In this document: one piece after another, positions 1-64,000 of the stretch
Layout: every line of letters starts with the position of its first letter
Numbering within the stretch: the stretch's first letter is position 1
Assembly (NCBI RefSeq): GCF_914768025.1
Contig: NZ_CAJZCE010000005.1
Coordinates: 1-64,000, forward strand
Length of the DNA: 64,000 nt
Direction: 5' to 3'
Source: Snodgrassella gandavensis
Lineage (GTDB): Bacteria > Pseudomonadota > Gammaproteobacteria > Burkholderiales > Neisseriaceae
Translations under genes and position numbers: made by a program
The notes under the pieces: model-generated
Told to the model about the DNA's origin: nothing
Databases searched by the model: none
The model's input: only the letters and a program-made list of their open reading frames with translations

Positions 1-110
1 CCGAAAGACCTCATGAGGCACTAAATAATATGACGCCGATTGAGTATAAAACACTAAAACAAGTAGCATGATTTTCTACGTCTGTTTTGTACTAACTATG
101 GGGTATTTAC
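1..110 (+). mobile_element. IS3-family element, 3' end (runs off the window edge)
   Basis: The plus strand reads the C-terminal residues of an IS3-type OrfB (PHEALNNMTPIEYKTLKQVA, then stop). It is followed by a terminal segment ending GGTATTTAC that matches the right end of the fuller copy at 16037-17224. The element begins outside the window, so its integrity is unknown. It abuts Rhs core sequence exactly at base 111, so it marks a breakpoint in a toxin gene. Confidence 0.75.
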
Positions 111-505
111 AATCTGGTTGTTCGCGTCCAGTTCGCTGTTGCCAAACGCATCGCTATTGATTTTCCAGCTCTGTTCTCCCTGGCTGTTTAGCGCCAGTTG
201 CGGGGTGCCCAGATGGTCGTTTATTAGGTAGTGATAGCTGGCATTTTTCAGGGTCTGACCTTCGCTCAGGTTGGCCTGCCATAAGGGGCTGGTACCCCAG
301 TCGCTGTCTGGCTTCCAGCCATACGCTACGCGCATTTTGCCATTCTGATCCAGTTCGGCTAGCAGACCTTCGCTGCTGTAGATATAGTAGGTGGTCTCGC
401 CGTTTACGGTTTTGCTGATACGCCGCCCAAACGGGTCGTATTGGTAGCTGGCTATTTCTCTTGTGTCGTTGCTGACTTTACTCAAGCGTTCGACTGCATT
501 TTAGC
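111..505 (-). pseudogene. Rhs core C-terminal fragment
   Basis: This minus-strand fragment encodes the part of the Rhs core with YQYDPFGRRISK and YYIYSSEGLLAELDQ. It is almost identical to residues of the full-length Rhs at 1899-6101. It is cut by the IS end at base 110, so the tail reads into IS sequence (NNQIVNTP, stop). It dissolves into AT-rich DNA near 505. It has no signal peptide, no upstream core and no toxin tip, and is a relic of a recombined or transposon-split rhs gene. Confidence 0.85.
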
Positions 506-630
506 TTTTATTCAAAATAAATTAATTTTTGAAATTATCAATTATTTCAATTTGTTTCCAAAGAATAATTAATTCAATAAAATATAAATATAATATATAT
601 TTATATTAATTTTAATAGAATTTTTAACAA

Positions 631-656
631 AAATCCCAACTTAAAAGCTGGGATTT
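631..656 (-). terminator. Cassette terminator
   Basis: A hairpin AAATCCCAAC...GCTGGGATTT lies 64 bases past the stop of the immunity gene at 720-1133. It is followed on the minus strand by a T run. The same AATCCCAG/CTGGGATT core recurs behind other cassettes in this locus. Confidence 0.7.
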
Positions 657-719
657 CGTATTGACTAAAATTTTTTAATATCTATAGCATTTTTTAAATA
701 ACAATAAGATTATATTTAA

Positions 720-1133
720 TTAATATATATCTGTATCTGTATCTATTTCTATAGTTAATTTAGCATCTAAAAGAGATATAAAATCTAAAGTATTTCTTTT
801 TAGGTAAATATCTGATTCAATATCATTATAGATATAAGCAACTATAATAAACATATAATATAAATTATATTCTTTCTTTAATTTGAGTAATATTTCAGTT
901 TTATCTTTAAGTTCATTAATTATTTGACATAATTGCTGATCTAAATCATTTATTGAATTTTCATAATTACGCAGACACCAAGTTGTTTCTATAGCTGGAT
1001 GGTATTGTGCGTCTGTCATACTTCCTTTAATTCTAGTTTTTGTGGGCAAAATTCCTAGCAATTTTGTTACCTCATCAGGATTAAATTCTTCTCCGCACAT
1101 AGCGAATTCTACCATTACTGTCGTTTGTTCCAT
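720..1133 (-). CDS. DUF4279-family immunity protein (orphan)
   Basis: This 137-aa protein has the DUF4279 pattern: a beta-strand start (TTVMVEFAMCGEEFNPDEVT), then LLGILPTKTRIKG and an acidic C-terminus. It is a clear paralogue of the 1491-1886 gene, sharing the order E.FxP..T.LL..LP..T.IKG and ETxW. It lies 9 nt after the stop of a frameshifted toxin tip (1143-1457), so it is probably the immunity partner of a toxin that has died. By family it should act in the cytoplasm by binding the toxin tip. That role is inferred from position. Confidence 0.75.
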   Translation of the reverse strand: MEQTTVMVEFAMCGEEFNPDEVTKLLGILPTKTRIKGSMTDAQYHPAIETTWCLRNYENSINDLDQQLCQIINELKDKTEILLKLKKEYNLYYMFIIVAYIYNDIESDIYLKRNTLDFISLLDAKLTIEIDTDTDIY

Positions 1134-1142
1134 TTCAAACTC

Positions 1143-1457
1143 CTATAAATAATAACCAGTTGGAATACCTTTTCCAGCGCCACCCTTCCTAAATATCCAT
1201 AACTCTTTAGTATCTTTATTAATATATATCCCACTTAGACAGATCCTTTTTACCTACATTGTCTGCCTTAAATTCATGTGGATCATGCCTTTTTTCTTCA
1301 AATAGCTATTCTTTACTTTTTGTAAATTTCTAGGTTTATCTTTCCCATTATCTTGATCATCAGTATCAGGCGGATTTGGTGCTCCTCCTATATTTACATC
1401 ATCTATTTCAACATAGTAGCAATCAATTGTCCCACTTTTTTTTAAAAAGTGGGACAA
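1143..1457 (-). pseudogene. Frameshifted Rhs toxin tip (paralogue of the Rhs1 tip)
   Basis: Three reading-frame pieces together match the last 80 or so residues of the Rhs at 1899-6101. They are VEIDDVNIGGAPNPP...KDKPRNLQKVKNSYLKKKG, then HDPHEFKADNVGKKDLSKWDIY, then INKDTKELWIFRKGG...GIPTGYYL. One frameshift follows KKKG. The second is explained by loss of two bases in a TATATA run. No Rhs core precedes it. It is a duplicated and decayed toxin tip whose immunity gene (720-1133) is still open. Confidence 0.8.
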
Positions 1458-1490
1458 TTGATTTACTAATTTGTGAAATGCATATTTTTA

Positions 1491-1886
1491 TCAGTATATA
1501 TTAAAATCTATATCAGCATTGATACTTGCTATGAATTTCAATACATCTGGTTTTAACCGCATTACAGGATATTCATCATTTTCTAAACGAATAACTACAT
1601 CAAAAAGCATATCTATATTTAGCTCAGACCTTATTCGATTTAGAATATCTTCTTTACCTTGTATTAAACCAATTATTTTTTTTAATTGAATATTAATATC
1701 GTCTGATTTTTCATAGCCAGTGTCTATACGCCATTTTGTCTCTACTGCCGGCCAATTTTTTCCTTCAGGAACAATCCCCTTGATTATTGTACTATTTGGA
1801 AGAACATTTAAAAGATCAGTTATAGCACTCGGTTGAAAATGTTCACCATAAATGTCAAAAGCAACTTCCACGGATGTCGTTTCCAT
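1491..1886 (-). CDS. DUF4279-family immunity protein, partner of Rhs1
   Basis: This 131-aa protein starts 12 nt after the rhs stop at 1899, so the two are almost certainly co-translated. It shows the DUF4279 layout (EVAFDIYGEHFQPSAIT, LLNVLPNSTIIKG, ETKWRI) and is a paralogue of the gene at 720-1133. Position directly behind a toxin tip is the usual place for the cognate immunity gene. I infer that it neutralises the C-terminal domain of Rhs1. No signal peptide is visible, so a cytoplasmic site is likely. Confidence 0.8.
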   Translation of the reverse strand: METTSVEVAFDIYGEHFQPSAITDLLNVLPNSTIIKGIVPEGKNWPAVETKWRIDTGYEKSDDINIQLKKIIGLIQGKEDILNRIRSELNIDMLFDVVIRLENDEYPVMRLKPDVLKFIASINADIDFNIY

Positions 1887-1898
1887 ATTTAAATACCT

Positions 1899-4800
1899 TT
1901 ATAAAATATAACCTGTAGGGATGCCACTTTCTTTACTTCCTTTATTTCCTTTTTTTCTCAAAATCCACATCTTCCCAGATTTTTTATCGACATATATATC
2001 ATAGCGTTTAACCTCTGCTCTGTCTCCTAAAAATTCATGTTTTATCTTATGAGCATCATGACCTCTTTGCTTCAGATACCTGTCATCAACTTTTTTTAAG
2101 TCTTTAGGTTTATCCTCTCCATCATCATCATCAGGATCATCAGGATCATCATCATCAGGGAAATTTGGTGCCCCTCCTATATTTGCATCACTTATTTCAA
2201 CATCTTTAGTCTTACATTTCCCACCATCCGGTATTTTATTGTCACTAAGCGTAGGTACTGTTGGTAAAGTTGTAAGCCAACCTATAATACCCAATTTTAT
2301 TGCTTCTGTTGCCAGTTTGTTGCAAGTAGGATTTAAAGCACAGAATCGTATGCCAGCTATTCCAACCCTCACTGCTGCAGCAAGTGCTGGAACGAGCACT
2401 GGAGCAATCTCCCCAGTCGGATCACTATATACCAGTGGATTTCCACCTACATAACCATAGGTGTTTATTCCTCCCGCCAACCCTATCGGATCACTCTGGA
2501 TATACCGCCCAGTCTTGGCATCGTAATCACGGAAGTAGTTATATGACAGTCCGGTCTCTGCATCGTAGTACTGTCCCGGAAACCGCAGGTTCATGGTGAT
2601 CTGGTTGTTCGCCTCCAGTTCACTGTTGCCAAATGCATCGCTATTGATTTTCCAGCTCTGTTCTCCGGCGCTGTTTATGGCCAGTTGCGGGGTGCCCAGA
2701 TGGTCGCTTATCAGGTAATGATAGCTGGCATTTTTCAGGGTCTGACCTTCGTTTAGGTTGGCCTGCCATAAGGGGCTGGTACCCCAGTCGCTGTCTGGCT
2801 TCCAACCATACGCTACGCGCATTTTGCCATTTTGATCCAGTTCGGCTAGCAGGCCTGCGCTGCTGTAGATATAGTAGGTGGTCTCGCCGTTTACGGTTTT
2901 GCTGATACGCCGGCCAAACGGGTCGTATTGGTAGCTGGCTATTTCTCTTGTGTCGTTGCTGACTCTGCTCAGACGTTCGGCTGCGTTGTAGCTGTAGCTG
3001 AGTTTTTTATTGGCGCTTTCTTCTGTGGACAGTTGACCGTTGGCGGTATAGGTTAAGCTGGTCTGCTGTTTGCCTTCTCCCCATTTGATTAGCTGGTTGA
3101 GGTCGTTGTACTGCCACTCGCCTGCCTGCTGGGCGCTGCCTATGCGATTTCCGATGGCATCGTAGCTGTAGGATTCGGCACGCTGCTCTGTGGTTTCGCT
3201 ATCCGGTTTGACTTGGGTTAGTCTGTCCAGTGGGTCATACTGGTAGCTGCTGCTGCCTTTTTCGGTCTGGATACGGCTGATGTTGCTTACTTTGTCGTAG
3301 CTGTAGTTGCGTTCGAGTAAGGTCTGGCCTTTGCTGCTTAGTTTTATTTGTACTGGCCGCTGTAAGGCATCATAGCTGTTGGTTTGTTCTGCCTGTGGAT
3401 AGGTGATGCTGCGGGGTTGGTTCCACTGGTAGTTACGCCAGTTGATTTCTTCTCCGTTGGGCAGTACGGTTTTTTGTAGTTGGTCGTTGGCATAGCTGTA
3501 GGTTACGGTGCTGTTATCTGGATAGGTGATGCTGGCCAGATTGCCATCGGTATTGTAGCTGTATTTGAGGGTTTGCTTGAGGTTGCCATAGCTGATGGTT
3601 TCCTGCACTACTCGGCCTAATGCATCGCGCTGATAGGTGAAGTGGCTGTTGGTGCTGCCACTCTGCTGTACGTCTATCAGTTGGTTGTTGGCGTTATATT
3701 GATAGCGGACTGTCTGTTCGGCATTGTCTTGTCCAGCGGCAATGTAGTTTTGCTGGCTGATGTTGCCGGCGGCATCGTATTGATACTGTATACGATTGCC
3801 ATTGGTCTGTTTCTGTTCTATGAGCTGGTTGGCTTGGTTGTAGCTGTATTCGACATTATTGCCCAGTGTTTTGGTTTCTTTGATCAGGTTGTTGTTCTGA
3901 TCATAGGTGAAGTGATACTGGTTGCCATTGGGGTCGGTAAGGCCGGTGAGGTTGCTGAACAGGTCGTACTGGTACTGGGTTTTGCCTGCCAGTGCGTCTA
4001 TGTTTGCGCTAAGCTGACCTAGGGCGTTGTATTCGCTCTGACCGGTACGGTTGGCGGCATCAGTCTGGCTGATGAGCTGTCCCAGCTGGTCGTAGCTGCT
4101 ATGGCTGCTCAGTTGGGTGTTGTTGTCCAGCTGCTGGGTTACGCTGATGGTGTTACCCATGTTGTCGTAGGTATAGCTTTCGCTATAGGTCGGGTAGTTG
4201 ATTTTGGTCAACAGGCCGGCCTGGCTGGTACCGGGGGTGCCATATTCGTATGCTAGCTGGTTGCCGTTGTGGTCTTTATATTGGGTTAATCTGCTCCTAT
4301 TGTCATAGCTCTGCTCGCTTATCAGTCCGGATGGGCTGATGGTTTTGATGAGCCGGTTAAGCTGGTCATACTGGAGGGTGGTGATTTGATTCAGGGCGTT
4401 GCTGGCTTTTACTTCGCGTCCTTTGGCTGTGTCGCGATAGCTGTAGCTGGTGCTGTTGCCTTGGGCATCTGTTATGGCTACTACGCGACCCAATGCATCG
4501 GTTTGGATGCTGGTGCTATGGTTGAGCGGGTCGGTGATTTTGCTAGGGTAGCCGGCCGGGTTATAGTTCAGTTGCCATTTCTGCTGTAATGGGTTCTGTA
4601 TTTCGGTTGGCTTCCCCTGGATGTTATAGCTGTAGTGGTACTGCTGCCCTTTGCCGTCGGTATAGCTGGCTATGTTGCCGTAGCGGTCGAAGCTTTGTTG
4701 CAGGCTGATGCTTTGTTTGCCGCTGGCTATGGTGGCTTTGGTCTGCTGCCCCAGACTGTCGTACTCGAAGTTGACTACGCGCTGTTCGGGTTTGCCGGCG

Positions 4801-6101
4801 GCATAGGTGATTTTGGTGGGCTGGTTGGCCGCGTTGTATTCAAAGGTGATGCTGTCGCCTTTGGCGTTGGTCTGTTTTATCGGTTTGTTGGCCTGGTTGT
4901 ACTGATATTCTTCGGTGGCACCATTTGGATAGGTGATTTTAATCGGGTAGTCGGCCTGGTTATACTGGGTGGTGGTCACTAGGCCACGTTCGTCGGTGTA
5001 TTTGACGATGTTGTTGGCACTATCGCGCTGATAGCTGGCAGTGAGGCTGCCATTAATGCTTTCGCTCAGTACGCGCCCGTTGCTGTCAAATACGGTGACG
5101 GTTTTTTGGCCTGCCGGATCGTTTACGGTGATGGTGTACTGTTTGTTTACGCGGTTATATTCGGTGTTGTAGACGGTTACAGCTCCGGTTTTGCTGGTGA
5201 TTTTACCTACCCGCGCCAGTTTGTTCTCATGATCGGCTGCGCCGGTGCTGACTACGGCACTTTGCGATACAACGCCACCACTTTTGCCGCTGCCCATGGC
5301 TATTCTGCGGGTGGGTACGGAGAGGACGTAATCAATTTTGATAACGCCGCCATCGGGATCGGTGCGGCTGGTGAGCTGGCCGTTGTTGTCGTAACCATAC
5401 TTCCACACGTTACCCATGACGTCGGTAACTTGGGTTAGGCGATCTCCTGACCAGTTATAGCTCACGCTACGCCCGCTGCGGTCGGTGGCTTTGATCAGGT
5501 GTTCTTGGTTATCATAATCCAGGCTGTATACCAGTTCGCCGTTGTGGTCTTTGATGGCGCTGCGCCGGCCATCTTTGTCCAGTTCAAAGCTGACTTGTAT
5601 GTTGCTGGCATTGCCATAGGCTAATGGCCGCCCTTTGCTGTCGTAGTTTATCCAGTTGCCTTGCGGATCTGTCCAGCGCCAGCCGTTGTCGGTTTTTTTG
5701 ATTGTGACTTGTTTGTAGGTATATAAGTCGGCGTCGCCGCTACGCTGGTACAGGGTACCGGCGCGGTCGATGGTTTTGATACTGCTATCGAGTGGATCGA
5801 GTACGAAGCGTAGTTCTGCCCATGCCGGATTAAGGTACCAGCGTCCGTTTTCCCAGGTACGGTTGAGTTTAACTTCGCCACCTAATACCTTCACTCGCAT
5901 GTCTATGGTGTTTTCGGTGTACTCGGTATTCGGTAATCTGACGCTGGCATTGCTTACGCCGGATATTTTTTGGCTATTATCTGTTATGCGGGCATAAGCC
6001 ATTTGTGGCAGTGCCATGACCAGCATAAGGATATAGCTGATTACCCGGAACAGCCGGTCTTTTAAGCTGTTCCTGGGTCGTATGGTATTTTTTGTTTTCA
6101 T
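1899..6101 (-). CDS. Full-length Rhs/YD-repeat toxin with Sec signal peptide (Rhs1)
   Basis: This is a 1400-aa protein. Residues 1-38 form a signal peptide (basic start, hydrophobic ISYILMLVMALPQMAYA). An N-terminal domain (VRLPNTEYTENTIDMRVKVL) follows, then dozens of YD repeats and the Rhs core end DPIGLAGGINTYGYVGGNP near residue 1230. After the core come a hydrophobic linker, an Asp-rich spacer and a small tip of about 80 residues ending GIPTGYIL. The tip resembles small RNase-type polymorphic toxins, but I cannot name the family. No PAAR, VgrG or other T6SS domain is present, so export through Sec is the reading from sequence. The immunity gene follows at 12 nt. The core is nearly identical to the fragments at 111, 9648 and 12624. 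Confidence 0.9.
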   Translation of the reverse strand: MKTKNTIRPRNSLKDRLFRVISYILMLVMALPQMAYARITDNSQKISGVSNASVRLPNTEYTENTIDMRVKVLGGEVKLNRTWENGRWYLNPAWAELRFVLDPLDSSIKTIDRAGTLYQRSGDADLYTYKQVTIKKTDNGWRWTDPQGNWINYDSKGRPLAYGNASNIQVSFELDKDGRRSAIKDHNGELVYSLDYDNQEHLIKATDRSGRSVSYNWSGDRLTQVTDVMGNVWKYGYDNNGQLTSRTDPDGGVIKIDYVLSVPTRRIAMGSGKSGGVVSQSAVVSTGAADHENKLARVGKITSKTGAVTVYNTEYNRVNKQYTITVNDPAGQKTVTVFDSNGRVLSESINGSLTASYQRDSANNIVKYTDERGLVTTTQYNQADYPIKITYPNGATEEYQYNQANKPIKQTNAKGDSITFEYNAANQPTKITYAAGKPEQRVVNFEYDSLGQQTKATIASGKQSISLQQSFDRYGNIASYTDGKGQQYHYSYNIQGKPTEIQNPLQQKWQLNYNPAGYPSKITDPLNHSTSIQTDALGRVVAITDAQGNSTSYSYRDTAKGREVKASNALNQITTLQYDQLNRLIKTISPSGLISEQSYDNRSRLTQYKDHNGNQLAYEYGTPGTSQAGLLTKINYPTYSESYTYDNMGNTISVTQQLDNNTQLSSHSSYDQLGQLISQTDAANRTGQSEYNALGQLSANIDALAGKTQYQYDLFSNLTGLTDPNGNQYHFTYDQNNNLIKETKTLGNNVEYSYNQANQLIEQKQTNGNRIQYQYDAAGNISQQNYIAAGQDNAEQTVRYQYNANNQLIDVQQSGSTNSHFTYQRDALGRVVQETISYGNLKQTLKYSYNTDGNLASITYPDNSTVTYSYANDQLQKTVLPNGEEINWRNYQWNQPRSITYPQAEQTNSYDALQRPVQIKLSSKGQTLLERNYSYDKVSNISRIQTEKGSSSYQYDPLDRLTQVKPDSETTEQRAESYSYDAIGNRIGSAQQAGEWQYNDLNQLIKWGEGKQQTSLTYTANGQLSTEESANKKLSYSYNAAERLSRVSNDTREIASYQYDPFGRRISKTVNGETTYYIYSSAGLLAELDQNGKMRVAYGWKPDSDWGTSPLWQANLNEGQTLKNASYHYLISDHLGTPQLAINSAGEQSWKINSDAFGNSELEANNQITMNLRFPGQYYDAETGLSYNYFRDYDAKTGRYIQSDPIGLAGGINTYGYVGGNPLVYSDPTGEIAPVLVPALAAAVRVGIAGIRFCALNPTCNKLATEAIKLGIIGWLTTLPTVPTLSDNKIPDGGKCKTKDVEISDANIGGAPNFPDDDDPDDPDDDDGEDKPKDLKKVDDRYLKQRGHDAHKIKHEFLGDRAEVKRYDIYVDKKSGKMWILRKKGNKGSKESGIPTGYIL

Positions 6102-6139
6102 GTTATGACCCTTGTATTTAGTTGGTTTTTAGTTGTTAG

Positions 6140-6205
6140 TTATCTGGATCCGCTACTAAAGCTGCTGTCTCCTCCAGCCCAGTCCCAGCCAGTATTTGCA
6201 GTAAA
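6140..6205 (-). pseudogene. C-terminal remnant of an Ig-like companion gene
   Basis: Read on the minus strand, this stretch gives TANTGWDWAGGDSSFSSGSR and a stop, 38 nt upstream of the Rhs1 start. It matches the Gly/Ser-rich C-terminus (KNTSWGWAGGGS) of the 1283-aa protein that precedes Rhs2 at 23883-27677, at the same place relative to its rhs gene. The rest of the gene is gone. This suggests Rhs1 once sat in the same companion-Rhs-immunity arrangement. Confidence 0.6.
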
Positions 6206-6713
6206 GATACGGATATATATAATTATTTTATATGCATAAGAATAATAAATAGATTATATTAATTTTTTATTTAATATAAAAAATATTATCAATTTATTTG
6301 CTGATAAAATAATTTAGTACAATATAAAACATTGACACGGTATTTTTATTCACTATTTTTCCAAATATAGAAAATCAGTTAGAAGAATATATCTTCCTAT
6401 ATGTTTTTTAATATTATGTTGTAGTGGTTAAATTTGTTATGTTATATGATTTTTTAAAAGATAAACCTCTAGCAAGAATAAATTATATATATTAATGTAC
6501 CCTGCTAAAGTTTTATAAAAATTTCTGGTTATAGATAGATTAATTCTAGGCATTGATCTTTATTAATAACAAATAGTGATACTCGGAATTCTATGCCGTA
6601 GTTCTTGAAGCTTGGGATATCCTCTCGTTTCATTTTTTTCTTAATTGCCTTTTCAAACATGAATTAAAAAATACATCTTCTATTTTATTCAAAATTCTTT
6701 AAACCTAAATAAA
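6206..6713. other. AT-rich spacer upstream of Rhs1, no gene seen
   Basis: About 500 bases of strongly AT-rich DNA separate the companion remnant from the next immunity gene. I see no open frame with coding character. The promoter that now drives Rhs1 should lie here, but many TATAAT-like sequences occur and none can be singled out. Confidence 0.5.
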
Positions 6714-7343
6714 TTAATTTTTGAATTCTTTTTTAGATTTAAAATGCTCTAGCTCTATATTATATTTTCCATAATAATCTTTAAATCTTTCTCTATCATA
6801 GAGTCGTTTATAAAGATATTCTCGTCCATATATGGCATTATTTATATCTTTATGAGCGAATCCCTCTTTTTCCCAGTCACGAAGTATAAATAACTGTTTC
6901 TTTTCTTCATCTGATAGCATATTGAGTTTTTTGATCAATATATTTTCCTGAGAACGAGTATCCATATTATAATGCCATATATATATACTTTTTATTTCAT
7001 TATCAATTTCCTTACTATGAGTTAAATTTTCACGGAAATTATTGTCAGCCAAAACCTGTCTGGCATAGCGAGCCAAGCAAAAGCGATGGGGTCTTTTCCA
7101 GTCTTCTGGTTTCTCCAACTGAGTAATAAACTTCTCGGCCAGCTCAAACCATTGCTTACGCTCTATATCGGAGTCTAAAATTTGGAAACTGAAAGATTTA
7201 TAAGACTCCCATGTATCTTTCCTTTTCACGATTACATGTAGATAAAGATTGTCTCCGGCTTTATTAAGGTAACAAACAATGGCTGCGAAATAATTATTTT
7301 GCGCCAGACACAGTCCTGTAAACTTATCTTGTTTATTGTCCAT
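6714..7343 (-). CDS. Immunity-like protein, triplicated family, copy 1
   Basis: This 209-aa protein belongs to a family present three times in a row here (6714, 7375, 8558). Shared blocks are NNYFA near the N-terminus, RKDTWESY, W...A..FI.QL, KPEDWKRPHRFCLARYARQVL, LIKKLN.L..DEKKQLFILRDWE and GREYLYKRLYD. It has no signal peptide or membrane segment. I do not recognise a named family. Its place downstream of an Rhs tip (9153-9647) and its short-cassette style suggest an immunity protein. Thirty-one bases separate it from copy 2, so the two are probably co-transcribed. Confidence 0.7.
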   Translation of the reverse strand: MDNKQDKFTGLCLAQNNYFAAIVCYLNKAGDNLYLHVIVKRKDTWESYKSFSFQILDSDIERKQWFELAEKFITQLEKPEDWKRPHRFCLARYARQVLADNNFRENLTHSKEIDNEIKSIYIWHYNMDTRSQENILIKKLNMLSDEEKKQLFILRDWEKEGFAHKDINNAIYGREYLYKRLYDRERFKDYYGKYNIELEHFKSKKEFKN

Positions 7344-7374
7344 GGCATACCAACCAATTCTAAATAATATTTAA

Positions 7375-7983
7375 TTAAAATAACTTATCTTTTCTTTTAA
7401 AATCTTCCAGTTCTTTCATATATTTCTCATAATCTTTTTTTACTATTTCTTTATTATATAAGAAATAGTAAAAACTTTCACGACCACAAACAGCATAAAA
7501 CACATCCTCACAAGCGAATGCTTCTTTTTCCCAATCACGAAGTATGAATAACTGTTTTTTTTCTTCATCTGGTAACAAATTTAGTTTTTTGATTAATGCG
7601 GTTTCTTTTAACCGCGAAATGATGGTATAGCGATAGATATATTCATCATCAATATCCTTATTATAAACTAAATCTTCCCGAAAATTGTCATCTTCCAAAA
7701 TCTTTCTGGCATAACGCGCCAGACAAAAACGATGCGGTCTTTGCCAATCTTCCGGTTTATCTAACTGGTTAATAAAGTTCTCGGCTTGTTCAGACCATTG
7801 TGCGCAATCCACATCCGAGATAATATCCCGCCATCTGATAAAATCCGCCTGTCCAACTAAATTTTCACAAAATCCATAAGATTCCCATGTATCTCTTCTA
7901 TACACTTTTCCAGAGGTAGAAACAGCAAAATAATTATTTTTCGCCAGATACTTTGTTTGCAACTCATTTACCCTATCATTCAT
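7375..7983 (-). CDS. Immunity-like protein, triplicated family, copy 2
   Basis: This 202-aa paralogue of the 6714 and 8558 genes keeps the KPEDWQRPHRFCLARYARKIL block and the DEKKQLFILRDWEKE block. It differs most between residues 25 and 60 (RRDTWESYGFCENLVGQ), a possible specificity region. It is soluble by appearance. A 574-base spacer holding a strong terminator separates it from copy 3, so copies 1 and 2 need their own promoter. The immunity role is inferred from neighbourhood only. Confidence 0.7.
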   Translation of the reverse strand: MNDRVNELQTKYLAKNNYFAVSTSGKVYRRDTWESYGFCENLVGQADFIRWRDIISDVDCAQWSEQAENFINQLDKPEDWQRPHRFCLARYARKILEDDNFREDLVYNKDIDDEYIYRYTIISRLKETALIKKLNLLPDEEKKQLFILRDWEKEAFACEDVFYAVCGRESFYYFLYNKEIVKKDYEKYMKELEDFKRKDKLF

Positions 7984-8322
7984 GGTATATCAACCAATTT
8001 TAAATATTGTTTATTTTTACCATTTTTTTTTGGAGTCTTCAACTTCTGGTGTTTATTGTGTATGTTTCTTCATCCATTATATGCGAATTATTCTTGTATT
8101 AGATTATTTATATCTTTATATTTTATTCTTTAATCATAACTATGAGTACATCCGCTTTGCTGTATATTTATTCGTTGGTTAGTGTCATTATTATGAATAT
8201 AGAATGATCTATTCACACTCGTCACCTACAGAAATATAATTTTATTATTTATAAACTTTTTTCTTATATATATTACTTATAATTTGAATTAATTTAAAAT
8301 AAAAATTTAATATAATAGACAA

Positions 8323-8353
8323 TAAGAATAGCGTATAAAATACGCTATTCTTA
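8323..8353 (-). terminator. Strong terminator after immunity copy 3
   Basis: A perfect 13-bp stem TAAGAATAGCGTA/TACGCTATTCTTA lies about 200 bases past the end of the 8558-9172 gene. The spacer (7984-8557) also holds a short open minus-strand tail at about 8390-8480 (KLLRFGFRYRAKQYYQRTKE). I cannot assign it, and it may be a gene remnant. Confidence 0.7.
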
Positions 8354-8557
8354 CAAAAGAAGCGGAAAGGTCTTTTTTAGCTTTCAGGCTTATCTAGCCG
8401 CATTAGATACTCTTTAGTTCTCTGATAATATTGCTTCGCTCTGTACCTGAAACCAAACCGCAGAAGCTTAACGATTATACAATAGACATTTTAGTCTTCC
8501 ATACTCTAAACTCCATTAAAAAAACTCAAATTTTTAATTAATTTAACTGGATTAAAA

Positions 8558-9172
8558 TTATTCATCTTCATCAAGTTTTCCAAAGACACTTTCTATTTTT
8601 TCCCAATATTTCTTATAATAAGTCTCATATTTTTCTTTATCATATAATCTTTTATATAGATATTCACGTCCATAAATAGCATAATGAACATCTTCTCCTA
8701 TACTACCCTTGATTTCCCAATCCTTTAGGATAAATAATTGAATTTTCTCATCTATAGATAGTTGATTTAATTTTTTAATTAATACAGTTTCTTTTAATCT
8801 GGAGATAAGCATATAACGGTAGATTTCTGAATCACTTAATAAATTATATTTTAATTTTCGTATAAAATCATCATCATTCAGAACCTGACGAGCACAACGA
8901 GCTAAACAATACCTATGTGGTTTTTTCCAGTCAATCGGTACATCTAATTTACTAATAACTTTACTCGCTTCTAAAATCCAAGATTTTTTATCTGTACCAT
9001 CCATACTAAAAGAAATATATTGTTCAAAAGTATCTAATCTATAGATGATAATATATACACCTGCATCATCAATATAAGCAACTATAGCTTTAAAGTAATT
9101 ATTTTTAACCAAACAAGTGTTTAACATATCAATTCCTTCAAAAAAACGAAATCTAATTGTATTTTTTTGCAA
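8558..9172 (-). CDS. Immunity-like protein, triplicated family, copy 3
   Basis: This 204-aa paralogue of the 6714 and 7375 genes has NNYFKAIVAY, RLDTFEQY, DWKKPHRYCLARCARQVL and GREYLYKRLYDKEKYE. Its start overlaps the end of the toxin tip at 9153-9647 by 20 nt, so it is the best candidate for the cognate immunity gene of that tip. Copies 1 and 2 would then be added or diverged specificities. An ATG about 15 residues inside (MLNTCLVKNN) is an alternative start and would match the N-termini of the other copies better. Confidence 0.72.
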   Translation of the reverse strand: MQKNTIRFRFFEGIDMLNTCLVKNNYFKAIVAYIDDAGVYIIIYRLDTFEQYISFSMDGTDKKSWILEASKVISKLDVPIDWKKPHRYCLARCARQVLNDDDFIRKLKYNLLSDSEIYRYMLISRLKETVLIKKLNQLSIDEKIQLFILKDWEIKGSIGEDVHYAIYGREYLYKRLYDKEKYETYYKKYWEKIESVFGKLDEDE

Positions 9173-9647
9173 TATCTTTGGGAACTTTCATTTTTTCTGC
9201 TATTTCTTGTTTTGATGATTTTAATATTTTATCTGCCTGAGGGTCATATTCACAACCCCAAAGTTTAGCCTCAGCTACTAGTTTTTTCAAGGCATTTAAA
9301 ATCCGATTATACCTTTTCTTATGTCCCCAGTCCCCTCCTTGATGTTCCATTAACTCGCCAGCTCTTATTCTTACTCTCATCGATAAATAAAATATTGCAT
9401 TTCTTAGTTTTCGACATCGATCGTTTGGGTCAAAGGGGTCATGCCCTAACCCTTTATTATTTTCACACTTGTCAAGTAAATTATCTTCTCCTGGATGCCT
9501 TGCATTAAGATATGGTAATTCATCAACTCCTCCAAAAATTCCACTACCTATATTGGGAAATTGCACATTTGGCAATGATTTATTACATACAGGAGATACT
9601 ATACATGCTGCTACAACGAATGCAGCAGCTACTGCCACAGGTATCAT
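9153..9647 (-). pseudogene. Displaced Rhs toxin tip (Cys/His-containing), cut from its core
   Basis: This 164-aa frame opens with the post-core hydrophobic linker (IPVAVAAAFVVAACIVSPVCNK), also found at 12624-13595, and continues into a tip with NDRCRKLRNAIF, RIRAGELMEHQGG and GHKKRYNRILNAL. The Rhs core directly upstream (9648-10425) is out of frame because 13 bases are missing at the junction. The ATG at 9647 is an internal Met, so the tip is probably not delivered and may not be made. I do not recognise the toxin family. Confidence 0.75.
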
Positions 9648-10425
9648 TACCTGAGCGGATCACTGTATACCAGCGGATTCCCACCTACATAACCATAGGT
9701 GTTTATTCCTCCCGCCAACCCTATCGGATCACTCTGGATATACCGCCCAGTCTTCGCATCGTAATCACGGAAGTAGTTATATGACAGTCCGGTCTCTGCA
9801 TCGTAGTATTGTCCCGGAAACCGCAGGTTCATGGTGATCTGGTTGTTTGCCTCCAGTTCACTGTTGCCAAACGCATCGCTATTGATTTTCCAGCTCTGTT
9901 CTCCAGCGCTGTTTATGGCCAGTTGCGGGGTGCCCAGATGATCGCTTATCAGGTAGTGATAGCTGGCATTTTTCAGGGTCTGACCTTCGTTCAGGTTGGC
10001 CTGCCATAAGGGGCTGGTACCCCAGCCACTGTCTGGTTGCCAACCGTACGCTACGCGTATTTTGCCATTCTGTTCCAGTTCGGCTAGCAGGCCTTCGCTG
10101 CTATAGATGTAGTAGGTGGCCTCGCCGTTTACGGTTTTGCTGATACGGCAGCCAAACGGGTCGTACTGGTAACAGGCTATTTCTCCGCTGGCGTTTTCTT
10201 TTGTCGCCAGCTGACTATTGGTGGTGTAAATCAGGCTGGTCTAGTCTGTTCTTTTCCTCCCCCCATTTCATCAGTTGATTCTGCTGATTATATTGCCATT
10301 TTCCTGCCTATCAGGCACTGCCAGTTTGGTTGCCAATGGCATCATAGCTTTAAGATTTGGCACGCTGCTCCAGGGTTTCCTGTTCTGGCTTTACCAGAGT
10401 TAAGCGATCCAGTTGGTCAACCTGC
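9648..10425 (-). pseudogene. Rhs core fragment, degenerate
   Basis: The first 190 bases encode an intact core end (MNLRFPGQYYDAETGLSYNYF...DPIGLAGGINTYGYVGG). Beyond that the match to the Rhs1 core continues to about 10425 but carries stops and frameshifts. It is a promoterless core relic that once joined the tip at 9153-9647. Near-identity of its first 500 bases to 13190-13730 and 2440-2980 makes it a possible recombination substrate. Confidence 0.85.
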
Positions 10426-10451
10426 TAAACTTTTTTAACATCAGCTTTTGT

Positions 10452-10682
10452 CTAGAGATAAATGATTTCTTGACAAAAATCTTTATCGATTATAAACACC
10501 TCTATTCTGAAACCTTTAGGATAATCTTTAAAGCCTAAAACATTTTCTCGTTTCTTTTTTTCCTCAAGTGCTCTTTCTAAAGTGGAAAAAGTTCCAATTT
10601 CGAATTCTGTTAAACCATTCTGTTTTGTTTCCTTAGCATGAACTAAAGTATATACTTTGTTTTCAGTCATATTTAACACCAT
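10452..10682 (-). CDS. Small immunity-like protein (DUF7336-like), copy A
   Basis: This 76-aa protein has a central pattern EIGTFSTLERALEEKKKRE, then GFKDYPKGFRIEVFIIDKD. It resembles small DUF7336-type proteins (G.Y/F S...A......GF..YP.GF.I....LD.D). It is a diverged paralogue of the next gene upstream, 20 nt away, so the two form a pair. No toxin tip directly precedes it. Probably cytoplasmic and an orphan immunity gene; the family assignment is from memory of the motif. Confidence 0.55.
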   Translation of the reverse strand: MVLNMTENKVYTLVHAKETKQNGLTEFEIGTFSTLERALEEKKKRENVLGFKDYPKGFRIEVFIIDKDFCQEIIYL

Positions 10683-10702
10683 TTAAAATTTCTATTACCA
10701 GA

Positions 10703-10960
10703 TTATATAGTGACAAATCCACCACGCCACCAATCCTCATCTAAAACAGTTTCATAAATTTCTAGTCTTTTCAAATTACTTAGATAATAACTTTTTGAAA
10801 AATTTTTTTTCCTTTCCAAAGCTATATCATAAGTACTATAAACCCCTAATACTTGGCCTATTTCAGCATCAAAATCTTCTGAATCAGGAGATTCTAATGC
10901 TATATCCTTATTACCATGATAAGAGTAGGTTACATAACATAACTGAAATACTATTGTCAT
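10703..10960 (-). CDS. Small immunity-like protein (DUF7336-like), copy B
   Basis: This 85-aa protein has VLGVYSTYDIALERKKNF and ends VLDEDWWRGGFVTI, the typical end of DUF7336-like proteins. It is a paralogue of the 10452 gene. The end of a toxin frame (11043-11105) lies 83 bases upstream, so this could be the immunity partner of that lost toxin. No membrane segment is seen. Confidence 0.6.
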   Translation of the reverse strand: MTIVFQLCYVTYSYHGNKDIALESPDSEDFDAEIGQVLGVYSTYDIALERKKNFSKSYYLSNLKRLEIYETVLDEDWWRGGFVTI

Positions 10961-11042
10961 TATAAATATCCTTATTAAATTGATTTATATCTATCATAAT
11001 ACTTTTAATGTCTGAATTATATAACTCTTTTCAAGATTAAGT

Positions 11043-11105
11043 CTATTTGTAACCTCTCCATAATTTTTTAATCCGACTAAACTCTGATCCTGAACCTTTT
11101 TATAT
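11043..11105 (-). pseudogene. Toxin-tip tail remnant
   Basis: The minus strand reads KGSGSEFSRIKKLWRGYK and stops at 11043. Short basic and aromatic tails of this kind are common at the ends of polymorphic toxins. No start or Rhs core is attached. It is too short to be sure, but its position just before an immunity-like pair matches the pattern seen at 11600, 11949 and 17912. Confidence 0.4.
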
Positions 11106-11153
11106 CAAAAGCATTTTTTTAATAAATCAAAAAGCATAACAATTTATGAAAAA

Positions 11154-11182
11154 AGCTTTAACAAAAAATCATTGTTAAAGCT
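11154..11182 (-). terminator. Cassette terminator
   Basis: The stem AGCTTTAACA/TGTTAAAGCT, followed on the minus strand by a T run, lies 45 bases past the stop of the gene at 11227-11613. Confidence 0.75.
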
Positions 11183-11226
11183 CCTAATCGAATTTCGATA
11201 GATATATTTGCAAACAAAGCTAAGTT

Positions 11227-11613
11227 TTATTCTTCAATAAGTATATTTTTGTATTTATCTACAATATCTATAACAACATCCAAACAAATAATTGTACCAT
11301 TAATTGAACCACTTTCTAGACTAATTTCATAACCACTTACTTGCTCTGGATTATAATATATATTATTTTTAAAAGGCTCTTCCATTAAAATGTTATCCAG
11401 ATTTTTAATTAATATAGATGAAATGTAGCAACTTTCAAATCCTTCACCTTTCTCAAGATCATCATTGTAGATGGAAAAAATCTTAACATCTTCACATATT
11501 ATTTTTCCCATAAATTCGCCTTGATTATATACACTGAGTAATTCTAAAGAAAAATCACAACCATATTCGATAAACTCAGCCGCACGTAGACCAATATCAT
11601 TAATTTTTTTCAT
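11227..11613 (-). CDS. Immunity-like protein, unknown family
   Basis: This 128-aa acidic protein is soluble by appearance (RAAEFIEYGCDFSLELLSVY, then alternating strand-like segments). I do not recognise a named family. Its ATG overlaps the end of an out-of-frame open tail (GSKKYEKN, stop at 11600) that looks like the end of a toxin tip. Such stop/start overlap is the standard spacing between a toxin and its immunity gene in this locus. It ends at its own terminator (11154-11182). Confidence 0.6.
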   Translation of the reverse strand: MKKINDIGLRAAEFIEYGCDFSLELLSVYNQGEFMGKIICEDVKIFSIYNDDLEKGEGFESCYISSILIKNLDNILMEEPFKNNIYYNPEQVSGYEISLESGSINGTIICLDVVIDIVDKYKNILIEE

Positions 11614-11695
11614 ATTTCTTAGAGCCTATATTTAACTTATAAAATGCTCTGTGGAATACATCACTACTTGGTTTTATCCCGGCTTTTGCATTACA
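11600..11695 (-). pseudogene. Toxin-tip tail overlapping the next immunity start
   Basis: The minus strand reads CNAKAGIKPSSDVFHRAFYK, then LNIGSKKYEKN and a stop that overlaps the ATG of the 11227-11613 gene by 14 nt. The CNA(K)AG start resembles the linker start CNAG of the neighbouring remnant (11949-12062). It seems to be the last 30 codons of a toxin whose body is lost. Confidence 0.5.
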
Positions 11696-11702
11696 TATTA
11701 TT

Positions 11703-11942
11703 TTATATGGAGATAAGATCCTGCTTTACTAGATTTAATACATCAAGAAATTCCTCTAAAGGAAATTTAAATATAGTTTCTTCTTCTAGCAACCGGGAAT
11801 CATAAAAGAACTCTATTTCAATATTATCAACTCCTTTATCTTTATTTAATTGACATAGAAGTTGTCCTTTGAAAGAAATTTCAATAGTTAAATACTCGTA
11901 TTTACTATCACTGAAATAATCAATTTGAAAATTTGATTTCAT
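11703..11942 (-). CDS. Small immunity-like protein, unknown family
   Basis: This 79-aa acidic protein has EYLTIEISFKGQLLCQLNKD, then VDNIEIEFFYDSR and a C-terminal helix FPLEEFLDVLNLVKQ. It begins 6 nt after the stop of a 37-codon frame (11949-12062) that ends like a toxin. No named family is recognised. The context points to an orphan immunity gene. Confidence 0.6.
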   Translation of the reverse strand: MKSNFQIDYFSDSKYEYLTIEISFKGQLLCQLNKDKGVDNIEIEFFYDSRLLEEETIFKFPLEEFLDVLNLVKQDLISI

Positions 11943-11948
11943 AGAATA

Positions 11949-12062
11949 TTACTCCCATTTTGGATCTAATACACCAGAAAATGAACCATCTTTATTATAG
12001 CGAACTCCTTTAATCGCGCCACATAGATACCTGAAGCCGGCATTACACAACAGTTTAAACAT
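11949..12062 (-). pseudogene. 37-codon frame, probable toxin-tip remnant
   Basis: This frame is too short for the ORF track. It reads MFKLLCNAGFRYLCGAIKGV, then RYNKDGSFSGVLDPKWE and stop. The start resembles a post-core linker and the end resembles a nuclease-type toxin tail. It lies 6 nt before the 11703-11942 gene. It could be a real small peptide gene, but a shrunken toxin tip is the simpler reading. Confidence 0.5.
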
Positions 12063-12345
12063 TGCTCAAACCTTATTTATAATCTGTTCAAAAGGTATCA
12101 AAAAATGCGCAATTTTTGCCTAAAATGGTACAAAAGCTAAATTCCAAATTTTCGCCCCTTTCCCCTCCCAGAATCCCCGTGTTTCCTATATCTCAGCCTT
12201 TTGTGTGTGTGTTGCAGAAAGGTGCAAAAGAAAGCACTACCACACATTTGACTAATACTTTTTTTAAAAATAATCCCAGCCTTTAGACTGGGATTTCATA
12301 TTACTTTTTATTATTTGAATTTATAATAAAATATATTTACTTTAA
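12063..12345 (-). terminator. Spacer with cassette terminator at 12272-12295
   Basis: The hairpin AATCCCAG/CTGGGATT with a following T run terminates the 12346-12636 gene. The rest of the spacer holds an odd C-rich patch (CGCCCCTTTCCCCTCCCAG, about 12151-12170) in otherwise AT-rich DNA. It may be the scar of a foreign element. I see no gene in it. Confidence 0.6.
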
Positions 12346-12636
12346 TTACCATTCACCACTTAAAAAATCATCTACAGCATCTTCTAACGATGGAAACCAT
12401 TTTAAAAAAGGATTTTTAATTTCTTCTTCAACTTGTTCAAAATAAATGTTTACTTGTTGATGATGAATATTTTCCTTAGGATGAATTTCTTTTTCTAAAT
12501 CATATTTATATAACGTATCTAATGAAATTACAGCAAACAAATTTCTACCCATCTTTTCTATGCAGTTTATACGACATAATTTTTCATTATATTCAACTAA
12601 AATATTATGTGCTTTAAACATTTTCAATCTTCCCAT
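12346..12636 (-). CDS. Immunity protein for the 12624 toxin tip, unknown family
   Basis: This 96-aa protein (HNILVEYNEKLCRINCIEKM, then FLKWFPSLEDAVDDFLSGEW) overlaps the end of the Rhs toxin tip at 12624 by 13 nt, so translation is coupled. No named family is recognised. Position gives the role: cytoplasmic neutralisation of the basic tip. The terminator at 12272-12295 closes the unit. Confidence 0.7.
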   Translation of the reverse strand: MGRLKMFKAHNILVEYNEKLCRINCIEKMGRNLFAVISLDTLYKYDLEKEIHPKENIHHQQVNIYFEQVEEEIKNPFLKWFPSLEDAVDDFLSGEW

Positions 12637-14603
12637 TTTCTAACCCACTTTCCTGTTCGTATTCTCATATTCGTATTAGCACGAGTGTTTGTCCATTGTG
12701 TTACATGCTCTCCTTTAGATGTTTCAATTACTACCCGATTTCCTGATATATAAACATTATTTCCTGTTTTACTATCACGATATAATTTTCCTTCCCTTTT
12801 AATTCTATTTATATCCCCAACTTGTCTGTGTTTATCAGTACGAGCTTGCTCTTTTCTCATTTTACCATGCTTTGTATATTTATTTGAATTTTTTGACTTA
12901 TTATTTTTATCAGGATCATCTGGTGGTGGTGGAACTGCTCCTGTGCCACTAGAATTATTTGGATTATTTACTTCAACAGTACTATCTTCACACTTCTCTC
13001 CGTTACTAATATCTTCACTTAGTGAAGGAAACTGAAGTTCTGGTACATTAAATCTGCTATTTATGTTTGGATATAAGCCAAATTGCGCATTTGGCAATGA
13101 TTTATTACATACAGGAGTCAGTATACATACTGCTACAACGAATGCAGCAGCTACTGCCACAGGTACCATTACCTGAGCAAATTCCCCAGTCGGATCACTG
13201 TATACCAGCGGATTCCCACCTACATAACCATAGGTGTTTATTCCTCCCGCCAACCCTATCGGATCACTCTGGATATACCGCCCAGTCTTCGCATCGTAAT
13301 CACGGAAGTAGTTATATGACAGTCCGGTCTCTGCATCGTAGTATTGTCCCGGAAACCGCAGGTTCATGGTGATCTGGTTGTTTGCCTCCAGTTCACTGTT
13401 GCCAAACGCATCGCTATTGATTTTCCAGCTCTGTTCTCCAGCGCTGTTTATGGCCAGTTGCGGGGTGCCCAGATGATCGCTTATCAGGTAGTGATAGCTG
13501 GCATTTTTCAGGGTCTGACCTTCGTTCAGGTTGGCCTGCCATAAGGGGCTGGTACCCCAGTCGCTGTCTGGTTGCCAACCGTACGCTACGCGCATTTTGC
13601 CATTCTGATCCAGTTCGGCTAACAGGCCTGCGCTGCTGTAGATATAGTAGGTGGTTTCGCCGTTTACGGTTTTGCTGATACGCCGGCCAAACGGGTCGTA
13701 TTGGTAGCTGGCTATTTCTCTTGTGTCGTTGCTGACTTTGCTCAGACGTTCGGCTGCGTTGTAGCTGTAGCTGAGTTTTTTATTGCCACTTTCTTCTGTG
13801 GACAGTTGGCCGTTGGCGGTATAGGTTAAGCTGGTCTGCTGTTTGCCTTCTCCCCATTTGATTAGTTGGTTGAGGTTGTTGTACTGCCACTCGCCTGCCT
13901 GCTGGGCGCTGCCTATGCGGTTTCCGATGGCATCGTAGCTGTAGGATTCGGCACGCTGCTCTGTGGTTTCGCTATCCGGTTTGACTTGGGTTAGTCTGTC
14001 CAGTGGGTCATACTGGTAGCTGCTGCTGCCTTTTTCGGTCTGGATACGGCTGATATTGCTTACTTTGTCGTAGCTGTAGTTACGTTCCAGTAAGGTCTGG
14101 CCTTTGCTGCTTAGTTTTATTTGTACTGGCCGCTGTAAGGCATCGTAGCTGTTGGTTTGTTCTGCCTGTGGATAGGTGATGCTGCGAGGCTGGTTTCACT
14201 GGTAGTTACGCCAGTTGATTTCTTCTCCGTTAGGCAGTACGGTTTTTTGGCCTGCCGGATCGTTTACGGTGATGGTGTACTGTTTGTTTACGCGGTTGTA
14301 TTCGGTGTTGTAGACGGTTACAGCTCCGGTTTTGCTGGTGATTTTGCCTACCCGCGCCAGTTTGTTCTCATGATCGGCTGCTCCGGTGCTGACTACGGCA
14401 CTTTGCGAGACAACGCCACCACTTTTGCCACTGCCCATGGCTATTCTGCGGGTGGTACGGAGAGGACGTAATCAATTTTGATAACGCCGCCATCGGGATC
14501 GGTGCGGCTGGTGAGCTGGCCGTTGTTGTCGTAACCATACTTCCACACGTTACCCATGACGTCGGTAACTTGGGTTAGGCGATCTCCTGACCAGTTATAG
14601 CTA
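12624..14603 (-). pseudogene. Truncated Rhs core with intact basic toxin tip
   Basis: The open frame runs from about 14190 to 12624 and holds the core end (DPIGLAGGINTYGYVGG), the linker (VMVPVAVAAAFVVAVCILTP), a Pro/Asp spacer, and a basic tip (KHGKMRKEQARTDKHRQVGD, then YISGNRVVIETSKGEHVTQW). The tip recalls BECR-fold RNases, but this is a weak call. Upstream, a TGG-to-TGA stop (about 14193), a one-base loss (about 14453) and a 1632-bp internal deletion break the gene. At 14603 it is cut by an IS end. Without signal peptide and N-terminus it cannot act as an exported toxin, but it can donate its tip by recombination. Confidence 0.85.
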
Positions 14604-14670
14604 ATTTAAATCCTCTGTTGGTTAATAAGAGAATTTTCTACTTTTATACAGTACTATTTTAGGGGATAGG
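14604..14670 (-). mobile_element. IS3-family left-end fragment
   Basis: The sequence TTTAAATCCTCTGTTGGTTA and following AGAGAATTTTCTAC, then TATTTTAGGGG, matches the orfA-side end of the element at 16037-17224 (17150-17224). Only about 65 bases remain. It joins directly to Rhs core sequence, so an insertion followed by deletion removed the 5' part of that rhs gene. Confidence 0.7.
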
Positions 14671-14709
14671 GCTAATATATAAGTTACAAATCATTTATTA
14701 TTCAAACTA

Positions 14710-14737
14710 AAATCCCAGTACTTAAGTACTGGGATTT
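14710..14737 (-). terminator. Cassette terminator (perfect palindrome)
   Basis: The perfect inverted repeat AAATCCCAGTAC/GTACTGGGATTT lies 15 bases past the stop of the 14753-15016 gene. Confidence 0.75.
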
Positions 14738-14752
14738 TAAAACTACTAATTT

Positions 14753-15016
14753 TTATGTTTCTTTTATATAACGATCAAGATCACAAGATCCTGGAGATTC
14801 TTCAATATATAATCTTTCACAAGATGGACATTTATAGACTTCAAAACTCTTACTGTTAAAAGCACTTAAAAAATCTTCTGATGTAAATTTCTCATTCTCA
14901 GACCATGTATCAATTATATTCCATAAATCATTATCAGAAATTAAATCATAAACGAAATCTTCCTCCAACGTATGAATACGCATAATAAATCCACATCTAC
15001 ACTGAACTTTTGGCAT
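14753..15016 (-). CDS. Immunity-like zinc-ribbon protein
   Basis: This 87-aa protein has two Cys pairs, CRC near residue 6 and CPSC near residue 64, consistent with one zinc ribbon that folds its two ends together. The middle is acidic (ENEKFTSEDFLSAFN). It lies between toxin cassettes with its own terminator. I know of similar Cys-pair proteins next to Rhs toxins but cannot name the family. No toxin tail is visible directly upstream. Confidence 0.55.
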   Translation of the reverse strand: MPKVQCRCGFIMRIHTLEEDFVYDLISDNDLWNIIDTWSENEKFTSEDFLSAFNSKSFEVYKCPSCERLYIEESPGSCDLDRYIKET

Positions 15017-15146
15017 ATACTAATCCTCATCCTTTAAGACTCATATCAATTTATAAACTAGGCCATTATTGTTCATTAGAGTTTTTCATGATAAAATCTC
15101 ATATAAAGTTCTGTGACAATAATTTTAAATAGCTTATATCATATTA

Positions 15147-15168
15147 ATCCCAGTTTTAAACTGGGATA
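15147..15168 (-). terminator. Cassette terminator
   Basis: The hairpin ATCCCAGTT/AACTGGGAT lies about 45 bases past the stop of the 15214-15705 gene and has the same core as the terminators at 631, 12272 and 14710. Confidence 0.7.
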
Positions 15169-15213
15169 TGCATAAAACATGTATTAAGATTTAATTTATT
15201 AATAACTCTGATT

Positions 15214-15705
15214 TCATTCTATTTGTGATATAGTAAGTGCTCCTGGTTGAATTGTTGCTGGCAGTTTATGTATTATATGTCTCACATCCATTGGCAATTC
15301 TAACAATGTTAATGGAGTAATCGGTTTCGCTACTAAAAAATAAGTATTTGTTTCAAAATCAATATCATAGCTAAATAAACCTTTCGATGCAGCTTCAACA
15401 TACGAATGCAAACAAGCTTTTTTTCTTTCTTCTATATTTTTAAGTAAAAATGCACCAGGTTCAGTAAAATCAGGTAAATGACTTTCTATAATATCAACTT
15501 TACAATGATTATCTAAATTATCGAAATAATCGAATAATTTATCATAATTAATTTTAGATTTTCTTATTTTTTTAGGAACTGCACATGTACCTCCTGAAGT
15601 AAAATGGGCTAAATAGTTGTTATTAAATACAGCATACCAATCTAAATCCCATATATCCCATCCATCCCATCCATCAACAGAATTTTCTATAATTTTCATA
15701 TTCAT
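15214..15705 (-). CDS. Immunity protein for the deaminase-like tip, unknown family
   Basis: This 163-aa protein has a Trp-rich acidic start (VDGWDGWDIWDLDWYAVFNN) and a C-terminal segment VRHIIHKLPATIQPGALT. Its ATG overlaps the stop of the deaminase-like toxin frame (15702-16079) by 4 nt, the usual coupling between a toxin and its immunity gene. Cytoplasmic by appearance. No named family is recognised. Confidence 0.7.
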   Translation of the reverse strand: MNMKIIENSVDGWDGWDIWDLDWYAVFNNNYLAHFTSGGTCAVPKKIRKSKINYDKLFDYFDNLDNHCKVDIIESHLPDFTEPGAFLLKNIEERKKACLHSYVEAASKGLFSYDIDFETNTYFLVAKPITPLTLLELPMDVRHIIHKLPATIQPGALTISQIE

Positions 15706-16079
15706 AACTCAGGCCCAAACATAGCTCCACAATTATCACAACGTTTTACATGCTTCCGACCCCTAGGGCGCAAAGCCCCAGAAATATCAATGTCCTTTGC
15801 TTTAAGCCGAGGGTTTTTTAGCATTAAATCATTAGCAGCACGAAATTCGGCGCAACGCCCTACTATGTTACCACATTTAGTTTTTGTTCCCAATCCTCCC
15901 AATTTACCCGCCATGTCTTTTAATTCGGGAGCTACTTTTTCTGGGATATTGCCATTTGTATTCAAAGCATATTTTCCTGTATTTTTATCCACGGCTACAA
16001 CTACTGCTGCAGGCTTTTCTTTAGTATTCTTTACATGTAAATACCCCAAAGTTAGTACGAGATTCAAGTAGAAAATCAT
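15702..16079 (-). pseudogene. YwqJ-like deaminase toxin tip, cut by an IS
   Basis: Residues after about 15 form a toxin domain with GRCAEFRAANDL and, near the end, KRCDNCGAMFG. These are the C-A-E and CxxC zinc motifs of the YwqJ/deaminase superfamily, so it would be predicted to deaminate a nucleotide or nucleic acid base. The first 14 codons lie inside the terminal repeat of the IS at 16037-17224. The start is therefore artificial, and the Rhs core that once delivered the tip is gone. Whether a protein is made from this IS-borne start is unknown. Confidence 0.75.
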
Positions 16080-16173
16080 GCTGCCTGTTTTAGTGTTTTA
16101 TACTCAATTGGCGTCATATTATTTAGTGCTTCATGAGGTCTTTCGCTGTTATAAATGGTTAGCCATTCTTCAG

Positions 16174-16830
16174 TTACCTTGCTTGCTCTAGATTATTAAA
16201 AAGATATAAATCCAGTACCTCAGTACGATACCAACGATTAAATTGTTTAATATAGCCATTTTGATATGAGCTGCCTGGTTGAATATAATCTATGGTTATA
16301 CCATGTGACTTTGCCCAGTTAGTAAACGTATTTCCAGTGAATTCCGTTCCATTATCTACTCGTATTTTTAGTGGATAACCATGATATTCGGCCAGTTTAT
16401 CCAGATAACGGGTAATCCTGCCAGCCGGCAAGCTGACTGCAATATCAATGCCTAGTGCCTCACGATTAAAGTCATCTATCACATTGAAAGTTCTAAAGCG
16501 CCGTTGATTGCGACTGCTGTCACTCATGAAATCCATTGACCAGCATTCACCTTGTTTATTGGGGACTGATAGCCTTTCCGGGCTTCGTGGAGGAATGCGG
16601 TGTTTACGCTTTACCCTAAGATTAAGCTTTAATTCACAATACACCCGGTAAACACGTTTATGATTCCATTTATAGCCAAGCTTTCTGATGCGATGAAAAC
16701 ACTTGGGAAAGCCCCAGCGTAAATGCTTATCGGTAATAGCATTTAGTACAGACATAATCACTGAATCATCCGGTAACTTGGGTTGATAATAGTAAGCGCA
16801 GCGGCTTAAGCCAATAATTGCGCAGCTCAT
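16174..16830 (-). pseudogene. IS3-type transposase OrfB, inactivated
   Basis: This frame carries an HTH_21-like start and an rve integrase core with WSMDFMSD and RVDNGTEF, the first two acidic residues of the DDE triad. The third is lost: the expected NGYIE motif reads NGYIKQFN, Glu to Lys. The frame stops early (NLEQAR). Its natural C-terminus (VTEEWLTIYNSERPHEALNN) continues in another frame to about 16079. A further frame break near 16850 separates it from the frameshift zone after orfA. It should not transpose by itself. Confidence 0.85.
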
Positions 16831-16881
16831 GGCAATAGTGACAAGAATGACGTTCTTGCAATTGCACAGCCCAAGCTTTAC

Positions 16882-16909
16882 GTGCCTTGATAGGCACTAT
16901 AGCTTTTTT
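16882..16909 (-). promoter_or_regulatory. Programmed -1 frameshift signal (A6G plus hairpin)
   Basis: On the minus strand AAAAAAG occurs just before the orfA stop and is followed by a small hairpin GTGCC-TATCAA-GGCAC. This is the usual arrangement for making the OrfAB fusion in IS3 elements. The signal looks intact although orfB is not. Confidence 0.65.
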
Positions 16910-17145
16910 ATGATTTCTTCCTGAAGCTGGGATTTTAAACTGAGCTCGGCAAACATTTGCTTAAGCTTGCGGTTTTCAGCTTCCAGTTCCTTTAAGCGTT
17001 TGATATCTGAGGTTTCCATACCACCGTATTTATCACACCATTTATAGAAAGTTGAATTACCCATACCATATTTACGACAAAGCTCTTTGACAGGAATACC
17101 GGCTTCAGCTTCTTTTAAAATAGATACGATTTGATGTTCAGTCAT
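16897..17145 (-). CDS. IS3-type transposase OrfA
   Basis: This 82-aa protein has an HTH_Tnp_1-type helix-turn-helix (TEHQIVSILKEAEAGIPVKE, then KYGMGNSTFYKWCDKYGG) followed by a leucine-zipper-like coiled coil (RLKELEAENRKLKQMFAELS). It binds IS ends and multimerises with the transposase. The frame is intact and ends at the A6G frameshift motif. Confidence 0.85.
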   Translation of the reverse strand: MTEHQIVSILKEAEAGIPVKELCRKYGMGNSTFYKWCDKYGGMETSDIKRLKELEAENRKLKQMFAELSLKSQLQEEIIKKL

Positions 17146-17276
17146 TTTTTCATGTTTGAATCCTCTGTGGGTTAATGGAGAGAATTTTCTACTTCAAGGC
17201 TGTTCTATTTTAGGGGGTAGTTACAATTCAATAATATATATTTTAGATATATAATAATTTTAGTTTGCTATAACAA

Positions 17277-17304
17277 AAAAGCCCAGTATTAAACTGGGCT
17301 TTTG
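17277..17304 (-). terminator. Cassette terminator
   Basis: The hairpin AAAGCCCAGT/ACTGGGCTTT with T runs lies immediately past the stop of the split immunity gene at 17307. Confidence 0.75.
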
Positions 17305-17306
17305 GT

Positions 17307-17915
17307 TTAACTATACATTCTAGGAAAATACTCGCTGATTTTATCATTATCGAATAATCTATCTTTTGTAAAATCAACTGTATCAGATACAGCAATTGCT
17401 GGCCGCAATTCTTTTATAAAATCTTCGATAGAGGCATAGACTGTGGGGATTAAAAACCTGAAATAATCCCCCATTTTGGTTTTTCCCTTATAGCCGACTA
17501 CAAAATCCTCACCAGGCGTGCAACCTTCTACTGCGTAATAGACAAACAAACCTTTTTGAGCAGGTAAACCCTCATCAGAAATAACATTCTCACGTTTAGA
17601 CTCTTCAAATAATTGTTTCTCAATCTATTTTCTATTCTTATATTCCCTATACTTAAGACCTGAATATAAATCCAATATAGTTTCGCCATGTTTCTTATAT
17701 GAATACTGACTATATATGTCCAAACCTTCGAATATATGTTCCATAAAAGGATCTAATAATGATATTGAATGAGGATTAGATAGTAGAGCCTTAGGCAAAT
17801 CTCCCCAGCAGTTATTCACCATTACTGCAATTTTTCCAAATTTATCCATTGCTGGCCAGAGAAATATTGTTCCAAATTCTGGTTTCCAATTTGCATTTAA
17901 ATCTTCATAACTCAT
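17307..17915 (-). pseudogene. Immunity-like gene split by an in-frame amber stop
   Basis: Two ORF-track entries (17625-17915 and 17307-17549) lie in the same frame and are joined by open sequence (IEKQLFEESKRENVISDEGL). A single TAG at 17625-17627 is the only break in what would be a 202-residue protein. The TTG at 17549 is not a natural start. The first half contains GTIFLWPAMDKFGKIAVMVN and the second GYKGKTKMGDYFRFLIPTVY. Its ATG overlaps the stop of a deaminase-like tail (17912-17965), so it was the immunity partner of that toxin. Family unknown. Confidence 0.7.
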
Positions 17916-17965
17916 TTAAAATTTTCCTCTGGCCATGTTGCTTTACAGTTATTACAAGTATCAGC
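17912..17965 (-). pseudogene. Deaminase-like toxin tail
   Basis: The minus strand reads ADTCNNCKATWPEENFK and a TGA that overlaps the ATG of the next gene (ATGA). The CxxC followed by an aromatic end is like the end of the deaminase tip at 15702-16079 (RCDNCGAMFG). Only 17 codons are left; a TAA lies just before them. Confidence 0.5.
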
Positions 17966-18049
17966 TTATGCTTCTTTATCGTATTTTTTATTATATATAT
18001 TTCTTGTATTCAATGTTTAAGTAAATTTAATCATTAATATTGTAAATAA

Positions 18050-18150
18050 CTTATGAGGAACTAAATAATATGACGCCAATTGAATATAAAACCCTAGAAC
18101 AAGTAGCATAATTTTCTACATCAGTTTTGTACTAACTATGAGGTATTTAC
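18050..18150 (+). mobile_element. IS3-family right-end fragment
   Basis: The plus strand matches bases 10-110 of the window (OrfB C-terminus and right terminal repeat) with scattered changes, ending GAGGTATTTAC. It is in the orientation opposite to the 16037-17224 copy. About 100 bases survive. Confidence 0.75.
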
Positions 18151-18184
18151 AAATCTTTTTCATTTAATTTGACTCTGTTTATGT

Positions 18185-18215
18185 AAAAAGCCCCGAATCA
18201 TGATTCGAGGCTTTT
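18185..18215 (-). terminator. Cassette terminator
   Basis: The hairpin AAAGCCCCGAATCA/TGATTCGAGGCTTT, with T runs on both sides, lies directly after the stop of the immunity gene at 18219. Confidence 0.75.
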
Positions 18216-18218
18216 AAG

Positions 18219-18635
18219 TTAACTCACTATATTTTGGTCAATATCTCCTGTCAGATAAAACTCATTAAAAGCTTTTCTGACTAGAGTAAAATTTTCGCTT
18301 ATAGTTCTATTATCCCATAAGTCACCTTGTAAACTTATCAATCCAGGGGAGCGTGTATCATCCCAAAAGGTTCTTACTTCTACACCATCATCAACTTCCG
18401 GATTTGATTTTCCAAACATAACCAGATATTTTTGTTTTTCTGCATAAAGCGTTAGCCTAAAAGGAATATTACCTTCCTCTTCATTTTGTTCTAAATAAAG
18501 AACACCACTATTTGATACAAATAAATCCAGAGAATTATTTATATCTTCTATTGTCGGATTAAGGTTAACAATACCTGTGTCATTATCATATACCTCACCG
18601 TAAAGGCGTCCATTGAATTTAAATCTATTTACCAT
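18219..18635 (-). CDS. Deaminase immunity protein, orphan copy
   Basis: This 138-aa acidic protein (VNRFKFNGRLYGEVYDNDTG, then EKQKYLVMFGKSNPEVDDGV) is a close paralogue of the 19060-19476 gene. Substitutions cluster at residues 9-22 and 99-118, while the ends are identical. It overlaps the orphan deaminase tip by 7 nt. The pattern is compatible with Imm1-like proteins known beside deaminase toxins, but I am unsure of the family. Confidence 0.75.
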   Translation of the reverse strand: MVNRFKFNGRLYGEVYDNDTGIVNLNPTIEDINNSLDLFVSNSGVLYLEQNEEEGNIPFRLTLYAEKQKYLVMFGKSNPEVDDGVEVRTFWDDTRSPGLISLQGDLWDNRTISENFTLVRKAFNEFYLTGDIDQNIVS

Positions 18636-18946
18636 TTTGGAGTCTCCGTTATCTTAAATCTTGCCATACCAGCTTCCCATTCATATGTTTTATAGGCTGT
18701 TTTTGTCTCTGCAAATATTTTTAATGAGTTAAGTTTTGATGCTTTTGCCATTGTAACTACATCCGTTCGACAATAATCACAAAGATCCTTTCCTGTCACT
18801 TTCATAACTGCATCAGCACCTTTAGTTAATCCCTTATCCGCTGCCTGTTGTAATGCACCTATTTCTGCATGTGCGTTACCCATATGACTATTTGGAAATG
18901 GTCTTCCATCTTTTGATTTCTTATCGCCTATTTTATCTCGTATCAA
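18629..18946 (-). pseudogene. Orphan deaminase toxin tip
   Basis: This 105-aa frame keeps the deaminase zinc motifs, HAEIGALQQA and CDYC. It is nearly the same as the tip of Rhs2 (HAEVGALQQA, CGYC). The repeat continues upstream in frame to about 19010, where the match to Rhs2 stops in front of the next terminator, so no core or signal peptide is attached. It is a silent tip that could be exchanged into Rhs2 by homologous recombination. Confidence 0.75.
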
Positions 18947-19024
18947 AGTTGGTTTGTTAGGATCAGCCTTTCTTTTTGATCGAGCAGCCCGAGCTCTTGG
19001 ATTAGAACTTCATTCTATTTATGT

Positions 19025-19056
19025 AAAAAAGCCTCGAATCATGATTCGAGGCTTTT
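19025..19056 (-). terminator. Cassette terminator behind Rhs2 immunity gene
   Basis: The hairpin AAAGCCTCGAATCA/TGATTCGAGGCTTT lies directly after the stop of the gene at 19060. Confidence 0.75.
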
Positions 19057-19059
19057 AAG

Positions 19060-19476
19060 TTAACTCACTATATTTTGGTCAATATCTCCTGTCAGATAAA
19101 ACTCATTAAAAGCTTTTCTGACCAAGGAAAAATCTTCAGTGATTATTGAATTATCCCATAAATCCCCCAAGAGATATAATTCTCCTGGCGTACGCGTATT
19201 ATCATAAAAAGTTCTTACTTCTACACCATCATCAACTTCCGGATTTGATTTTCCAAACATAACCAGATATTTTTGTTTTTCTGCATAAAGCGTTAACCTA
19301 AAAGGAATATTACCTTCCTCTTTATTTTGTTCTAAATCTAGAACGCCAGTATTTGATACAAATAAATCCAGAGAATTATTTATATCTTCTATTGTCGGAT
19401 TAAGGTTAACAATACTTTTATCATAATCATATATCCTACCATAAAACGTTCCATTAAATTTAAATCTATTTACCAT
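19060..19476 (-). CDS. Immunity protein for the Rhs2 deaminase tip
   Basis: This 138-aa protein overlaps the end of Rhs2 by 7 nt, so it is translated with the toxin. It is a paralogue of the 18219 gene and differs mainly at the segments FYGRIYDYDKSIV and YDNTRTPGELYLLGD. An acidic, soluble protein expected to bind and block the deaminase in the cytoplasm. The family could be Imm1-like; not certain. Confidence 0.8.
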   Translation of the reverse strand: MVNRFKFNGTFYGRIYDYDKSIVNLNPTIEDINNSLDLFVSNTGVLDLEQNKEEGNIPFRLTLYAEKQKYLVMFGKSNPEVDDGVEVRTFYDNTRTPGELYLLGDLWDNSIITEDFSLVRKAFNEFYLTGDIDQNIVS

Positions 19477-22400
19477 TTTGGAGTCTCCGTTATCTTAAAT
19501 CTTGCCATACCAGCTTCCCATTCATACAATTTATAAGACTTGTCAGTCTCTGCATATATTTTCAATGAGTTAAGTTTTGATGCTTTTGCCATTGCAACTA
19601 TATCCGTTTGACAATAACCACAAACATCTTTTCCTGTCACTTTCATAACTGCATCAGCACCTTCAGTTAAGCCTTTATTCGCAGCCTGTTGTAATGCACC
19701 TACTTCTGCATGTGCGTTACCCATATGACTATTTGGAAATGGTCTTCCATCTTTTGATTTCTTATCGCCTATTTTATCTCGTATCAAAGTTGGTTTATTA
19801 GGATCAGCCTTTCTTTTTGATCGAGCAGCCCGAGCTCCTGGATTATAATCTTTAAATGTTCTACCACCAATTTTTAATTCAGCTGTAACAATAGGTTTTC
19901 TTGCAGCCTTAGCAGCTTTGTATGCAGTTACGTATGGAGAAAGCTTTTTAACAACATACCCAGCGCCTTTAGTAATGCCTTTTTCAACAAATTTAAAGCC
20001 TACCATTACACCGGCAACCTGACCTACATTATACCAACCTGAACAGTCATCAACACTACCTATATCATATTCTTTTCTAATCCATTTGGTTGCTCCTAAT
20101 GATACTACGTCGCCAAATCCCGCAGAGAAGTTACTTGCATCATCAATAAAATGAGGCCATGAATACAACCCATACGGATCCATGTATATTAATGGATTGG
20201 CATTAGCATAGCCATACAGATTCAGTCCACCTATCACCCCTAGTGGATCAGCTTCTATATAGCGACCTGTTTGCGGGTTATAGTGTCTGGCTAGGTTGTA
20301 ATATAAGCCGCTTTCCTGATCATAATACTGTCCTGGCTGGCGCAAATTCAGGGTAATCTGGTTATCTGGATCCAGTTGGGTATTACCAAAGGCATCGGCA
20401 ATGCCTTTCCATGTCTGCTGCCCTCTTGAATTTACTGCCAGCTGCGGAGTACCCAGATAATCGGTTATCAGGTAGTGATAGTCTGCGTTTTTTAAGGTTT
20501 GGTTATTGTCCAGACTGGCCTGCCACAATGGGCTGCTTCCCCATACGGTATCCGGCATCCAGCCATACGCTACCTGCATTGTGCCATTCTGATCCAGCTC
20601 GCCTATCAGGCCTTCATCGCTATACAGGTAATAGGTAGTTTCGCCATTTACTGTTTTGCTGATGCGGCGGCCAAACGGGTCGTACTGGTAGTGTGCTTTT
20701 TCTGTATCATCGTCCTGAATGCTGATCAATTGATTGATACTATCGTACTGATAGCTGCGCTGTTTACCATTTAGCTGTTCGCTAATTAAGTTGCCGGTGG
20801 CATCATAGCTCAGTGCTGTCTGCTGCTTACCCGCGCCCCATTGGACTAGCTGACCATTGCTGTTGTATTGCCATTCTCCTGTTTGATGAGCGCTACCGGT
20901 ACGATTACCGGTGGCATCATAGCTATAGGATTCTACCGGCAAGCCTTTTCGTTGCAGGCTTTGATCTGGGTTGACTTGTGTTAAGCGATCCAATGCATCG
21001 TAGCGATAATCGATAATACCTTGTTCAGTATTACTCTGAATAATATTGCCAGATTTGTCGTACTGATAATCACGCTGGAGCAGAACTTTGTTATCTGCAT
21101 TGGTAACCCGTATACTCAGTGGCTGCTGTAATGCGGTATAGGTCATGCTGGTTTTGCTGCCCGGAGCGGTAATGCTTTCAGGCTGATTCCAGCGATAACT
21201 ATCCCAGGTTATTTGTTCGCCATTGGGTAGCTGTACTTGTTGCAGTTGTCCTTGTGCATAATGATATTGAACTACGCTGTTATCTGGATAGGTAATGCTG
21301 GCCAGATTGCCATCAGCATCATAGCTATACTGCAATTCTTTGCTTATTTTTTGGTTATTGCTCTGATAGGTAATGGTTTCTTTGATTCTGCGACCAAGTT
21401 TGTCCAGTACGTAGTTAAAGCTGCTTTGGGTATCGCCAACCTGGTTCACACCGGTAAGCTGGCCGGCATCGTTGTAACTATAGGTGATGCGCTGTTCAGC
21501 AGTAGTCTGGCCTTTGGCAAAATAGCTTTCTTCAATCAGGTTGCCTGTTTGATCATATTGATAATGTATTTCGTTACCATTGGCATCTTTCTGAGCAATA
21601 AGCTGATCAACAGTGTTGTAAATATATTCTGTCTGATTACCTGATGCTCCTGTTTCTTTAATCAGGTTACCATTGTTGTCATAGCTGAATGTGTAGCTAC
21701 GGCCGCCTGGATCAGTAATACTCTCCAGATTGCCCATTTCATCCCAGCTATTGCTGATTTCTCCACCCAGTGCATCTATGGTTTTGATGATATTGCCATA
21801 GGCGTCATAACGAGCCATGAAAGTACTGCCATCGGGATTGGTAATACTAGCTGGCAGTCCTTGCTCGTTATAACTGATGCTGGTCATCAAACTGATATTG
21901 TTATCCAGTACCTGACTGACACTGGTGGGTAGGCCTATGGTATTGTAGTTATATGTTTCGGTGTAGGTTGGATACAGGGTTTTAACAATCAGGCCGTCCA
22001 GACCACTGCCTTTGTTGCCATACTCTACGGATGTGATGTTTCCGGCACTATCTTGTTGGCTTTTGGGTCTGCCCTGTTTATCGTAGCTTTGTTTAATTTC
22101 CAAACCAGACGGCGATATAACACTAACTGGATTTCCGGCCAGATCATAGTTATAGGTGTAGGTCTGATTCAGTGCATCAGTAGCCTTGACCTGCCAGCCC
22201 TGACTATTGTACTGATAGCTGTAATTGGTGGTATTACCCATTGAATCTGTTATCTGAGTAATCCGCCCTAGGGCATCACTAGTATATTTTGTTATCCGTC
22301 CCTGTGGGTCGATAGCTTGCTCGGGAATACCAGCTGCATTGTAGTTTAGTTGCCAAATATTATTTGCTGGTGTTTTAACACTGGTTACTTGTCCCTGAAC

Positions 22401-23834
22401 ATTGTGGGTAAATTGATAGGTATTACCGTTAGCATCGGTGTAACTGCTAATATTTCCATATTTATCCAAGGTTTGTTGCAAATTTATTATCTGCTTTTTA
22501 CCAGATTTTATGCCATTAGCTTGACCATACTGATCATACTCCCACGATATGATGCGCTGTTCTGGTTTTCCTTTCGCCTGAATAATTTGAGTTACTTTAT
22601 TTTGATCGTTATATTGCAATTCAGTTACATTACCACCAGCATCGATATGCTTAGTTAACATACCTTTAGTGTTGTACTGGTAATTTTCTGTGCTGCCATC
22701 TGCTGCAATAATTTTGATTGGACGTTCTTCACTATCTTTTTGAACAATAGTTGCAATACCACGTTCATTAAAAATTTTTACCTGATTGGTAGCAGTATCC
22801 TGTTCATAGCGCAGCTTAAGTTCGTTATTAACAGTTTTCGATAACTGGCGACCTTGTGAATCAAATACATTTACTGTTTTAATACCGAGTGGATCAGTAA
22901 CGGTAATGGTGTACTGTTTGTTAACACGGTTATATTCGGTGTTATATACAGTTACTGCACCAGTTTTCGCTGTAATTTTGCCTACCCGCGCCAGTTTGTT
23001 TTCATGATCAGCCGCACTGGTGTTGACTACGGTGCTTTGGGATATTTTGCCTCCATTTCTGCCACTATCCATAAACATATGAAGTGACGGGACTGATAAA
23101 ACATAATCAATTTTGGTGATGCCGCCATCGGGTTCGGTTTTGCTATTGAGTTGGCCGTTTTTATCGTAACCATACTTCCACACATTACCCATGACATCAG
23201 TAACTTTGGTCAGCTGGTCACCAGACCAGCTATAGCTAACGCTACGCCCACTGCGGTCGGTGGCTTTGATCAGGTGTTCCTTATTATCATAGTCAAGACT
23301 ATAAACCAGCTCACCGTTGTGGTCTTTAATGGCTTTGCGCCGGCCATCTTTATCCAGCTCAAAGCTGACTTTAACATTACTGGCATTGCCATAGTCCAGT
23401 GGCCGCCCTTTGCTGTCATAGTTAATCCAGTTTCCCAGCATATCTGTCCAGCGCCAGCCACTATCAGTTTTTCTGATTGATACCTGATGGAAGGTATATA
23501 GATCAGCCGTCCCACTGCGCTGGTATAGCGTACCGGCACGGTCGATGGTTTTGACGCTATTATCGAGAGGATCGAGCACAAAGCGCAGTTCTGCCCACGC
23601 CGGATTCAGATACCAGCGTCCATTTTCCCAGGTACGCTTTAACTTTACCTCACCACCAAGTACTTTAACCCGCATATCCACGGTATTTTCAGTGTATTCA
23701 GTATTTGGTAATCTGACACTGGCATAGGCTATTTGTGACAGTGTTATAAGCAGCATAATAATGAAACTGCCGGTAATACTAAGCAGCTTATCGACCGCCC
23801 TGATTCGGTGGCGTTTTGTATTTTTTATTTTCAT
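19470..23834 (-). CDS. Full-length Rhs/YD-repeat toxin with deaminase tip (Rhs2)
   Basis: This 1454-aa protein has a signal peptide at residues 1-38 (FIIMLLITLSQIAYA) with cleavage likely after AYA. The N-terminal domain is shared with Rhs1, then come many YD repeats and the core end DPLGVIGGLNLYGYANANP. A pre-toxin domain (FSAGFGDVVSLGATKWIRKE) and a C-terminal cytidine-deaminase-type toxin with HAEV and CGYC zinc motifs complete it. The predicted activity is base deamination in a target cell. There is no PAAR or VgrG part. It is fourth-to-last in an apparent operon: rhodanese, Ig-like protein, Rhs2, immunity. The core is visibly more diverged from Rhs1 than the Rhs1-type fragments are from each other. 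Confidence 0.9.
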   Translation of the reverse strand: MKIKNTKRHRIRAVDKLLSITGSFIIMLLITLSQIAYASVRLPNTEYTENTVDMRVKVLGGEVKLKRTWENGRWYLNPAWAELRFVLDPLDNSVKTIDRAGTLYQRSGTADLYTFHQVSIRKTDSGWRWTDMLGNWINYDSKGRPLDYGNASNVKVSFELDKDGRRKAIKDHNGELVYSLDYDNKEHLIKATDRSGRSVSYSWSGDQLTKVTDVMGNVWKYGYDKNGQLNSKTEPDGGITKIDYVLSVPSLHMFMDSGRNGGKISQSTVVNTSAADHENKLARVGKITAKTGAVTVYNTEYNRVNKQYTITVTDPLGIKTVNVFDSQGRQLSKTVNNELKLRYEQDTATNQVKIFNERGIATIVQKDSEERPIKIIAADGSTENYQYNTKGMLTKHIDAGGNVTELQYNDQNKVTQIIQAKGKPEQRIISWEYDQYGQANGIKSGKKQIINLQQTLDKYGNISSYTDANGNTYQFTHNVQGQVTSVKTPANNIWQLNYNAAGIPEQAIDPQGRITKYTSDALGRITQITDSMGNTTNYSYQYNSQGWQVKATDALNQTYTYNYDLAGNPVSVISPSGLEIKQSYDKQGRPKSQQDSAGNITSVEYGNKGSGLDGLIVKTLYPTYTETYNYNTIGLPTSVSQVLDNNISLMTSISYNEQGLPASITNPDGSTFMARYDAYGNIIKTIDALGGEISNSWDEMGNLESITDPGGRSYTFSYDNNGNLIKETGASGNQTEYIYNTVDQLIAQKDANGNEIHYQYDQTGNLIEESYFAKGQTTAEQRITYSYNDAGQLTGVNQVGDTQSSFNYVLDKLGRRIKETITYQSNNQKISKELQYSYDADGNLASITYPDNSVVQYHYAQGQLQQVQLPNGEQITWDSYRWNQPESITAPGSKTSMTYTALQQPLSIRVTNADNKVLLQRDYQYDKSGNIIQSNTEQGIIDYRYDALDRLTQVNPDQSLQRKGLPVESYSYDATGNRTGSAHQTGEWQYNSNGQLVQWGAGKQQTALSYDATGNLISEQLNGKQRSYQYDSINQLISIQDDDTEKAHYQYDPFGRRISKTVNGETTYYLYSDEGLIGELDQNGTMQVAYGWMPDTVWGSSPLWQASLDNNQTLKNADYHYLITDYLGTPQLAVNSRGQQTWKGIADAFGNTQLDPDNQITLNLRQPGQYYDQESGLYYNLARHYNPQTGRYIEADPLGVIGGLNLYGYANANPLIYMDPYGLYSWPHFIDDASNFSAGFGDVVSLGATKWIRKEYDIGSVDDCSGWYNVGQVAGVMVGFKFVEKGITKGAGYVVKKLSPYVTAYKAAKAARKPIVTAELKIGGRTFKDYNPGARAARSKRKADPNKPTLIRDKIGDKKSKDGRPFPNSHMGNAHAEVGALQQAANKGLTEGADAVMKVTGKDVCGYCQTDIVAMAKASKLNSLKIYAETDKSYKLYEWEAGMARFKITETPKW

Positions 23835-23882
23835 ATTATGTCCTTTGGTTTAAATAATTAAATTTGGTTTTATTTGCAGTTA

Positions 23883-26800
23883 TTAACATCCGCCATTACT
23901 GGCTCCATCGCTAGCGCAAGGTGCATCAGGTGTACAGCCTGGAGTAATAGGCATTGCTGATGGTGAACCGGCCCCACTGCTACCAAAGCTGCCGCCACCA
24001 CCGCCTAGTGAACCACCGCCAGCCCAACCCCAGCTGGTATTTTTGGTAGAACATTTTTTACCGGTGTACTGATAAAAACGTCCGCTGCTGCTGCCTTTGG
24101 AAATGTCACCAGTGGGGCACTCACTTTGGTGTGTTTCTTGATAGCTGGCTTCGTAAGAAGTACAGTCATCGTTATCATCCGCTGGTGCTGAGCGTAATAA
24201 ACTTGCCTTTGGGCTGGTTCTGGTTTGTGCAGATGCCGACTGTTTGGGATCCAGAGCGGTTACTTTATAGGAAATAACTACTTTTTCTTTTGGCTTGAGT
24301 ACGCTGGGCACTTCCCCAAAAAATTCATACTTAAATCTGGAATCTGTTTTAGGCAGATTTAAAACAACATTATCGGCCTGTACTAATCCATAGTTACTTA
24401 CTGTAATCTGGCCAGTTTTTTCTTCGCCAACCTGCATACCACCAAGGTTGATGGATAGTGGCTCCAGCAGGATTACCGGTGCTGGTACCTGTGTATTAAA
24501 GGAGGCGTTCACATTAATGTCATAGACATCTTTTATGGTGGTTTCGGTTACATTAAACTCGACATTTATTGTTTGATATTCCAGAAAAACGTGCTGGTTA
24601 GTGGTGCTGTCGGGCTGAATAACTATACGGCCGCTGGCATCCATATGATTGGGTGCACTAACGCGGTAGCGGTAGATACCTGCTGGCAATTTACTTAATG
24701 AAGCAATACCATCTTTATCGGTATTGAGGGTATACTGTTCAGTTAGTACGCTATCATTCTGCAATTTGATGGTTGCCCCTTTAACGCCTTTAATCAGCTG
24801 GCCTTGTGCATCCAGTGTAGCGGTATAAATATCAGCCACATCAAACTGGACAATGCCCTGTCCACTCTGGGTAACAGAGATGCTTACCGGAATGGTGCCG
24901 GAAAGTTTGCCGCCTGTAGACACTCTGATGATAAAGTTGTAGATGCCATCTGCAATGCTGTTATCTGGTTGTGCCATGATTTGCACGGGTACTTTTTCAT
25001 CTACCGCAATGGCATCAATATTTTTATCACTGGCAATAAATACCCAGCTCGGTGCAGGATTACCCTGTTTATCTACCAGCTCTATCTGAACATTTTCAGC
25101 TTTCGCCAAACCTTTATTGCCTACGCTGACATTGGCTGTGGTACTTGTATTCTGCTGTAAGCCAGTCTGGATATAGCTTGGAGATGCATACAGATCGGGC
25201 ATGGGCTGGCCAAGCTGATAATTAATCTGTAATTTACCCCGTACCAGATCACCTGAATCTTCGGCGAAAGCAACCAGATACAAGCTACCTTTTTCGGCAG
25301 CATTGTTATCCGCAGTAAATTTAATCGTTGTAGTGCGGCTTTGGCCGGGCGCAATATCTACTGCTTCAGACTGGATATTAATGCCCTGTGGCAATACACC
25401 ATCTGGCTGATTTTCAGGTGCAAGCACCCAGCGCAATTTTTTCGCACCGGTACTGGCTGTAGCATTAATCTGTATCGGTGTGGTAATGGTACGCGGAGCT
25501 TTGAGCTGATAGCCCTGAATATTAAAGGCAACCCGGTTAATGGCAAAGCTGCCCTGATGGGTAACAGTTTTTTCGTCAGGATGAATAATGCCTACCTGAT
25601 AAGTTCCCGTATCAGACTCTTGAGGAGTAAAGGTATAGGAAAAATGGCCAGTTTCATCTGTGGCAACTGCAATTTTTCGCTCAAAGCCTTTTACATTCAA
25701 TACCAGCTTCAGTGGAACACTGGCTGCAGCCGTATTATCAGCACGATACAGTGCCTGACCAGCAATGGTAACTGGCTGCGGACCATAGCTAACAGCCGGG
25801 CTGATTGTAGTAATTTTACCGGTATAAGGTGTAGGTGGTGGTGCCGGCGGTTCTATTTTGACCTTGACGGTGCGTGTACTGGTAACTATTTTGCCGCTGG
25901 TATTGGTGACTTTTGCCGTTAGTTTATGGCTACCGTTGTCCTGCATGGTAAGTGGCCAGTGTGCCTGATAGGGGCGTTCTGTCAGTGTGGCAAAGCGTTT
26001 GTCATCAACCAGCAGCTCAACTTTTTCGATACCCAGTTCGTCTGCTGCATCTACCTGAATATCTACCGGAGCGGCAAGGGTTTGATTATCGCCGGGTGTG
26101 GTAATCATGCCTGTGGGTATTGGCAAGGCAAAATCAAATGTTACTGCTGCACTGGGCTCACTGCGGCCATAATTATTTTGCCCGATAGCATGCAAGCGGT
26201 AACTGCCCTCTTTGCTTAACTGGATATCCTGATTAAAATAGCCTTGGGTATTCACAGCTACAGGCTGGCCAACCGGTTGGTCATTCAGATATAACTGCAC
26301 TTTACTACCCGATTCGGCTGTACCCTGAACCTTTAATTGGGCGGTTTTAACCTTTGTCTGGGTAACCGGACTGATCAGTACTGGCGGTGTAACCACAATA
26401 GCCGCTGCCTGAGTGTAGTCAGAGATGTTACCGGCTTTATCAACTGCATTCAGGCGGGCATATAACGAACCAGTAGATGGCATATTATCAATCTGCACAC
26501 TATTGGCTTGAACATTAATATCCTGATCCACCAATGGCTGATTAAAATCAGGATTATTTGCTATCTGTAGGTGTACTGAAGCAATCCCACTCAGGTTATC
26601 GCTGCTGTTGTAACCAATTCGCACCGCATTCTCATTGACGCGATTAAATTTATTCAGTTCAACAACTGGCTTGGTAGTATCAATCGTTGTGGTGCCAGAT
26701 CGTGCAGACCATGGCTCCCATGTATCGCCGTTATTAATACTTCCTCTTACTCGGGCACGATAAGATTTGCCATTCTGTAAACCATCATTGAAAGTAAACT

Positions 26801-27677
26801 GATTGATATTATTCAGTAGTTCTTTATGAACGGAATTACCGGAAGCATCCTGAATTTCTATTTCCCAAGTATTAAGTGTATCAATGTTCTTCCATGACCA
26901 GGCTGGTGGCTGATTGCTATATCGGGCAGCCGGTTTTGGCGCAGGTGGCGTTAAACCCGAAATATCAATAAATTCGTATTCGGCATTTTCATCTTTACTG
27001 TAATCCGTTAAATCACTATTAGGCGTAAATAAAATTGCCTGTTCTGGCTTGATTGTATCAGCCTTATTACAGCCTATCTGCACATTGCTTGGCCGCACCC
27101 CCTGTATACCAATGGTAGCTTCTTTGCCTTTACTGCGACCATCATTTAATGAGCGATATTGATATTTAATCTGGTTTGAGCCTTCATAAAGAATAGCCTG
27201 AAATGTGCCCATAGGCAGATTGGAGCCATAAAAATACTGATTTGTCCATTGAACAATTAGTTTTCTTTCGGGTGCTTCACCCTGCATTTCGTATTTAATG
27301 GTTCCTTTAGTTTTCCCGGCAACGTTCGTTCTTAAATCATCCCAGAATACATACAATGTATTATTAATTGCTGGCAGGCAATAATTGCTATAACTGGTAG
27401 TTGGATTTTCAAATTGCAATAATCCATTAGTACTGACATAAAATTTATTATAATTTTTGCCATAATAATTAAAATCAAAGCCTATCGGTAATGCGCCACT
27501 GACTATATCGTCACCATTCAGACGTGTGTCGGTACCTGCATAGCTTGATGCATAGGCAATGGTGCATAACGCACAGAAAATCATTACGTATGTTTTTTTC
27601 TGCTTATTTTTATGCTCTTGTTGTTTATTCCGACTTAAACCGGGAAACCGGTTTTTCCAGTATTGATAAATATTCAT
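23883..27677 (-). CDS. Large secreted Ig/FN3/CARDB-like companion of Rhs2
   Basis: The ATG at 27677 has a good Shine-Dalgarno (GAGGGG, spacing 6-7) and is preferred over the ORF-track start, giving about 1264 aa. A hydrophobic segment (TYVMIFCALCTIAYASSYA) is a signal peptide. A nidogen-like beta domain follows (GFDFNYYGKNYNKFYVSTNG), then FN3-like and several bacterial Ig-like repeats (TAESGSKVQLYLNDQPVG), carboxypeptidase-regulatory-like and CARDB-like parts, and a Gly/Ser/Cys-rich end. No sortase or lipoprotein signal is seen. It lies 48 nt upstream of Rhs2, and a tail of a second copy lies before Rhs1. I infer a scaffold, adhesin or delivery partner for the exported Rhs; the function is not known. 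Confidence 0.8.
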   Translation of the reverse strand: MNIYQYWKNRFPGLSRNKQQEHKNKQKKTYVMIFCALCTIAYASSYAGTDTRLNGDDIVSGALPIGFDFNYYGKNYNKFYVSTNGLLQFENPTTSYSNYCLPAINNTLYVFWDDLRTNVAGKTKGTIKYEMQGEAPERKLIVQWTNQYFYGSNLPMGTFQAILYEGSNQIKYQYRSLNDGRSKGKEATIGIQGVRPSNVQIGCNKADTIKPEQAILFTPNSDLTDYSKDENAEYEFIDISGLTPPAPKPAARYSNQPPAWSWKNIDTLNTWEIEIQDASGNSVHKELLNNINQFTFNDGLQNGKSYRARVRGSINNGDTWEPWSARSGTTTIDTTKPVVELNKFNRVNENAVRIGYNSSDNLSGIASVHLQIANNPDFNQPLVDQDINVQANSVQIDNMPSTGSLYARLNAVDKAGNISDYTQAAAIVVTPPVLISPVTQTKVKTAQLKVQGTAESGSKVQLYLNDQPVGQPVAVNTQGYFNQDIQLSKEGSYRLHAIGQNNYGRSEPSAAVTFDFALPIPTGMITTPGDNQTLAAPVDIQVDAADELGIEKVELLVDDKRFATLTERPYQAHWPLTMQDNGSHKLTAKVTNTSGKIVTSTRTVKVKIEPPAPPPTPYTGKITTISPAVSYGPQPVTIAGQALYRADNTAAASVPLKLVLNVKGFERKIAVATDETGHFSYTFTPQESDTGTYQVGIIHPDEKTVTHQGSFAINRVAFNIQGYQLKAPRTITTPIQINATASTGAKKLRWVLAPENQPDGVLPQGINIQSEAVDIAPGQSRTTTIKFTADNNAAEKGSLYLVAFAEDSGDLVRGKLQINYQLGQPMPDLYASPSYIQTGLQQNTSTTANVSVGNKGLAKAENVQIELVDKQGNPAPSWVFIASDKNIDAIAVDEKVPVQIMAQPDNSIADGIYNFIIRVSTGGKLSGTIPVSISVTQSGQGIVQFDVADIYTATLDAQGQLIKGVKGATIKLQNDSVLTEQYTLNTDKDGIASLSKLPAGIYRYRVSAPNHMDASGRIVIQPDSTTNQHVFLEYQTINVEFNVTETTIKDVYDINVNASFNTQVPAPVILLEPLSINLGGMQVGEEKTGQITVSNYGLVQADNVVLNLPKTDSRFKYEFFGEVPSVLKPKEKVVISYKVTALDPKQSASAQTRTSPKASLLRSAPADDNDDCTSYEASYQETHQSECPTGDISKGSSSGRFYQYTGKKCSTKNTSWGWAGGGSLGGGGGSFGSSGAGSPSAMPITPGCTPDAPCASDGASNGGC

Positions 27678-27715
27678 TGTGTGCCCCTCATTGGTCAGAA
27701 AGCTCCTTAAATAAG

Positions 27716-28576
27716 TTATATGGTTAACCGGCAAGGTCTAGATAGGCTTTGTCCGGCATGTTTGATTAATTTTGTTTGTTGTTGTACATAGTGCTGATAA
27801 GCTGCTATTCCCCCTCGCAACCAAATAACATTGGCCGAATCGGCAAAACTGATTTGCTGTTGCAACCTTTTTAAAGTCTGCTCATCCGGGCTAATTAGTA
27901 CGTAGCGGATAAAATCATCACTGCTTTTAGCGTTATTGCGGATAAACTGCTTCAGCGCTGATGCTGTTATTTGTGTCAGTGCAAATTGTTTAACCGGCTG
28001 TTCAGGTAATGTAGCTAATTGTTCAGCATTTAGGCCTAGCGTAATAATCTGCCAGTGAATGGTTTTGCCTCCGGATAAAAATTCTTCCGCAGAAATTTCC
28101 TGCTGGCGCGACTGTGCGGGCTGGTGTAATTTTTGCCACTCATAAATGCCACCATTTAAAGCAAAAGTATGCTTAAAGCCTTTTTTTCTTAAACGGTTAA
28201 TGGTCTGATTAACTGATAGCTGATCAAACCCGCTTCCAAGCAGAATAACGGGTTTATCAAACAAAAATTGGGCACCAGACAACTGGTGAAGCGGAATAGC
28301 CAGCATATCCAGCCCGGATTCTTTGTTCTTGATGCCAGACCTCACATCCACCCAGACAGCATGCTGCAACTGTTGCTGACTCAACTGCTGTATGGTTAGC
28401 CAATTTTTTTTATCTAGCGGCTGTTTATTGCGGTTATCAGGCCAGCTTATAGCTACAGGCAATATTGTCGGATCAGGCTCATTATTCTGGCAGGCAGTAA
28501 AATCCTGCGCGAATATCTGGGCGCTAATAAAAAATAATAATCCGAAAAATACAATAATCTGTTTTAATTTCAGCAT
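27716..28576 (-). CDS. Secreted tandem rhodanese-like protein, catalytically degenerate
   Basis: This 286-aa protein starts with a signal peptide (IIVFFGLLFFISAQIFA). Two rhodanese folds follow. The first has WVDVRSGIKNKESGLDMLAI and GGIYEWQKL; the second has YVLISPDEQ and WLRGGIAAYQHY. The active-site loop that should read CxxGxR is LGSGFDQ in the first copy, and no Cys is seen in the second. Sulphur transfer is therefore unlikely and a binding role more likely. It is first in the operon, 38 nt before the Ig-like gene, which suggests a periplasmic helper of the Rhs module. Confidence 0.75.
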   Translation of the reverse strand: MLKLKQIIVFFGLLFFISAQIFAQDFTACQNNEPDPTILPVAISWPDNRNKQPLDKKNWLTIQQLSQQQLQHAVWVDVRSGIKNKESGLDMLAIPLHQLSGAQFLFDKPVILLGSGFDQLSVNQTINRLRKKGFKHTFALNGGIYEWQKLHQPAQSRQQEISAEEFLSGGKTIHWQIITLGLNAEQLATLPEQPVKQFALTQITASALKQFIRNNAKSSDDFIRYVLISPDEQTLKRLQQQISFADSANVIWLRGGIAAYQHYVQQQTKLIKHAGQSLSRPCRLTI

Positions 28577-29745
28577 ATCTATATCTTTTTATTATTGATT
28601 TATAATTACCAATTAATATCCAGCCAAATACATAGTGCCTTTTTATAAGTAGGTATATCGAAATATATTCATTATATTTCAGCATTTTATATCCTATTTA
28701 TACATATCAGATATTAATTAGCATACAATCATTCTGCTTAACTGTAACGCCAGAATCTTGCTTAAACTGGGATTATTACCACTTTAGGCACAGTAAACAG
28801 TCTGATTATTCTGCTTTATCCTTGCTGGCACAGGTGCATTTGTTGTGCTAAAAGCGTGCATAATCGTTACTTTGTTGCCAGCCCTCGAACACGCTGTTAA
28901 CAGAAAACCAGCCTGATATCTCTATCAAAATTAAGCCAGATAATTATTTATCAAACATAATCTCTTCATTAACAATATTATCTAAACAGGTTCAGCATCA
29001 TAAAATTCACACCAAATTTATGCTAAATACATAAATTTATCTGTCAGCATTGGTTTAAATAAAACAATAAATTTTCAGTTTTTGAAAATACTATTTGATT
29101 GCTAGATTAACTTTATTTCACTGTATTCAAAATTTAAATAGTAATTAAATTGTCAGAATTTTCATTCTATAGCCTTAATAAATAAAAGTATTTACATAGC
29201 CTGTATAGGCAGATAGGCGAATTTGGTTTTATTTCATTATTCACATCAATCCACCCTGCTTACCATTGCAGGGTGATGTGTCTGTAATTTTGAATAATGT
29301 AATTAAACGCTTCTGCCAGCTATCAGCACAACCAACACTTATCTAACAAATGTTGTACCGAAAATTAAATTTAATCGAATTCAGCATCAGAATATCTCAG
29401 AGCTTTGTATTTTGCGCTCAATTTTCTTTTTATGTCTGAATCCAAAATGGATAAAGCCGTAGCCAAGCAATATATTGCTACAGCACCAATATCATTTTTA
29501 CTAAATAACAGTAATTCAATCTAAGTTGTTTGCGAATATTATCACACCTTATTCTTTATAAGCAAATTATTTGCACTAACCCATTTGATAAAACTAAAGC
29601 CCAGAAACCATTCAAACACACCATGCTTATTACATAAAAAAATAGTACATTGCTGTACGCTTTGATTTAAGTTTTGAACGATTAAAAAGGTTAATAGCAT
29701 GTTTATATAACCAAATTTATTGGCCATTTTTTACTTATCGCCCTA
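28577..29745. other. Gene-poor AT-rich spacer
   Basis: No convincing gene is seen. The short ORF-track frame at 29542-29727 lacks coding character. A hairpin CACCCTGC/GCAGGGTG at about 29253-29275 may be a terminator. The promoter of the rhodanese-Ig-Rhs2 operon should lie in 28577-28800, but I cannot point to one. Confidence 0.5.
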
Positions 29746-29749
29746 CTCA

Positions 29750-30030
29750 TACAGGAAATACAAGCGAATTATTGCTTTTATCCACATCAGCGAGCTGGTT
29801 CCGTATCCGCGCAATAAAATCGCTCTTTGCACTAGTGCCAATTACCGTTGTTGTTAAGAATAAATGCGCCATATCTGATAACAATACATAATCCCAGTGT
29901 ACGGTTTTAATATTTAGGCAAATATCTCTGCTTTATCGATTGAAAAAAAATTGCTCAGTTTTTTGCGTTGCAAACAGATTATCTTCTGGCACAATATGCT
30001 TAATATTACTGGCTACGGCATTAACCTGTG
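29750..30030 (-). pseudogene. Decayed fragment of a CARDB-type gene (copy 1)
   Basis: The DNA aligns by eye to two parts of the 31697-34114 gene: its last 100 bases (CGAATTATT...ATCAGCGAGCTGG) and the region near 32370-32520 (CAAACAGATTATxTTCTG). Frames are broken. It is the relic of a paralogue, with the part between the two segments deleted. Confidence 0.65.
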
Positions 30031-30079
30031 CAGATAAAAGCCTTATATGTTTTAGTATATGTACCAAGCCAGAAAGTAA

Positions 30080-30105
30080 GGCCACGGAAATTTATTTCCG
30101 TGGCC
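30080..30105. terminator. Hairpin terminator after the L,D-transpeptidase gene
   Basis: A stem GGCCACGGAAAT/ATTTCCGTGGCC lies 28 bases past the stop of the gene at 30133. The T run is better on the plus strand, so it may serve both directions. Confidence 0.6.
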
Positions 30106-30132
30106 TGTTTTAACTCTCTAATTCTGTTTATA

Positions 30133-31002
30133 TTACCTGACAATATAATGCTGATTATGCACACTGATATCGGGAATCCGCCGCTGTGACTGAAAAATAT
30201 CATAAGCTGGTTTCAACTCCTGCCAAAAAGCATCATGTGTAGAACCTTGATATTTTTTCATATTGGCCGTATTCATTTTGAACGGAAAAATATGTATTGG
30301 GACTTCTGTCTGACCACTATTTAATGCCTGACTAACCAATGCATAGATTTCTTCTATACCATTATCTGTCATGGCATAGCAGCCAATAGAAACACATTTG
30401 CCATGAATCATTATATAACTGCCTGTATAGCCTTTTGACCTGTCATAGGCATTCGGGTAGCCAATATTAAACGCCAGATGATAATTGCTGTTTGGATTGA
30501 GCAGACTCTTCCGCGTAGCATAAAATCCTTCCGGACTTTTGCCATCTCCTTCTGCCTTTTTAGGCCCTAAGCCACCGGAGAAGGTACATATTTTCCAGAT
30601 TTTAGATAACTGGTACTGCTGATTTTTATGTTTATACCATATTTCCAGTATACCTTCCTGCTTGAACAGTCTCAAATAAATTTTATCCCCGGGAGCAGGA
30701 AAATTAATGCTGGTAGCTTGTGCCTGATTCATTACAGGATGGGTATTGTGAAAGCTATTTGATATATTATTAATAGCAGGTATTGTGTCAATGTACGCTG
30801 ACTGATTTTTCCATACAAAGAAAATGCCTACAATTAAAGTAAGCAGGCAACAGATAATATTGCAGATGAAAACTTTTTTATATCTTGATTTAATACCAGT
30901 ATTTTTATTTCTAAATAGATTAGAAGCCAGTAACCCAATAAAAGCAGCAAGCAAAAATATCAGACTGGATAAGCAAAGCAAATTTCCAATTAGTTTCGAC
31001 AT
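30133..31002 (-). CDS. Membrane-anchored L,D-transpeptidase (YafK/ErfK type)
   Basis: This 289-aa protein has two N-terminal membrane segments (LLCLSSLIFLLAAFIGLLAS and VFICNIICCLLTLIVGIFFV) and then a periplasmic YkuD-type catalytic domain with IMIHGKCVSIGCYAMTD, holding the His and Cys of the HxxxxSxGC motif. Members cross-link peptidoglycan, or attach or release Braun-type lipoprotein. Substrate is unknown here. Two transmembrane segments are unusual, since most have a signal peptide only. It lies between two relics of the neighbouring CARDB gene. Confidence 0.8.
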   Translation of the reverse strand: MSKLIGNLLCLSSLIFLLAAFIGLLASNLFRNKNTGIKSRYKKVFICNIICCLLTLIVGIFFVWKNQSAYIDTIPAINNISNSFHNTHPVMNQAQATSINFPAPGDKIYLRLFKQEGILEIWYKHKNQQYQLSKIWKICTFSGGLGPKKAEGDGKSPEGFYATRKSLLNPNSNYHLAFNIGYPNAYDRSKGYTGSYIMIHGKCVSIGCYAMTDNGIEEIYALVSQALNSGQTEVPIHIFPFKMNTANMKKYQGSTHDAFWQELKPAYDIFQSQRRIPDISVHNQHYIVR

Positions 31003-31468
31003 ATCTTCTCTTCTCTCGCCTTCTATACAAGGTTAATTGTAATTACGGCCAATCATTTTCAATCAAAAAATTCGATCAACAATATTACGTATTTACTTTA
31101 AAAGTAAATAAATATAAATTTTCTAATATTACTATAGTATGTAAGCTTAAACCAATTTAATTGGGATTTAAATTTTTGAATCTGGTTCTGGCGCTTTCTT
31201 CATTAATTTATATGACATCTTTAATATGCTTAAACAATTAGTTAGCCAAAAGCAATAAGAAAGTTTGAATGATAGGGATATATTATTTGTTGAACGGGCA
31301 TAACCGATGTCATGATTTCCTGATTATTTTCTTTATGCAATACCGTTTGTTGATAAATTTTTGCAATTTAATCAGATATCAGATATATGCCATTTAAATG
31401 AACAACTTAATCCGGCCGGTCGCTACTGCGCAAGATAAGGTACTTTTGCATAAATACACCCAATTAAA
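31003..31468. other. Spacer without a gene
   Basis: About 470 bases of AT-rich DNA lie upstream of the L,D-transpeptidase gene. No open frame looks coding. The promoter for that gene is expected in the first 100 bases. Confidence 0.5.
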
Positions 31469-31502
31469 TAATAAACTGGCTGCTTTTTGAGCAGCCAGTT
31501 TA
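31469..31502. terminator. Hairpin past the CARDB gene
   Basis: The stem TAAACTGGCTGC/GCAGCCAGTTTA overlaps the start of the decayed paralogue fragment at 31485-31680. It may terminate transcription from the 31697 gene. Confidence 0.55.
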
Positions 31503-31680
31503 CTTTGCTTGGTTACTTCTGTATCCACGCCACTGAATTCATATAAATGCACCACATCTCCATCAAGTGCCAGAAAATTAGCGGTTTTATCTCTGTTTTT
31601 ACTTCATGGATTAAAATGCCTGTATCCGTGGCTTTCAACAGCCTAGTAACCAATTCACTAATAGCCTGCTTGGCTGATGG
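31485..31680 (-). pseudogene. Decayed fragment of a CARDB-type gene (copy 2)
   Basis: The DNA matches 33050-33220 inside the neighbouring intact gene (TTACTTCTGTATCCAC.CCA, then CATCAAGTGCCAGAAAAT). It has small deletions and no open frame. Together with 29750-30030 it shows that a second copy of the gene once lay here and was broken up. Confidence 0.65.
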
Positions 31681-31696
31681 CTTAATTGGCTACTTT

Positions 31697-34114
31697 TCAC
31701 ATCTCGTGTACTGACACAGGAAGTGTAACCGAATTATTACTTGTATCCGGATCAGCGAGCTGGCTCTGCACCCGAGCAATAAAATCACCCTTACCATCGG
31801 CTCCAGTTACCTTTACTGTTAGCAATACAATAGCCGCTTCACCTAATGGCAGCTCATTAACCCGCTTTTCTGCCTTATTGTAATTGCCCATCAGTACTTT
31901 CTGGCTGGTTATTTGCAGATTAGAGCCTAAAACAGGTTGCAGATAAATATTGCGTGCATCCATTGGCCCTTTATTGCTGATGGTTACTAACACTTGCACA
32001 CTATCATCAGCTAGTGTAGGTATCCGCCGCAGTTTTTCAACCTCCAGCGCAATATCGGCCACACCAGGCTGTACAGCAACGCTAACCTGATTATTATTTA
32101 AATCAGCATCCTCAGTCTCACTATCTACGCGTGCAGTGAACTGGCCAACTTTTTCAGTGCCTTTTATTTTTACTGTTAGCAATAGCTTCGTACTTTCACC
32201 GGCTGCAAGCTTATCAATCCGCTCATCCTGAGTATTGTAATTTCCCGCCACAACTTTCTGGCCGGTAATTTCAAGATTATCAGATAAATTAGTCTGCATA
32301 TAAATATTACGTGCGCTTGCTGTGCCCTGATTTGCGATAGTCAGCAATAACTGCGTTGTATCCTGTGCTAATACAGAATCCCATTGTACGAGTTCAATAT
32401 TCAGTGATACATCTGCTTTACCAGGTACAGAAGGCTGAGCAGCTTTTTGCTTCGCAAACAGATTATTTTCTGCATGCATATTATCTGTTAACACAATATG
32501 CTCAATCTTGCCTGCTACAGCATTACCTCCGGCACTGCCCGCAATAGCTGGCCCGTCAATCATACCCGCTACATCGGTAACCCAGATGGAATAGTCGCCA
32601 GCCAGTAACTTATCGAAAATAAACTTACCTGAATCATCAGTATAAGCAACCTGCTCAACCCTATTGCCAGCGTTATCCTGACCAGACAAGACAACTTTAA
32701 CATGATTCAGCCCGGGTTCTCCATTATTCAGCAGACCATTTGCATCCAGATCATTGTACACCTTACCAGCAATCATGCCCTTAGCCTGAACATTTTCATG
32801 CTTAAATAAATTATATTTTCCGGTTGAATCATGATCAAAGACATTCACATAATAAGACCAAGACAAATCTTTATTACGTGATTTGGATAACCAGACATTA
32901 TCATTTAATAAGCGTTTACCATCCGAACGTACAACATCATGTGGCTGTTTGCTACCTTTAAAAGGATCAGCTACTTTGGTATAGACAAACCCACTGGTGG
33001 CCGGAAAAGTTAGCTGATAGCCATCACTGGCTGTTTTTAAAGCAGCCTGATTACTTTGCTCGCTTACTTCTGTATCCACACCATTGGATTGATACAGGCG
33101 CACCACATCACCATCAAGTGCCAGAAAATCGGCAATATTATCACTATCAGGCAAATCAACTGTCACATCATGGATTAAAGTGTGTGTATTCGTGGCCTTT
33201 AACAGACTGGTAACAGCACCACCCAAAGTATCAGCATGAGTAAATGTCGCATTGAAATCAGTAAACGTACCCGACAGACTGGCACTCATATTCCAACGGC
33301 CGACAGTAGCCGCACCCGCGTCTATATCACCAAAATTCAGCAACAAACTTTTGCCGGCCGGCTGATTTCCGATATAGCTACCCAGAATACTGAAGTCAAC
33401 CAGTAAATTCTTTTTGTTTTCGACAATTTTAGGCTGGGCTGAATCAATCATGGTTTTATAGGAAATACCTTTACCGTCATTTTTGATGCGTACGCCCAAA
33501 GTAAATGGAACAGGCGGTTCTTCCTCTGCAGTAAAAGGATCATCCCCGTAAACCTCACCCGGCAAGAAATAATCCAATGTCAGCAATGGCTGCGGTTTCA
33601 CCACCACGTAATCAGGCGCAACATCAACCGTGGTTTCCTGACCATTGAGCTCATAGGTAAGTCTGGCACCAATGTTGTAAAGCGTGTCTTTATCTTTAGC
33701 AGCTCCATATGCCGGTATAATCAGCCAGTGAATATTCGCGTTGGATTTTGCTGTTATCTGCCCTGTTCCGCTGATATCATTAACCCCGGAGAGGGAATTA
33801 ATACGATAGAAAAACTTGGCTTTACTCTCCTCAGTGCTCTGAGTTACCTCAACCGGCTGATTATCCTTATCAGTAAAAATCAGCTCAACCCGGATATTTT
33901 TCAGCCTGTCGTCCAGACCGTTTTTAATTAACATTCGTGCATCAAAAGCCTGTCGCTCAAAAGACAGTTTCTGCTCAATCACGATTTTAACTTCTGCACA
34001 CTCTACATCTTGCGCAAATACTGATCTGGCTGGCATTATGCTACAGAAAAAAAATGCCAGAAGAGTCAGCATATGGCAAAATCCTTTGCAATATTTGAAT
34101 AGGGTACCCTTCAT
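31697..34114 (-). CDS. Secreted SdrD-B/CARDB-repeat protein
   Basis: This 805-aa protein has a signal peptide (LTLLAFFFCSIMPARSVFA) and a long beta-rich N-terminal half. An SdrD-B-like domain follows (AGKVYNDLDANGLLNNGEPG ... GDYSIWVTD) near residue 470. Two CARDB/DUF11-like repeats end the protein (LLTIANQGTASARNIYMQTN and VLVTISNKGPMDARNIYLQP). No cell-wall, lipoprotein or autotransporter anchor is visible. Probably periplasmic or surface-exposed and adhesive or structural, by comparison with the domain types. Decayed copies lie on its downstream side. Confidence 0.75.
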   Translation of the reverse strand: MKGTLFKYCKGFCHMLTLLAFFFCSIMPARSVFAQDVECAEVKIVIEQKLSFERQAFDARMLIKNGLDDRLKNIRVELIFTDKDNQPVEVTQSTEESKAKFFYRINSLSGVNDISGTGQITAKSNANIHWLIIPAYGAAKDKDTLYNIGARLTYELNGQETTVDVAPDYVVVKPQPLLTLDYFLPGEVYGDDPFTAEEEPPVPFTLGVRIKNDGKGISYKTMIDSAQPKIVENKKNLLVDFSILGSYIGNQPAGKSLLLNFGDIDAGAATVGRWNMSASLSGTFTDFNATFTHADTLGGAVTSLLKATNTHTLIHDVTVDLPDSDNIADFLALDGDVVRLYQSNGVDTEVSEQSNQAALKTASDGYQLTFPATSGFVYTKVADPFKGSKQPHDVVRSDGKRLLNDNVWLSKSRNKDLSWSYYVNVFDHDSTGKYNLFKHENVQAKGMIAGKVYNDLDANGLLNNGEPGLNHVKVVLSGQDNAGNRVEQVAYTDDSGKFIFDKLLAGDYSIWVTDVAGMIDGPAIAGSAGGNAVAGKIEHIVLTDNMHAENNLFAKQKAAQPSVPGKADVSLNIELVQWDSVLAQDTTQLLLTIANQGTASARNIYMQTNLSDNLEITGQKVVAGNYNTQDERIDKLAAGESTKLLLTVKIKGTEKVGQFTARVDSETEDADLNNNQVSVAVQPGVADIALEVEKLRRIPTLADDSVQVLVTISNKGPMDARNIYLQPVLGSNLQITSQKVLMGNYNKAEKRVNELPLGEAAIVLLTVKVTGADGKGDFIARVQSQLADPDTSNNSVTLPVSVHEM

Positions 34115-35892
34115 TATTTAACCTTTATGTATCATTATTCATCTTATCGAATTTACAAATAATGCAGCCAATACCTTAATATCATTTGTGCATTTATCTG
34201 TTTACGCTCCTTTTATGTATTATTCGAATCTGCTTTCAATTTATATTTAAATTTCTTTTATTCTCCATCTGCTATATCCATATATTGTATTGTTTAAATG
34301 AAATTTATCTATTATTTGTATTTTAATTTTCAGCTAAATAATCTCGCACCTATTCATAAGGAATATTGCCATAGCGAAATTTTCAAATCTGGCCATATTG
34401 TCATCAAGCGTTAGCAGATTCATTTCCAATATGAAAAAGGATATTACAGTTATCATAAACTGCATAATGACAGCAGCCAGTTAGTCGAAAATCGTTTACA
34501 GACCACGATAGCCAGCGCAATTACAATGCTGCTGGCAAAACAAAATTTACCTGAAAAATTTATATACAAGATTACAACCAAAGCTTGATTAAGGCGCGTT
34601 AGCTGTTTAAATTATGTGCATTAATGCGGTTAATAAAAATAATACTGTCTGCATGTTTATGCAGCGCCAAGAGCAATGTAGTGTTTAATTCACTTTTAAT
34701 CAGAATAAAAATACATTTTTCAGTTTCAGCTCAAGAACAATACCGCATATTATTTTTAACTATCTATAAGCGCAAAAAAGCTGTTTATTTAACCTGAGTT
34801 TGCATCTAACTATTTAGCAAGCTTTATAATGATATAGAATATAATAATTTACTTACTTAATTTTCAGCAATATTCAAATAGTCGGTAAATGGCCTGCAAT
34901 CATTTTGCCATAACAATAATTTTATCTGTAAATAGAAATAAGCTGCTTATAAACAATCTCTGCCACTTTTTAGCATCCAATATAGAAAATAATAACCATA
35001 TCAATAAATCAGCATATTTATTTAAAGTATAAAATATCGCAGGTTAAACGATTAGCGTTAATTAAAACAGCTAGCACTTACCAGATTCCTGCTCAATACT
35101 ATCTTTATCAATTATGTATATTAAACTCCATTTCTCATTCCTTTCCTTTTTCATATGATACTTAATCAAAACCAACCTTATACGGAAAAATTAAAATTAC
35201 TCGATTAAATTTTAAAATATTTTTTTAACTATACTCTCTTTTAAGCATAATTTGCAAGTTTTAAGCAAACTAAACTGTTTCAGACAGCGTTAAAATCTTG
35301 TGCTACCAAAGCCTGCAATTATCAGCAAAAGCACTATTTATATCGCTAAATAGTTTTATAATAACTTTCCTGCTTGCACCGTAATGTATCAATGCTGTTT
35401 ATTATATAATTATTTAGCATTTACTAGTTGATAATATCCATCCCAATATGATTGCATGCTTATCAACTCATTTTACTAGCAACATATATATATAATTGAC
35501 ATTATCATATCTATCCTGACTACAAAGATTGCATAAGTCCGAACCTGCAATTGCGGCGTATAGCATAGATTTATGCAGATTAAACAAAAGCATCACCAAC
35601 TATAGAAGTGCCTTTGGATGATGAAACAAAAATACAATTTTAAACCAGCGCAGTAAGCACAAATCCACTGTGTTTATCCACAAAGCCAACCCACAGACTA
35701 AGCGTTAGCAATTATCGGATAGGGTTTAAATATAAATCGATATTAGCATCGTCTTCATTGAAGCGGTAAAAAAACGCGATATCCGTACTTACAAAGTATC
35801 AAGTTATAAATAATTGGTTTGTTAATTCCAAATATATCCTAGTTCCTTGTGATAAATACTTGCAGTTAACTAACCAATCTCAAATTTATCTT
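34115..35892. other. Long AT-rich stretch without clear genes
   Basis: No ORF here has coding character. On the plus strand 34375-34588 reads as a broken frame (QIHFQYEKGYYSYHKLHNDS, preceded by a stop) and may be a gene relic of unknown type. The remainder looks like decayed DNA. Confidence 0.45.
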
Positions 35893-36126
35893 TCCGACGG
35901 CGTGCCTAGTGCAGTGGTAGATTTATTGTGCGATAAATAATACTCATCAGATCAGGTATAGCATAAATACTGGCAACTTACACAAGAAGTATGTGCCAAA
36001 AAATTAGGCATAATCCAACTAGCTTATTCGCAACTGGAATCATCAAAACAACTACGTAAAGCCACAACAATTAAATTGGCTAGCGCATTGAATATTCATG
36101 AAAGCCAACCAGACTTACTTACATAA
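35893..36126 (+). pseudogene. XRE/HigA-type antitoxin relic
   Basis: The frame reads DGVPSAVVDLLCDK, then stops and a shift, then QLTQEVCAKKLGIIQLAYSQ and LRKATTIKLASALNIH, ending at TAA. This is the layout of the XRE-type antitoxins in which a VP..VVDL segment precedes the helix-turn-helix. Stops in the centre show it is dead. No toxin partner is recognisable upstream. Confidence 0.65.
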
Positions 36127-36127
36127 T

Positions 36128-36660
36128 AAAAAAACCCGCCAAGAATCAGGCGGGTAAAAATAGTAAAGTATATCAACTAAAAAGGAGAAATATGTTAAGA
36201 GCTCTCGTTTGGGCGCATAAAAAGTCCCACACCAGCATAAAAACAGGAAAAGAGATTAACGGTTAGTAATATACTAAATATTCAAGTCATACGCAATGGT
36301 AAATTTTAAAATATTTACTTTTTTACACATACGACCCAGACAGCACTAACGTCCTCACTACCCGTTCAATCCACGTTTCCCAACTCATCATAGCATAATG
36401 ACGTGCTATGATTGCACGGTACTTAAAGCAGGCGCTTTTCTGCCCGTATTCGAGACTAAGCATATTGAACGCTTGCAATTGCTTTGAGTTCATAACAACG
36501 CACTTTTTACCAGTGCCAATACCTCAGACTGGCAGTGCATGGAAAAACACACGCCACCGGGCAGCAAAAACTGATGAATGTCGGATAGTAGTGCGAGCTA
36601 ACAAAGGGCTTAAAATATGTGCATAATAAAAACACACTATCGGGCACAGACTTAAAACTG
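36128..36660. repeat. Decayed phage segment, copy 1
   Basis: This segment repeats, with many changes, at 40788-41330. Shared landmarks are a CCCGCC/GGCGGG hairpin, AAAGTATATCAACTAAAAAG, and a minus-strand relic with IIARHYAMM...WIERVVRTLVL. Its reading frames are broken in both copies, so no gene is called. Confidence 0.7.
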
Positions 36661-36920
36661 CGGGCATGCATGCAGAAGATAGAAAGGATTTATTAGCGCA
36701 CAAATCAGGCAAGAATGCTACTCCCGATTATCCAGTTACAGTGCTTACGCGCTTGCTTGAATTTGCAGATAGCGCGCAGGAAACTGCCCCTAGACAGAAA
36801 AAAGCATGCACAATCATAAGCAGGAAAGTAGCATCAATTGCACGAAACCAGCACACATAGATGCTATAGAAAAAATAGACACTTTCTGTATCCGTTTCTA
36901 ATATTGTCAACAGCTCAATT

Positions 36921-36970
36921 GGTAGCGGTAAGCGAGATCGAACCACTGACCTCTTGCCTGCCACACAAAG
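36921..36970 (-). other. Partial tRNA-Ala copy, probable attachment-site relic
   Basis: GGTAAGCGAGATCGAACCAC, then TGACCTCTTGCCTGCCA, matches the 3' half of the tRNA-Ala at 43133-43208 with about six changes. It has the same orientation and lacks the 5' half. That is the form left when a phage integrates into the 3' end of a tRNA. The decayed prophage lies between the two copies. Confidence 0.65.
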
Positions 36971-37483
36971 GCTTTTAATGTTATTTTTATTAATCAAAGC
37001 ATTAGCCTATTACAACCATTAACACTACTATTTTAAACCATTGTATATACGTGCATTACCAGACTGTATCGGCACCATATTGACACCAGACTGATACCCG
37101 TAATTTTGCGGGTAGAATGAGCCAAATTGAATGCCTTTAACCGCAAAACAGCTAAGAGTAACTATCCTCCAAGCAAAGATTGCTACGATTGAGTTGTTGT
37201 AATCTCCACAACAACTGAATTTACATCCCTTTCACGTAAGCCCGAAAACGGGCGCACGTAAGCTACCCAGATAATACATTTCAACCGTTGTGATTCCCAC
37301 TACGGTTGTCTCGAAAACAATCTAGTTATGCTTATTTCTACCATAACTCATTACATCTACCCTTGTTGTCGGTAAAACCAAAATGCTTTAGCTAAAGTTT
37401 CAGGTATTTGACAATAAATATCGTTAAGCATTTTTTAACAACCGCGGTGATTTCCACCACGGTTGATTTTTTACTTACACGAA
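36971..37483. other. Non-coding prophage end with three related hairpins
   Basis: No gene is seen. Three hairpins occur: AGTTGTTGT/ACAACAACT near 37191-37215, AACCGT-TGTGATTCCCACT-ACGGTT near 37283-37307, and AACCGCGGTG-ATTT-CCACCACGGTT near 37439-37464, the last followed by a plus-strand T run. The loops are alike (GATTTCC, GATTCCC, AATCTCC). They lie downstream of the lysis genes and may act as terminators or in a small RNA. Confidence 0.5.
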
Positions 37484-37744
37484 TTACTGAATAGCATTTA
37501 CCAGCGCACTATGTCGCCTTGCACAATCGTTATACTTCCCTACTATCCCAACTGCCCACGGCAAGATATCTGTGCCTGTAGTCCCGTTTAACGGACTTAA
37601 TGCAGGGCATGGCTCAGTAAGATTAGCTGGAATGCTAGCGACTGCTGATGGCTTCGTTGATGATGCGCACCCCTGAAGCATCCAGACACACATTAGTGTA
37701 CACAGGAACTTTAACAATCTTTGTAACTTGCGCTTGTCGTTCAT
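37484..37744 (-). CDS. Rz1-like outer-membrane spanin lipoprotein
   Basis: This 86-aa protein has an N-terminal hydrophobic segment and the lipobox LQGC at residues 24-27, followed by a Ser/Pro-rich mature part. Its start lies out of frame inside the 3' end of the Rz gene (37635-37970), the classic Rz/Rz1 arrangement. It acts with Rz to fuse inner and outer membranes at the end of phage lysis. Confidence 0.75.
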   Translation of the reverse strand: MNDKRKLQRLLKFLCTLMCVWMLQGCASSTKPSAVASIPANLTEPCPALSPLNGTTGTDILPWAVGIVGKYNDCARRHSALVNAIQ

Positions 37745-37970
37745 CTTGTTTTACCTCATTCTTCGCTTTCTGTTTCTCATATTCTTGGCTGGCTTTGTTA
37801 GCCGCCGCCTGCTGTTTGGCCAAAGCTTCCTGATATTGGTGCCGAACTTCTTCCGTGCCCTTGCTATAGCCTTTCTGGTACTGCTTGCTGCCGTAGCTAA
37901 GCACAGCAAATAGCACCATCAAGGCAAGCAAAGCCCAAGCACCCACTACCGGATAATTAATGTTTTTCAT
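37635..37970 (-). CDS. Rz-like inner-membrane spanin
   Basis: This 111-aa protein has one N-terminal membrane segment (VVGAWALLALMVLFAVLSYG) and then a coiled coil (HQYQEALAKQQAAANKASQE), typical of i-spanins. It overlaps the endolysin gene start region by 4 nt and the nested Rz1 frame by 110 nt. Part of the prophage lysis cassette. Confidence 0.75.
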   Translation of the reverse strand: MKNINYPVVGAWALLALMVLFAVLSYGSKQYQKGYSKGTEEVRHQYQEALAKQQAAANKASQEYEKQKAKNEVKQDERQAQVTKIVKVPVYTNVCLDASGVRIINEAISSR

Positions 37971-38410
37971 TGCACCACCTCAAAGTGTTGTAAATCTTTG
38001 ATTTTCTGCCAGTTACTGCCCAAATTGATTGTTACACCCAATTCTGCCGCTGTCTGTTTCATGGCTGCCGTGATGGCTTTGAATTTTTTAAGGTCAGAAT
38101 CTTTCATATTTATTGGATAAGGGTAAATATCAACAGTGCGGCCGGTTGCATGTTTACTGGCCAATATCTGGCTAACCCATGTAACTTGTCTTTCGTTAGG
38201 TCGAGCATATTCAGGGTCGATGTCTTTTTGGGTGCACTCACTGGCCATGCGGCCTTTGCCATAATTGATTGAACACTGTTCTTTACTGTGTTTACCTTCT
38301 ACAACAGTAAAATCCTGCGTAGTACTCTGCATAGCTCGCTCAACCACCTTAACCCGATTAGGATTAACACCCTGTAGATTGTTTAAAGAACGTTTGCCTA
38401 ATTTGTACAT
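37967..38410 (-). CDS. M15-type endolysin (L-alanyl-D-glutamate peptidase)
   Basis: The start at 38410 (MYKLGKRSLNNLQGVNPNRV) fits the family better than the longer ORF-track start. This 147-aa protein shows the M15 layout: a start motif S...L.GV.P, the metal site HATGRTVDIYP, and HFEVV at the end. It should cleave peptidoglycan stem peptides. The usual SxGxQ-type motif after the first strand reads GKHSKEQC, so the arginine often found there is a lysine. Confidence 0.75.
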   Translation of the reverse strand: MYKLGKRSLNNLQGVNPNRVKVVERAMQSTTQDFTVVEGKHSKEQCSINYGKGRMASECTQKDIDPEYARPNERQVTWVSQILASKHATGRTVDIYPYPINMKDSDLKKFKAITAAMKQTAAELGVTINLGSNWQKIKDLQHFEVVQ

Positions 38411-38476
38411 ATCAAAACCTTTCATGCATAAAAAAAGCAGCCGAAATGACCGCCTCGTCGTTGTCAAAAATCACCA

Positions 38477-38596
38477 CTATTTAACCGTGCTGATCATTTC
38501 AGGCAGTCGCCATGCCAAAATGAGCAATAGCAAAATCAGCACTGCCGTCCACAAGGTTTTACGCAACTCTTTTGGTGTAAAATGAATAGTTTCCAT
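38477..38596 (-). CDS. Holin-like small membrane protein
   Basis: The ATG at 38596 gives 39 aa with one membrane segment (LWTAVLILLLLILAWRL). The longer track ORF starts in the spacer. A single-span protein ahead of an endolysin and spanins is a holin candidate by position only. Confidence 0.5.
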   Translation of the reverse strand: METIHFTPKELRKTLWTAVLILLLLILAWRLPEMISTVK

Positions 38597-38671
38597 AAAA
38601 ATTCCTAGAAAATTAAACGTAAATCGTTTATGATTGGCCATGTTGTCCAAAGCCTCATTTGAATAACAAAA

Positions 38672-38710
38672 GCCCCCAAGGAGTGCGAATCCCTGAGGGC
38701 ATTTTTTTGT
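38672..38710. terminator. Terminator between DUF2335 gene and lysis cassette
   Basis: The stem GCCCCCAAGGA/TCCCTGAGGGC has two mismatches and is followed by ATTTTTTT on the plus strand and CTTTTG on the minus strand. A second small hairpin GCCAGC/GCTGG follows at about 38719-38738. Confidence 0.6.
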
Positions 38711-38759
38711 GTTAAAAAAAGCCAGCATTTAGCTGGGTTAAATCTGTTACAGATTCAAA

Positions 38760-39260
38760 TTATTTAGATTCGGATTTAATAGCTTTCCCTGTTATGAATA
38801 TAGTTACGATAGCAACTAGAGAGGCTCCCATTATGGAAGCACCTAATGCTGGCGAGCCAGTCCATATAAGCAGAAAAGATAATATGAAAAACAATAAAAC
38901 CGCAACGAAAGCAATCCACTGTCCTCTTTGTTGCAGTTGAAGAGATTTATTTATGTAATTGATATCGCATTCTGTCTTATGCCGGTCTAATTCAATTCTT
39001 GCCAACTGCTCCTTTTCGACACTTTGCATTATCCGATCCGCACCATTAGGTATAAGCTGATTATACATAGCTAAATCTTCAGGACTAGGAAGTGGCCCTG
39101 AATGAAATCTAGCAATTATCTTACTTACAAGTTGAGGATTTTCTTCCAGTTTATCAAGTATGTCTAATTCCTCTAGTTGACATATCTCTTTCTCAGTATT
39201 TTGAGATTGGGGGCATGAGGCCTTTGTTTCTTCGCTATCACGGCGTTGATTATCGCTCAT
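38760..39260 (-). CDS. DUF2335 membrane protein
   Basis: This 166-aa protein shows the DUF2335 signature (FHSGPLPSPEDLAMYNQLIP, then GADRIMQSVEKEQLAR) and two C-terminal membrane segments (AFVAVLLFFILSFLLIW and MGASLVAIVTIFITG). Members occur on prophages and mobile elements; the function is not established. It overlaps the next gene upstream by 11 nt. Confidence 0.75.
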   Translation of the reverse strand: MSDNQRRDSEETKASCPQSQNTEKEICQLEELDILDKLEENPQLVSKIIARFHSGPLPSPEDLAMYNQLIPNGADRIMQSVEKEQLARIELDRHKTECDINYINKSLQLQQRGQWIAFVAVLLFFILSFLLIWTGSPALGASIMGASLVAIVTIFITGKAIKSESK

Positions 39261-39465
39261 TATCTTTAATTTTTCTTATAGCCTGCTGAAAATCACCATC
39301 AATTTTTTTCATATCCCCCCGAAGGGACAAAATATCCTGAATCTGGCCATTTTCAATCGATACCTGAAAAGGTAATTTACTTATTGTGCTCCGAGGAAAT
39401 AAATCAAAGGCGGAACTCATTCCGACAATAAAAGATTTACTTAATATCTTCACACCCGTCTCCAT
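39250..39465 (-). CDS. Small protein coupled to DUF2335
   Basis: This 71-aa protein (FIVGMSSAFDLFPRSTISKL, then DMKKIDGDFQQAIRKIKD) overlaps the DUF2335 gene by 11 nt. Small proteins of this kind often precede DUF2335 genes on mobile elements, from memory. No domain is recognised. Confidence 0.55.
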   Translation of the reverse strand: METGVKILSKSFIVGMSSAFDLFPRSTISKLPFQVSIENGQIQDILSLRGDMKKIDGDFQQAIRKIKDNER

Positions 39466-40246
39466 ACTAGTTACATGAATTTTATTATTTTCTTCAATTT
39501 AAATAATAAGCACCGAGCTTACTTACTGCGATTTCGGCAATATTATTTAGTTACACCCATTCAGCTATGCTATTCATTACCATCCCATCCATCATGATAA
39601 ATACGTTTCATGAGCGCCTTTTAAATTAGTTGGTTTAACATGATTACTAATAGTTAGCTTTAATTATGGCATACAATATTAAGAAATCAAGTTTTTTATT
39701 CAAAAACCCCAACAAAATAGTACTTTACAACAAGCTGGCCATTAGCTGGCTTGAATCTGATACATAATCCAATAACAAATTTGTAGCTTTTAATCGCCCC
39801 ATAGGCCACAGGCTACTGCGAGCGTCTATTTATCGCTGTAATGTCCTTTGCATTGGATAATCTAACAACGATTATCGACTATTCTGTAGACAAGCCTGTT
39901 CACACTATATATAGCATATTCCATCCAGCTTTGCGGTGTGAAGTCAAAATTTATTTTGCAGTTCGTCCAGTGTTTTACTAACCACCTCGACTGCGTTTAG
40001 TTACGCAATAGAAGCTTTTAAGGCTTCCTGATTTTTGGGGCTATAAAACGGGGCTAAGGCAGGTCGGAATGGCAAACCCGCTTAGCACTCAATTATTCGT
40101 GTGCCGGTACCAAATAACCAATCTTGAGATTTGTCCGGTAAAAAGCATCAATCAAGCAACCAGTGTAACCATTTAAATGCTTTAAGCATGATGTGTTTAC
40201 TCCAATAAAAAAGCCACCTGAAAGCAGCTTGTGTAAACCAAAATAA
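39466..40246. other. Decayed prophage DNA, no clear gene
   Basis: Roughly 780 bases without a convincing frame. Near 39920-39970 the minus strand reads NFDFTPQSWMEYAI out of a broken frame, which may be a phage replication gene relic. The 65-aa frame at 40093-40290 overlaps brnA and is not supported. Confidence 0.45.
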
Positions 40247-40459
40247 TTACTTATTCCATTTAATATCAGGTTTGCGTTTATTTGCAGCACAATCCTTTAA
40301 AAATAAATTGATCAGCGATTGATAAGGCAAGCCCGTTTCTTCAGCCAGTTCTTTAAAGTAGCTGATACTTTCTTCATCTATCCGAATGGTAATCGTCTTC
40401 TTCAATCGACTGGCATAATGATTTGGCTTCGCATTCCCAAAATCGTATTCTTTCTTCAT
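40247..40459 (-). CDS. brnA: BrnA-type antitoxin
   Basis: This 70-aa protein carries the BrnA C-terminal ribbon-helix-helix (KKTITIRIDEESISYFKELA, then GLPYQSLINLFLKDCA). It would bind DNA and its toxin partner. It overlaps the broken brnT stop (ATGA). It seems intact while the toxin is not. Confidence 0.75.
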   Translation of the reverse strand: MKKEYDFGNAKPNHYASRLKKTITIRIDEESISYFKELAEETGLPYQSLINLFLKDCAANKRKPDIKWNK

Positions 40460-40705
40460 AGATATTCCTCATACTGTTTACGCTCGTGTTTAGTAGCAGT
40501 CCTTGCAGCAATAAGGCGAATACTATCACCATGTTCACAATGAATCACCACAAGAACACATAGGTTTTCGCTCATTCCTAGCAATACAAAGCAGTCTTCA
40601 CTTTCAGAGTGTTCAGGGGCGAAAATAATTAAACCATGCTCATCTCAAAACACGGTAATAGCTTCTTCAAAAAAAACGCCATGTTTTTCAGATTAAGCAT
40701 GAAGA
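40456..40705 (-). pseudogene. BrnT-type toxin, broken
   Basis: The minus-strand frame reads KHGVFFEEAITVF, a TGA, then GLIIFAPEHSESEDCFVLLG and SIRLIAARTATKHERKQYEE, the core of the BrnT RNase. An internal stop and the loss of the N-terminus kill it. It is directly upstream of the intact brnA. Confidence 0.7.
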
Positions 40706-40787
40706 ACAATTAGATTACTAAAATACAAAAGCCAGCGGTTAAGCTGGCTTATTACTTAGTACTAACGGTTAATATACGGAGCCCCCA

Positions 40788-41330
40788 ATAAAAAAAACCC
40801 GCCAAGGGGATGGCGGGTGTAGTAGTAGTAAAGTATATCAACTAAAAAGGAGAAAAATGTTAATGCCTTTCTTTTGGTTGCAGCAAAGCTGCCACCGGCA
40901 TTAAAAAAGGAAAAAAACAGATTGGTGATTAGAAATATACTAAACATTCAAATCATGTGCAAGGGCGAATTGCAAAAATATTTATCAAAATTTTCACAAT
41001 GTTGCATATATGCCCAAAACAGCACTAATGCTCTTTCTACCCGTTCAGCCCATGCATTCCTCTTAACCATAGCACGTGGCGTGCAATCATTGAACGGCGT
41101 TTAAAACAGTGGTTCTTATGCCCATATTCGATACTAAGCACATTAAACGCCTCGCAATTGTTTTGTGCCAATAACAACAACGCACATTTTACCAATGCAA
41201 ACACCTCAGGTTTGTAGTGCGCACCATCAAAAGCATATTCCCTGATAACGTTCTTTTTCCCGTAGCACCGTACAGCACTTAGACAATGCCCCTGCCTCTT
41301 CCGATCAGCCCTAGCTCACTCATACGCAGC
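40788..41330. repeat. Decayed phage segment, copy 2
   Basis: This is the second copy of the segment at 36128-36660. A minus-strand relic reads RSMIARHVAMVKRNAWAERV and WAYMQHC after correcting one frameshift, and upstream HYKPEVFALVKCALLLLAQN. Probably a phage gene of unknown role. Confidence 0.7.
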
Positions 41331-41394
41331 AGTGTCTATTTCAATTTTACTCATCACCAAACATACCCTTTAAATCTTCGCTCTTCCCTAAACT

Positions 41395-41790
41395 TCACAT
41401 CATCATCGCGCATAGGTTTTTTAAATCTTTCGGTTTTTTGTACTTGGCACTGACTATTGCGTCCACTACAGCAGCTTCACCAGCCTTACATAGGCACTCA
41501 TTAGCATCTTTAAAATCGCCCCAATCAACCAACTTGCACCGGTGTTCACCAAGCCGTTGCAAAACCCCCATCGTGGCCAACTGTCCCAGGTCATCATTAT
41601 CCAAGGCCAGATAAATCACCCTAAACTGCTGCAACCGCTCCCAGTCGTATTCAATCCACTCCAGATTTTTAGCACCACTAGGCATAGACAGTGCCTTTAC
41701 CCCAGACTGGAAAACGCTCAAAGCATCAATTTCACCCTCAGTAATCACAACCTTATCGTCATCAGGCGTGATTACCTGTCATATTTAATC
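41395..41790 (-). pseudogene. Phage primase/helicase Toprim fragment
   Basis: The frame holds a Toprim domain: VVITEGEIDALSVFQSGVKA, ALSMPSG, VIYLALDNDDLGQLA and WGDFKDANECL. This is the Toprim of T7-type primase-helicases. Upstream sequence is out of frame and the helicase part is missing. It is a dead replication gene of the prophage. Confidence 0.7.
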
Positions 41791-42180
41791 ACCGCTAATG
41801 ATATAAACCCATCGAAGTTAACCAATTTCGCCGTGCCAGCTCAAGGCAGCGAAATATAACAGCCCGAGGCAAGTTAAGGAGCTCACAGGCAAATCGTTAA
41901 GTCTTAGCGGGCAGCCAGAACAAAATCAGTAGGCCGGTAATACTTACAGACAGACAAATTTAAAGAACTTTATGAAAGGAAAACGCTTTCAAATACCAAT
42001 TTTGACAAGCTATATCTGAATGCACAAATACATAGATATATTAATAAGCTAAAGAAAAATTAGTTTCAACAAGCTGGCTTTATTAGTTATTTTAATCAAT
42101 TTTTAATAAAATTGACAATAATTAACATTTATAGATTACTGTGCTAATATATTCCTTATCCAACAAAGGGAAAAAAAATA
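41791..42180. other. Spacer upstream of the J-domain-like gene
   Basis: No gene is seen. The last 100 bases hold TTGACAATAATTAACATTTA and TGTGCTAATATATTCC. A TTGACA with TATAGA or TAATAT downstream could be the promoter of the gene at 42181; the AGGGAAAAAAAATA before the ATG is its ribosome site. Confidence 0.5.
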
Positions 42181-43008
42181 ATGGCATTTAAAAATTTATA
42201 TCAATTATTAAGCCTGAAGCCTACTGCCTCGCATTCGGATATCATTAATGCAATGAAAAAAGCGGCACAGCAACAGACTATTTCTTTAGAGAACTTAAAG
42301 CTATGTAAACAGGTTCTGCTTAATGAAGAGTTACGTAAGAAATACAACTCGCGTTTGTTTATTGCGTATCCAGAACTTTTAGAAATTCCGCCCAAGCCAA
42401 AAGAACCTGAGAAAGTTAAGCCATTACCACCTAAAAAAACAGGCCGCAATAAAAAAAAGCTTTATCTAATTCTTGCCATCATTGTGGCAATGATAATTTC
42501 CGGTACTATTGCTTACTCTAAATATAACTCTCTTGCCTCAGAAGCAAAAGAAGCAGTAAGAAAAATATTACTCCGACCTGAATCAGCGACATTCTATGAT
42601 ATTAGAATACATTTCAATACCAATAACAAAAAGATATATGTTTGCGGAAAAGTAGTTGCAAAAGTACTTGACGGTTACTATAGCGGAAAAGAAACGTTTG
42701 TGTATGCTCCGCATATTAAACAAGCTGTTGTAGTTCATAAAAAGAAGCCTTGGTTTTTACAAGATGAACTTAAGTCCAGCATAGCATATAAAATAGGCTG
42801 CTTAAATGATGACCCTGCTAAATTAGGGAAGCAACTATCCCTATTTATGGATCATGCACATGAATATGGCGCTCTGAAATGGCTAGAATTTTCAGCCTCC
42901 AATAAAGTCGAGCAAGCTAAATTAGATAAGAGGTTAGTTGAACTGAAAACAATAGTAGAAGCGGAACTACAAGCGATCTCGATTTATGAACAGAGTGATA
43001 AAGAATGA
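42181..43008 (+). CDS. J-domain-like membrane protein without HPD motif
   Basis: This 275-aa protein starts with a J-domain-like helix pattern (NLYQLLSLKPTASHSDIINA ... LLNEELRKKYNSRL) that lacks HPD, so it is unlikely to stimulate Hsp70. A Pro/Lys linker, one membrane segment (LYLILAIIVAMIISGTIAYS) and an outer domain (PESATFYDIRI...VCGKVVAK) follow. The outer domain resembles small secreted beta domains with VCG. It is an accessory gene lying between the prophage relics and the tRNA, on the opposite strand to the lysis genes. Function unknown. Confidence 0.65.
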   Translation: MAFKNLYQLLSLKPTASHSDIINAMKKAAQQQTISLENLKLCKQVLLNEELRKKYNSRLFIAYPELLEIPPKPKEPEKVKPLPPKKTGRNKKKLYLILAIIVAMIISGTIAYSKYNSLASEAKEAVRKILLRPESATFYDIRIHFNTNNKKIYVCGKVVAKVLDGYYSGKETFVYAPHIKQAVVVHKKKPWFLQDELKSSIAYKIGCLNDDPAKLGKQLSLFMDHAHEYGALKWLEFSASNKVEQAKLDKRLVELKTIVEAELQAISIYEQSDKE

Positions 43009-43085
43009 TTTAATTATTGCAACACAAGGAAGAAAGCAGCATGACCCGCACAAAACCCGCACAATAGATTTGGCAAATAAAAAAT

Positions 43086-43105
43086 TAGACGCCTCTAAGC
43101 GTCTA
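43086..43105 (-). terminator. Terminator behind tRNA-Ala
   Basis: The hairpin TAGACGC/GCGTCTA with a T run on the minus strand lies 28 bases past the tRNA 3' end. Confidence 0.7.
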
Positions 43106-43132
43106 GTTATCGTTACTAATCAATATTTTATT

Positions 43133-43208
<76 letters not shown>

Positions 43209-43457
43209 AACTACTTTCAGCCAGTTACTGCTGAATAGGTTGCGCATTTTACCTGAACTACTGAATTTTGCAAGCCCCGATTTAATTTTTCACACTGAAA
43301 GCAGCAAATATAGCAGCCACCCGGCAAAAATTTTCTGCCGAACGTCCATCTAATCTCTTTATAACCGTGGGTTAATAACAAGAGTAGTCTCACCTGAGAA
43401 TTAAATTTATACTTGCAGGCTGGTTCAGATTATTCATGCTAAAACAGGAACGCCTCT

Positions 43458-44462
43458 ATGCAGCGCAAACAACAACAGACTGTACTTCTGGTATTAATGG
43501 GCTTACTGATAATTGCGCTGGTGTGGACAATACTCTTATTCTTACCTAAAAGTAATGCAGGCTATCGTTTAAAAGTGCCGGCTGGCTATGGTATTAGTGG
43601 AGTAAGCCGTACTCTGACAGCTAACGATGTAATTTATAGCCGCTGGGTATTTGTCGGTACCGCACATTTGCTGGGTATGGGAGATAAAATCCATCGCGGC
43701 AACTATCGCTTACCGCACTCCGTTTCCAGCTGGCAGATTCTGCAAAGACTGCGCACCGGCAAGCCAGACAGTATTACAGTGCAAATCATTGAAGGTAACA
43801 CATTTGCACAGATGCGCAGAATTATTGATAACACACCTGATATTGAGCACACTACGCGGGGCTGGTCAGACAGCAAACTATTACAGCAACTGGGAGCTGA
43901 TCACAGTTATACACATGCAGAAGGCCTGTTTTTTCCAGCCACTTATGATATCAGCTCTGACAGCAGCGATTTATCCCTTTATCAACAAGCTTATAACACC
44001 ATGCAAAAGCATTTACAGGCTACATGGGAAGAGCGGCGCAGTGATCTACCTTACCAGACTGCCTACGAATTACTGATTATGGCCAGCCTGATTGAAAAAG
44101 AAACCGGCCATGTTGAAGACAGAAGCAATGTAGCAGCAGTATTTGTTAACCGCCTCAATCAACATATGCGTTTACAAACTGACCCTAGCGTGATTTATGG
44201 CATGGGCAGCCGTTATAAAGGTAAAATTGGCAAGGCCGATTTACGCCGTGATACACCGTACAATACTTACACTCGTGCCGGTTTGCCGCCAAGTCCTATT
44301 GCACTGCCGGGCAAAGCAGCATTGGAAGCGGCTGCTCATCCAGCCACTAACGATTATCTGTACTTTGTGGCGCGTAACGATGGTACTGGCCGCAGCCAGT
44401 TCAGTCACAGTCTGAATGAACATAATGCTGCGGTTCGCCAATATATCCTAAAAAAACGCTAA
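43458..44462 (+). CDS. mltG: Endolytic murein transglycosylase MltG
   Basis: This 334-aa inner-membrane protein has one N-terminal membrane segment (LLIIALVWTILLFLP) and the YceG/MltG domain with GLFFPATY, ASLIEKET (catalytic Glu) and LQTDPSVIYGMG. It cleaves nascent glycan strands and so limits their length. It starts an operon with tmk 17 nt downstream, an order also known in Neisseria and E. coli. Confidence 0.92.
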   Translation: MQRKQQQTVLLVLMGLLIIALVWTILLFLPKSNAGYRLKVPAGYGISGVSRTLTANDVIYSRWVFVGTAHLLGMGDKIHRGNYRLPHSVSSWQILQRLRTGKPDSITVQIIEGNTFAQMRRIIDNTPDIEHTTRGWSDSKLLQQLGADHSYTHAEGLFFPATYDISSDSSDLSLYQQAYNTMQKHLQATWEERRSDLPYQTAYELLIMASLIEKETGHVEDRSNVAAVFVNRLNQHMRLQTDPSVIYGMGSRYKGKIGKADLRRDTPYNTYTRAGLPPSPIALPGKAALEAAAHPATNDYLYFVARNDGTGRSQFSHSLNEHNAAVRQYILKKR

Positions 44463-44479
44463 CCGGATTTGTATAATAG

Positions 44480-45106
44480 ATGAAAGCAAAATTTATTACG
44501 CTGGATGGAATTGATGGTGCCGGCAAATCGACTAATCTCGATACCATACGCAACTGGTTTGAAAAGAACCAATTACCGGTACTTTTTACCCGTGAACCAG
44601 GTGGCACCGCCATTGGCGAAGCACTACGCAAGCTGTTGCTTGATCCGGCTACCCACGCCAATGCCCGTACAGAAACCTTGATGATATTCGCTGCACGCCA
44701 GCAGCATCTGGATGAAGTAATTAAACCGGCACTGGCACAAGGCATACATGTAGTAAGTGACCGTTTTACCGATGCCACATTTGCCTATCAGGGTGGAGGC
44801 CGTGGCCTGCCACTGGCGGATATTGCCATTCTGGAAAACTGGGTACAGCAAGGCTTGCAGCCCGATTTGACCCTACTGCTGGATGTGCCATTGACAGTCG
44901 CCCAACAACGACTGAGCCAAAACAGTAACCCTGACCGCTTTGAACAACTGGATACAGCCTTTTTTGAGCACACGCGCACAGTCTACTTGGATCGTGCCGC
45001 ATCTGCACCGCAACGCTACGCCATTATTGACAGCAGTTTAAATCTGAATGAAGTAGCGCAGCAGATTAATCAGGCACTAGCACAACTGTTTGGATTAAAT
45101 TCATGA
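44480..45106 (+). CDS. tmk: Thymidylate kinase
   Basis: This 208-aa enzyme phosphorylates dTMP to dTDP. It shows the P-loop GIDGAGKST, the DR-type motif FTREPGGTAIGEALR, and the LID region DRFTDATFAYQGGGRGL. Length is normal. The stop overlaps the holB start (ATGA). Confidence 0.95.
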   Translation: MKAKFITLDGIDGAGKSTNLDTIRNWFEKNQLPVLFTREPGGTAIGEALRKLLLDPATHANARTETLMIFAARQQHLDEVIKPALAQGIHVVSDRFTDATFAYQGGGRGLPLADIAILENWVQQGLQPDLTLLLDVPLTVAQQRLSQNSNPDRFEQLDTAFFEHTRTVYLDRAASAPQRYAIIDSSLNLNEVAQQINQALAQLFGLNS

Positions 45107-46092
45107 TTTATCCATGGCTCGAACCTGTCTGGCAACAGATTGCCCGATACTGGCAGCAACAACCGCACGCCTGGCTGCTTTACGGCCATTCGGGAATTGG
45201 TAAACGTGAATTTGCCGAATATCTGGCACAGGCACTCTTATGCGAATCGCAGCGTACCAACCATCAGCCTTGTGGTGAGTGTACATCCTGCCATTTATAC
45301 AGCCAGCACAGCCATCCCGATTTCCTGCTGGTAACACCAGAAGAAATCGACAGCGAAGGCGGTGAACGCAAGCAGGCACTGATTAAAGTAGAAACCATAC
45401 GCAACGTATTGGATTTTGCTCATCTGAGTGCTCATCGTGGTGGCAAACGCGTTGCTCTAATTTATCCGGCAGAAAGCATGAATCCTCAGGCAGCCAATGC
45501 TCTGCTAAAAATTCTGGAAGAACCACCGGCAGGCATGGTTTTTATTCTGGTGAGCCATCAGAAAGACCGCCTGCTGCCAACGATTAAAAGCCGTTGCCGT
45601 CAGGTGGTTTTAACCATGCCTGCACACGCGCAGGCGCTAGCCTATGTGCAACAACAGCATGGTGATAATGCAGCAGACCTGCTAGCCTTTCACGGCGGTG
45701 CCCCATTATTTGCAGATAACGACAGCCACAACCAACTGCGCAACGAACTTATTCCTCTGCTGATTAAACCACGCCTGATCGCGCTGCTGGATTACGCCGC
45801 TGCATTTGACAAACAAAAACTAGCACTATCCACCTTTCTCGACTGGCTGGCCAAATGGTTACTGGATATGTCACTGGCACAGCAACATATGCACGCCATG
45901 TATTATCCAGCATGGCAAAATGCGTTAAACGAGATTACCGGACAAATCGACCCATTGTCTCTGTTTGCTTTAATCGACAGAGTGAATGCACTTACCCCTT
46001 ACGGTAAACATACCCTCAATGTTAAAATGCAGCTGGAAGATTTATTAATAAACTATCTTAATGTGTGGCAGCATAAAAACACAAAACCGTGA
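45103..46092 (+). CDS. holB: DNA polymerase III subunit delta'
   Basis: This 329-aa clamp-loader subunit has the AAA+ fold with LLYGHSGIGKREFAEYLA, a four-Cys zinc module (CGECTSCHLY), the SRC-type motif KSRCRQV, and NALLKILEEPPAG. It overlaps tmk by 4 nt, the usual tmk-holB order. Confidence 0.92.
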   Translation: MIYPWLEPVWQQIARYWQQQPHAWLLYGHSGIGKREFAEYLAQALLCESQRTNHQPCGECTSCHLYSQHSHPDFLLVTPEEIDSEGGERKQALIKVETIRNVLDFAHLSAHRGGKRVALIYPAESMNPQAANALLKILEEPPAGMVFILVSHQKDRLLPTIKSRCRQVVLTMPAHAQALAYVQQQHGDNAADLLAFHGGAPLFADNDSHNQLRNELIPLLIKPRLIALLDYAAAFDKQKLALSTFLDWLAKWLLDMSLAQQHMHAMYYPAWQNALNEITGQIDPLSLFALIDRVNALTPYGKHTLNVKMQLEDLLINYLNVWQHKNTKP

Positions 46093-46101
46093 AAGAAATT
46101 T

Positions 46102-46461
46102 ATGGCTGAAGCTCCTACCAATTTACCGGGCAAAATGCTCAACCTAACCATCCCCGATAAACCTGAACTGTACCGCAGTTACATGGCTTTTCTAGAGTAT
46201 GGCGGCCTGTTTGCGCCCACAACCGACAATTTCCAGATGGGTGAAGAAGTGTTACTGGCCGCTACCCTGCCGGCATTCAACGAAGTCAAATATTTGCGCA
46301 CCAAAGTAGTATGGATTAACACCGCCGCCACCTCTACCGGACAGCCTCAAGGAATCGGGCTGGCATTTAGCAAAGATGAAGACAGCTTTGCAGTCAAACA
46401 GACTATTGAAGACATTCTGCCCGGATTGCTGCTGAGCGAACGCACTACCTATACCCTGTAA
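46102..46461 (+). CDS. pilZ: PilZ-domain protein
   Basis: This 119-aa protein is of the type IV pilus PilZ type (GGLFAPTTDNFQMGEEVLLA, then IGLAFSKDED). The RxxxR c-di-GMP motif is absent, as in other pilus-assembly PilZ proteins. It sits 10 nt after holB, as in other betaproteobacteria. Confidence 0.85.
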   Translation: MAEAPTNLPGKMLNLTIPDKPELYRSYMAFLEYGGLFAPTTDNFQMGEEVLLAATLPAFNEVKYLRTKVVWINTAATSTGQPQGIGLAFSKDEDSFAVKQTIEDILPGLLLSERTTYTL

Positions 46462-46463
46462 AC

Positions 46464-47237
46464 ATGCTTATCGATTCTCACTGCCATTTAAACATGCCTG
46501 AGCTGGCGGCCAGACTGCCACAAATACTGGTAAACATGGCTCAGGCAGACATACGGCAGGCTATTGCTATCAGCGTAGACAAAACCAGCGCCATCGAAGT
46601 ACTGGCACTGGCTGAGCAGTATAGCAACCTGTTTGCCAGTGTCGGCGTACATCCTGAAGACCAGAACTCAGCAGAAATGAGCCTGGACGAGCTGATTGCC
46701 GCTGCCCAGCATCCCAAAGTAGTAGGTATCGGCGAAACCGGCCTCGACTATCACTGGTGCAGCGGCGATCTGGCCTGGCAGCATGCGCGCTTCAGTACCC
46801 ATATTCAGGCTTCCAACCATACTGGCTTGCCACTGATTATCCATACACGCGATGCCGGTGCCGACACCTTGCGCCTATTACGTGAAAACCATGCTCAGCA
46901 AGGCGTCATTCATTGCTTCACCGAAGATACGGCCTTTGCCAAAGCAGTACTGGATTTAGGCTTTTACATCTCCTTTTCTGGCATTGTAACCTTTAAAAAT
47001 GCCCAGCAGATACAGGAAGCATGTCGTTATGTGCCACTAGACCGGATACTGGTGGAAACCGATGCACCCTATCTGGCACCAGTACCCAAACGTGGCAAAA
47101 CCAACGAACCGGCTTACGTACGCTACACTGCCGAATTTGTAGCACAGCTACGTGGCGATAGCATCGCTACGATTGAAGAGGCCACGACCGCCAATACCTA
47201 TCGTCTCTTCAACAAACTCCCGCCGCTTAACAATTAA
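46464..47237 (+). CDS. TatD-family metal-dependent hydrolase
   Basis: This 257-aa TIM-barrel enzyme has metal motifs LIDSHCHLN, GIGETGLDYHW, HTRDA, HCFTED and VETDAPYL. It is a DNase-like member of the YcfH/TatD family. It begins 2 nt after pilZ, so it is part of the same operon. Confidence 0.92.
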   Translation: MLIDSHCHLNMPELAARLPQILVNMAQADIRQAIAISVDKTSAIEVLALAEQYSNLFASVGVHPEDQNSAEMSLDELIAAAQHPKVVGIGETGLDYHWCSGDLAWQHARFSTHIQASNHTGLPLIIHTRDAGADTLRLLRENHAQQGVIHCFTEDTAFAKAVLDLGFYISFSGIVTFKNAQQIQEACRYVPLDRILVETDAPYLAPVPKRGKTNEPAYVRYTAEFVAQLRGDSIATIEEATTANTYRLFNKLPPLNN

Positions 47238-47239
47238 TC

Positions 47240-48031
47240 ATGACCCAGCTCACCCTTACTGTACTTGGCTGTGGCAGCTCTTCTGGCACACCAGTTATCG
47301 GGTGTGATTGCCCCACCTGTACCAGCAACGACCCGAAAAATCGGCGCACTCGTTGCAGTGCCCATATACAGATTGGTGAGCAACACTGGCAAATTGACAC
47401 CGGCACCGATTTTTATCATCAGACATTACAGCACAAACTGCCACGCATTGACGGCATACTCTATACCCATCCCCACGCCGACCACCTTAATGGCATCGAT
47501 GACTTGCGCACATTCTGCTATAAACAACAAGCAGCCATTCCCATTTACGGCCATCATGATACGCTGGCCAATATTTGCAGCCGTTTCGATTATGCCTTTC
47601 TGGAACAGAACAATTACTGGAACCGGCCAGTACTTCGTGCACATGAACTGCCACTGAATCAGGGGCAAAATAGCGTTCTCAACATTGACGGCGTACCTAT
47701 ATGGCAATTCGGCGTACCACACGGTAGCTGGACAACCAGCGCCTTTCGCATCGGCAATATCGCCTGGTTTACCGACCTTAATCACATCGAAGAATCCATA
47801 TTCCCGCATTTACATGGATTAGATTACCTGTTTCTGGATTGCCTGATGGACACCACCTACCCCAGCCACCTCAGCACCGAACAGGCCTTTGCCTACGCGA
47901 AGCGCATCAATGCTAGACAAACCTACTTTATCCATATGACCCATGCGCAGGAATACTCCAGTCTGAAACAGCGCTGTCCCAAAAACTGTGCTCCTGCCTA
48001 TGATGGATTAATCGTACATAGCAGTTATTAG
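47240..48031 (+). CDS. PhnP-like metallo-beta-lactamase-fold hydrolase
   Basis: This 263-aa protein begins with LTVLGCGSSSGTPVIGCDCP, including the Cys-rich zinc loop of PhnP-like enzymes, and shows the HxHxDH motif THPHADHLNGIDD. It probably is a phosphodiesterase; substrate unknown. It closes the mltG operon. Confidence 0.88.
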   Translation: MTQLTLTVLGCGSSSGTPVIGCDCPTCTSNDPKNRRTRCSAHIQIGEQHWQIDTGTDFYHQTLQHKLPRIDGILYTHPHADHLNGIDDLRTFCYKQQAAIPIYGHHDTLANICSRFDYAFLEQNNYWNRPVLRAHELPLNQGQNSVLNIDGVPIWQFGVPHGSWTTSAFRIGNIAWFTDLNHIEESIFPHLHGLDYLFLDCLMDTTYPSHLSTEQAFAYAKRINARQTYFIHMTHAQEYSSLKQRCPKNCAPAYDGLIVHSSY

Positions 48032-48588
48032 CAATATTTAGTAAAAATCACCACAATCCTAATAAAAACAGCATAAAAATTAAATATTAAAAATATGTAG
48101 TTAAAGCCTACAATCTTAAAATGACAAGATTTAGTTACATCACCAATTCAGCATTGCACCTGCTGACAGCACTACAAGGCATCCTGTACATTTATGTCTG
48201 CCAGCATAAATTACATTAGTAATAACTATCTGGTAACATTCATTAAAATAAATCAGCTTAACTGGCTTTCAACAATCCAAAACATCAGCTCATCCAGACA
48301 AATTCTGAATAAAATATTATCTGCATTGTCAAAAAGACTTTTTTGCTGTGAAATTAATAAATTCAGTCAAATAAAAGATGTGATAAGTATTAAATTTGTT
48401 AAATATATACAACAAATTTTCAAATATTATAATTATTTATATATTAAATACAATTAATTAAATATTTAGCTTTATTTAATTGATATCTAAAATATATTTA
48501 TCTTAAAATTTAAAATATTATGTTATATGTCTATTATTTAGATAATATTTGTAAGATTGTATCCGTTATTCTATTTGGGAGATGAAAA
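48032..48588. other. AT-rich spacer
   Basis: This spacer separates the housekeeping operon from the next pair. An 87-aa frame (48194-48457) is present but its composition is that of AT-rich spacer DNA and I do not call it. Composition becomes sharply more AT-rich here, which suggests an islet boundary. Confidence 0.5.
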
Positions 48589-49665
48589 TTGTTTGGTACA
48601 AATTTTTCTTTTGAAGGTTTAATGATTGAACGCATTATTGCTCATCGCGTATACGCAAAAAATGCAGATAAAACTATTAATCAACCGAAAATAAGCACTA
48701 AGCTTATTGAGTTAGATGCAAAAGCACAAAATTCTTTGGAAAGTCGTTTGACAAAAGCATTAGGGAACAAATCACATGGTATAGAAATGTCAATTACACA
48801 AACTAATGAAGGCAGTTTTTTCTATACGGCAACACAAATCATGTTCGATTCTGATAGTGAATTTATTACTAAGACAGCTACATTTGCTAATAGTTTAACA
48901 AAAGCACAATCCACTACCAATGCTCCAGGCGGAGTTTTGATTGTTGCGCAAGGGCGAGTAGGGAGTGATTCTAAACGTTTTCTAGCAGTTATAAAAGCTG
49001 AACCCCAAGATGGCTTCGAAACATCAGAGAATAATGATTTTATATCAATGAATTATATTGATGAATTATTAATGACAGATGCTAACCGATTATACAAAAT
49101 TGGTTTTTTGGTAGAAGAAATCAATCGACCAAAAACAGAAATTAATGTTGCTAATTTTCGTGCCTTTTTATTCGATCACTTAATGACAAGTTTAGAAGCA
49201 AGAAAAGCAGCAAGCTATTTTTATCAAAATTTTCTGGATATGAGTATTGCAGAATCTTCAAAAAAACTAACACAAGATTTTTTTTATTTAACACGGAATT
49301 TTATCGATTCTTCTGGAATGACAGATGAAGAAAAATTAGATGCCCATGAAGCACTACGTGTGACTTTAAAAAATAAGGATGCAACATTAAGCGTTAATGA
49401 TTTTGCACAAAAACATTTATCAATGCAATTTCAAAATCAATATGAAATTTTTATGGAAAAAAAGGACTTTCCATTAAACTCAATAACTAAAGATATTGAA
49501 TATATTGAAAAGAAACTAAAAACCCGTCGTAAATATTGCTTCAACAATGATGTAATCATTTTAACACCATCTAATAAAACTGAAGAATACTTATCCTTTA
49601 ATTTTTCTGAAGATAAGATGTATACTTTAGTAACCATTAAAGGTTTGTTGCAAAGACAGGAATGA
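48589..49665 (+). CDS. 37-kDa nucleoid-associated-type protein (NA37/YejK family)
   Basis: This 358-aa protein (TTG start, GGGAG eight bases upstream; ATG at 48622 is an alternative) has the NA37 start (IERIIAHRVYAKNADKTINQ) and APGGVLIVAQGRVGSDSKRF. YejK-family proteins bind DNA on the nucleoid, and members are frequent in mobile and defence islands. It overlaps the RelA/SpoT-type gene by 4 nt, so the two work together. The pair is AT-rich against both neighbours, a sign of transfer. Its role as sensor or antitoxin is a guess. Confidence 0.75.
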   Translation: MFGTNFSFEGLMIERIIAHRVYAKNADKTINQPKISTKLIELDAKAQNSLESRLTKALGNKSHGIEMSITQTNEGSFFYTATQIMFDSDSEFITKTATFANSLTKAQSTTNAPGGVLIVAQGRVGSDSKRFLAVIKAEPQDGFETSENNDFISMNYIDELLMTDANRLYKIGFLVEEINRPKTEINVANFRAFLFDHLMTSLEARKAASYFYQNFLDMSIAESSKKLTQDFFYLTRNFIDSSGMTDEEKLDAHEALRVTLKNKDATLSVNDFAQKHLSMQFQNQYEIFMEKKDFPLNSITKDIEYIEKKLKTRRKYCFNNDVIILTPSNKTEEYLSFNFSEDKMYTLVTIKGLLQRQE

Positions 49666-50672
49666 ATGAATTTCAGGAATTCAAAAATTATCTTCAACAA
49701 AACGAAAATATTTTTCGTGCTTGGGGAGAATTTGTAGCAGAAAAAATTCAGAAAGAATTACATCTGCAAATATCTCCTTTAAAAATTCATGAATTTTTAA
49801 AGATTGAAGCTAAGCCAAGAGTTAAAGATATTAATTCTGCACTTGTCAAAATAGGCAGAAAAAATTATACGAATCCGTCAAAAGAGATGACAGACTTAGT
49901 GGGTGTTCGTTTTGTCGTATTAATTGCAGAACAAATTAATATGATAAGTAATATTATTGAAAATGAAACTGAATGGGATGCATTACTTTCCAAAGATTTT
50001 GAAAAAGATAAATTAGAGAATCCTAATGTATTTGATTATCAATCTAAACACTATGAAGTTCGCCCTAAGAACCCTATCACAGTCAAGTTCGAGGGAGAAA
50101 AAATCATTATCCCTCAGGAGATATGCTGTGAAGTACAAGTACGTTCATTACTGCAACATGCATATGCAGAATTGGTTCATGATAATCTCTATAAATCAAA
50201 AGGAAGTGTACCTAATAAAGCCAAAAGAGAAGTTGCTAAAAGCATGGCTTTAATGGAAACTACGGATGATTTATTTAATCAAACATTAAAAATTTTACAT
50301 CAGCATAATGAACCAATAGAATGTTTATATGAAAAGTTATCAAAATTTTATATAGATAACATTAGTGGTGAATCTAATTTTGATAGAAAAACTAACTTAA
50401 TTATTTTAGCAGATTTTTCAGATTTAATCGAAAGTGATACTGATACTATAGAAAAAATTAGAGATTTATTTAATACAAAAACATATATAAAAAACAAAAT
50501 TACATCACGAGTTAAAGATTATTATTTGTTTCAACAGCCGATCATTTTATTTATTTATTGGGTAGTTTCAACTAATCATGCTAGAATAACGATCAACAAT
50601 TGGCCTTTACCAGCTTACCAAAGAGAATTGAATTATATATTCACAGATTTAGATAAAGGATCAATTCTTTAA
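49662..50672 (+). CDS. RelA/SpoT-domain nucleotide synthetase, candidate toxSAS
   Basis: This 336-aa protein keeps the synthetase motifs KPRVKDINS, DLVGVRFVVL, YQSKHYEVR and EVQVRSLLQHAYAELVHD (the ExQxR...H...E..H signature). There is no HD hydrolase domain and no TGS/ACT part, so it is a stand-alone synthetase. Such enzymes make (p)ppGpp or ppApp, or pyrophosphorylate tRNA as in toxSAS and CapRel systems. It overlaps the NA37 gene by 4 nt. A defence or toxin role is an inference from the pairing and composition. Confidence 0.75.
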   Translation: MNEFQEFKNYLQQNENIFRAWGEFVAEKIQKELHLQISPLKIHEFLKIEAKPRVKDINSALVKIGRKNYTNPSKEMTDLVGVRFVVLIAEQINMISNIIENETEWDALLSKDFEKDKLENPNVFDYQSKHYEVRPKNPITVKFEGEKIIIPQEICCEVQVRSLLQHAYAELVHDNLYKSKGSVPNKAKREVAKSMALMETTDDLFNQTLKILHQHNEPIECLYEKLSKFYIDNISGESNFDRKTNLIILADFSDLIESDTDTIEKIRDLFNTKTYIKNKITSRVKDYYLFQQPIILFIYWVVSTNHARITINNWPLPAYQRELNYIFTDLDKGSIL

Positions 50673-50771
50673 TATTAATTATTAAAAATTTAATTGAACG
50701 ATAATTTAAATGGAATTTACAATAATTTTATACTGAAACTATCAAATATATATTATCGCTAGAATTTTAAT

Positions 50772-51581
50772 TTAAAATGATTTTGTTATTTGTTGCATGA
50801 AATTCTGCAACACTTCTGCACTCATCCCCAGCGCGCGTACACATAAGACACAATCAGCAGCCTGTGTAATGCCCCATAGATACTGATTATTTTCCAGCGG
50901 CCAGTCGGGCAATAATGCGGCATATATCTGATCAATCAGTTGCTGTATCTGTGCTTTGCTGGCTGCGGTGTTGATGTAGTAAAGACAGGCCTGATGAGTA
51001 TACTGTTCCATCTGTCCCAATACATTAAGGGGCTGTTGCTGTGGCTGCCAGTAGATATTGTCGCTAAGCAGCGGTTGTTGCTGATAATCGATATTAATCC
51101 GTGATGACAGATAGCAAAAATCCCAGCATTCCTGATTGAGCACACGGCCACAGGCAATGATTTCGCCCAAAATTAGTTGACAGTTATCAGCCAGACTAAT
51201 CTGCATGCTTTGGGTTAAGGCAGCGTTGCGGTGCAACACCAGTGGATGAGGCAGATAACACAGCCGGCTGTGTTCATGCAGCACAATACGCGTATGCTGC
51301 TGCGCTTCATTTTCGGCAGGCATGGATTGTACTCGGGTGAATGCCTGCGTAAATAAATACAACTGGGTTTGTTGTGCCAGCTCAATTTCGATATCTATCC
51401 GGTCGCCAGCTAATAAACCCGGTGATGAACTCATCTGGATGGCCGGTAGTGCCTGCGGCCATACCGGTGCAGCCATCTGCACTAAAGGGAGGATTTTTAG
51501 TGGCGGTGTGTAATAGCAGCTGGCAAATGTGGTCTGCCCGCGCTGGTTTAACTGAGTGGTAAGATGTAAACGGCTGTGCAT
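50772..51581 (-). CDS. ureD: Urease accessory protein UreD
   Basis: This 269-aa protein has the UreD/UreH pattern: RGQTTFASCYYTPPLKI, SPGLLAGDRIDIEIEL and GRVLNQECWDF. It forms the UreDFG complex that loads nickel into apo-urease. It is the last gene of the operon, although in many species ureD is first. It starts at the ureG stop. Confidence 0.9.
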   Translation of the reverse strand: MHSRLHLTTQLNQRGQTTFASCYYTPPLKILPLVQMAAPVWPQALPAIQMSSSPGLLAGDRIDIEIELAQQTQLYLFTQAFTRVQSMPAENEAQQHTRIVLHEHSRLCYLPHPLVLHRNAALTQSMQISLADNCQLILGEIIACGRVLNQECWDFCYLSSRINIDYQQQPLLSDNIYWQPQQQPLNVLGQMEQYTHQACLYYINTAASKAQIQQLIDQIYAALLPDWPLENNQYLWGITQAADCVLCVRALGMSAEVLQNFMQQITKSF

Positions 51582-52216
51582 TAGCGTATCAAACCAGCGG
51601 GCTCGGCTACATTTTCCAGTAAGGCGTATTTTTTTATCCAGTCTATTATTGTGACGATACCATCTTCTGCCATCAGATTGGTAAACACAAACGGCTGCCC
51701 TTTGCGCATACGCTGTGCATCATGTTGCATCACAGCAAGACTGGCGCCAACATAGGGAGCTAAATCAGTTTTATTAATTACCAGTAAATCCGAACGGGTA
51801 ATCCCCGGGCCACCTTTACGCGGAATTTTTTCGCCCTGCGCAACATCTATCACAAATAAAGTGACATCGGCCAGATCAGGGCTAAAGGTAGCAGAAAGGT
51901 TATCACCACCACTTTCGATAAACACAATCTGGATATCTGGAAAACGTGCCACCATTTCGTCTACTGCCTCCAGATTCATACTGGCATCTTCGCGAATGGC
52001 CGTATGCGGGCAGCCGCCAGTTTCCACGCCCATAATCCGTTCTGGTGGCAGCAAGCTGTTTTTGGTTAAAAACTCGGCATCTTCCTGTGTGTAAATGTCG
52101 TTGGTAATCACCCCAATACTGTATTGCTCAGCCATTTGGCGGGTAAGTTTTTCAATCAGGGCGGTTTTACCTGAACCTACTGGGCCGGCAACGCCGATTT
52201 TAATGTATTGACGCAT
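51581..52216 (-). CDS. ureG: Urease accessory GTPase UreG
   Basis: This 211-aa protein has the P-loop [17 protein letters not shown], the CPH-type nickel site ([15 protein letters not shown]), [11 protein letters not shown] and NKTDLA. It hydrolyses GTP to drive nickel insertion. One base overlaps the next gene. Confidence 0.95.
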
Positions 52217-52439
52217 GGTGTTTGTTTCCTCTGCTATTAGTCCATCTTCCAGTTTAATAATGATTGTTCAGCTCACTTAAGGCATTCCTTTTACTGTAAA
52301 AACAATAATTTGTTCAGACTAATGCAGATTTTCATTATTTTGTGTTGCTAGCAGCTTGAGCAGACTATTAGCCAATTACTGACAAACATACAGATAAAAA
52401 GCCATTCTAGTCTGCACTGATTTTATCAAGCTGATGTTT

Positions 52440-53009
52440 TCAGACAGCAAACAGCATACTTAAACCAACCAGACCAATCAGGCTGCCGGTAAGGCGTAAT
52501 AGCCACTGATGCTTGCCCATGGCTGCACCAAGTGCAAAACCGGCAATATGCAAAGCTACGGTAGCGATAACAAATCCACAGGCATAGCTGAATACACCAT
52601 GAGAGCCCATTTCTGCACCATGAGCTACACCATGAAACAGGGCAAAAAGACCGACAAAAAACATGGCGGCGCCAGCCGGTACTTTTTTTAACCAAGCTGC
52701 GGCTAATCCCAGCACCAGTACAGAAGCGGCAATCCCCTGCTCCAGCATCGGTATCTGTATGCCTTGTGCACCCAGTACAAAACCGCCAATCATCACGCTG
52801 ACAAAGGTAGTGGGAATCAGCCAGCGCGCTTTACCCTGAAAAGTGGCCGCCCATAAGCCCACTGCAATCATGGCCAACAAATGATCCCAGCCACTGAACG
52901 GATGCTGTACACCAGCCAGCCAGCCTTCGCTAAGATGGCCGGGATGGGCAAATGCCAGCACGGGGCTTAACAGGAACAAAGCAAATATTTTTTTCATGAT
53001 TTCCTCCAT
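52440..53009 (-). CDS. HupE/UreJ nickel permease-like protein
   Basis: This 189-aa protein has a signal-like start, HPGHLSEGWLAG and HPFSGWDHLLAM (the HupE metal motif), and six hydrophobic segments. It likely brings nickel in for urease. A 224-base spacer separates it from ureG. The start ATG at about 52995 (MKKIFALF) fits a signal peptide better than the track start. Confidence 0.85.
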   Translation of the reverse strand: MEEIMKKIFALFLLSPVLAFAHPGHLSEGWLAGVQHPFSGWDHLLAMIAVGLWAATFQGKARWLIPTTFVSVMIGGFVLGAQGIQIPMLEQGIAASVLVLGLAAAWLKKVPAGAAMFFVGLFALFHGVAHGAEMGSHGVFSYACGFVIATVALHIAGFALGAAMGKHQWLLRLTGSLIGLVGLSMLFAV

Positions 53010-53020
53010 TATTGATAAAT

Positions 53021-53740
53021 CTAACTCATATACAAGCGGGTATATAAACGTTCATGCTGCATTGCCCGAATATCAGTGGCCAGTGTGGTAGCGCCCAATT
53101 GCTGCAACTGTGGCTGCATACTGGCTTGTACTGTATGAGCAATCGCAGCATGCAGTTCGATTAACATTTCCTGCCCGGCCATCTGGCTTAGCGGTATGAG
53201 CTTAACGCCGTTGGTAATCAAACCGACAGCAGCATTGTAATAAAATGCCTGTAGCGTAGCAGCTTTATCCAGTTGCATGGCAGCTGCGAGCAGCCCAAAC
53301 ACCAGTGGATAAAATCCGCGCACCTGCTGTGCAGCCAGTGCAGCCTGATAAGAAGCCACGATTGCTACCTTGGTATGCTGAGCAAAAATTTTCAGCAGGC
53401 GTACGCCTAGTTTATAACTGCTTTCTCGCAACTCACGCGCTACTTTTGCCGCACCTATCTGTTTGTCCAGCCATAACAGTTCATCGAGATTTTGTTCGGT
53501 ACTGGCATTAAAAGCCAGTGACACATAAGCGCCATCATTATGCAGCCAGTTTTGCTGCAACTGGGTGTATACAAATGTTTTCAGTGTAGCCGCATCATGT
53601 ACAACACCCTGCTGGACAAAGGTTTCCAGCCCGCCGGAATGATTAAAGCCACCAATCGGCAGCGTCGGATCAGCCAGTTGCAGCAATAATCCTGCACGCG
53701 TTAAAGCGTCAATATCAATGTGTCTGTCTGAACCGGACAT
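53021..53740 (-). CDS. ureF: Urease accessory protein UreF
   Basis: This 239-aa protein shows LLQLADPTLPIGGFNHSGGLE and GLITNGVKLIPLSQMAGQEM, the UreF hallmarks. It acts as the GTPase-activating partner of UreG in the nickel-loading complex. It is 11 nt before the HupE gene and 12 nt after ureE. Confidence 0.9.
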   Translation of the reverse strand: MSGSDRHIDIDALTRAGLLLQLADPTLPIGGFNHSGGLETFVQQGVVHDAATLKTFVYTQLQQNWLHNDGAYVSLAFNASTEQNLDELLWLDKQIGAAKVARELRESSYKLGVRLLKIFAQHTKVAIVASYQAALAAQQVRGFYPLVFGLLAAAMQLDKAATLQAFYYNAAVGLITNGVKLIPLSQMAGQEMLIELHAAIAHTVQASMQPQLQQLGATTLATDIRAMQHERLYTRLYMS

Positions 53741-53752
53741 ATATTTAACTTA

Positions 53753-54268
53753 TCAATGGTGATGATGGTCAACTAAATCATGTGTATGACGGTGGCCACC
53801 GCCAACACCCGGCGCTGAATTGGCACGCAATTGTTCACTTAAGCGCCGTTGCTGGCGTACTGGTGCAAAACCAGCCACCTGCAACCATTCAAATAAGGGT
53901 TTATCAAAAGGTAGCAGCAATTCATTTCCGTCCAGAAATAGTGGTGTGTGCTTGTTACCAATTTCATAACAGGCACGCGCCATTTCCGGCAAGGTTTGCG
54001 GCGTCAGCACCATCACTTCACTTGGTTCAATCTGCACCACAACTACCAACTGCTTATCCAGATAAACTACATCATCATGGTGCAGGCGCTGCCCCTCTTT
54101 CAACAGACGAAAAGCAATCTCACGCCCGTCTGTTGTCGTCGTACGGATAATGCGCCGGTCTGCTTCAAACCATTGCAGACTAACAGTATCCAGCTTCTGA
54201 GTGGTAATCTGCTGCTTTTCTTTAAGCGTTTGCAGATTGCCGAGGATGGTTTGGATGATTAGATTCAT
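53753..54268 (-). CDS. ureE: Urease accessory nickel chaperone UreE
   Basis: The 171-aa form starting at ATG 54268 is preferred over the TTG at 54283. The protein has the UreE N-terminal fold (RRIIRTTTTDGREIAFRLLK) and a His-rich tail (GHRHTHDLVDHHHH) that binds nickel. Its start overlaps the end of the inserted membrane gene by 47 nt. Confidence 0.9.
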   Translation of the reverse strand: MNLIIQTILGNLQTLKEKQQITTQKLDTVSLQWFEADRRIIRTTTTDGREIAFRLLKEGQRLHHDDVVYLDKQLVVVVQIEPSEVMVLTPQTLPEMARACYEIGNKHTPLFLDGNELLLPFDKPLFEWLQVAGFAPVRQQRRLSEQLRANSAPGVGGGHRHTHDLVDHHHH

Positions 54269-54815
54269 TTTTGGTTTTAGCAACTTGAATAAAATATTTT
54301 AAAAGGCAAACACAGATAATAAATAACCAACCAAATTCACCTAGTATAAAAAACATCCCTTTAAATACTTCCAATTTAAAATCTTCATGGGATGGATTAA
54401 TTAATAGCCAGAGAATCATATCTATGATTAGGGATGTACCTAGAGCGAAATATCCAAATACAATAGCTACTGTACGTTGTGTAATGCGACTATCAACATA
54501 AAAATACCAGTCAGCAAAATTTCTTTTACTGCGTAACCGCAGATAACATACCGAAATAATAAACCAGATGAATGCTGATATAATAATGTACTTAAATGAA
54601 TTTATACCTTGGCTAGCAATATGCCATCTTTCGAAAAACAAATCCGAATCACTAAAAAAATGTACGCCATCTTTGGTTTGCTCAAATGAATTTGAAACAA
54701 AAAATCCCGTTGTTAAAATACTTGACAGCAGTAACATACTTTTTAATTCATCAATGACTAGAAAAATAAAATCTTTGATACATTTGATATATTTCATATA
54801 TATATATGCAAGCAT
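54222..54815 (-). CDS. Membrane protein inside the urease operon, unknown
   Basis: This protein of about 197 aa has four hydrophobic segments (SMLLLSSILTTGFFVS; YIIISAFIWFIISVCYLRL; IVFGYFALGTSLIIDMILWL; ILGEFGWLFIICVCLL). It is much more AT-rich than its neighbours and is placed between ureC (12 nt) and ureE (47 nt overlap). It is not a known urease part. It may be a recent insertion whose end happens to read into ureE. Two start ATGs (54815, 54797) flank a TA run. Function unknown. Confidence 0.6.
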   Translation of the reverse strand: MLAYIYMKYIKCIKDFIFLVIDELKSMLLLSSILTTGFFVSNSFEQTKDGVHFFSDSDLFFERWHIASQGINSFKYIIISAFIWFIISVCYLRLRSKRNFADWYFYVDSRITQRTVAIVFGYFALGTSLIIDMILWLLINPSHEDFKLEVFKGMFFILGEFGWLFIICVCLLKYFIQVAKTKNESNHPNHPRQSANA

Positions 54816-54827
54816 GAATTGTTTTAA

Positions 54828-56549
54828 TCAAAACAGAAAATACCGCTGTGCCAGCGCCACTTTTTCAGCCGGTTCACAAGTAATATGCTCACCATTCACC
54901 CGTACTTCATAGGTTTCAGGATTGACACTGATTTCCGGCATAGCATCGTTATGAATCAGGTCTTTTTTGCCAATTGAACGACAATTGTGCACAGGTAAAG
55001 TTTGTTTACATAAGCCATATTGGCTGCGGATATCATTATCCACACCAGCCTGCGAAACAAATAATACTGCGGTATCCTGCACAGCACGGCCAAGTGCGCC
55101 AAACATGGGGCGATAGATAACAGGCTGGGGGGTGGGGATAGAGGCATTCGGATCGCCCATGCGCGCATAGCTGATGGTACCGCCCTTGATGATGATTTCT
55201 GGTTTTACACCGAAAAAGGCTGGTTTCCACAATACCAAATCGGCAATTTTGCCTGCTTCAATTGAACCCACATATTCGCTGATGCCCTGAGCAATGGCCG
55301 GATTGATGGTGTATTTAGCTAGATAACGCTTAATGCGGAAATTATCGTTGGCACCGGTTTCTTCAGCCAAGCGACCACGCTGCTGTTTCATTTTGTCAGC
55401 GGTTTGCCATGTGCGCACAATTACTTCAGCTACTCTGCCCATAGCCTGTGAGTCGGAACTCATAATCGAGAATACGCCCATATCATGCAGTATATCTTCA
55501 GCGGCAATGGTTTCCGGGCGGATACGCGAATCGGCAAAGGCCACATCTTCAGCCACGTTTTTATCCAGATGATGACACACCATTAACATATCCAGATGTT
55601 CGTCTATGGTATTCACGGTAAACGGGCGGGTAGGATTGGTAGAAGCCGGCAGTACATTCGGATACATCGCGGCTTTGATGATATCCGGTGCATGGCCACC
55701 ACCGGCACCTTCGGTATGAAAGGTATGGATTACCCGGCCATCAATAGCCTGCATGGTATCCTCAAGAAAGCCACCCTCATTCAGGGTATCGGTATGAATC
55801 GCTACCTGCACATCCATTTCATCTGCAATCTGTAATGAAGCATGGATTACCGCGGCGGTTGCACCCCAGTCTTCGTGGATTTTCAGCCCCAGTGCACCGG
55901 CAGCTACCTGCTCGCGTAATGGTTCCAGACTGGCACAGTTGCCTTTGCCAAAGAAACCCAGATTAACCGGCGCCTGTTCGGCAGCCTGCAACATTTTTTG
56001 AATATGCCATGCACCCGGAGTCACTGTAGTGGCATTAGTACCATCGGCAGGCCCGGTACCTCCTCCGATCATGGTGGTAATGCCGGATTCAATGGCATGG
56101 GTAATCTGCTGAGGAGAGATAAAGTGGATATGGGTATCAATTCCGCCGGCAGTGGCAATCAGATTGGCGCCGTTATGCACTTCGGTAGCAGCACCGATAA
56201 TCATGTTCGGGTGTACGCCATCCATGGTGTCGGGGTTTCCTGCCTGACCGACAGCCACTATTTTGCCATCACGAATACCAATATCGGCTTTTACTATTCC
56301 CCAGTAATCTAGTATCAGTACATTAGTGATAACCATATCAAGCACATTCTGATTGCTGCGTGGTGCTGTAGCTGATTGTGCCATACCATCGCGAATGGAT
56401 TTACCGCCGCCAAATTTGCCCTCATCACCATAGGTGAGTAAATCGCGTTCAACTTCAGCAAATAGCTCGGTATCACCCAAACGTACTTTATCACCCACGG
56501 TTAGCCCATAGGTGGCGACATACTGCTGGCGGGAAATTTTCAGGCTCAT
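54828..56549 (-). CDS. ureC: Urease alpha subunit
   Basis: This 573-aa catalytic subunit shows [11 protein letters not shown] (Ni-binding His), GLKIHEDWG (carbamylated Lys), [27 protein letters not shown] (flap His) and [10 protein letters not shown] (Ni Asp). All metal ligands seem present, so it should be active. It hydrolyses urea to ammonia and carbamate. Length is normal for the family. Confidence 0.97.
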
Positions 56550-56655
56550 GGCAGGATTCTCTATTTAAGTAATCTGTAGCAATTATCTGTTATTTGATTA
56601 TTGGATATTTATCCGGAGTTTTGTATCAAAACTGTATATTGGTTAAGCAGGTAAA

Positions 56656-56970
56656 TCATTTATTACTTACGCTGCCATTAACAGCATTATGAAAACCAAA
56701 TACTTTTTTATGGCCACCATATTCGGTTAGCTCCACCGTTTTGGCTTCACCGGGCTCAAACCGCACAGCATTACCTGATGGGATATTCAAACGCATACCC
56801 CGTGTATGCACACGCTCAAACTCAAGTGCAGCATTGGTTTCATAAAAATGATAGTGCGAACCCACCTGTATCGGGCGGTCGCCACGGTTAACCACGGTAA
56901 TGGTGAGGGTACGGCGGTTCTGATTGGCAATGATATCATCTGCGGCCAGTATATATTCTCCCGGAATCAT
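56656..56970 (-). CDS. ureB: Urease beta subunit
   Basis: This 104-aa subunit has [27 protein letters not shown] and [16 protein letters not shown], standard UreB motifs. It is a separate subunit rather than a fusion with UreA. It lies 106 nt ahead of ureC. Confidence 0.95.
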
Positions 56971-57063
56971 ACCGTTTCTCCTGAATATGTATGGTGCGAA
57001 TATTATTTGCTGTTAAATAATTATTTCGCCCATAGCGAATGTTTACAGTAACTGAATCATGCT

Positions 57064-57366
57064 TTAGCGGATAGGCTGGTGTACGGTAACCAGTTTAGTG
57101 CCGTCGGGAAAAGTTGCCTCAATTTGCACTTCATGCACCATTTCAGCTACACCTTCCATGACATCAGCAGTGGTTAATAATGTGGCGCCATACTGCATTA
57201 ATTCGGCCACACTCATACCATCCCGCGCCGCTTCCTGTAGCTGGCTGCTGATATAAGCTATGGCTTCTGGATAGTTCAGTTTCACTCCCCGAGCACGCCG
57301 TCTGGCAGCCAGTTCTCCCGCCACAAACAGCATTAGTTTTTCCTGCTCACGACTGGTTAAATGCAT
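57064..57366 (-). CDS. ureA: Urease gamma subunit
   Basis: This 100-aa subunit begins with [20 protein letters not shown] and contains [12 protein letters not shown] and [14 protein letters not shown], typical of UreA. It is the first gene of the urease operon. The operon promoter should lie in 57367-57450, where no clear box stands out. Confidence 0.95.
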
Positions 57367-57450
57367 AACTTTCTCTATAAATAGTCAATTAATGAATTAC
57401 ATTACTGCGCCTGACAATCTAAACTACTTTATACAAAGGTATTTAAAAAA

Positions 57451-57636
57451 CTATTTTTCTTTAAAATATTTATAAATTCTGTGAATAATAAGTAATACAA
57501 AAATAATTGTGAAAATCTTGCCAATCATTCTGCCTTGCTGGTAAGCAGTACTGTTTTTATCTACTACAGCAAAAGCATTAGTCATGGTAAGAGCAAATAC
57601 AGATAGTACCCACAAAAACTGTTTAATATATTTCAT
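57451..57636 (-). CDS. Small membrane or secreted protein
   Basis: This 61-aa protein has two hydrophobic parts, a signal-like start (FLWVLSVFALTMTNAFA) and a C-terminal segment (IGKIFTIIFVLLIIHRIY). No family is recognised. It is a stand-alone gene between ureA and the leuA terminator. Confidence 0.5.
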   Translation of the reverse strand: MKYIKQFLWVLSVFALTMTNAFAVVDKNSTAYQQGRMIGKIFTIIFVLLIIHRIYKYFKEK

Positions 57637-57780
57637 GGCTTCAAACTAATCGTATAAAGGGAAATTCAATTTTTCAAAACCCTTGTTTAAATCAGATATG
57701 ACTGAAATTTAATGGCTTTGTAAAATATCATAAACTTAATATAGTTAGTTTGTATAGCAAAATCTAAAATTTTTTTACAT

Positions 57781-57827
57781 AAAAAGTGCCTGTTCTTTGG
57801 TTGGAAAACCAAAGAACAGGCACTTTT
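57781..57827 (-). terminator. leuA terminator
   Basis: A long near-perfect hairpin AAAAGTGCCTGTTCTTTGGTT/AACCAAAGAACAGGCACTTTT-type stem with a three-base loop lies 41 bases past the leuA stop. It has T runs on both sides. Confidence 0.9.
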
Positions 57828-57867
57828 AGATTAATTAACTTTTAAGTATTTACTAATTTTACTTTGT

Positions 57868-59415
57868 TTATATCATCCCCTGAGCTTTAACGCGCGGCTG
57901 GCTATCAAGTTTATTCAGGGCAGACAGATAAGCTTTGGCACTGGCAACAAGAATATCAGTATCGGTGCCCTGCCCACTTACCAAATGGCCTTCACGAGAC
58001 AAACGCACGGTAACTTCTCCTTGGCTTTCTGGACCGGCAGTGATGGCATTAACTGAATACAGTTGTAAATCTGCGCTGCTATGCGCTTCAGACTCAATGG
58101 CTTTGAATACGGCATCAATTGGTCCTGAACCATGTCCACTAGCACGTTTTTCGTTTCCATCCAGATTAAAGACGATTTCTGCCACCGGTTCTTCACCAGT
58201 TTCACTGCGAATACTCAGTGATACGTATTTGTAGCGATCAGGAGTACGGTTTACCAATTCATCAGATACCAGTGCATGCAAGTCTTCATCAAAAATTTCA
58301 CGTTTTTTGTCAGCTAGTTCCTTAAAGCGGGCAAAAGCAGCATTCAGTGCTTCTTCACTATCGAGCTCAATACCCAGCTCCTGTAGTTTGGTGCGGAAAG
58401 CATTGCGGCCGGAAAGTTTACCCAAGGTCAGCCGGTTAGTACTCCAGCCAACTGATTCAGCAGACATAATTTCATAGGTTTCACGGCATTTCAGTATGCC
58501 ATCCTGATGAATGCCAGATTCATGCGCAAATGCATTGGCACCAACAATGGCTTTGTTCGGCTGAATCGGATAACCAGTAACAGTAGAAACCATTTTCGAG
58601 GTTGGTACGATTTGCGTGGTATCAATATTGGTTTCCAGCTCAAAAACATCGTAGCGAGTTTTCAATGCCATAACCACTTCTTCCAGACTGGCATTGCCAG
58701 CCCGTTCACCCAGACCATTGATGGTACATTCCACTTGCCGTGCACCGCCGCTTACTGCGGCCAGTGAATTGCCAACGGCCAGCCCCAGATCATTGTGGCA
58801 GTGTGCCGACCAGATAACTTTATCACTACCCGGGGTTTTCTGAATCAGTTCGCGGAAGAATGCTTCTGTTTGAAATGGAATGGCATAACCAACTGTATCA
58901 GGGATATTGATGGTAGTTGCACCTGCCTCAATCACCGCCTGACAGATTTCTGCGAGAAAATTGATATCACTACGCAGTGCATCTTCACAGGAGAATTCTA
59001 CATCATCGGTATATTCACGCGCTATTTTCACTGCCTTAACCGCAGTTTCCTTAACCTGCTGCGGTTTCATACGCAATTTATGTTCCATATGCAAGGGGCT
59101 GGTGGCGATAAAAGTATGAATACGTTTGCGTTTTGCTGGTGCAACTGCTTCGCCGGCCTTGCGTACATCACGCTCATTAGCGCGTGACAGAGAACATACG
59201 GTAGCATTTTGAATAATTTCAGCAATGCTATGAATGGCATCAAAATCCCCCGGGCTGGCAGCAGCAAAACCGGCCTCAATCACATCCACACCCAGTTTTT
59301 CTAACTGGCGTGCAATGCGGATTTTTTCTTCTTTGGTCATGGCCGCTCCCGGCGACTGCTCTCCATCGCGCAGGGTTGTGTCAAATATAATGACTCGATT
59401 ATTGGTAGTAGTCAT
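57868..59415 (-). CDS. leuA: 2-isopropylmalate synthase
   Basis: The start ATG at 59415 has GGAGAG eight bases upstream and gives 515 aa, close to the usual neisserial length. The catalytic HMGL-like barrel shows [34 protein letters not shown] and [12 protein letters not shown]. The LeuA dimer regulatory domain covers the last 130 residues (leucine feedback). It catalyses the first step of leucine synthesis from 2-ketoisovalerate and acetyl-CoA. The frame is open upstream into an HTH domain (next entry), so a longer fused form is possible. Confidence 0.93.
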
Positions 59416-59658
59416 TCTTGGTCTCTCCAAGGTAGCGTTCTTGTATTGCATAAAGGCATTGATATCCAGAGGCTTGTCCTGCTTCTCAGCCATCAGAATA
59501 ATTTTTTGTAACTGATTTAATGGCAATGAACCTCGCTTACGCCATTTATAGATAGCAGCGGTAGAGGCGGCACTATCTGGATAATGTTGTTTAAGTGCTT
59601 CGGCCAAAGCGTTTACACCACCAAAATAGGCAACTAAACGGTCTATATTCAACTGCAT
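59416..59658 (-). other. Cro/YdaS-like HTH reading frame fused in frame to leuA
   Basis: The frame upstream of leuA has no stop and encodes a small helix-turn-helix: [40 protein letters not shown]. The ATG at 59658 has AAAGG upstream and is a good start (the track start at 59685 is less likely). It reads directly into LeuA without a stop, for a fusion of about 596 aa. Whether the cell makes HTH-LeuA, LeuA alone, or both is not known. The helix pattern is typical of YdaS-like repressors. Confidence 0.65.
59417..59431 (-). promoter_or_regulatory. leuA internal ribosome site in a hairpin
   Basis: On the minus strand CTTGG-AGAGA-CCAAG places the Shine-Dalgarno GGAGAG partly in the loop and partly in the stem, just before the ATG at 59415. 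It could limit internal starts. Confidence 0.5.
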
Positions 59659-59668
59659 AACCGACCTT

Positions 59669-59740
59669 TTGTCCAATTTATTCATTTCATCAAGCTACAA
59701 TATATTTTATTGAGCTAATATACGTAAAATTGGACAATAA
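59669..59740. promoter_or_regulatory. Inverted TTGTCCAATTT copies upstream of HTH-leuA
   Basis: TTGTCCAATTTA (59669-59680) and AAATTGGACAATAA (59727-59740) are inverted copies of one sequence about 47 bases apart, around the leader of the HTH-leuA frame. They may be operators, possibly for the HTH itself. TTGTCC could also overlap a promoter box. Confidence 0.4.
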
Positions 59741-59854
59741 AACAAGCTAAATTTATTTCTTTCTTTTATTACACACACTGAATTTAGACATTTTGTACAA
59801 CAAATTGGCATAATAATTTATGCAGGCTTTAATAATTCAATGCATATAATTAAA

Positions 59855-59887
59855 CCGCCGGATTATCTTGAGCAGGATAAACGGCGG
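59855..59887 (-). terminator. Terminator after the secreted 141-aa gene
   Basis: The stem CCGCCGGATTATC/GGATAAACGGCGG (with mismatches) lies 24 bases past the stop of the gene at 59911. Confidence 0.6.
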
Positions 59888-59910
59888 CTATATGGCGGAT
59901 AATCGTGTTT

Positions 59911-60336
59911 TTAATTGGCTAAATCTCCTTTCAGAGCAACACCAGCAATCACTCCACCCGCATGACATTCATATACTTTTGAACTGGCCATACTGTTTTT
60001 CTTATAATAGCTGACAATATTGGTTACTTTAGCAGCATTATGAGCTGTAGCCTGTTCTTGCAACTGTTTAACTGCTGACAAAAATGCCCAGCGACAGGCA
60101 GCTTCGTCTGATTTACCGACACTATTGGTTTTACGATTGGTAATCAGACCAGGCTTCACTACATGGCCTGAGCTTTTAGCAAAATAAAGTTTTACATTTG
60201 GATTCAGCACTTGAGCTGCTTCCGGCGCATTAAGTGCATCCTGAATGGGCAACATTAATTTGTCATCACGCGCATAGGCAGCAGATATACAAGCCAGCAG
60301 TGCTACCAATGCGATTGATTGAGAAAACTTCTTCAT
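59911..60336 (-). CDS. Secreted protein of unknown function
   Basis: This 141-aa protein has a signal peptide (SIALVALLACISAAYA) and a small mature domain with KVTNIVSYYKKNSMASSKVY and ECHAGGVIAGVALKG. Similar proteins in Neisseriaceae are often misnamed excinuclease subunit; I think the fold is unrelated to UvrA. Two Cys suggest a disulphide. It is divergent to the PPTase gene. Confidence 0.65.
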   Translation of the reverse strand: MKKFSQSIALVALLACISAAYARDDKLMLPIQDALNAPEAAQVLNPNVKLYFAKSSGHVVKPGLITNRKTNSVGKSDEAACRWAFLSAVKQLQEQATAHNAAKVTNIVSYYKKNSMASSKVYECHAGGVIAGVALKGDLAN

Positions 60337-60370
60337 TCTTTACTCCTTTAATAAATAAAAAGTGTACTAC

Positions 60371-61015
60371 ATGATGAACCAAGACTGCCTGATTCTGCTT
60401 GCTTCTGCCGATGTATCCGGCCAGTATAGCAGTCTGAAACTGGATCAGGCAGACAAACAGCGTTTGCAACAGTATCCACAATTAGCCCAGCGTATTGACT
60501 GGCAAAGTAGCCGTTTTTTAAAACAGCAGCTTTCTGCTTCCTATGCTCAATTTTCTCTCACCCACAAAAAAGGCCACGCTGGCCTGATTGCCTGCTCCTC
60601 AGTACAGCATATACCGGGCATTGATATGGAGTATGCACAAGAACGCGATTTTCTGGCATTGGCACAGCTTTGCTACACTGCTAATGAACAGCGGTGGCTG
60701 ACGCAGCAATCTGATTTATCCACCGCTTTTTACCAGTTATGGACGCTTAAGGAAGCGTTTATCAAAATCAGTCATGGGCAATTAACTGACATGCGTCGGT
60801 GGTGTCTGATACCAACTGGATATGATGCAATCCATATTCCAGCTTTAAATCCTCCGGTGCAGGCTTATAGCTGTGTCATTGATAAACACTGGCATATTAG
60901 TGCAGTTTATCCTGCTGGCTGCTCTGTAGCAGCACAAAACTGTACTTATGGATTTGGCCGCTGGCATGATTATGTTTTTAACTGGCATCGGTGGCCGGTT
61001 AGCCCAGCCGTTTAA
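60371..61015 (+). CDS. 4'-phosphopantetheinyl transferase (Sfp type)
   Basis: The ATG at 60371 is preferred over GTG at 60362, giving 214 aa. Motifs GIDMEY and WTLKEAFIK are the Mg and CoA-binding signature. It would load the phosphopantetheine arm on the acyl carrier protein of the neighbouring fatty-acid-like cluster. It converges with the KS gene and overlaps its end by 17 nt. Confidence 0.85.
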   Translation: MMNQDCLILLASADVSGQYSSLKLDQADKQRLQQYPQLAQRIDWQSSRFLKQQLSASYAQFSLTHKKGHAGLIACSSVQHIPGIDMEYAQERDFLALAQLCYTANEQRWLTQQSDLSTAFYQLWTLKEAFIKISHGQLTDMRRWCLIPTGYDAIHIPALNPPVQAYSCVIDKHWHISAVYPAGCSVAAQNCTYGFGRWHDYVFNWHRWPVSPAV

Positions 61016-62225
61016 ATAAGAGAGAAGAATTTACCCCGCCAAACGCAAAATTATTATTCATGACAAATTCGGTATCGATAGTACGTGCGCTGTTGACAAT
61101 ATAGTCCAGTTCGCCACAACGGTTATCAATCTGGTTCAGGTTCAGGGTGGGTGCAAACCAGCCTTCATTCATCATCTGAATTGAGAACCATGATTCCAGC
61201 GCACCACAGGCACCCAGTGTATGCCCCAGATAACTTTTTTGTGAGCTGATGGGCACTTGTCCGAAAACATCCGCAGTAGCAAGGGTTTCGGCAATATCAC
61301 CCTGTTCTGTTGCCGTACCGTGACCATTAATGTAGCCAACCTCAGCAGCCGGCAGATGTGCATCCTCAAGTGCCATTTGCATGCAACGGCGCATGGTAGT
61401 GCGTTCCGGACGGGTAATGTGAGAACCATCGCTGGTACAGGCAAATCCAACTATCTCAGCATAAATTCTGGCTCCACGGGCTTTGGCCATTTCATATTCT
61501 TCCAGCACCAGAATACCTGCCCCCTCTCCAATAACCAGCCCGTCACGACTGGCATCATAGGGACATGGCGACCGTTCTGGCGTATCGTTGCGCAAACTGG
61601 TGGCAAACAGTGAATCAAATACAAAGGCTTCAGAAACGCATAGTTCTTCTCCTCCTCCAGCCAGCATCATATCAATCTTGCCATACTTGATTGCTTCATA
61701 AGCATAGCCGATAGCCTGATTGCCGGATGCACAGGCACTGGAAGTAGGAATCACCCGCCCTGTTAGGCCAAAGAAAATTGACAGATTGGCAGCGGTAGTA
61801 TGTGGCATGATGCGCACATAGGTATTGGCATTAAAATTCGCAGAACTGCCATTGAGGACAAGTTCACTGATGTCACGAATGTCCTGCGGGCTGCCAGTAG
61901 ATGAACCACAGGCAACGCCCATGCGCCCGTCTTTTATTGATTCGTCCCCAAGCAATCCTGCATCTGCCAGTGCGTCTTCCGCTGCCTGGGTACACATCTG
62001 GGCTACTTTCCCCATGCTACGTAGCTGCTTGCGCGTCCAGTGCGCTGGCGGGCGGTAGCCGAGAATGGGCGCAGCCAGTCTGGTATTCAAGTCTTTATAC
62101 CGTTCCCAACTGTCCATGTGGACTACTTTATTTTTGTAAGCCAGCAAGCCAGTTTTTACTGTCGGCCAGTCATGCCCCAGTGCGCTGACACCACTCATGC
62201 CTGTAATCACAACACGTCTCAACAT
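60999..62225 (-). CDS. Beta-ketoacyl-ACP synthase (aryl-polyene-type cluster)
   Basis: This 408-aa KS has the active-site Cys in TSSACASGNQAIGYA and both His (NGHGTATEQGD, LGHTLGACGALE). It is FabF-like, and the position beside a ketoreductase, a hotdog dehydratase and a second KS is as in aryl polyene clusters. It would extend the polyene chain. Overlaps the reductase gene by 7 nt. Confidence 0.88.
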   Translation of the reverse strand: MLRRVVITGMSGVSALGHDWPTVKTGLLAYKNKVVHMDSWERYKDLNTRLAAPILGYRPPAHWTRKQLRSMGKVAQMCTQAAEDALADAGLLGDESIKDGRMGVACGSSTGSPQDIRDISELVLNGSSANFNANTYVRIMPHTTAANLSIFFGLTGRVIPTSSACASGNQAIGYAYEAIKYGKIDMMLAGGGEELCVSEAFVFDSLFATSLRNDTPERSPCPYDASRDGLVIGEGAGILVLEEYEMAKARGARIYAEIVGFACTSDGSHITRPERTTMRRCMQMALEDAHLPAAEVGYINGHGTATEQGDIAETLATADVFGQVPISSQKSYLGHTLGACGALESWFSIQMMNEGWFAPTLNLNQIDNRCGELDYIVNSARTIDTEFVMNNNFAFGGVNSSLLFKRLG

Positions 62226-62959
62226 AAACCTCCATTCACAGCCAATACCTGCCGGGTAATGTAAGCGGCCTGTTCGGATACCAGAAAAGCCACAGCATGA
62301 GCCACCTCTTCTGCCTGTCCCATCCGATTCATGGGGATGGCTTTGAGAATCTCGGCAACAGGTACATGTTCATCAATCATTTCTGTTTCAATCAAACCGG
62401 GCGCCACGCAATTGACGGTAATTTTACGTTTGGCCAGCTCTACTGCCAGTGCTTTGGCTGCACCAATCAGGCCAGCTTTAGATGCACTGTAGTTTACCTG
62501 ACCCCGATTACCGGTTATGCCCGAAACAGACGCAACACAAACAATTCGCCCTGCTTTACGCCGGCGTATCATCGGCATCATCAGTGGATGCAGAACATTA
62601 AAGAAGCCATCCAGATTCGTACCCAATACCTGATCCCAGTCTTCATTACTTAGCGCAGGAAAAGCATTATCACGGGTAATACCCGCATTCAGTACCACAC
62701 CATAATAAGCACCATGCTGTTCTATATCGGCCAGTAAAGTTTCCTGACAGGCCTGCCGGTTACTGATATCAAAAGTCAGTATGCGGCTGCGGCCACCAAG
62801 TGCGGCAATCTCTGCCGCCACTTTTTCAGCCTCTACACGCTGGTTGCGACAGTGCAGCACAATATCCCAGCCGGCTCGAGCCAACGTCAGAGCTATGGCT
62901 TTGCCAATACCGCGGGCAGAACCGGTGACCAGAATGGTTTTATCGTTATTCATCATCAT
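62219..62959 (-). CDS. 3-oxoacyl-ACP reductase (FabG-like)
   Basis: This 246-aa SDR enzyme has the Rossmann motif VTGSARGIGKAIALTLA, NAGITRDNAFP and the catalytic YSASKAG. It reduces the beta-keto group formed by the KS with NADPH. It overlaps neighbours on both sides (7 and 14 nt), so the operon is tightly coupled. Confidence 0.9.
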   Translation of the reverse strand: MMMNNDKTILVTGSARGIGKAIALTLARAGWDIVLHCRNQRVEAEKVAAEIAALGGRSRILTFDISNRQACQETLLADIEQHGAYYGVVLNAGITRDNAFPALSNEDWDQVLGTNLDGFFNVLHPLMMPMIRRRKAGRIVCVASVSGITGNRGQVNYSASKAGLIGAAKALAVELAKRKITVNCVAPGLIETEMIDEHVPVAEILKAIPMNRMGQAEEVAHAVAFLVSEQAAYITRQVLAVNGGLC

Positions 62960-63419
62960 GCGTTAATATATTCTCATTAGGGCTGTATACATTGAGCGCA
63001 GCCTCAGCCAGTAGCTGGTTTGGCGTGCGGGTTTCATCACATAGCCATAGCTGGCTATCAAAAACGCCAAAACCATTGGCATCCTGTAAAGAGGCCTGAA
63101 TCTTAACCACCAATATAGCCGGTACGGGTAGTGTGGAAAAATAAAGCTGTAACTTTCTTGTTCCGAGTAAAAAGCCCAGCCGCACCGGTTCACCGGCATC
63201 ACAAGCTAACGCTCCGGCCCAGGCGGCAACGCCTTGAGCCATGATTTCCATGGCTGCCCAAGATGGTAAGCAACCATCAGTAACCAGTATCTGCTGTGGT
63301 TTTACGCAGGCATAAGCTGTCAAACTTTGCTCATCGTAAGCGGCAATTTCATCCAATAACACCATCCTGCCACTGTGTGGCAGTAGAGCAGCTACATCAT
63401 AAATTGGGGTTTGCATCAT
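62946..63419 (-). CDS. Hotdog-fold 3-hydroxyacyl-ACP dehydratase
   Basis: This 157-aa protein has the ApeI/ApeP-like start DVAALLPHSGRMVLLDEI with the catalytic His and WAAMEIMAQGVAAWAG. It would dehydrate the hydroxyacyl chain in polyene assembly. Start overlaps the upstream KS end by 23 nt. Confidence 0.82.
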   Translation of the reverse strand: MMQTPIYDVAALLPHSGRMVLLDEIAAYDEQSLTAYACVKPQQILVTDGCLPSWAAMEIMAQGVAAWAGALACDAGEPVRLGFLLGTRKLQLYFSTLPVPAILVVKIQASLQDANGFGVFDSQLWLCDETRTPNQLLAEAALNVYSPNENILTHDDE

Positions 63420-64000
63420 TACTCCCCATAATCAATGCTGTGTTATTGCCACCAAAAGCAAATGAGGTACTTAATGCTATGCGCGGACAGTCAGCAGCAA
63501 ATGTTTCCTGAAAACTGGTCAGATGAATGGGTGCTAATGCCGGGTCAATATGCGCATTAGCCCGGTGCGGTGGTAACTCGCCAGCAGGATTGGTTTGCTG
63601 ACTGATTACTGTCCATAAAAAAGCTGCTTCAAGGGCACCGGCTGCACCAAGTGTATGGCCGGTTAGTGCCTTGGTTGAAGCACAGGAAACTTTTGCACCC
63701 AATTCGCTGTGAATTGCCAGCGCTTCCATGGCATCATTCTGAATAGTACCGGTACCGTGCAGATTAACCCAGCCTACGGCACTTGCCGGTAACTGTGCTT
63801 TTTGTAAGGCCTGCTGAATCACCTTTCTGGCACCCGTAGCATCAGGTCGCGGGCTGGACATATGATAGGCATCACTGCTGGAACCATAACCTAATAATGG
63901 CAATCCCTTAGTCGAATCACGGGTCATCACGAATACAGCAGCCGCTTCACCAATATTGATACCATTGCGTGCAGCCGTAAATGGCTGACACTGCCCGGGT
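63397..64000 (-). CDS. Beta-ketoacyl-ACP synthase, partial (runs off the window)
   Basis: The C-terminal part of a second KS has VNLHGTGTIQNDAMEALAIH and ALTGHTLGAAGALEAAF (both catalytic His) and FAFGGNNTALI. The frame stays open to the window edge (GINIGEAAAVFVM), so the ORF-track start at 63930 is internal. The Cys part lies outside. It is the second KS type of an aryl-polyene-like cluster. Confidence 0.88.
   Translation of the reverse strand, partial: PGQCQPFTAARNGINIGEAAAVFVMTRDSTKGLPLLGYGSSSDAYHMSSPRPDATGARKVIQQALQKAQLPASAVGWVNLHGTGTIQNDAMEALAIHSELGAKVSCASTKALTGHTLGAAGALEAAFLWTVISQQTNPAGELPPHRANAHIDPALAPIHLTSFQETFAADCPRIALSTSFAFGGNNTALIMGSNDANPNL

What the first reader, a model, noticed from the sequence alone, without database searches (positions are those of the whole stretch)
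6140..6205. Tail of a second Ig-like companion upstream of Rhs1
A 20-codon piece ending GSR-stop matches the Gly/Ser-rich C-terminus of the Rhs2 companion and sits at the same position relative to Rhs1. It supports a conserved companion-Rhs pair and shows that Rhs1 has lost its partner.
Basis: seen in the sequence. Interest (0 to 1): 0.65.

Follow-up and report, generated by a model that had tools for sequence, protein, structure and literature searches.

The report
Decayed companion-gene tail before Rhs1
In a bee-gut Snodgrassella, the last scrap of a large secreted "companion" gene still sits in front of an Rhs toxin gene, showing that this toxin once had the companion its relatives still have; it is a modest trace of known toxin-locus shuffling.

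Summary
Window 6140-6205(-) encodes FTANTGWDWAGGDSSFSSGSR-stop, 38 nt before the Rhs1 start. The 21-residue peptide alone is at chance level (E 0.6); the DNA is not (score 41.5 vs shuffle mean 19.4, sd 3.3, 0 of 1000). Two relatives decide it. Snodgrassella App4-8 (G002) carries a longer, differently decayed copy before the same Rhs gene (79.5 vs 26.3, sd 3.7). Snodgrassella WF3-3 (G004) has a full companion directly before an Rhs1-type gene (97% over the N-terminus), with matching spacer DNA.

The remnant lacks the conserved MPITPGCTPDAPC segment, most simply through an in-frame 87-nt loss between 9-bp direct repeats. All ten full companions examined sit just 5' of an Rhs gene, as do distant homologues in two other gammaproteobacteria, so a companion-Rhs pair is supported.

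"Rhs1 has lost its partner" needs qualifying: a full companion persists 17.8 kb upstream, now paired with Rhs2. Its tail and Rhs2 diverge far more than its body, which favours displacement of Rhs1 over simple loss. This extends documented Rhs C-terminal displacement in Snodgrassella by one gene. Modest interest.

The parts
6140..6205 (-). Decayed 3' end of a companion gene (21 codons + TAA: FTANTGWDWAGGDSSFSSGSR*), with an internal in-frame loss of about 29 codons relative to full companions; no ATG in the open stretch
6102..6139 (-). 38-nt spacer between remnant stop and Rhs1 ATG, near-identical to the spacer between the full companion and the Rhs1-type gene in G004 (same length)
6206..6700 (-). 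AT-rich (79%) stretch upstream of the remnant with no detectable companion homology; presumed decayed DNA
1899..6101 (-). Rhs1: 1400 aa, apparent N-terminal signal sequence, RHS repeats, C-terminal Ntox33 (PF15533)
1491..1886 (-). Probable Rhs1 immunity gene, DUF4279 (PF14106)
   Evidence: role inferred from position
23883..27734 (-). Full companion (open frame 1283 aa; likely start MNIYQYWK at 27677): signal-like N-terminus, nidogen-like, Big_7 Ig-like, CarboxypepD_reg domains, Gly/Ser/Cys-rich tail
19470..23834 (-). Rhs2: 1454 aa, RHS repeats, C-terminal deaminase-like domain (PF24241)
19060..19476 (-). Probable Rhs2 immunity gene, DUF6911 (PF21852)
   Evidence: role inferred from position
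13175..14602 (-). RhsX: decayed second Rhs1-type gene, 5'-truncated at Rhs1 nt 640 and with an internal deletion (Rhs1 nt 1004 to 2626); 97-98% identical to Rhs1
   Evidence: about the same 5' truncation point in G008

Best explanation
The piece is a pseudogene remnant: the decayed 3' end of a companion gene that once stood directly before Rhs1, as a full companion still does in sister Snodgrassella. Shown: homology of the remnant to companion tails, shared spacer, a longer decayed copy in App4-8, and a full companion before an Rhs1-type gene in WF3-3. Inferred: (a) an 87-nt in-frame loss between two AGCGGAGCC-like repeats in the tail, shared by both remnants, so it predates their divergence or spread by recombination; (b) the bulk of the gene then went because newer Rhs units recombined into the locus through the companion's 3' end. 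The companion body stayed with the incoming Rhs (now Rhs2), while the old tail stayed attached to the pushed-aside Rhs1. In working pairs the companion is probably a secreted Ig-like surface protein that presents or helps deliver the Rhs toxin cage; Rhs1 is now either a reserve toxin unit that could borrow the distant companion, or on its way to decay.
For: Remnant vs tails: 41.5 vs 19.4 +/- 3.3, 0/1000; G002 remnant 79.5 vs 26.3 +/- 3.7, 0/1000. G004: companion 94% identical over residues 1-1281, Rhs N-terminus 97% identical to Rhs1, spacer and gene start 93% identical over 89 nt, E 2.7e-32. G004 tail holds AGCGGAGCC twice, 87 nt apart; collapse gives the remnant layout ...AGC GGA xCC AxA TAA. 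Eight of ten strong Rhs1-class genes in the genus have a full companion and the two that do not (G000 Rhs1, G002 C52) carry the remnant and coexist with a companion-Rhs2 pair. The G000 companion body is 90-97% identical to G004 and G008 in most windows, then falls to 68-70% (G004) at the tail and 75-82% in the Rhs start, while G002 stays at 99-100% there: a recombined tail+Rhs2 segment. All ten full companions lie just 5' of an Rhs gene; distant homologues in G318 and G154 also abut an Rhs gene.
Against: No strain examined has a full companion at exactly this downstream position, so the order of events is inferred. The remnant upstream of its internal deletion resembles the G000 Rhs2-type tail (G002 copy: 79.5) more than the G004 tail (53.5), so a tail-to-tail recombination rather than a pure deletion is possible. 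The fall in identity at the tail could partly be fast evolution of a Gly/Ser-rich tail, although the drop continues into Rhs. The window starts at a contig end, so the far side of Rhs1 is unseen.
Confidence: 0.85

Rival explanations
1. Tandem duplication and decay: the whole companion-Rhs1 pair was duplicated, or a second pair was imported whole, and the second companion then eroded in place down to its tail.
For: G002 keeps a longer remnant with scattered stops and indels instead of a clean junction; a second, decayed Rhs1-type copy (RhsX, 97-98% identical) lies between Rhs2 and Rhs1.
Against: No further companion fragments were found: blastn of the companion against the window gave only itself, and the own-genome search gave one match. 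Rhs1 itself is intact while 98% of the companion is gone.
Confidence: 0.33
2. The Rhs1 unit moved in as a mobile segment whose boundary fell inside a companion tail, so no full companion ever stood at this site.
For: Snodgrassella Rhs loci are documented to exchange segments between strains (PMC5727410, PMC8125069); IS3-like transposase genes lie at 16174-17145; the window lies at a contig end.
Against: G002 and G000 keep different lengths of tail, so no single fixed boundary is seen. The ancestral pairing before Rhs1-type genes still holds (G004, G005, G006).
Confidence: 0.15
3. Chance similarity of a short Gly/Ser-rich stretch.
For: The peptide alone is at chance level (E 0.60) and one scoring scheme gave 25/2000.
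Against: 0/1000 shuffles for the G000 copy against its own genome's companion tail and for the G002 copy against four tails; continuous DNA identity with G004 through stop, spacer and Rhs start.
Confidence: 0.02

Closest known systems
Rhs C-terminal displacement and orphan arrays (Jackson et al. 2009; in Snodgrassella PMC5727410 and PMC8125069)
   Same: Recombination in a shared 5' region lets a new toxin unit take the first place and leaves the old parts downstream as orphans with their immunity genes; this window has such an array (RhsX, core fragments, orphan deaminase).
   Different: Here the apparent seam lies one gene further upstream, in the companion's tail, so the displaced Rhs keeps its own complete 5' end plus a scrap of the companion. 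The passages of both papers that were read do not mention a companion gene.
Sec-exported (T2SS-class) RHS polymorphic toxins (PMC3482391) and bacterial teneurin-like proteins (PMC13018210)
   Same: Apparent signal peptide, RHS/YD cage, variable C-terminal toxin domain, immunity gene directly downstream; Ig-like adhesion modules associated.
   Different: Here the Ig-like modules are on a separate, upstream-encoded protein; Pfam TEN_YD-shell matches Rhs1 below its cut-off (31.1 vs 50 bits).
T6SS Rhs effectors of Snodgrassella
   Same: RHS core, polymorphic C-terminus, immunity gene, length about 1400 aa.
   Different: No PAAR or VgrG domain found; an apparent N-terminal signal sequence instead.

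Membership tests
Remnant (pseudogene) of the Snodgrassella Rhs companion | Homology to companion C-termini above chance | tested here: met
   but peptide alone E 0.60
Remnant (pseudogene) of the Snodgrassella Rhs companion | Same position and strand relative to the Rhs start | tested here: met
   38 nt spacer, same as G004
Remnant (pseudogene) of the Snodgrassella Rhs companion | Conserved tail motif P-[IL]-[TA]-x-G-C-x-P-[DE]-A present in full companions | tested here: not met
   Motif present in all ten full companions, missing from both remnants; consistent with decay, and means it is not a working companion
Sec-exported RHS polymorphic toxin (Rhs1) | RHS repeats and a C-terminal toxin domain | tested here: met
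   PF05593 1.4e-98, Ntox33 1.9e-11
Sec-exported RHS polymorphic toxin (Rhs1) | N-terminal signal peptide | tested here: inconclusive
   Hydrophobic stretch ending AYA read by eye; no signal-peptide predictor available
Sec-exported RHS polymorphic toxin (Rhs1) | Immunity gene directly downstream | tested here: inconclusive
   DUF4279 gene 12 nt downstream; neutralisation not testable here
T6SS Rhs effector | PAAR domain or fused VgrG | tested here: not met
   no such Pfam match in Rhs1 or Rhs2 at E <= 0.001
C-terminal displacement locus | Full Rhs first, then orphan core fragments, toxin ends and immunity genes downstream | tested here: met

The most novel reading that the evidence does not exclude
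The companion gene acts as a single shared docking gene: successive Rhs units capture it by recombination in its Gly/Ser-rich 3' end, so each genome keeps one companion that serves whichever Rhs is first, and displaced Rhs genes keep a scrap of tail as a scar. The companion would then be a broadly compatible presentation or delivery partner of Rhs toxins.
Probability: 0.35. Interest if true: 0.5.

Novelty: new member of a known kind. Interest (0 to 1): 0.27.

Why it matters
The scar is independent evidence that an Ig-like secreted companion and an Rhs with an apparent signal peptide form a unit, and it places a recombination seam in the companion gene. It points to a testable question: whether the companion is needed for Rhs toxins of this class to act, and whether one companion can serve several Rhs proteins. 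By itself the remnant is a small pseudogene.

Tried and rejected
Peptide-only BLASTP of the remnant (chance level). First DNA scoring scheme (25/2000 shuffles reach the observed score), superseded by a gapped scheme and by comparative evidence. Search for more companion sequence upstream of 6205: nothing above noise. Promoter-like sites before Rhs1: 6 found against 5.4 expected, uninformative; no terminator-like site. Exact search for the remnant core in viral contigs: none. dN/dS of the Rhs1 core against G004 (0.159 overall, 0.067 over the first 440 codons, against 0.09-0.13 for other pairs) gives no clear sign of relaxed selection. Literature searches found no description of this companion, but only open-licence papers were searchable. 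The first 60 bases of the DNA query were typed in the wrong orientation; only matches to its bases 60-225 are used.

Full report
Observation. On the minus strand, 6205-6140 reads FTANTGWDWAGGDSSFSSGSR and a TAA, 38 nt before the ATG of Rhs1 at 6101. The Rhs2 companion ends ...CSTKNTSWGWAGGGSLGGGGGSFGSSGAGSPSAMPITPGCTPDAPCASDGASNGGC, 48 nt before Rhs2. The peptide is too short and too biased in composition to be significant alone (E 0.60). The DNA alignment is significant when gaps are allowed at moderate cost: 41.5 against 19.4 +/- 3.3, 0 of 1000 dinucleotide shuffles; with a stiffer scheme, 25 of 2000 shuffles reached the score.

Relatives decide it. The window comes from a Snodgrassella (bee-gut Neisseriaceae): the closest named loci are S. 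alvi App4-8, S. communis LMG 28360, Nev4-2, wkB298 and WF3-3. In App4-8 (G002, contig C52) the same Rhs1 gene (99% N-terminus) is preceded by a longer decayed copy of the tail, alignable over about 120 nt from the codons for SSSGRF onward, with stops and indels (79.5 against 26.3 +/- 3.7, 0 of 1000). Both copies share the junction AGCTTTAGTAGC/GGATCCAGATAA. In WF3-3 (G004, contig C59) an Rhs1-type gene (97% over the first 259 residues) stands directly behind a full companion that is 94% identical to the Rhs2 companion, with the same spacer length and 93% DNA identity over 89 nt across tail end, spacer and gene start. G005 and G006 also have a full companion before an Rhs with an 87% identical N-terminus, and the G005 companion ends in GSR, like the remnant.

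Internal deletion. Full companions carry a conserved segment, MPITPGCTPDAPC or close variants, in all ten cases. Both remnants lack it. The G004 tail holds the 9-mer AGCGGAGCC twice, exactly 87 nt (29 codons) apart, and collapse between them gives the layout of the remnant. I infer slippage or recombination between these repeats. The part of the remnant 5' of the junction is closer to the G000 Rhs2-type tail than to the G004 tail, so recombination between tail alleles is also possible.

The pair. Among the ten strong Rhs1-class genes in the genus (E below 1e-100), eight have a full companion and two have the remnant. The two genomes with a remnant also carry a companion-Rhs2 pair. The companion was found in 8 of 14 Snodgrassella genomes, in none of the other Neisseriaceae searched beyond one weak partial match, and in two Gilliamella, where it also precedes an Rhs. 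Among 369 genomes drawn from the class, four encode proteins whose C-terminal parts are 35-39% identical to residues 634-1270. In two of these (G318, G154) an Rhs gene follows immediately; in G383 the next gene is a different large protein; in G159 the contig ends. The association is therefore old and not special to bees, though not universal.

How it arose. Along the G000 companion gene, identity to G004 and G008 is mostly 90-97% in the body, then falls at the 3' end (G004: 84% at about 24200, 68-70% at the tail) and stays at 75-82% in the start of Rhs2; G002 remains at 99-100% there. Thus the tail and Rhs2 form a segment with a different history from the companion body. Downstream of Rhs2 lie an orphan deaminase end, IS3-like transposase genes, RhsX (a 5'-truncated and internally deleted Rhs1-type gene), another core fragment with its toxin end, and three similar small genes that are probably immunity genes; only then the remnant and Rhs1. 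RhsX begins at Rhs1 nt 640, about where an Rhs1-type gene is truncated in G008. The simplest reading is repeated displacement at one locus: newer Rhs units took the place next to the one companion gene, and Rhs1 with its scrap of tail was left downstream. Duplication followed by decay remains a serious rival. C-terminal displacement with orphan arrays is documented in Snodgrassella (PMC5727410, PMC8125069); what is added here is that a seam can lie in the gene before the Rhs.

Function. In intact pairs I propose, by inference only, that the companion (nidogen-like, Ig-like and carboxypeptidase-regulatory-like domains, Cys-containing Gly/Ser tail) is a secreted surface protein that presents or helps deliver an Rhs cage exported by the Sec route. 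No PAAR or VgrG domain was found. The closest described classes are Sec-exported RHS polymorphic toxins (PMC3482391) and bacterial teneurin-like proteins (PMC13018210). The remnant itself has no function that I can support: no ATG, no conserved motif, AT-rich decayed surroundings. Rhs1 is still open in this genome but has an in-frame stop at codon 440 in App4-8. A supply of companion in trans from 23883-27734 is possible and untested.

Verdict.

Noticed in passing
13175-14602 (-): RhsX: a decayed Rhs1-type gene (97-98% identical), truncated at Rhs1 nt 640 with an internal deletion bounded by an 11-nt overlap; a similar truncation point occurs in G008 (S. communis LMG 28360).
   Followed up: partly
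18629-19007 and 19470-19850 (-): An orphan second copy of the Rhs2 deaminase-like C-terminus (93% DNA identity) follows the Rhs2 immunity gene, each copy with its own DUF6911-like neighbour (19060-19476 and 18219-18635).
   Followed up: partly
6714-7343, 7375-7983, 8558-9172 (-): Three tandem paralogous genes of about 200 aa sharing motifs such as PHRFCLARYAR; no Pfam match for 7375-7983 and no NCBIfam match for 6714-7343 or 7375-7983. Probably an immunity family not yet in these libraries.
   Followed up: partly
L077 (G318), L081 (G154), L078 (G383), L080 (G159): Distant gammaproteobacterial proteins of up to about 4500 aa share the companion's C-terminal half; in G318 and G154 an Rhs gene follows directly.
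   Followed up: partly
1899-6101 compared with L053 (G002:C52): The App4-8 copy of Rhs1 has an in-frame stop at codon 440, whereas this copy is open throughout.
   Followed up: yes
16174-17145 (-): IS3-like transposase genes lie between the Rhs2 part and the Rhs1-type part of the array.
   Followed up: no

Follow-up and report, generated by a model that had tools for sequence, protein, structure and literature searches.

The window, the whole 64,000-nucleotide stretch of DNA analysed here, comes from a bacterium of the same family as Neisseria with a genome of 2.5 Mb and carries, on its forward strand, two overlapping genes in an islet of 29% GC, compared with about 49% in the flanking genes. 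The first gene (48589-49665, +) encodes a 358-aa protein of the NA37/YejK subfamily, a proposed DNA-associated sensor or regulator, and begins with a TTG codon, which is also the start codon of its orthologue in G073, a genome of the same genus. A putative Shine-Dalgarno-like element read from the sequence, GGGAGA (48577-48582, +), places its GGGAG about 6 nt before this start. The second gene (49662-50672, +) codes for a single-domain RelA/SpoT-type synthetase of 336 aa, whose ATG at 49662 overlaps the TGA stop codon of the NA37 gene (49663-49665) in a 4-nt ATGA (49662-49665, +), a translational-coupling layout with an AGGA just upstream within the NA37 gene. A start codon at this same -3 position is found in most of 77 measured homologous pairs.

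On the left, the islet is bounded by the gene of an MBL-fold hydrolase (47240-48031, +), which is the last gene of a housekeeping operon and is present in 13 of 14 genomes of the genus, and on the right by the convergent ureD (50772-51581, -); both lie outside the system. The original prediction had described two genes with a 4-nt overlap in an AT-rich islet between a housekeeping operon and urease genes, and the reading frames, the ATGA, the base composition and the two flanks agree with it. The AT-rich region upstream of the NA37 gene (48032-48588, +) is presumed to hold the promoter, and promoter-like matches within it are no more frequent than in shuffled sequences. An 87-aa open reading frame in this region (48194-48457) was considered as a third component and rejected; it has no significant Pfam match and is probably not a gene. 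Beyond ureD, inside the urease operon and between a ureE-like gene and ureC, an open reading frame of about 30% GC (54222-54815) encodes a putative membrane protein of 197 aa with no Pfam match.

The product of the first gene matches the Pfam family NA37 (PF04245, 2e-12, 47.6 bits against a cut-off of 24.6) and phrog_1974 (1e-52). An AlphaFold2 model built from aligned homologues (pLDDT 89.1) has a single significant match in the PDB, E. coli YejK (9be2, E 7e-9, TM about 0.5). By its domain match and its modelled YejK fold, the protein is a member of the NA37/YejK family, and the host genome contains no second NA37 gene. A structural relationship with other defence proteins such as KwaB was considered and rejected, YejK being the only hit of the PDB fold search.

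The product of the second gene matches Pfam RelA_SpoT (PF04607, 2.5e-15, 57.2 bits against a cut-off of 27) and no other Pfam domain, and it is covered over its full length by phrog_32462 (2e-101). Its model, also built from aligned homologues (pLDDT 94.7), predicts N-terminal helices, a SYNTH domain at about residues 45-182 and an all-helical C-terminal domain at about 185-330; these last ~150 residues or so are helical at high model confidence and less conserved. The RelQ-type catalytic residues R53, K55, K63, D78, R83, E157 and H173 are invariant in 69 of 69 homologues, and the G-loop tyrosine Y126 is kept in 68 of the 69. In the profile alignment, R53, K55, K63, D78, R83, Y126 and E157 correspond to R46, K48, K56, D72, R77, Y116 and E139 of RelQ. 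The active site is intact: the protein combines a score above the family cut-off, the Mg-binding D78 and E157, the G-loop tyrosine and the lack of a hydrolase (HD) domain, as in a small synthetase. Here too the expectations of the original prediction held, since it had proposed an NA37-type protein beside a RelA/SpoT-type synthetase with its motifs kept and without a hydrolase. The host genome encodes two further long RelA/SpoT-type proteins, in reading frames of 787 and 849 aa.

The best fold matches of the synthetase are RelQ and RelP (RelQ 5dec, E 5e-10, TM about 0.8 over the target), followed more weakly by CapRel (4.9e-5) and FaRel2 (1.8e-4). Sequence profiles likewise rank RelQ/RelP first, with CapRel far behind. 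The protein shares with RelQ (SAS1) and RelP (SAS2) the SYNTH fold and all the catalytic positions, but differs from them by its extra N-terminal helices, its helical C-terminal domain of about 150 residues and an identity of only ~17%; and whereas RelQ/RelP are stand-alone and stably carried, the synthetase described here is accessory and has a fixed NA37 partner.

An alignment of the synthetase (A1) was scanned against 85,462 species genomes, and 80 loci were kept of 101 confirmed. The same NA37 subfamily lies directly upstream of the synthetase in 79 of the 80, and at the remaining locus the contig starts about 100 nt before the synthetase gene. Since the queries in A1 all derive from paired loci, both profiles were also used in a separate search of 369 genomes of the class, which found the NA37 subfamily in three genomes, with the synthetase adjacent in all three, plus one extra synthetase match, partial and distant, without NA37 (G126). 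Gene trees built for 63 pairs agree closely, with a mirror-tree correlation of r = 0.92 where permutations reached 0.19 at most; of 30 synthetase splits with strong support, 26 recur in the NA37 tree. Isolates that carry the pair belong to the Alpha-, Beta- and Gammaproteobacteria, Desulfoferrobacter and Longimonas, while metagenome-assembled genomes, whose assignments are less certain, are labelled Planctomycetota, Verrucomicrobiota, Coriobacteriia and Thermacetogenium. The pairing, the mirrored trees and the spread of hosts together indicate that the pair moves as a unit: the two genes are inherited and transferred jointly and almost certainly form one unit. They also dispose of the notion that two unrelated genes became neighbours by chance, to which we give practically no credence.

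The wider synthetase family does not depend on this partner. A Vibrio inovirus (10N.261.45.F7_PE002A; locus L096, 6571-7581) carries a solo RelA/SpoT-type gene, homologous in the catalytic domain and without NA37; because this gene and the G126 match are distant relatives lacking NA37, the partner is not obligatory outside the group of paired loci. The solo phage-borne RelA/SpoT proteins as a whole (that of the Vibrio inovirus, PDC-S33 and phrog_9640) are homologous in the catalytic domain and match only partially; the PADLOC candidate PDC-S33, for example, gives a partial match to the synthetase alone (3.3e-11).

Within the family, a match is found in 5 of 83 genomes, one of the five being broken and one a remnant. 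In the Neisseria gonorrhoeae strains examined, the reading frame of the synthetase is disrupted, and other genera have intact copies. In the genus of the host, G073 carries an intact pair adjoining ureD and G071 a synthetase remnant. The closest relative, G075, shares 96% identity with the window over the ureD side. Of the NA37 gene it retains only the beginning, after which its sequence jumps to the ureD end; AAAATG is present at both end points, and the junction is, on this sequence evidence, a deletion scar. Three genomes of sister species (G068, G079 and G080) have a 369-aa gene in the slot beside ureD (L128 1618-2727, L129 1553-2662, L130 1690-2799), and the copy of G080 (L129) is recognised by a model of type II restriction enzymes (8e-15) and by no Pfam family. 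The scar, the remnant and the alternative gene therefore mark the pair as an accessory unit that has been lost more than once, from a site that can also hold a different gene of defence type. Within the genus, where the presence of the pair is patchy, we reject membership of the core genome, which would have told against the original prediction. Relative to ureD, the operon with the MBL-fold gene at its end runs the opposite way from that of the window in L131 and L132 (G072 and G073), as if the DNA around the insertion site had been inverted.

Elsewhere, the pair is often found in mobile or defence-rich surroundings. In E. coli SCU-102 a tRNA-Thr gene is followed by an integrase, a SLATT gene, NA37, the synthetase and PsyrA/PsyrT (PADLOC, 7e-170 and 0), and in E. 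coli BEC1 the pair lies at the same tRNA-Thr in an island with relaxase genes. In E. coli L725 it lies between ogr and gene D of a P2-like prophage. G047, a relative of the same family, has it beside an endolysin gene in a prophage that, on our reading of the open reading frames, contains Mu-like genes; other copies are on plasmids, in Ochrobactrum and in Klebsiella. For some pairs the neighbouring genes are ordinary chromosomal ones. The original prediction could have failed had the two genes not occurred together in other genomes; they do so in 79 of 80 loci, and the pair is also seen within prophages and adjoining known defence systems.

To compare these surroundings with a background, we took the four genes flanking each pair in 30 genomes and, as controls, four genes from a remote position on that contig. 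Counting PADLOC families rather than proteins at E 1e-20, on the output of a simple, crude gene caller, there were 143 families in the flanks of the pairs versus 6 in the controls. Matches in the flanks include type I restriction, PsyrTA, SngC, HmaA, MzaA and a type II methylase, and those of the controls are chiefly mad3 and RtcR-like regulators. Phage integrases gave four matches in the flanks, and this family is absent among the 25 listed for the controls. The idea that the pair is common in isolated phage genomes was rejected: tblastn found there no match to NA37 and only four distant matches to the synthetase, and viral contigs scanned with the window protein gave no relative. From this near-absence it follows that the pair is mostly carried by prophages, plasmids and chromosomes.

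A minority of loci have a further gene. Of 72 testable loci, 10 have a two-TM DUF4231/SLATT gene directly upstream of the pair; eight of these 10 are in the tree, where they make up a single clade. Klebsiella and two E. coli strains likewise have a SLATT gene in this upstream position. In Methylomonas (L014), which falls in another clade that is closer to the window, a SLATT gene lies 50 nt downstream of the synthetase. SLATT and other small two-TM neighbours together occur at 13 loci, against 7 of 328 control genes, in about five independent events. In three further lineages small two-TM proteins are encoded directly downstream of the synthetase (L035 2128-2589, L080 9014-9748, L050 9056-9325), with no convincing Pfam match and, in one case, a 4-nt overlap. 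The window itself has the two core genes only, and since SLATT is missing there and from most other loci, it is not a general effector. Burroughs et al. are said to have predicted in 2015 that SLATT proteins are pore-type effectors of nucleotide-signalled systems, and it is mainly because of the SLATT link that we consider a signalling role for the product of the synthetase.

No system catalogued in PADLOC-DB 2.0.0 matches both genes, and our literature search returned no paper joining NA37 or YejK with RelA/SpoT or toxSAS. The closest precedent is a system with a YejK nucleoid-associated domain reported by DefensePredictor to protect E. coli MG1655 against phage (PMC13092281). It has the YejK/NA37 domain in common with our pair; its partner gene is not named in the main text of that report, and its operon may correspond to the present pair. 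The claim of a new layout in the original prediction is weakened accordingly, a YejK-domain system having already been validated against phage in E. coli. With CBASS/SMODS-type signalling the pair has in common a presumed nucleotide-making enzyme and, at some loci, its association with a SLATT protein of two TM segments; here, however, a RelA/SpoT fold takes the place of the cGAS/DncV-like cyclase, and SLATT is absent from most loci.

Together with the validated YejK-domain system of DefensePredictor, the genomic context argues that the pair is probably a defence unit. As to mechanism, we favour an abortive-infection type of defence in which a DNA-associated sensor controls an alarmone-type synthetase, to which we give a probability of about one half. 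The NA37 protein would be bound to DNA or, like YejK, to the machinery of DNA topology, and would either keep the synthetase inactive or recruit it. Invading or replicating phage DNA would alter the nucleoid and release the synthetase, which would then transfer pyrophosphate from ATP to a nucleotide, yielding (p)ppGpp or (p)ppApp-like alarmones that could arrest growth before the phage spreads. The minority lineages would have gained, in the two-TM SLATT protein, a membrane effector that would probably respond to this nucleotide. Both the similarity of fold and the SLATT link lead us to lean towards nucleotide alarmones as the product, with tRNA modification a substantial if somewhat less favoured candidate.

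The original prediction spoke of a new layout of toxSAS-type defence, with a DNA-binding sensor and an alarmone or tRNA-modifying effector. One rival to our reading is a true toxSAS toxin-antitoxin pair, in which the synthetase would pyrophosphorylate the 3'-CCA ends of tRNA and NA37 would neutralise it by direct binding. The toxSAS enzymes (CapRel, FaRel2/ATfaRel2, PhRel2) likewise have a SYNTH domain without a hydrolase, in a two-component or fused layout, and are linked to phage defence (PMC9712102, PMC11559606), that of CapRel acting through the G-loop tyrosine (PMC9712102). The coupled two-gene layout, the intact ATP-pyrophosphotransferase site, the fold matches to CapRel and FaRel2 and the conserved adjacent partner, NA37 at 79 of 80 loci, would all fit such a pair. 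Yet fold and profile favour RelQ/RelP, so that the catalytic domain is nearer to these alarmone-making enzymes than to the tRNA-modifying CapRel and FaRel2, whose fold match is weaker; and the all-helical C-terminal domain of the model has nothing of the fused pseudo-zinc-finger antitoxin domain of CapRel. To our knowledge, moreover, NA37 resembles no known toxSAS antitoxin. The toxSAS label is thus not established, and we consider it unlikely, at perhaps half the weight of our preferred reading.

Carriage on plasmids and prophages would also suit a maintenance or regulation module, in which the alarmone and the nucleoid protein tune host growth, or the replication or transfer of the carrier, rather than defend the cell. 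There is a parallel in the YejK-family protein NdpA2, which relieves MvaT silencing of the transfer genes of the ICE PAPI-1 (PMC8565334). But many copies, among them those of the window and G073, are chromosomal with no attached element, and the flanks are rich in unrelated defence systems; we regard such a module as quite improbable. The likeness to the housekeeping RelQ/RelP could further suggest an ordinary stress-response synthetase with a nucleoid regulator serving normal physiology, a role at odds with the patchy distribution in the family, with the RelA/SpoT-type proteins that the host already has and with the jumps of the pair between phyla, and which we hold to be very improbable.

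A further reading, which we put forward as a speculation with the odds against it, is a second-messenger immunity built on a RelA/SpoT-type enzyme. A YejK-fold DNA sensor would switch on the synthetase and the product would serve as the infection signal, causing growth arrest directly in the two-gene form and opening a SLATT membrane channel in the three-gene form, by a logic like that of CBASS with an alarmone replacing the cyclic nucleotide. Alarmone synthetases in defence are known mainly as CapRel and related tRNA-modifying toxins. A nucleoid protein as a second, unrelated type of partner, constant over many lineages and in some joined by a SLATT membrane effector, would mean that immunity has drawn on alarmone chemistry on more than one occasion, perhaps as a signal besides a toxin, and the poorly understood YejK/NA37 proteins would gain a testable role as sensors of the state of DNA.

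Two other regions of the window were observed in passing. At its left end (96-23834) lies an array of RHS/YD-repeat polymorphic toxin genes. Two of its proteins are full-length (1400 and 1454 aa); after them come C-terminal tips that have been displaced, small candidate immunity genes in repeated copies and a fragment of a transposase (16174-16830). Closer to the pair, an AT-rich stretch beside a tRNA-Ala gene (43133-43208) encodes a 275-aa protein (42181-43008) with a weakly DnaJ-like N-terminus and a membrane segment.
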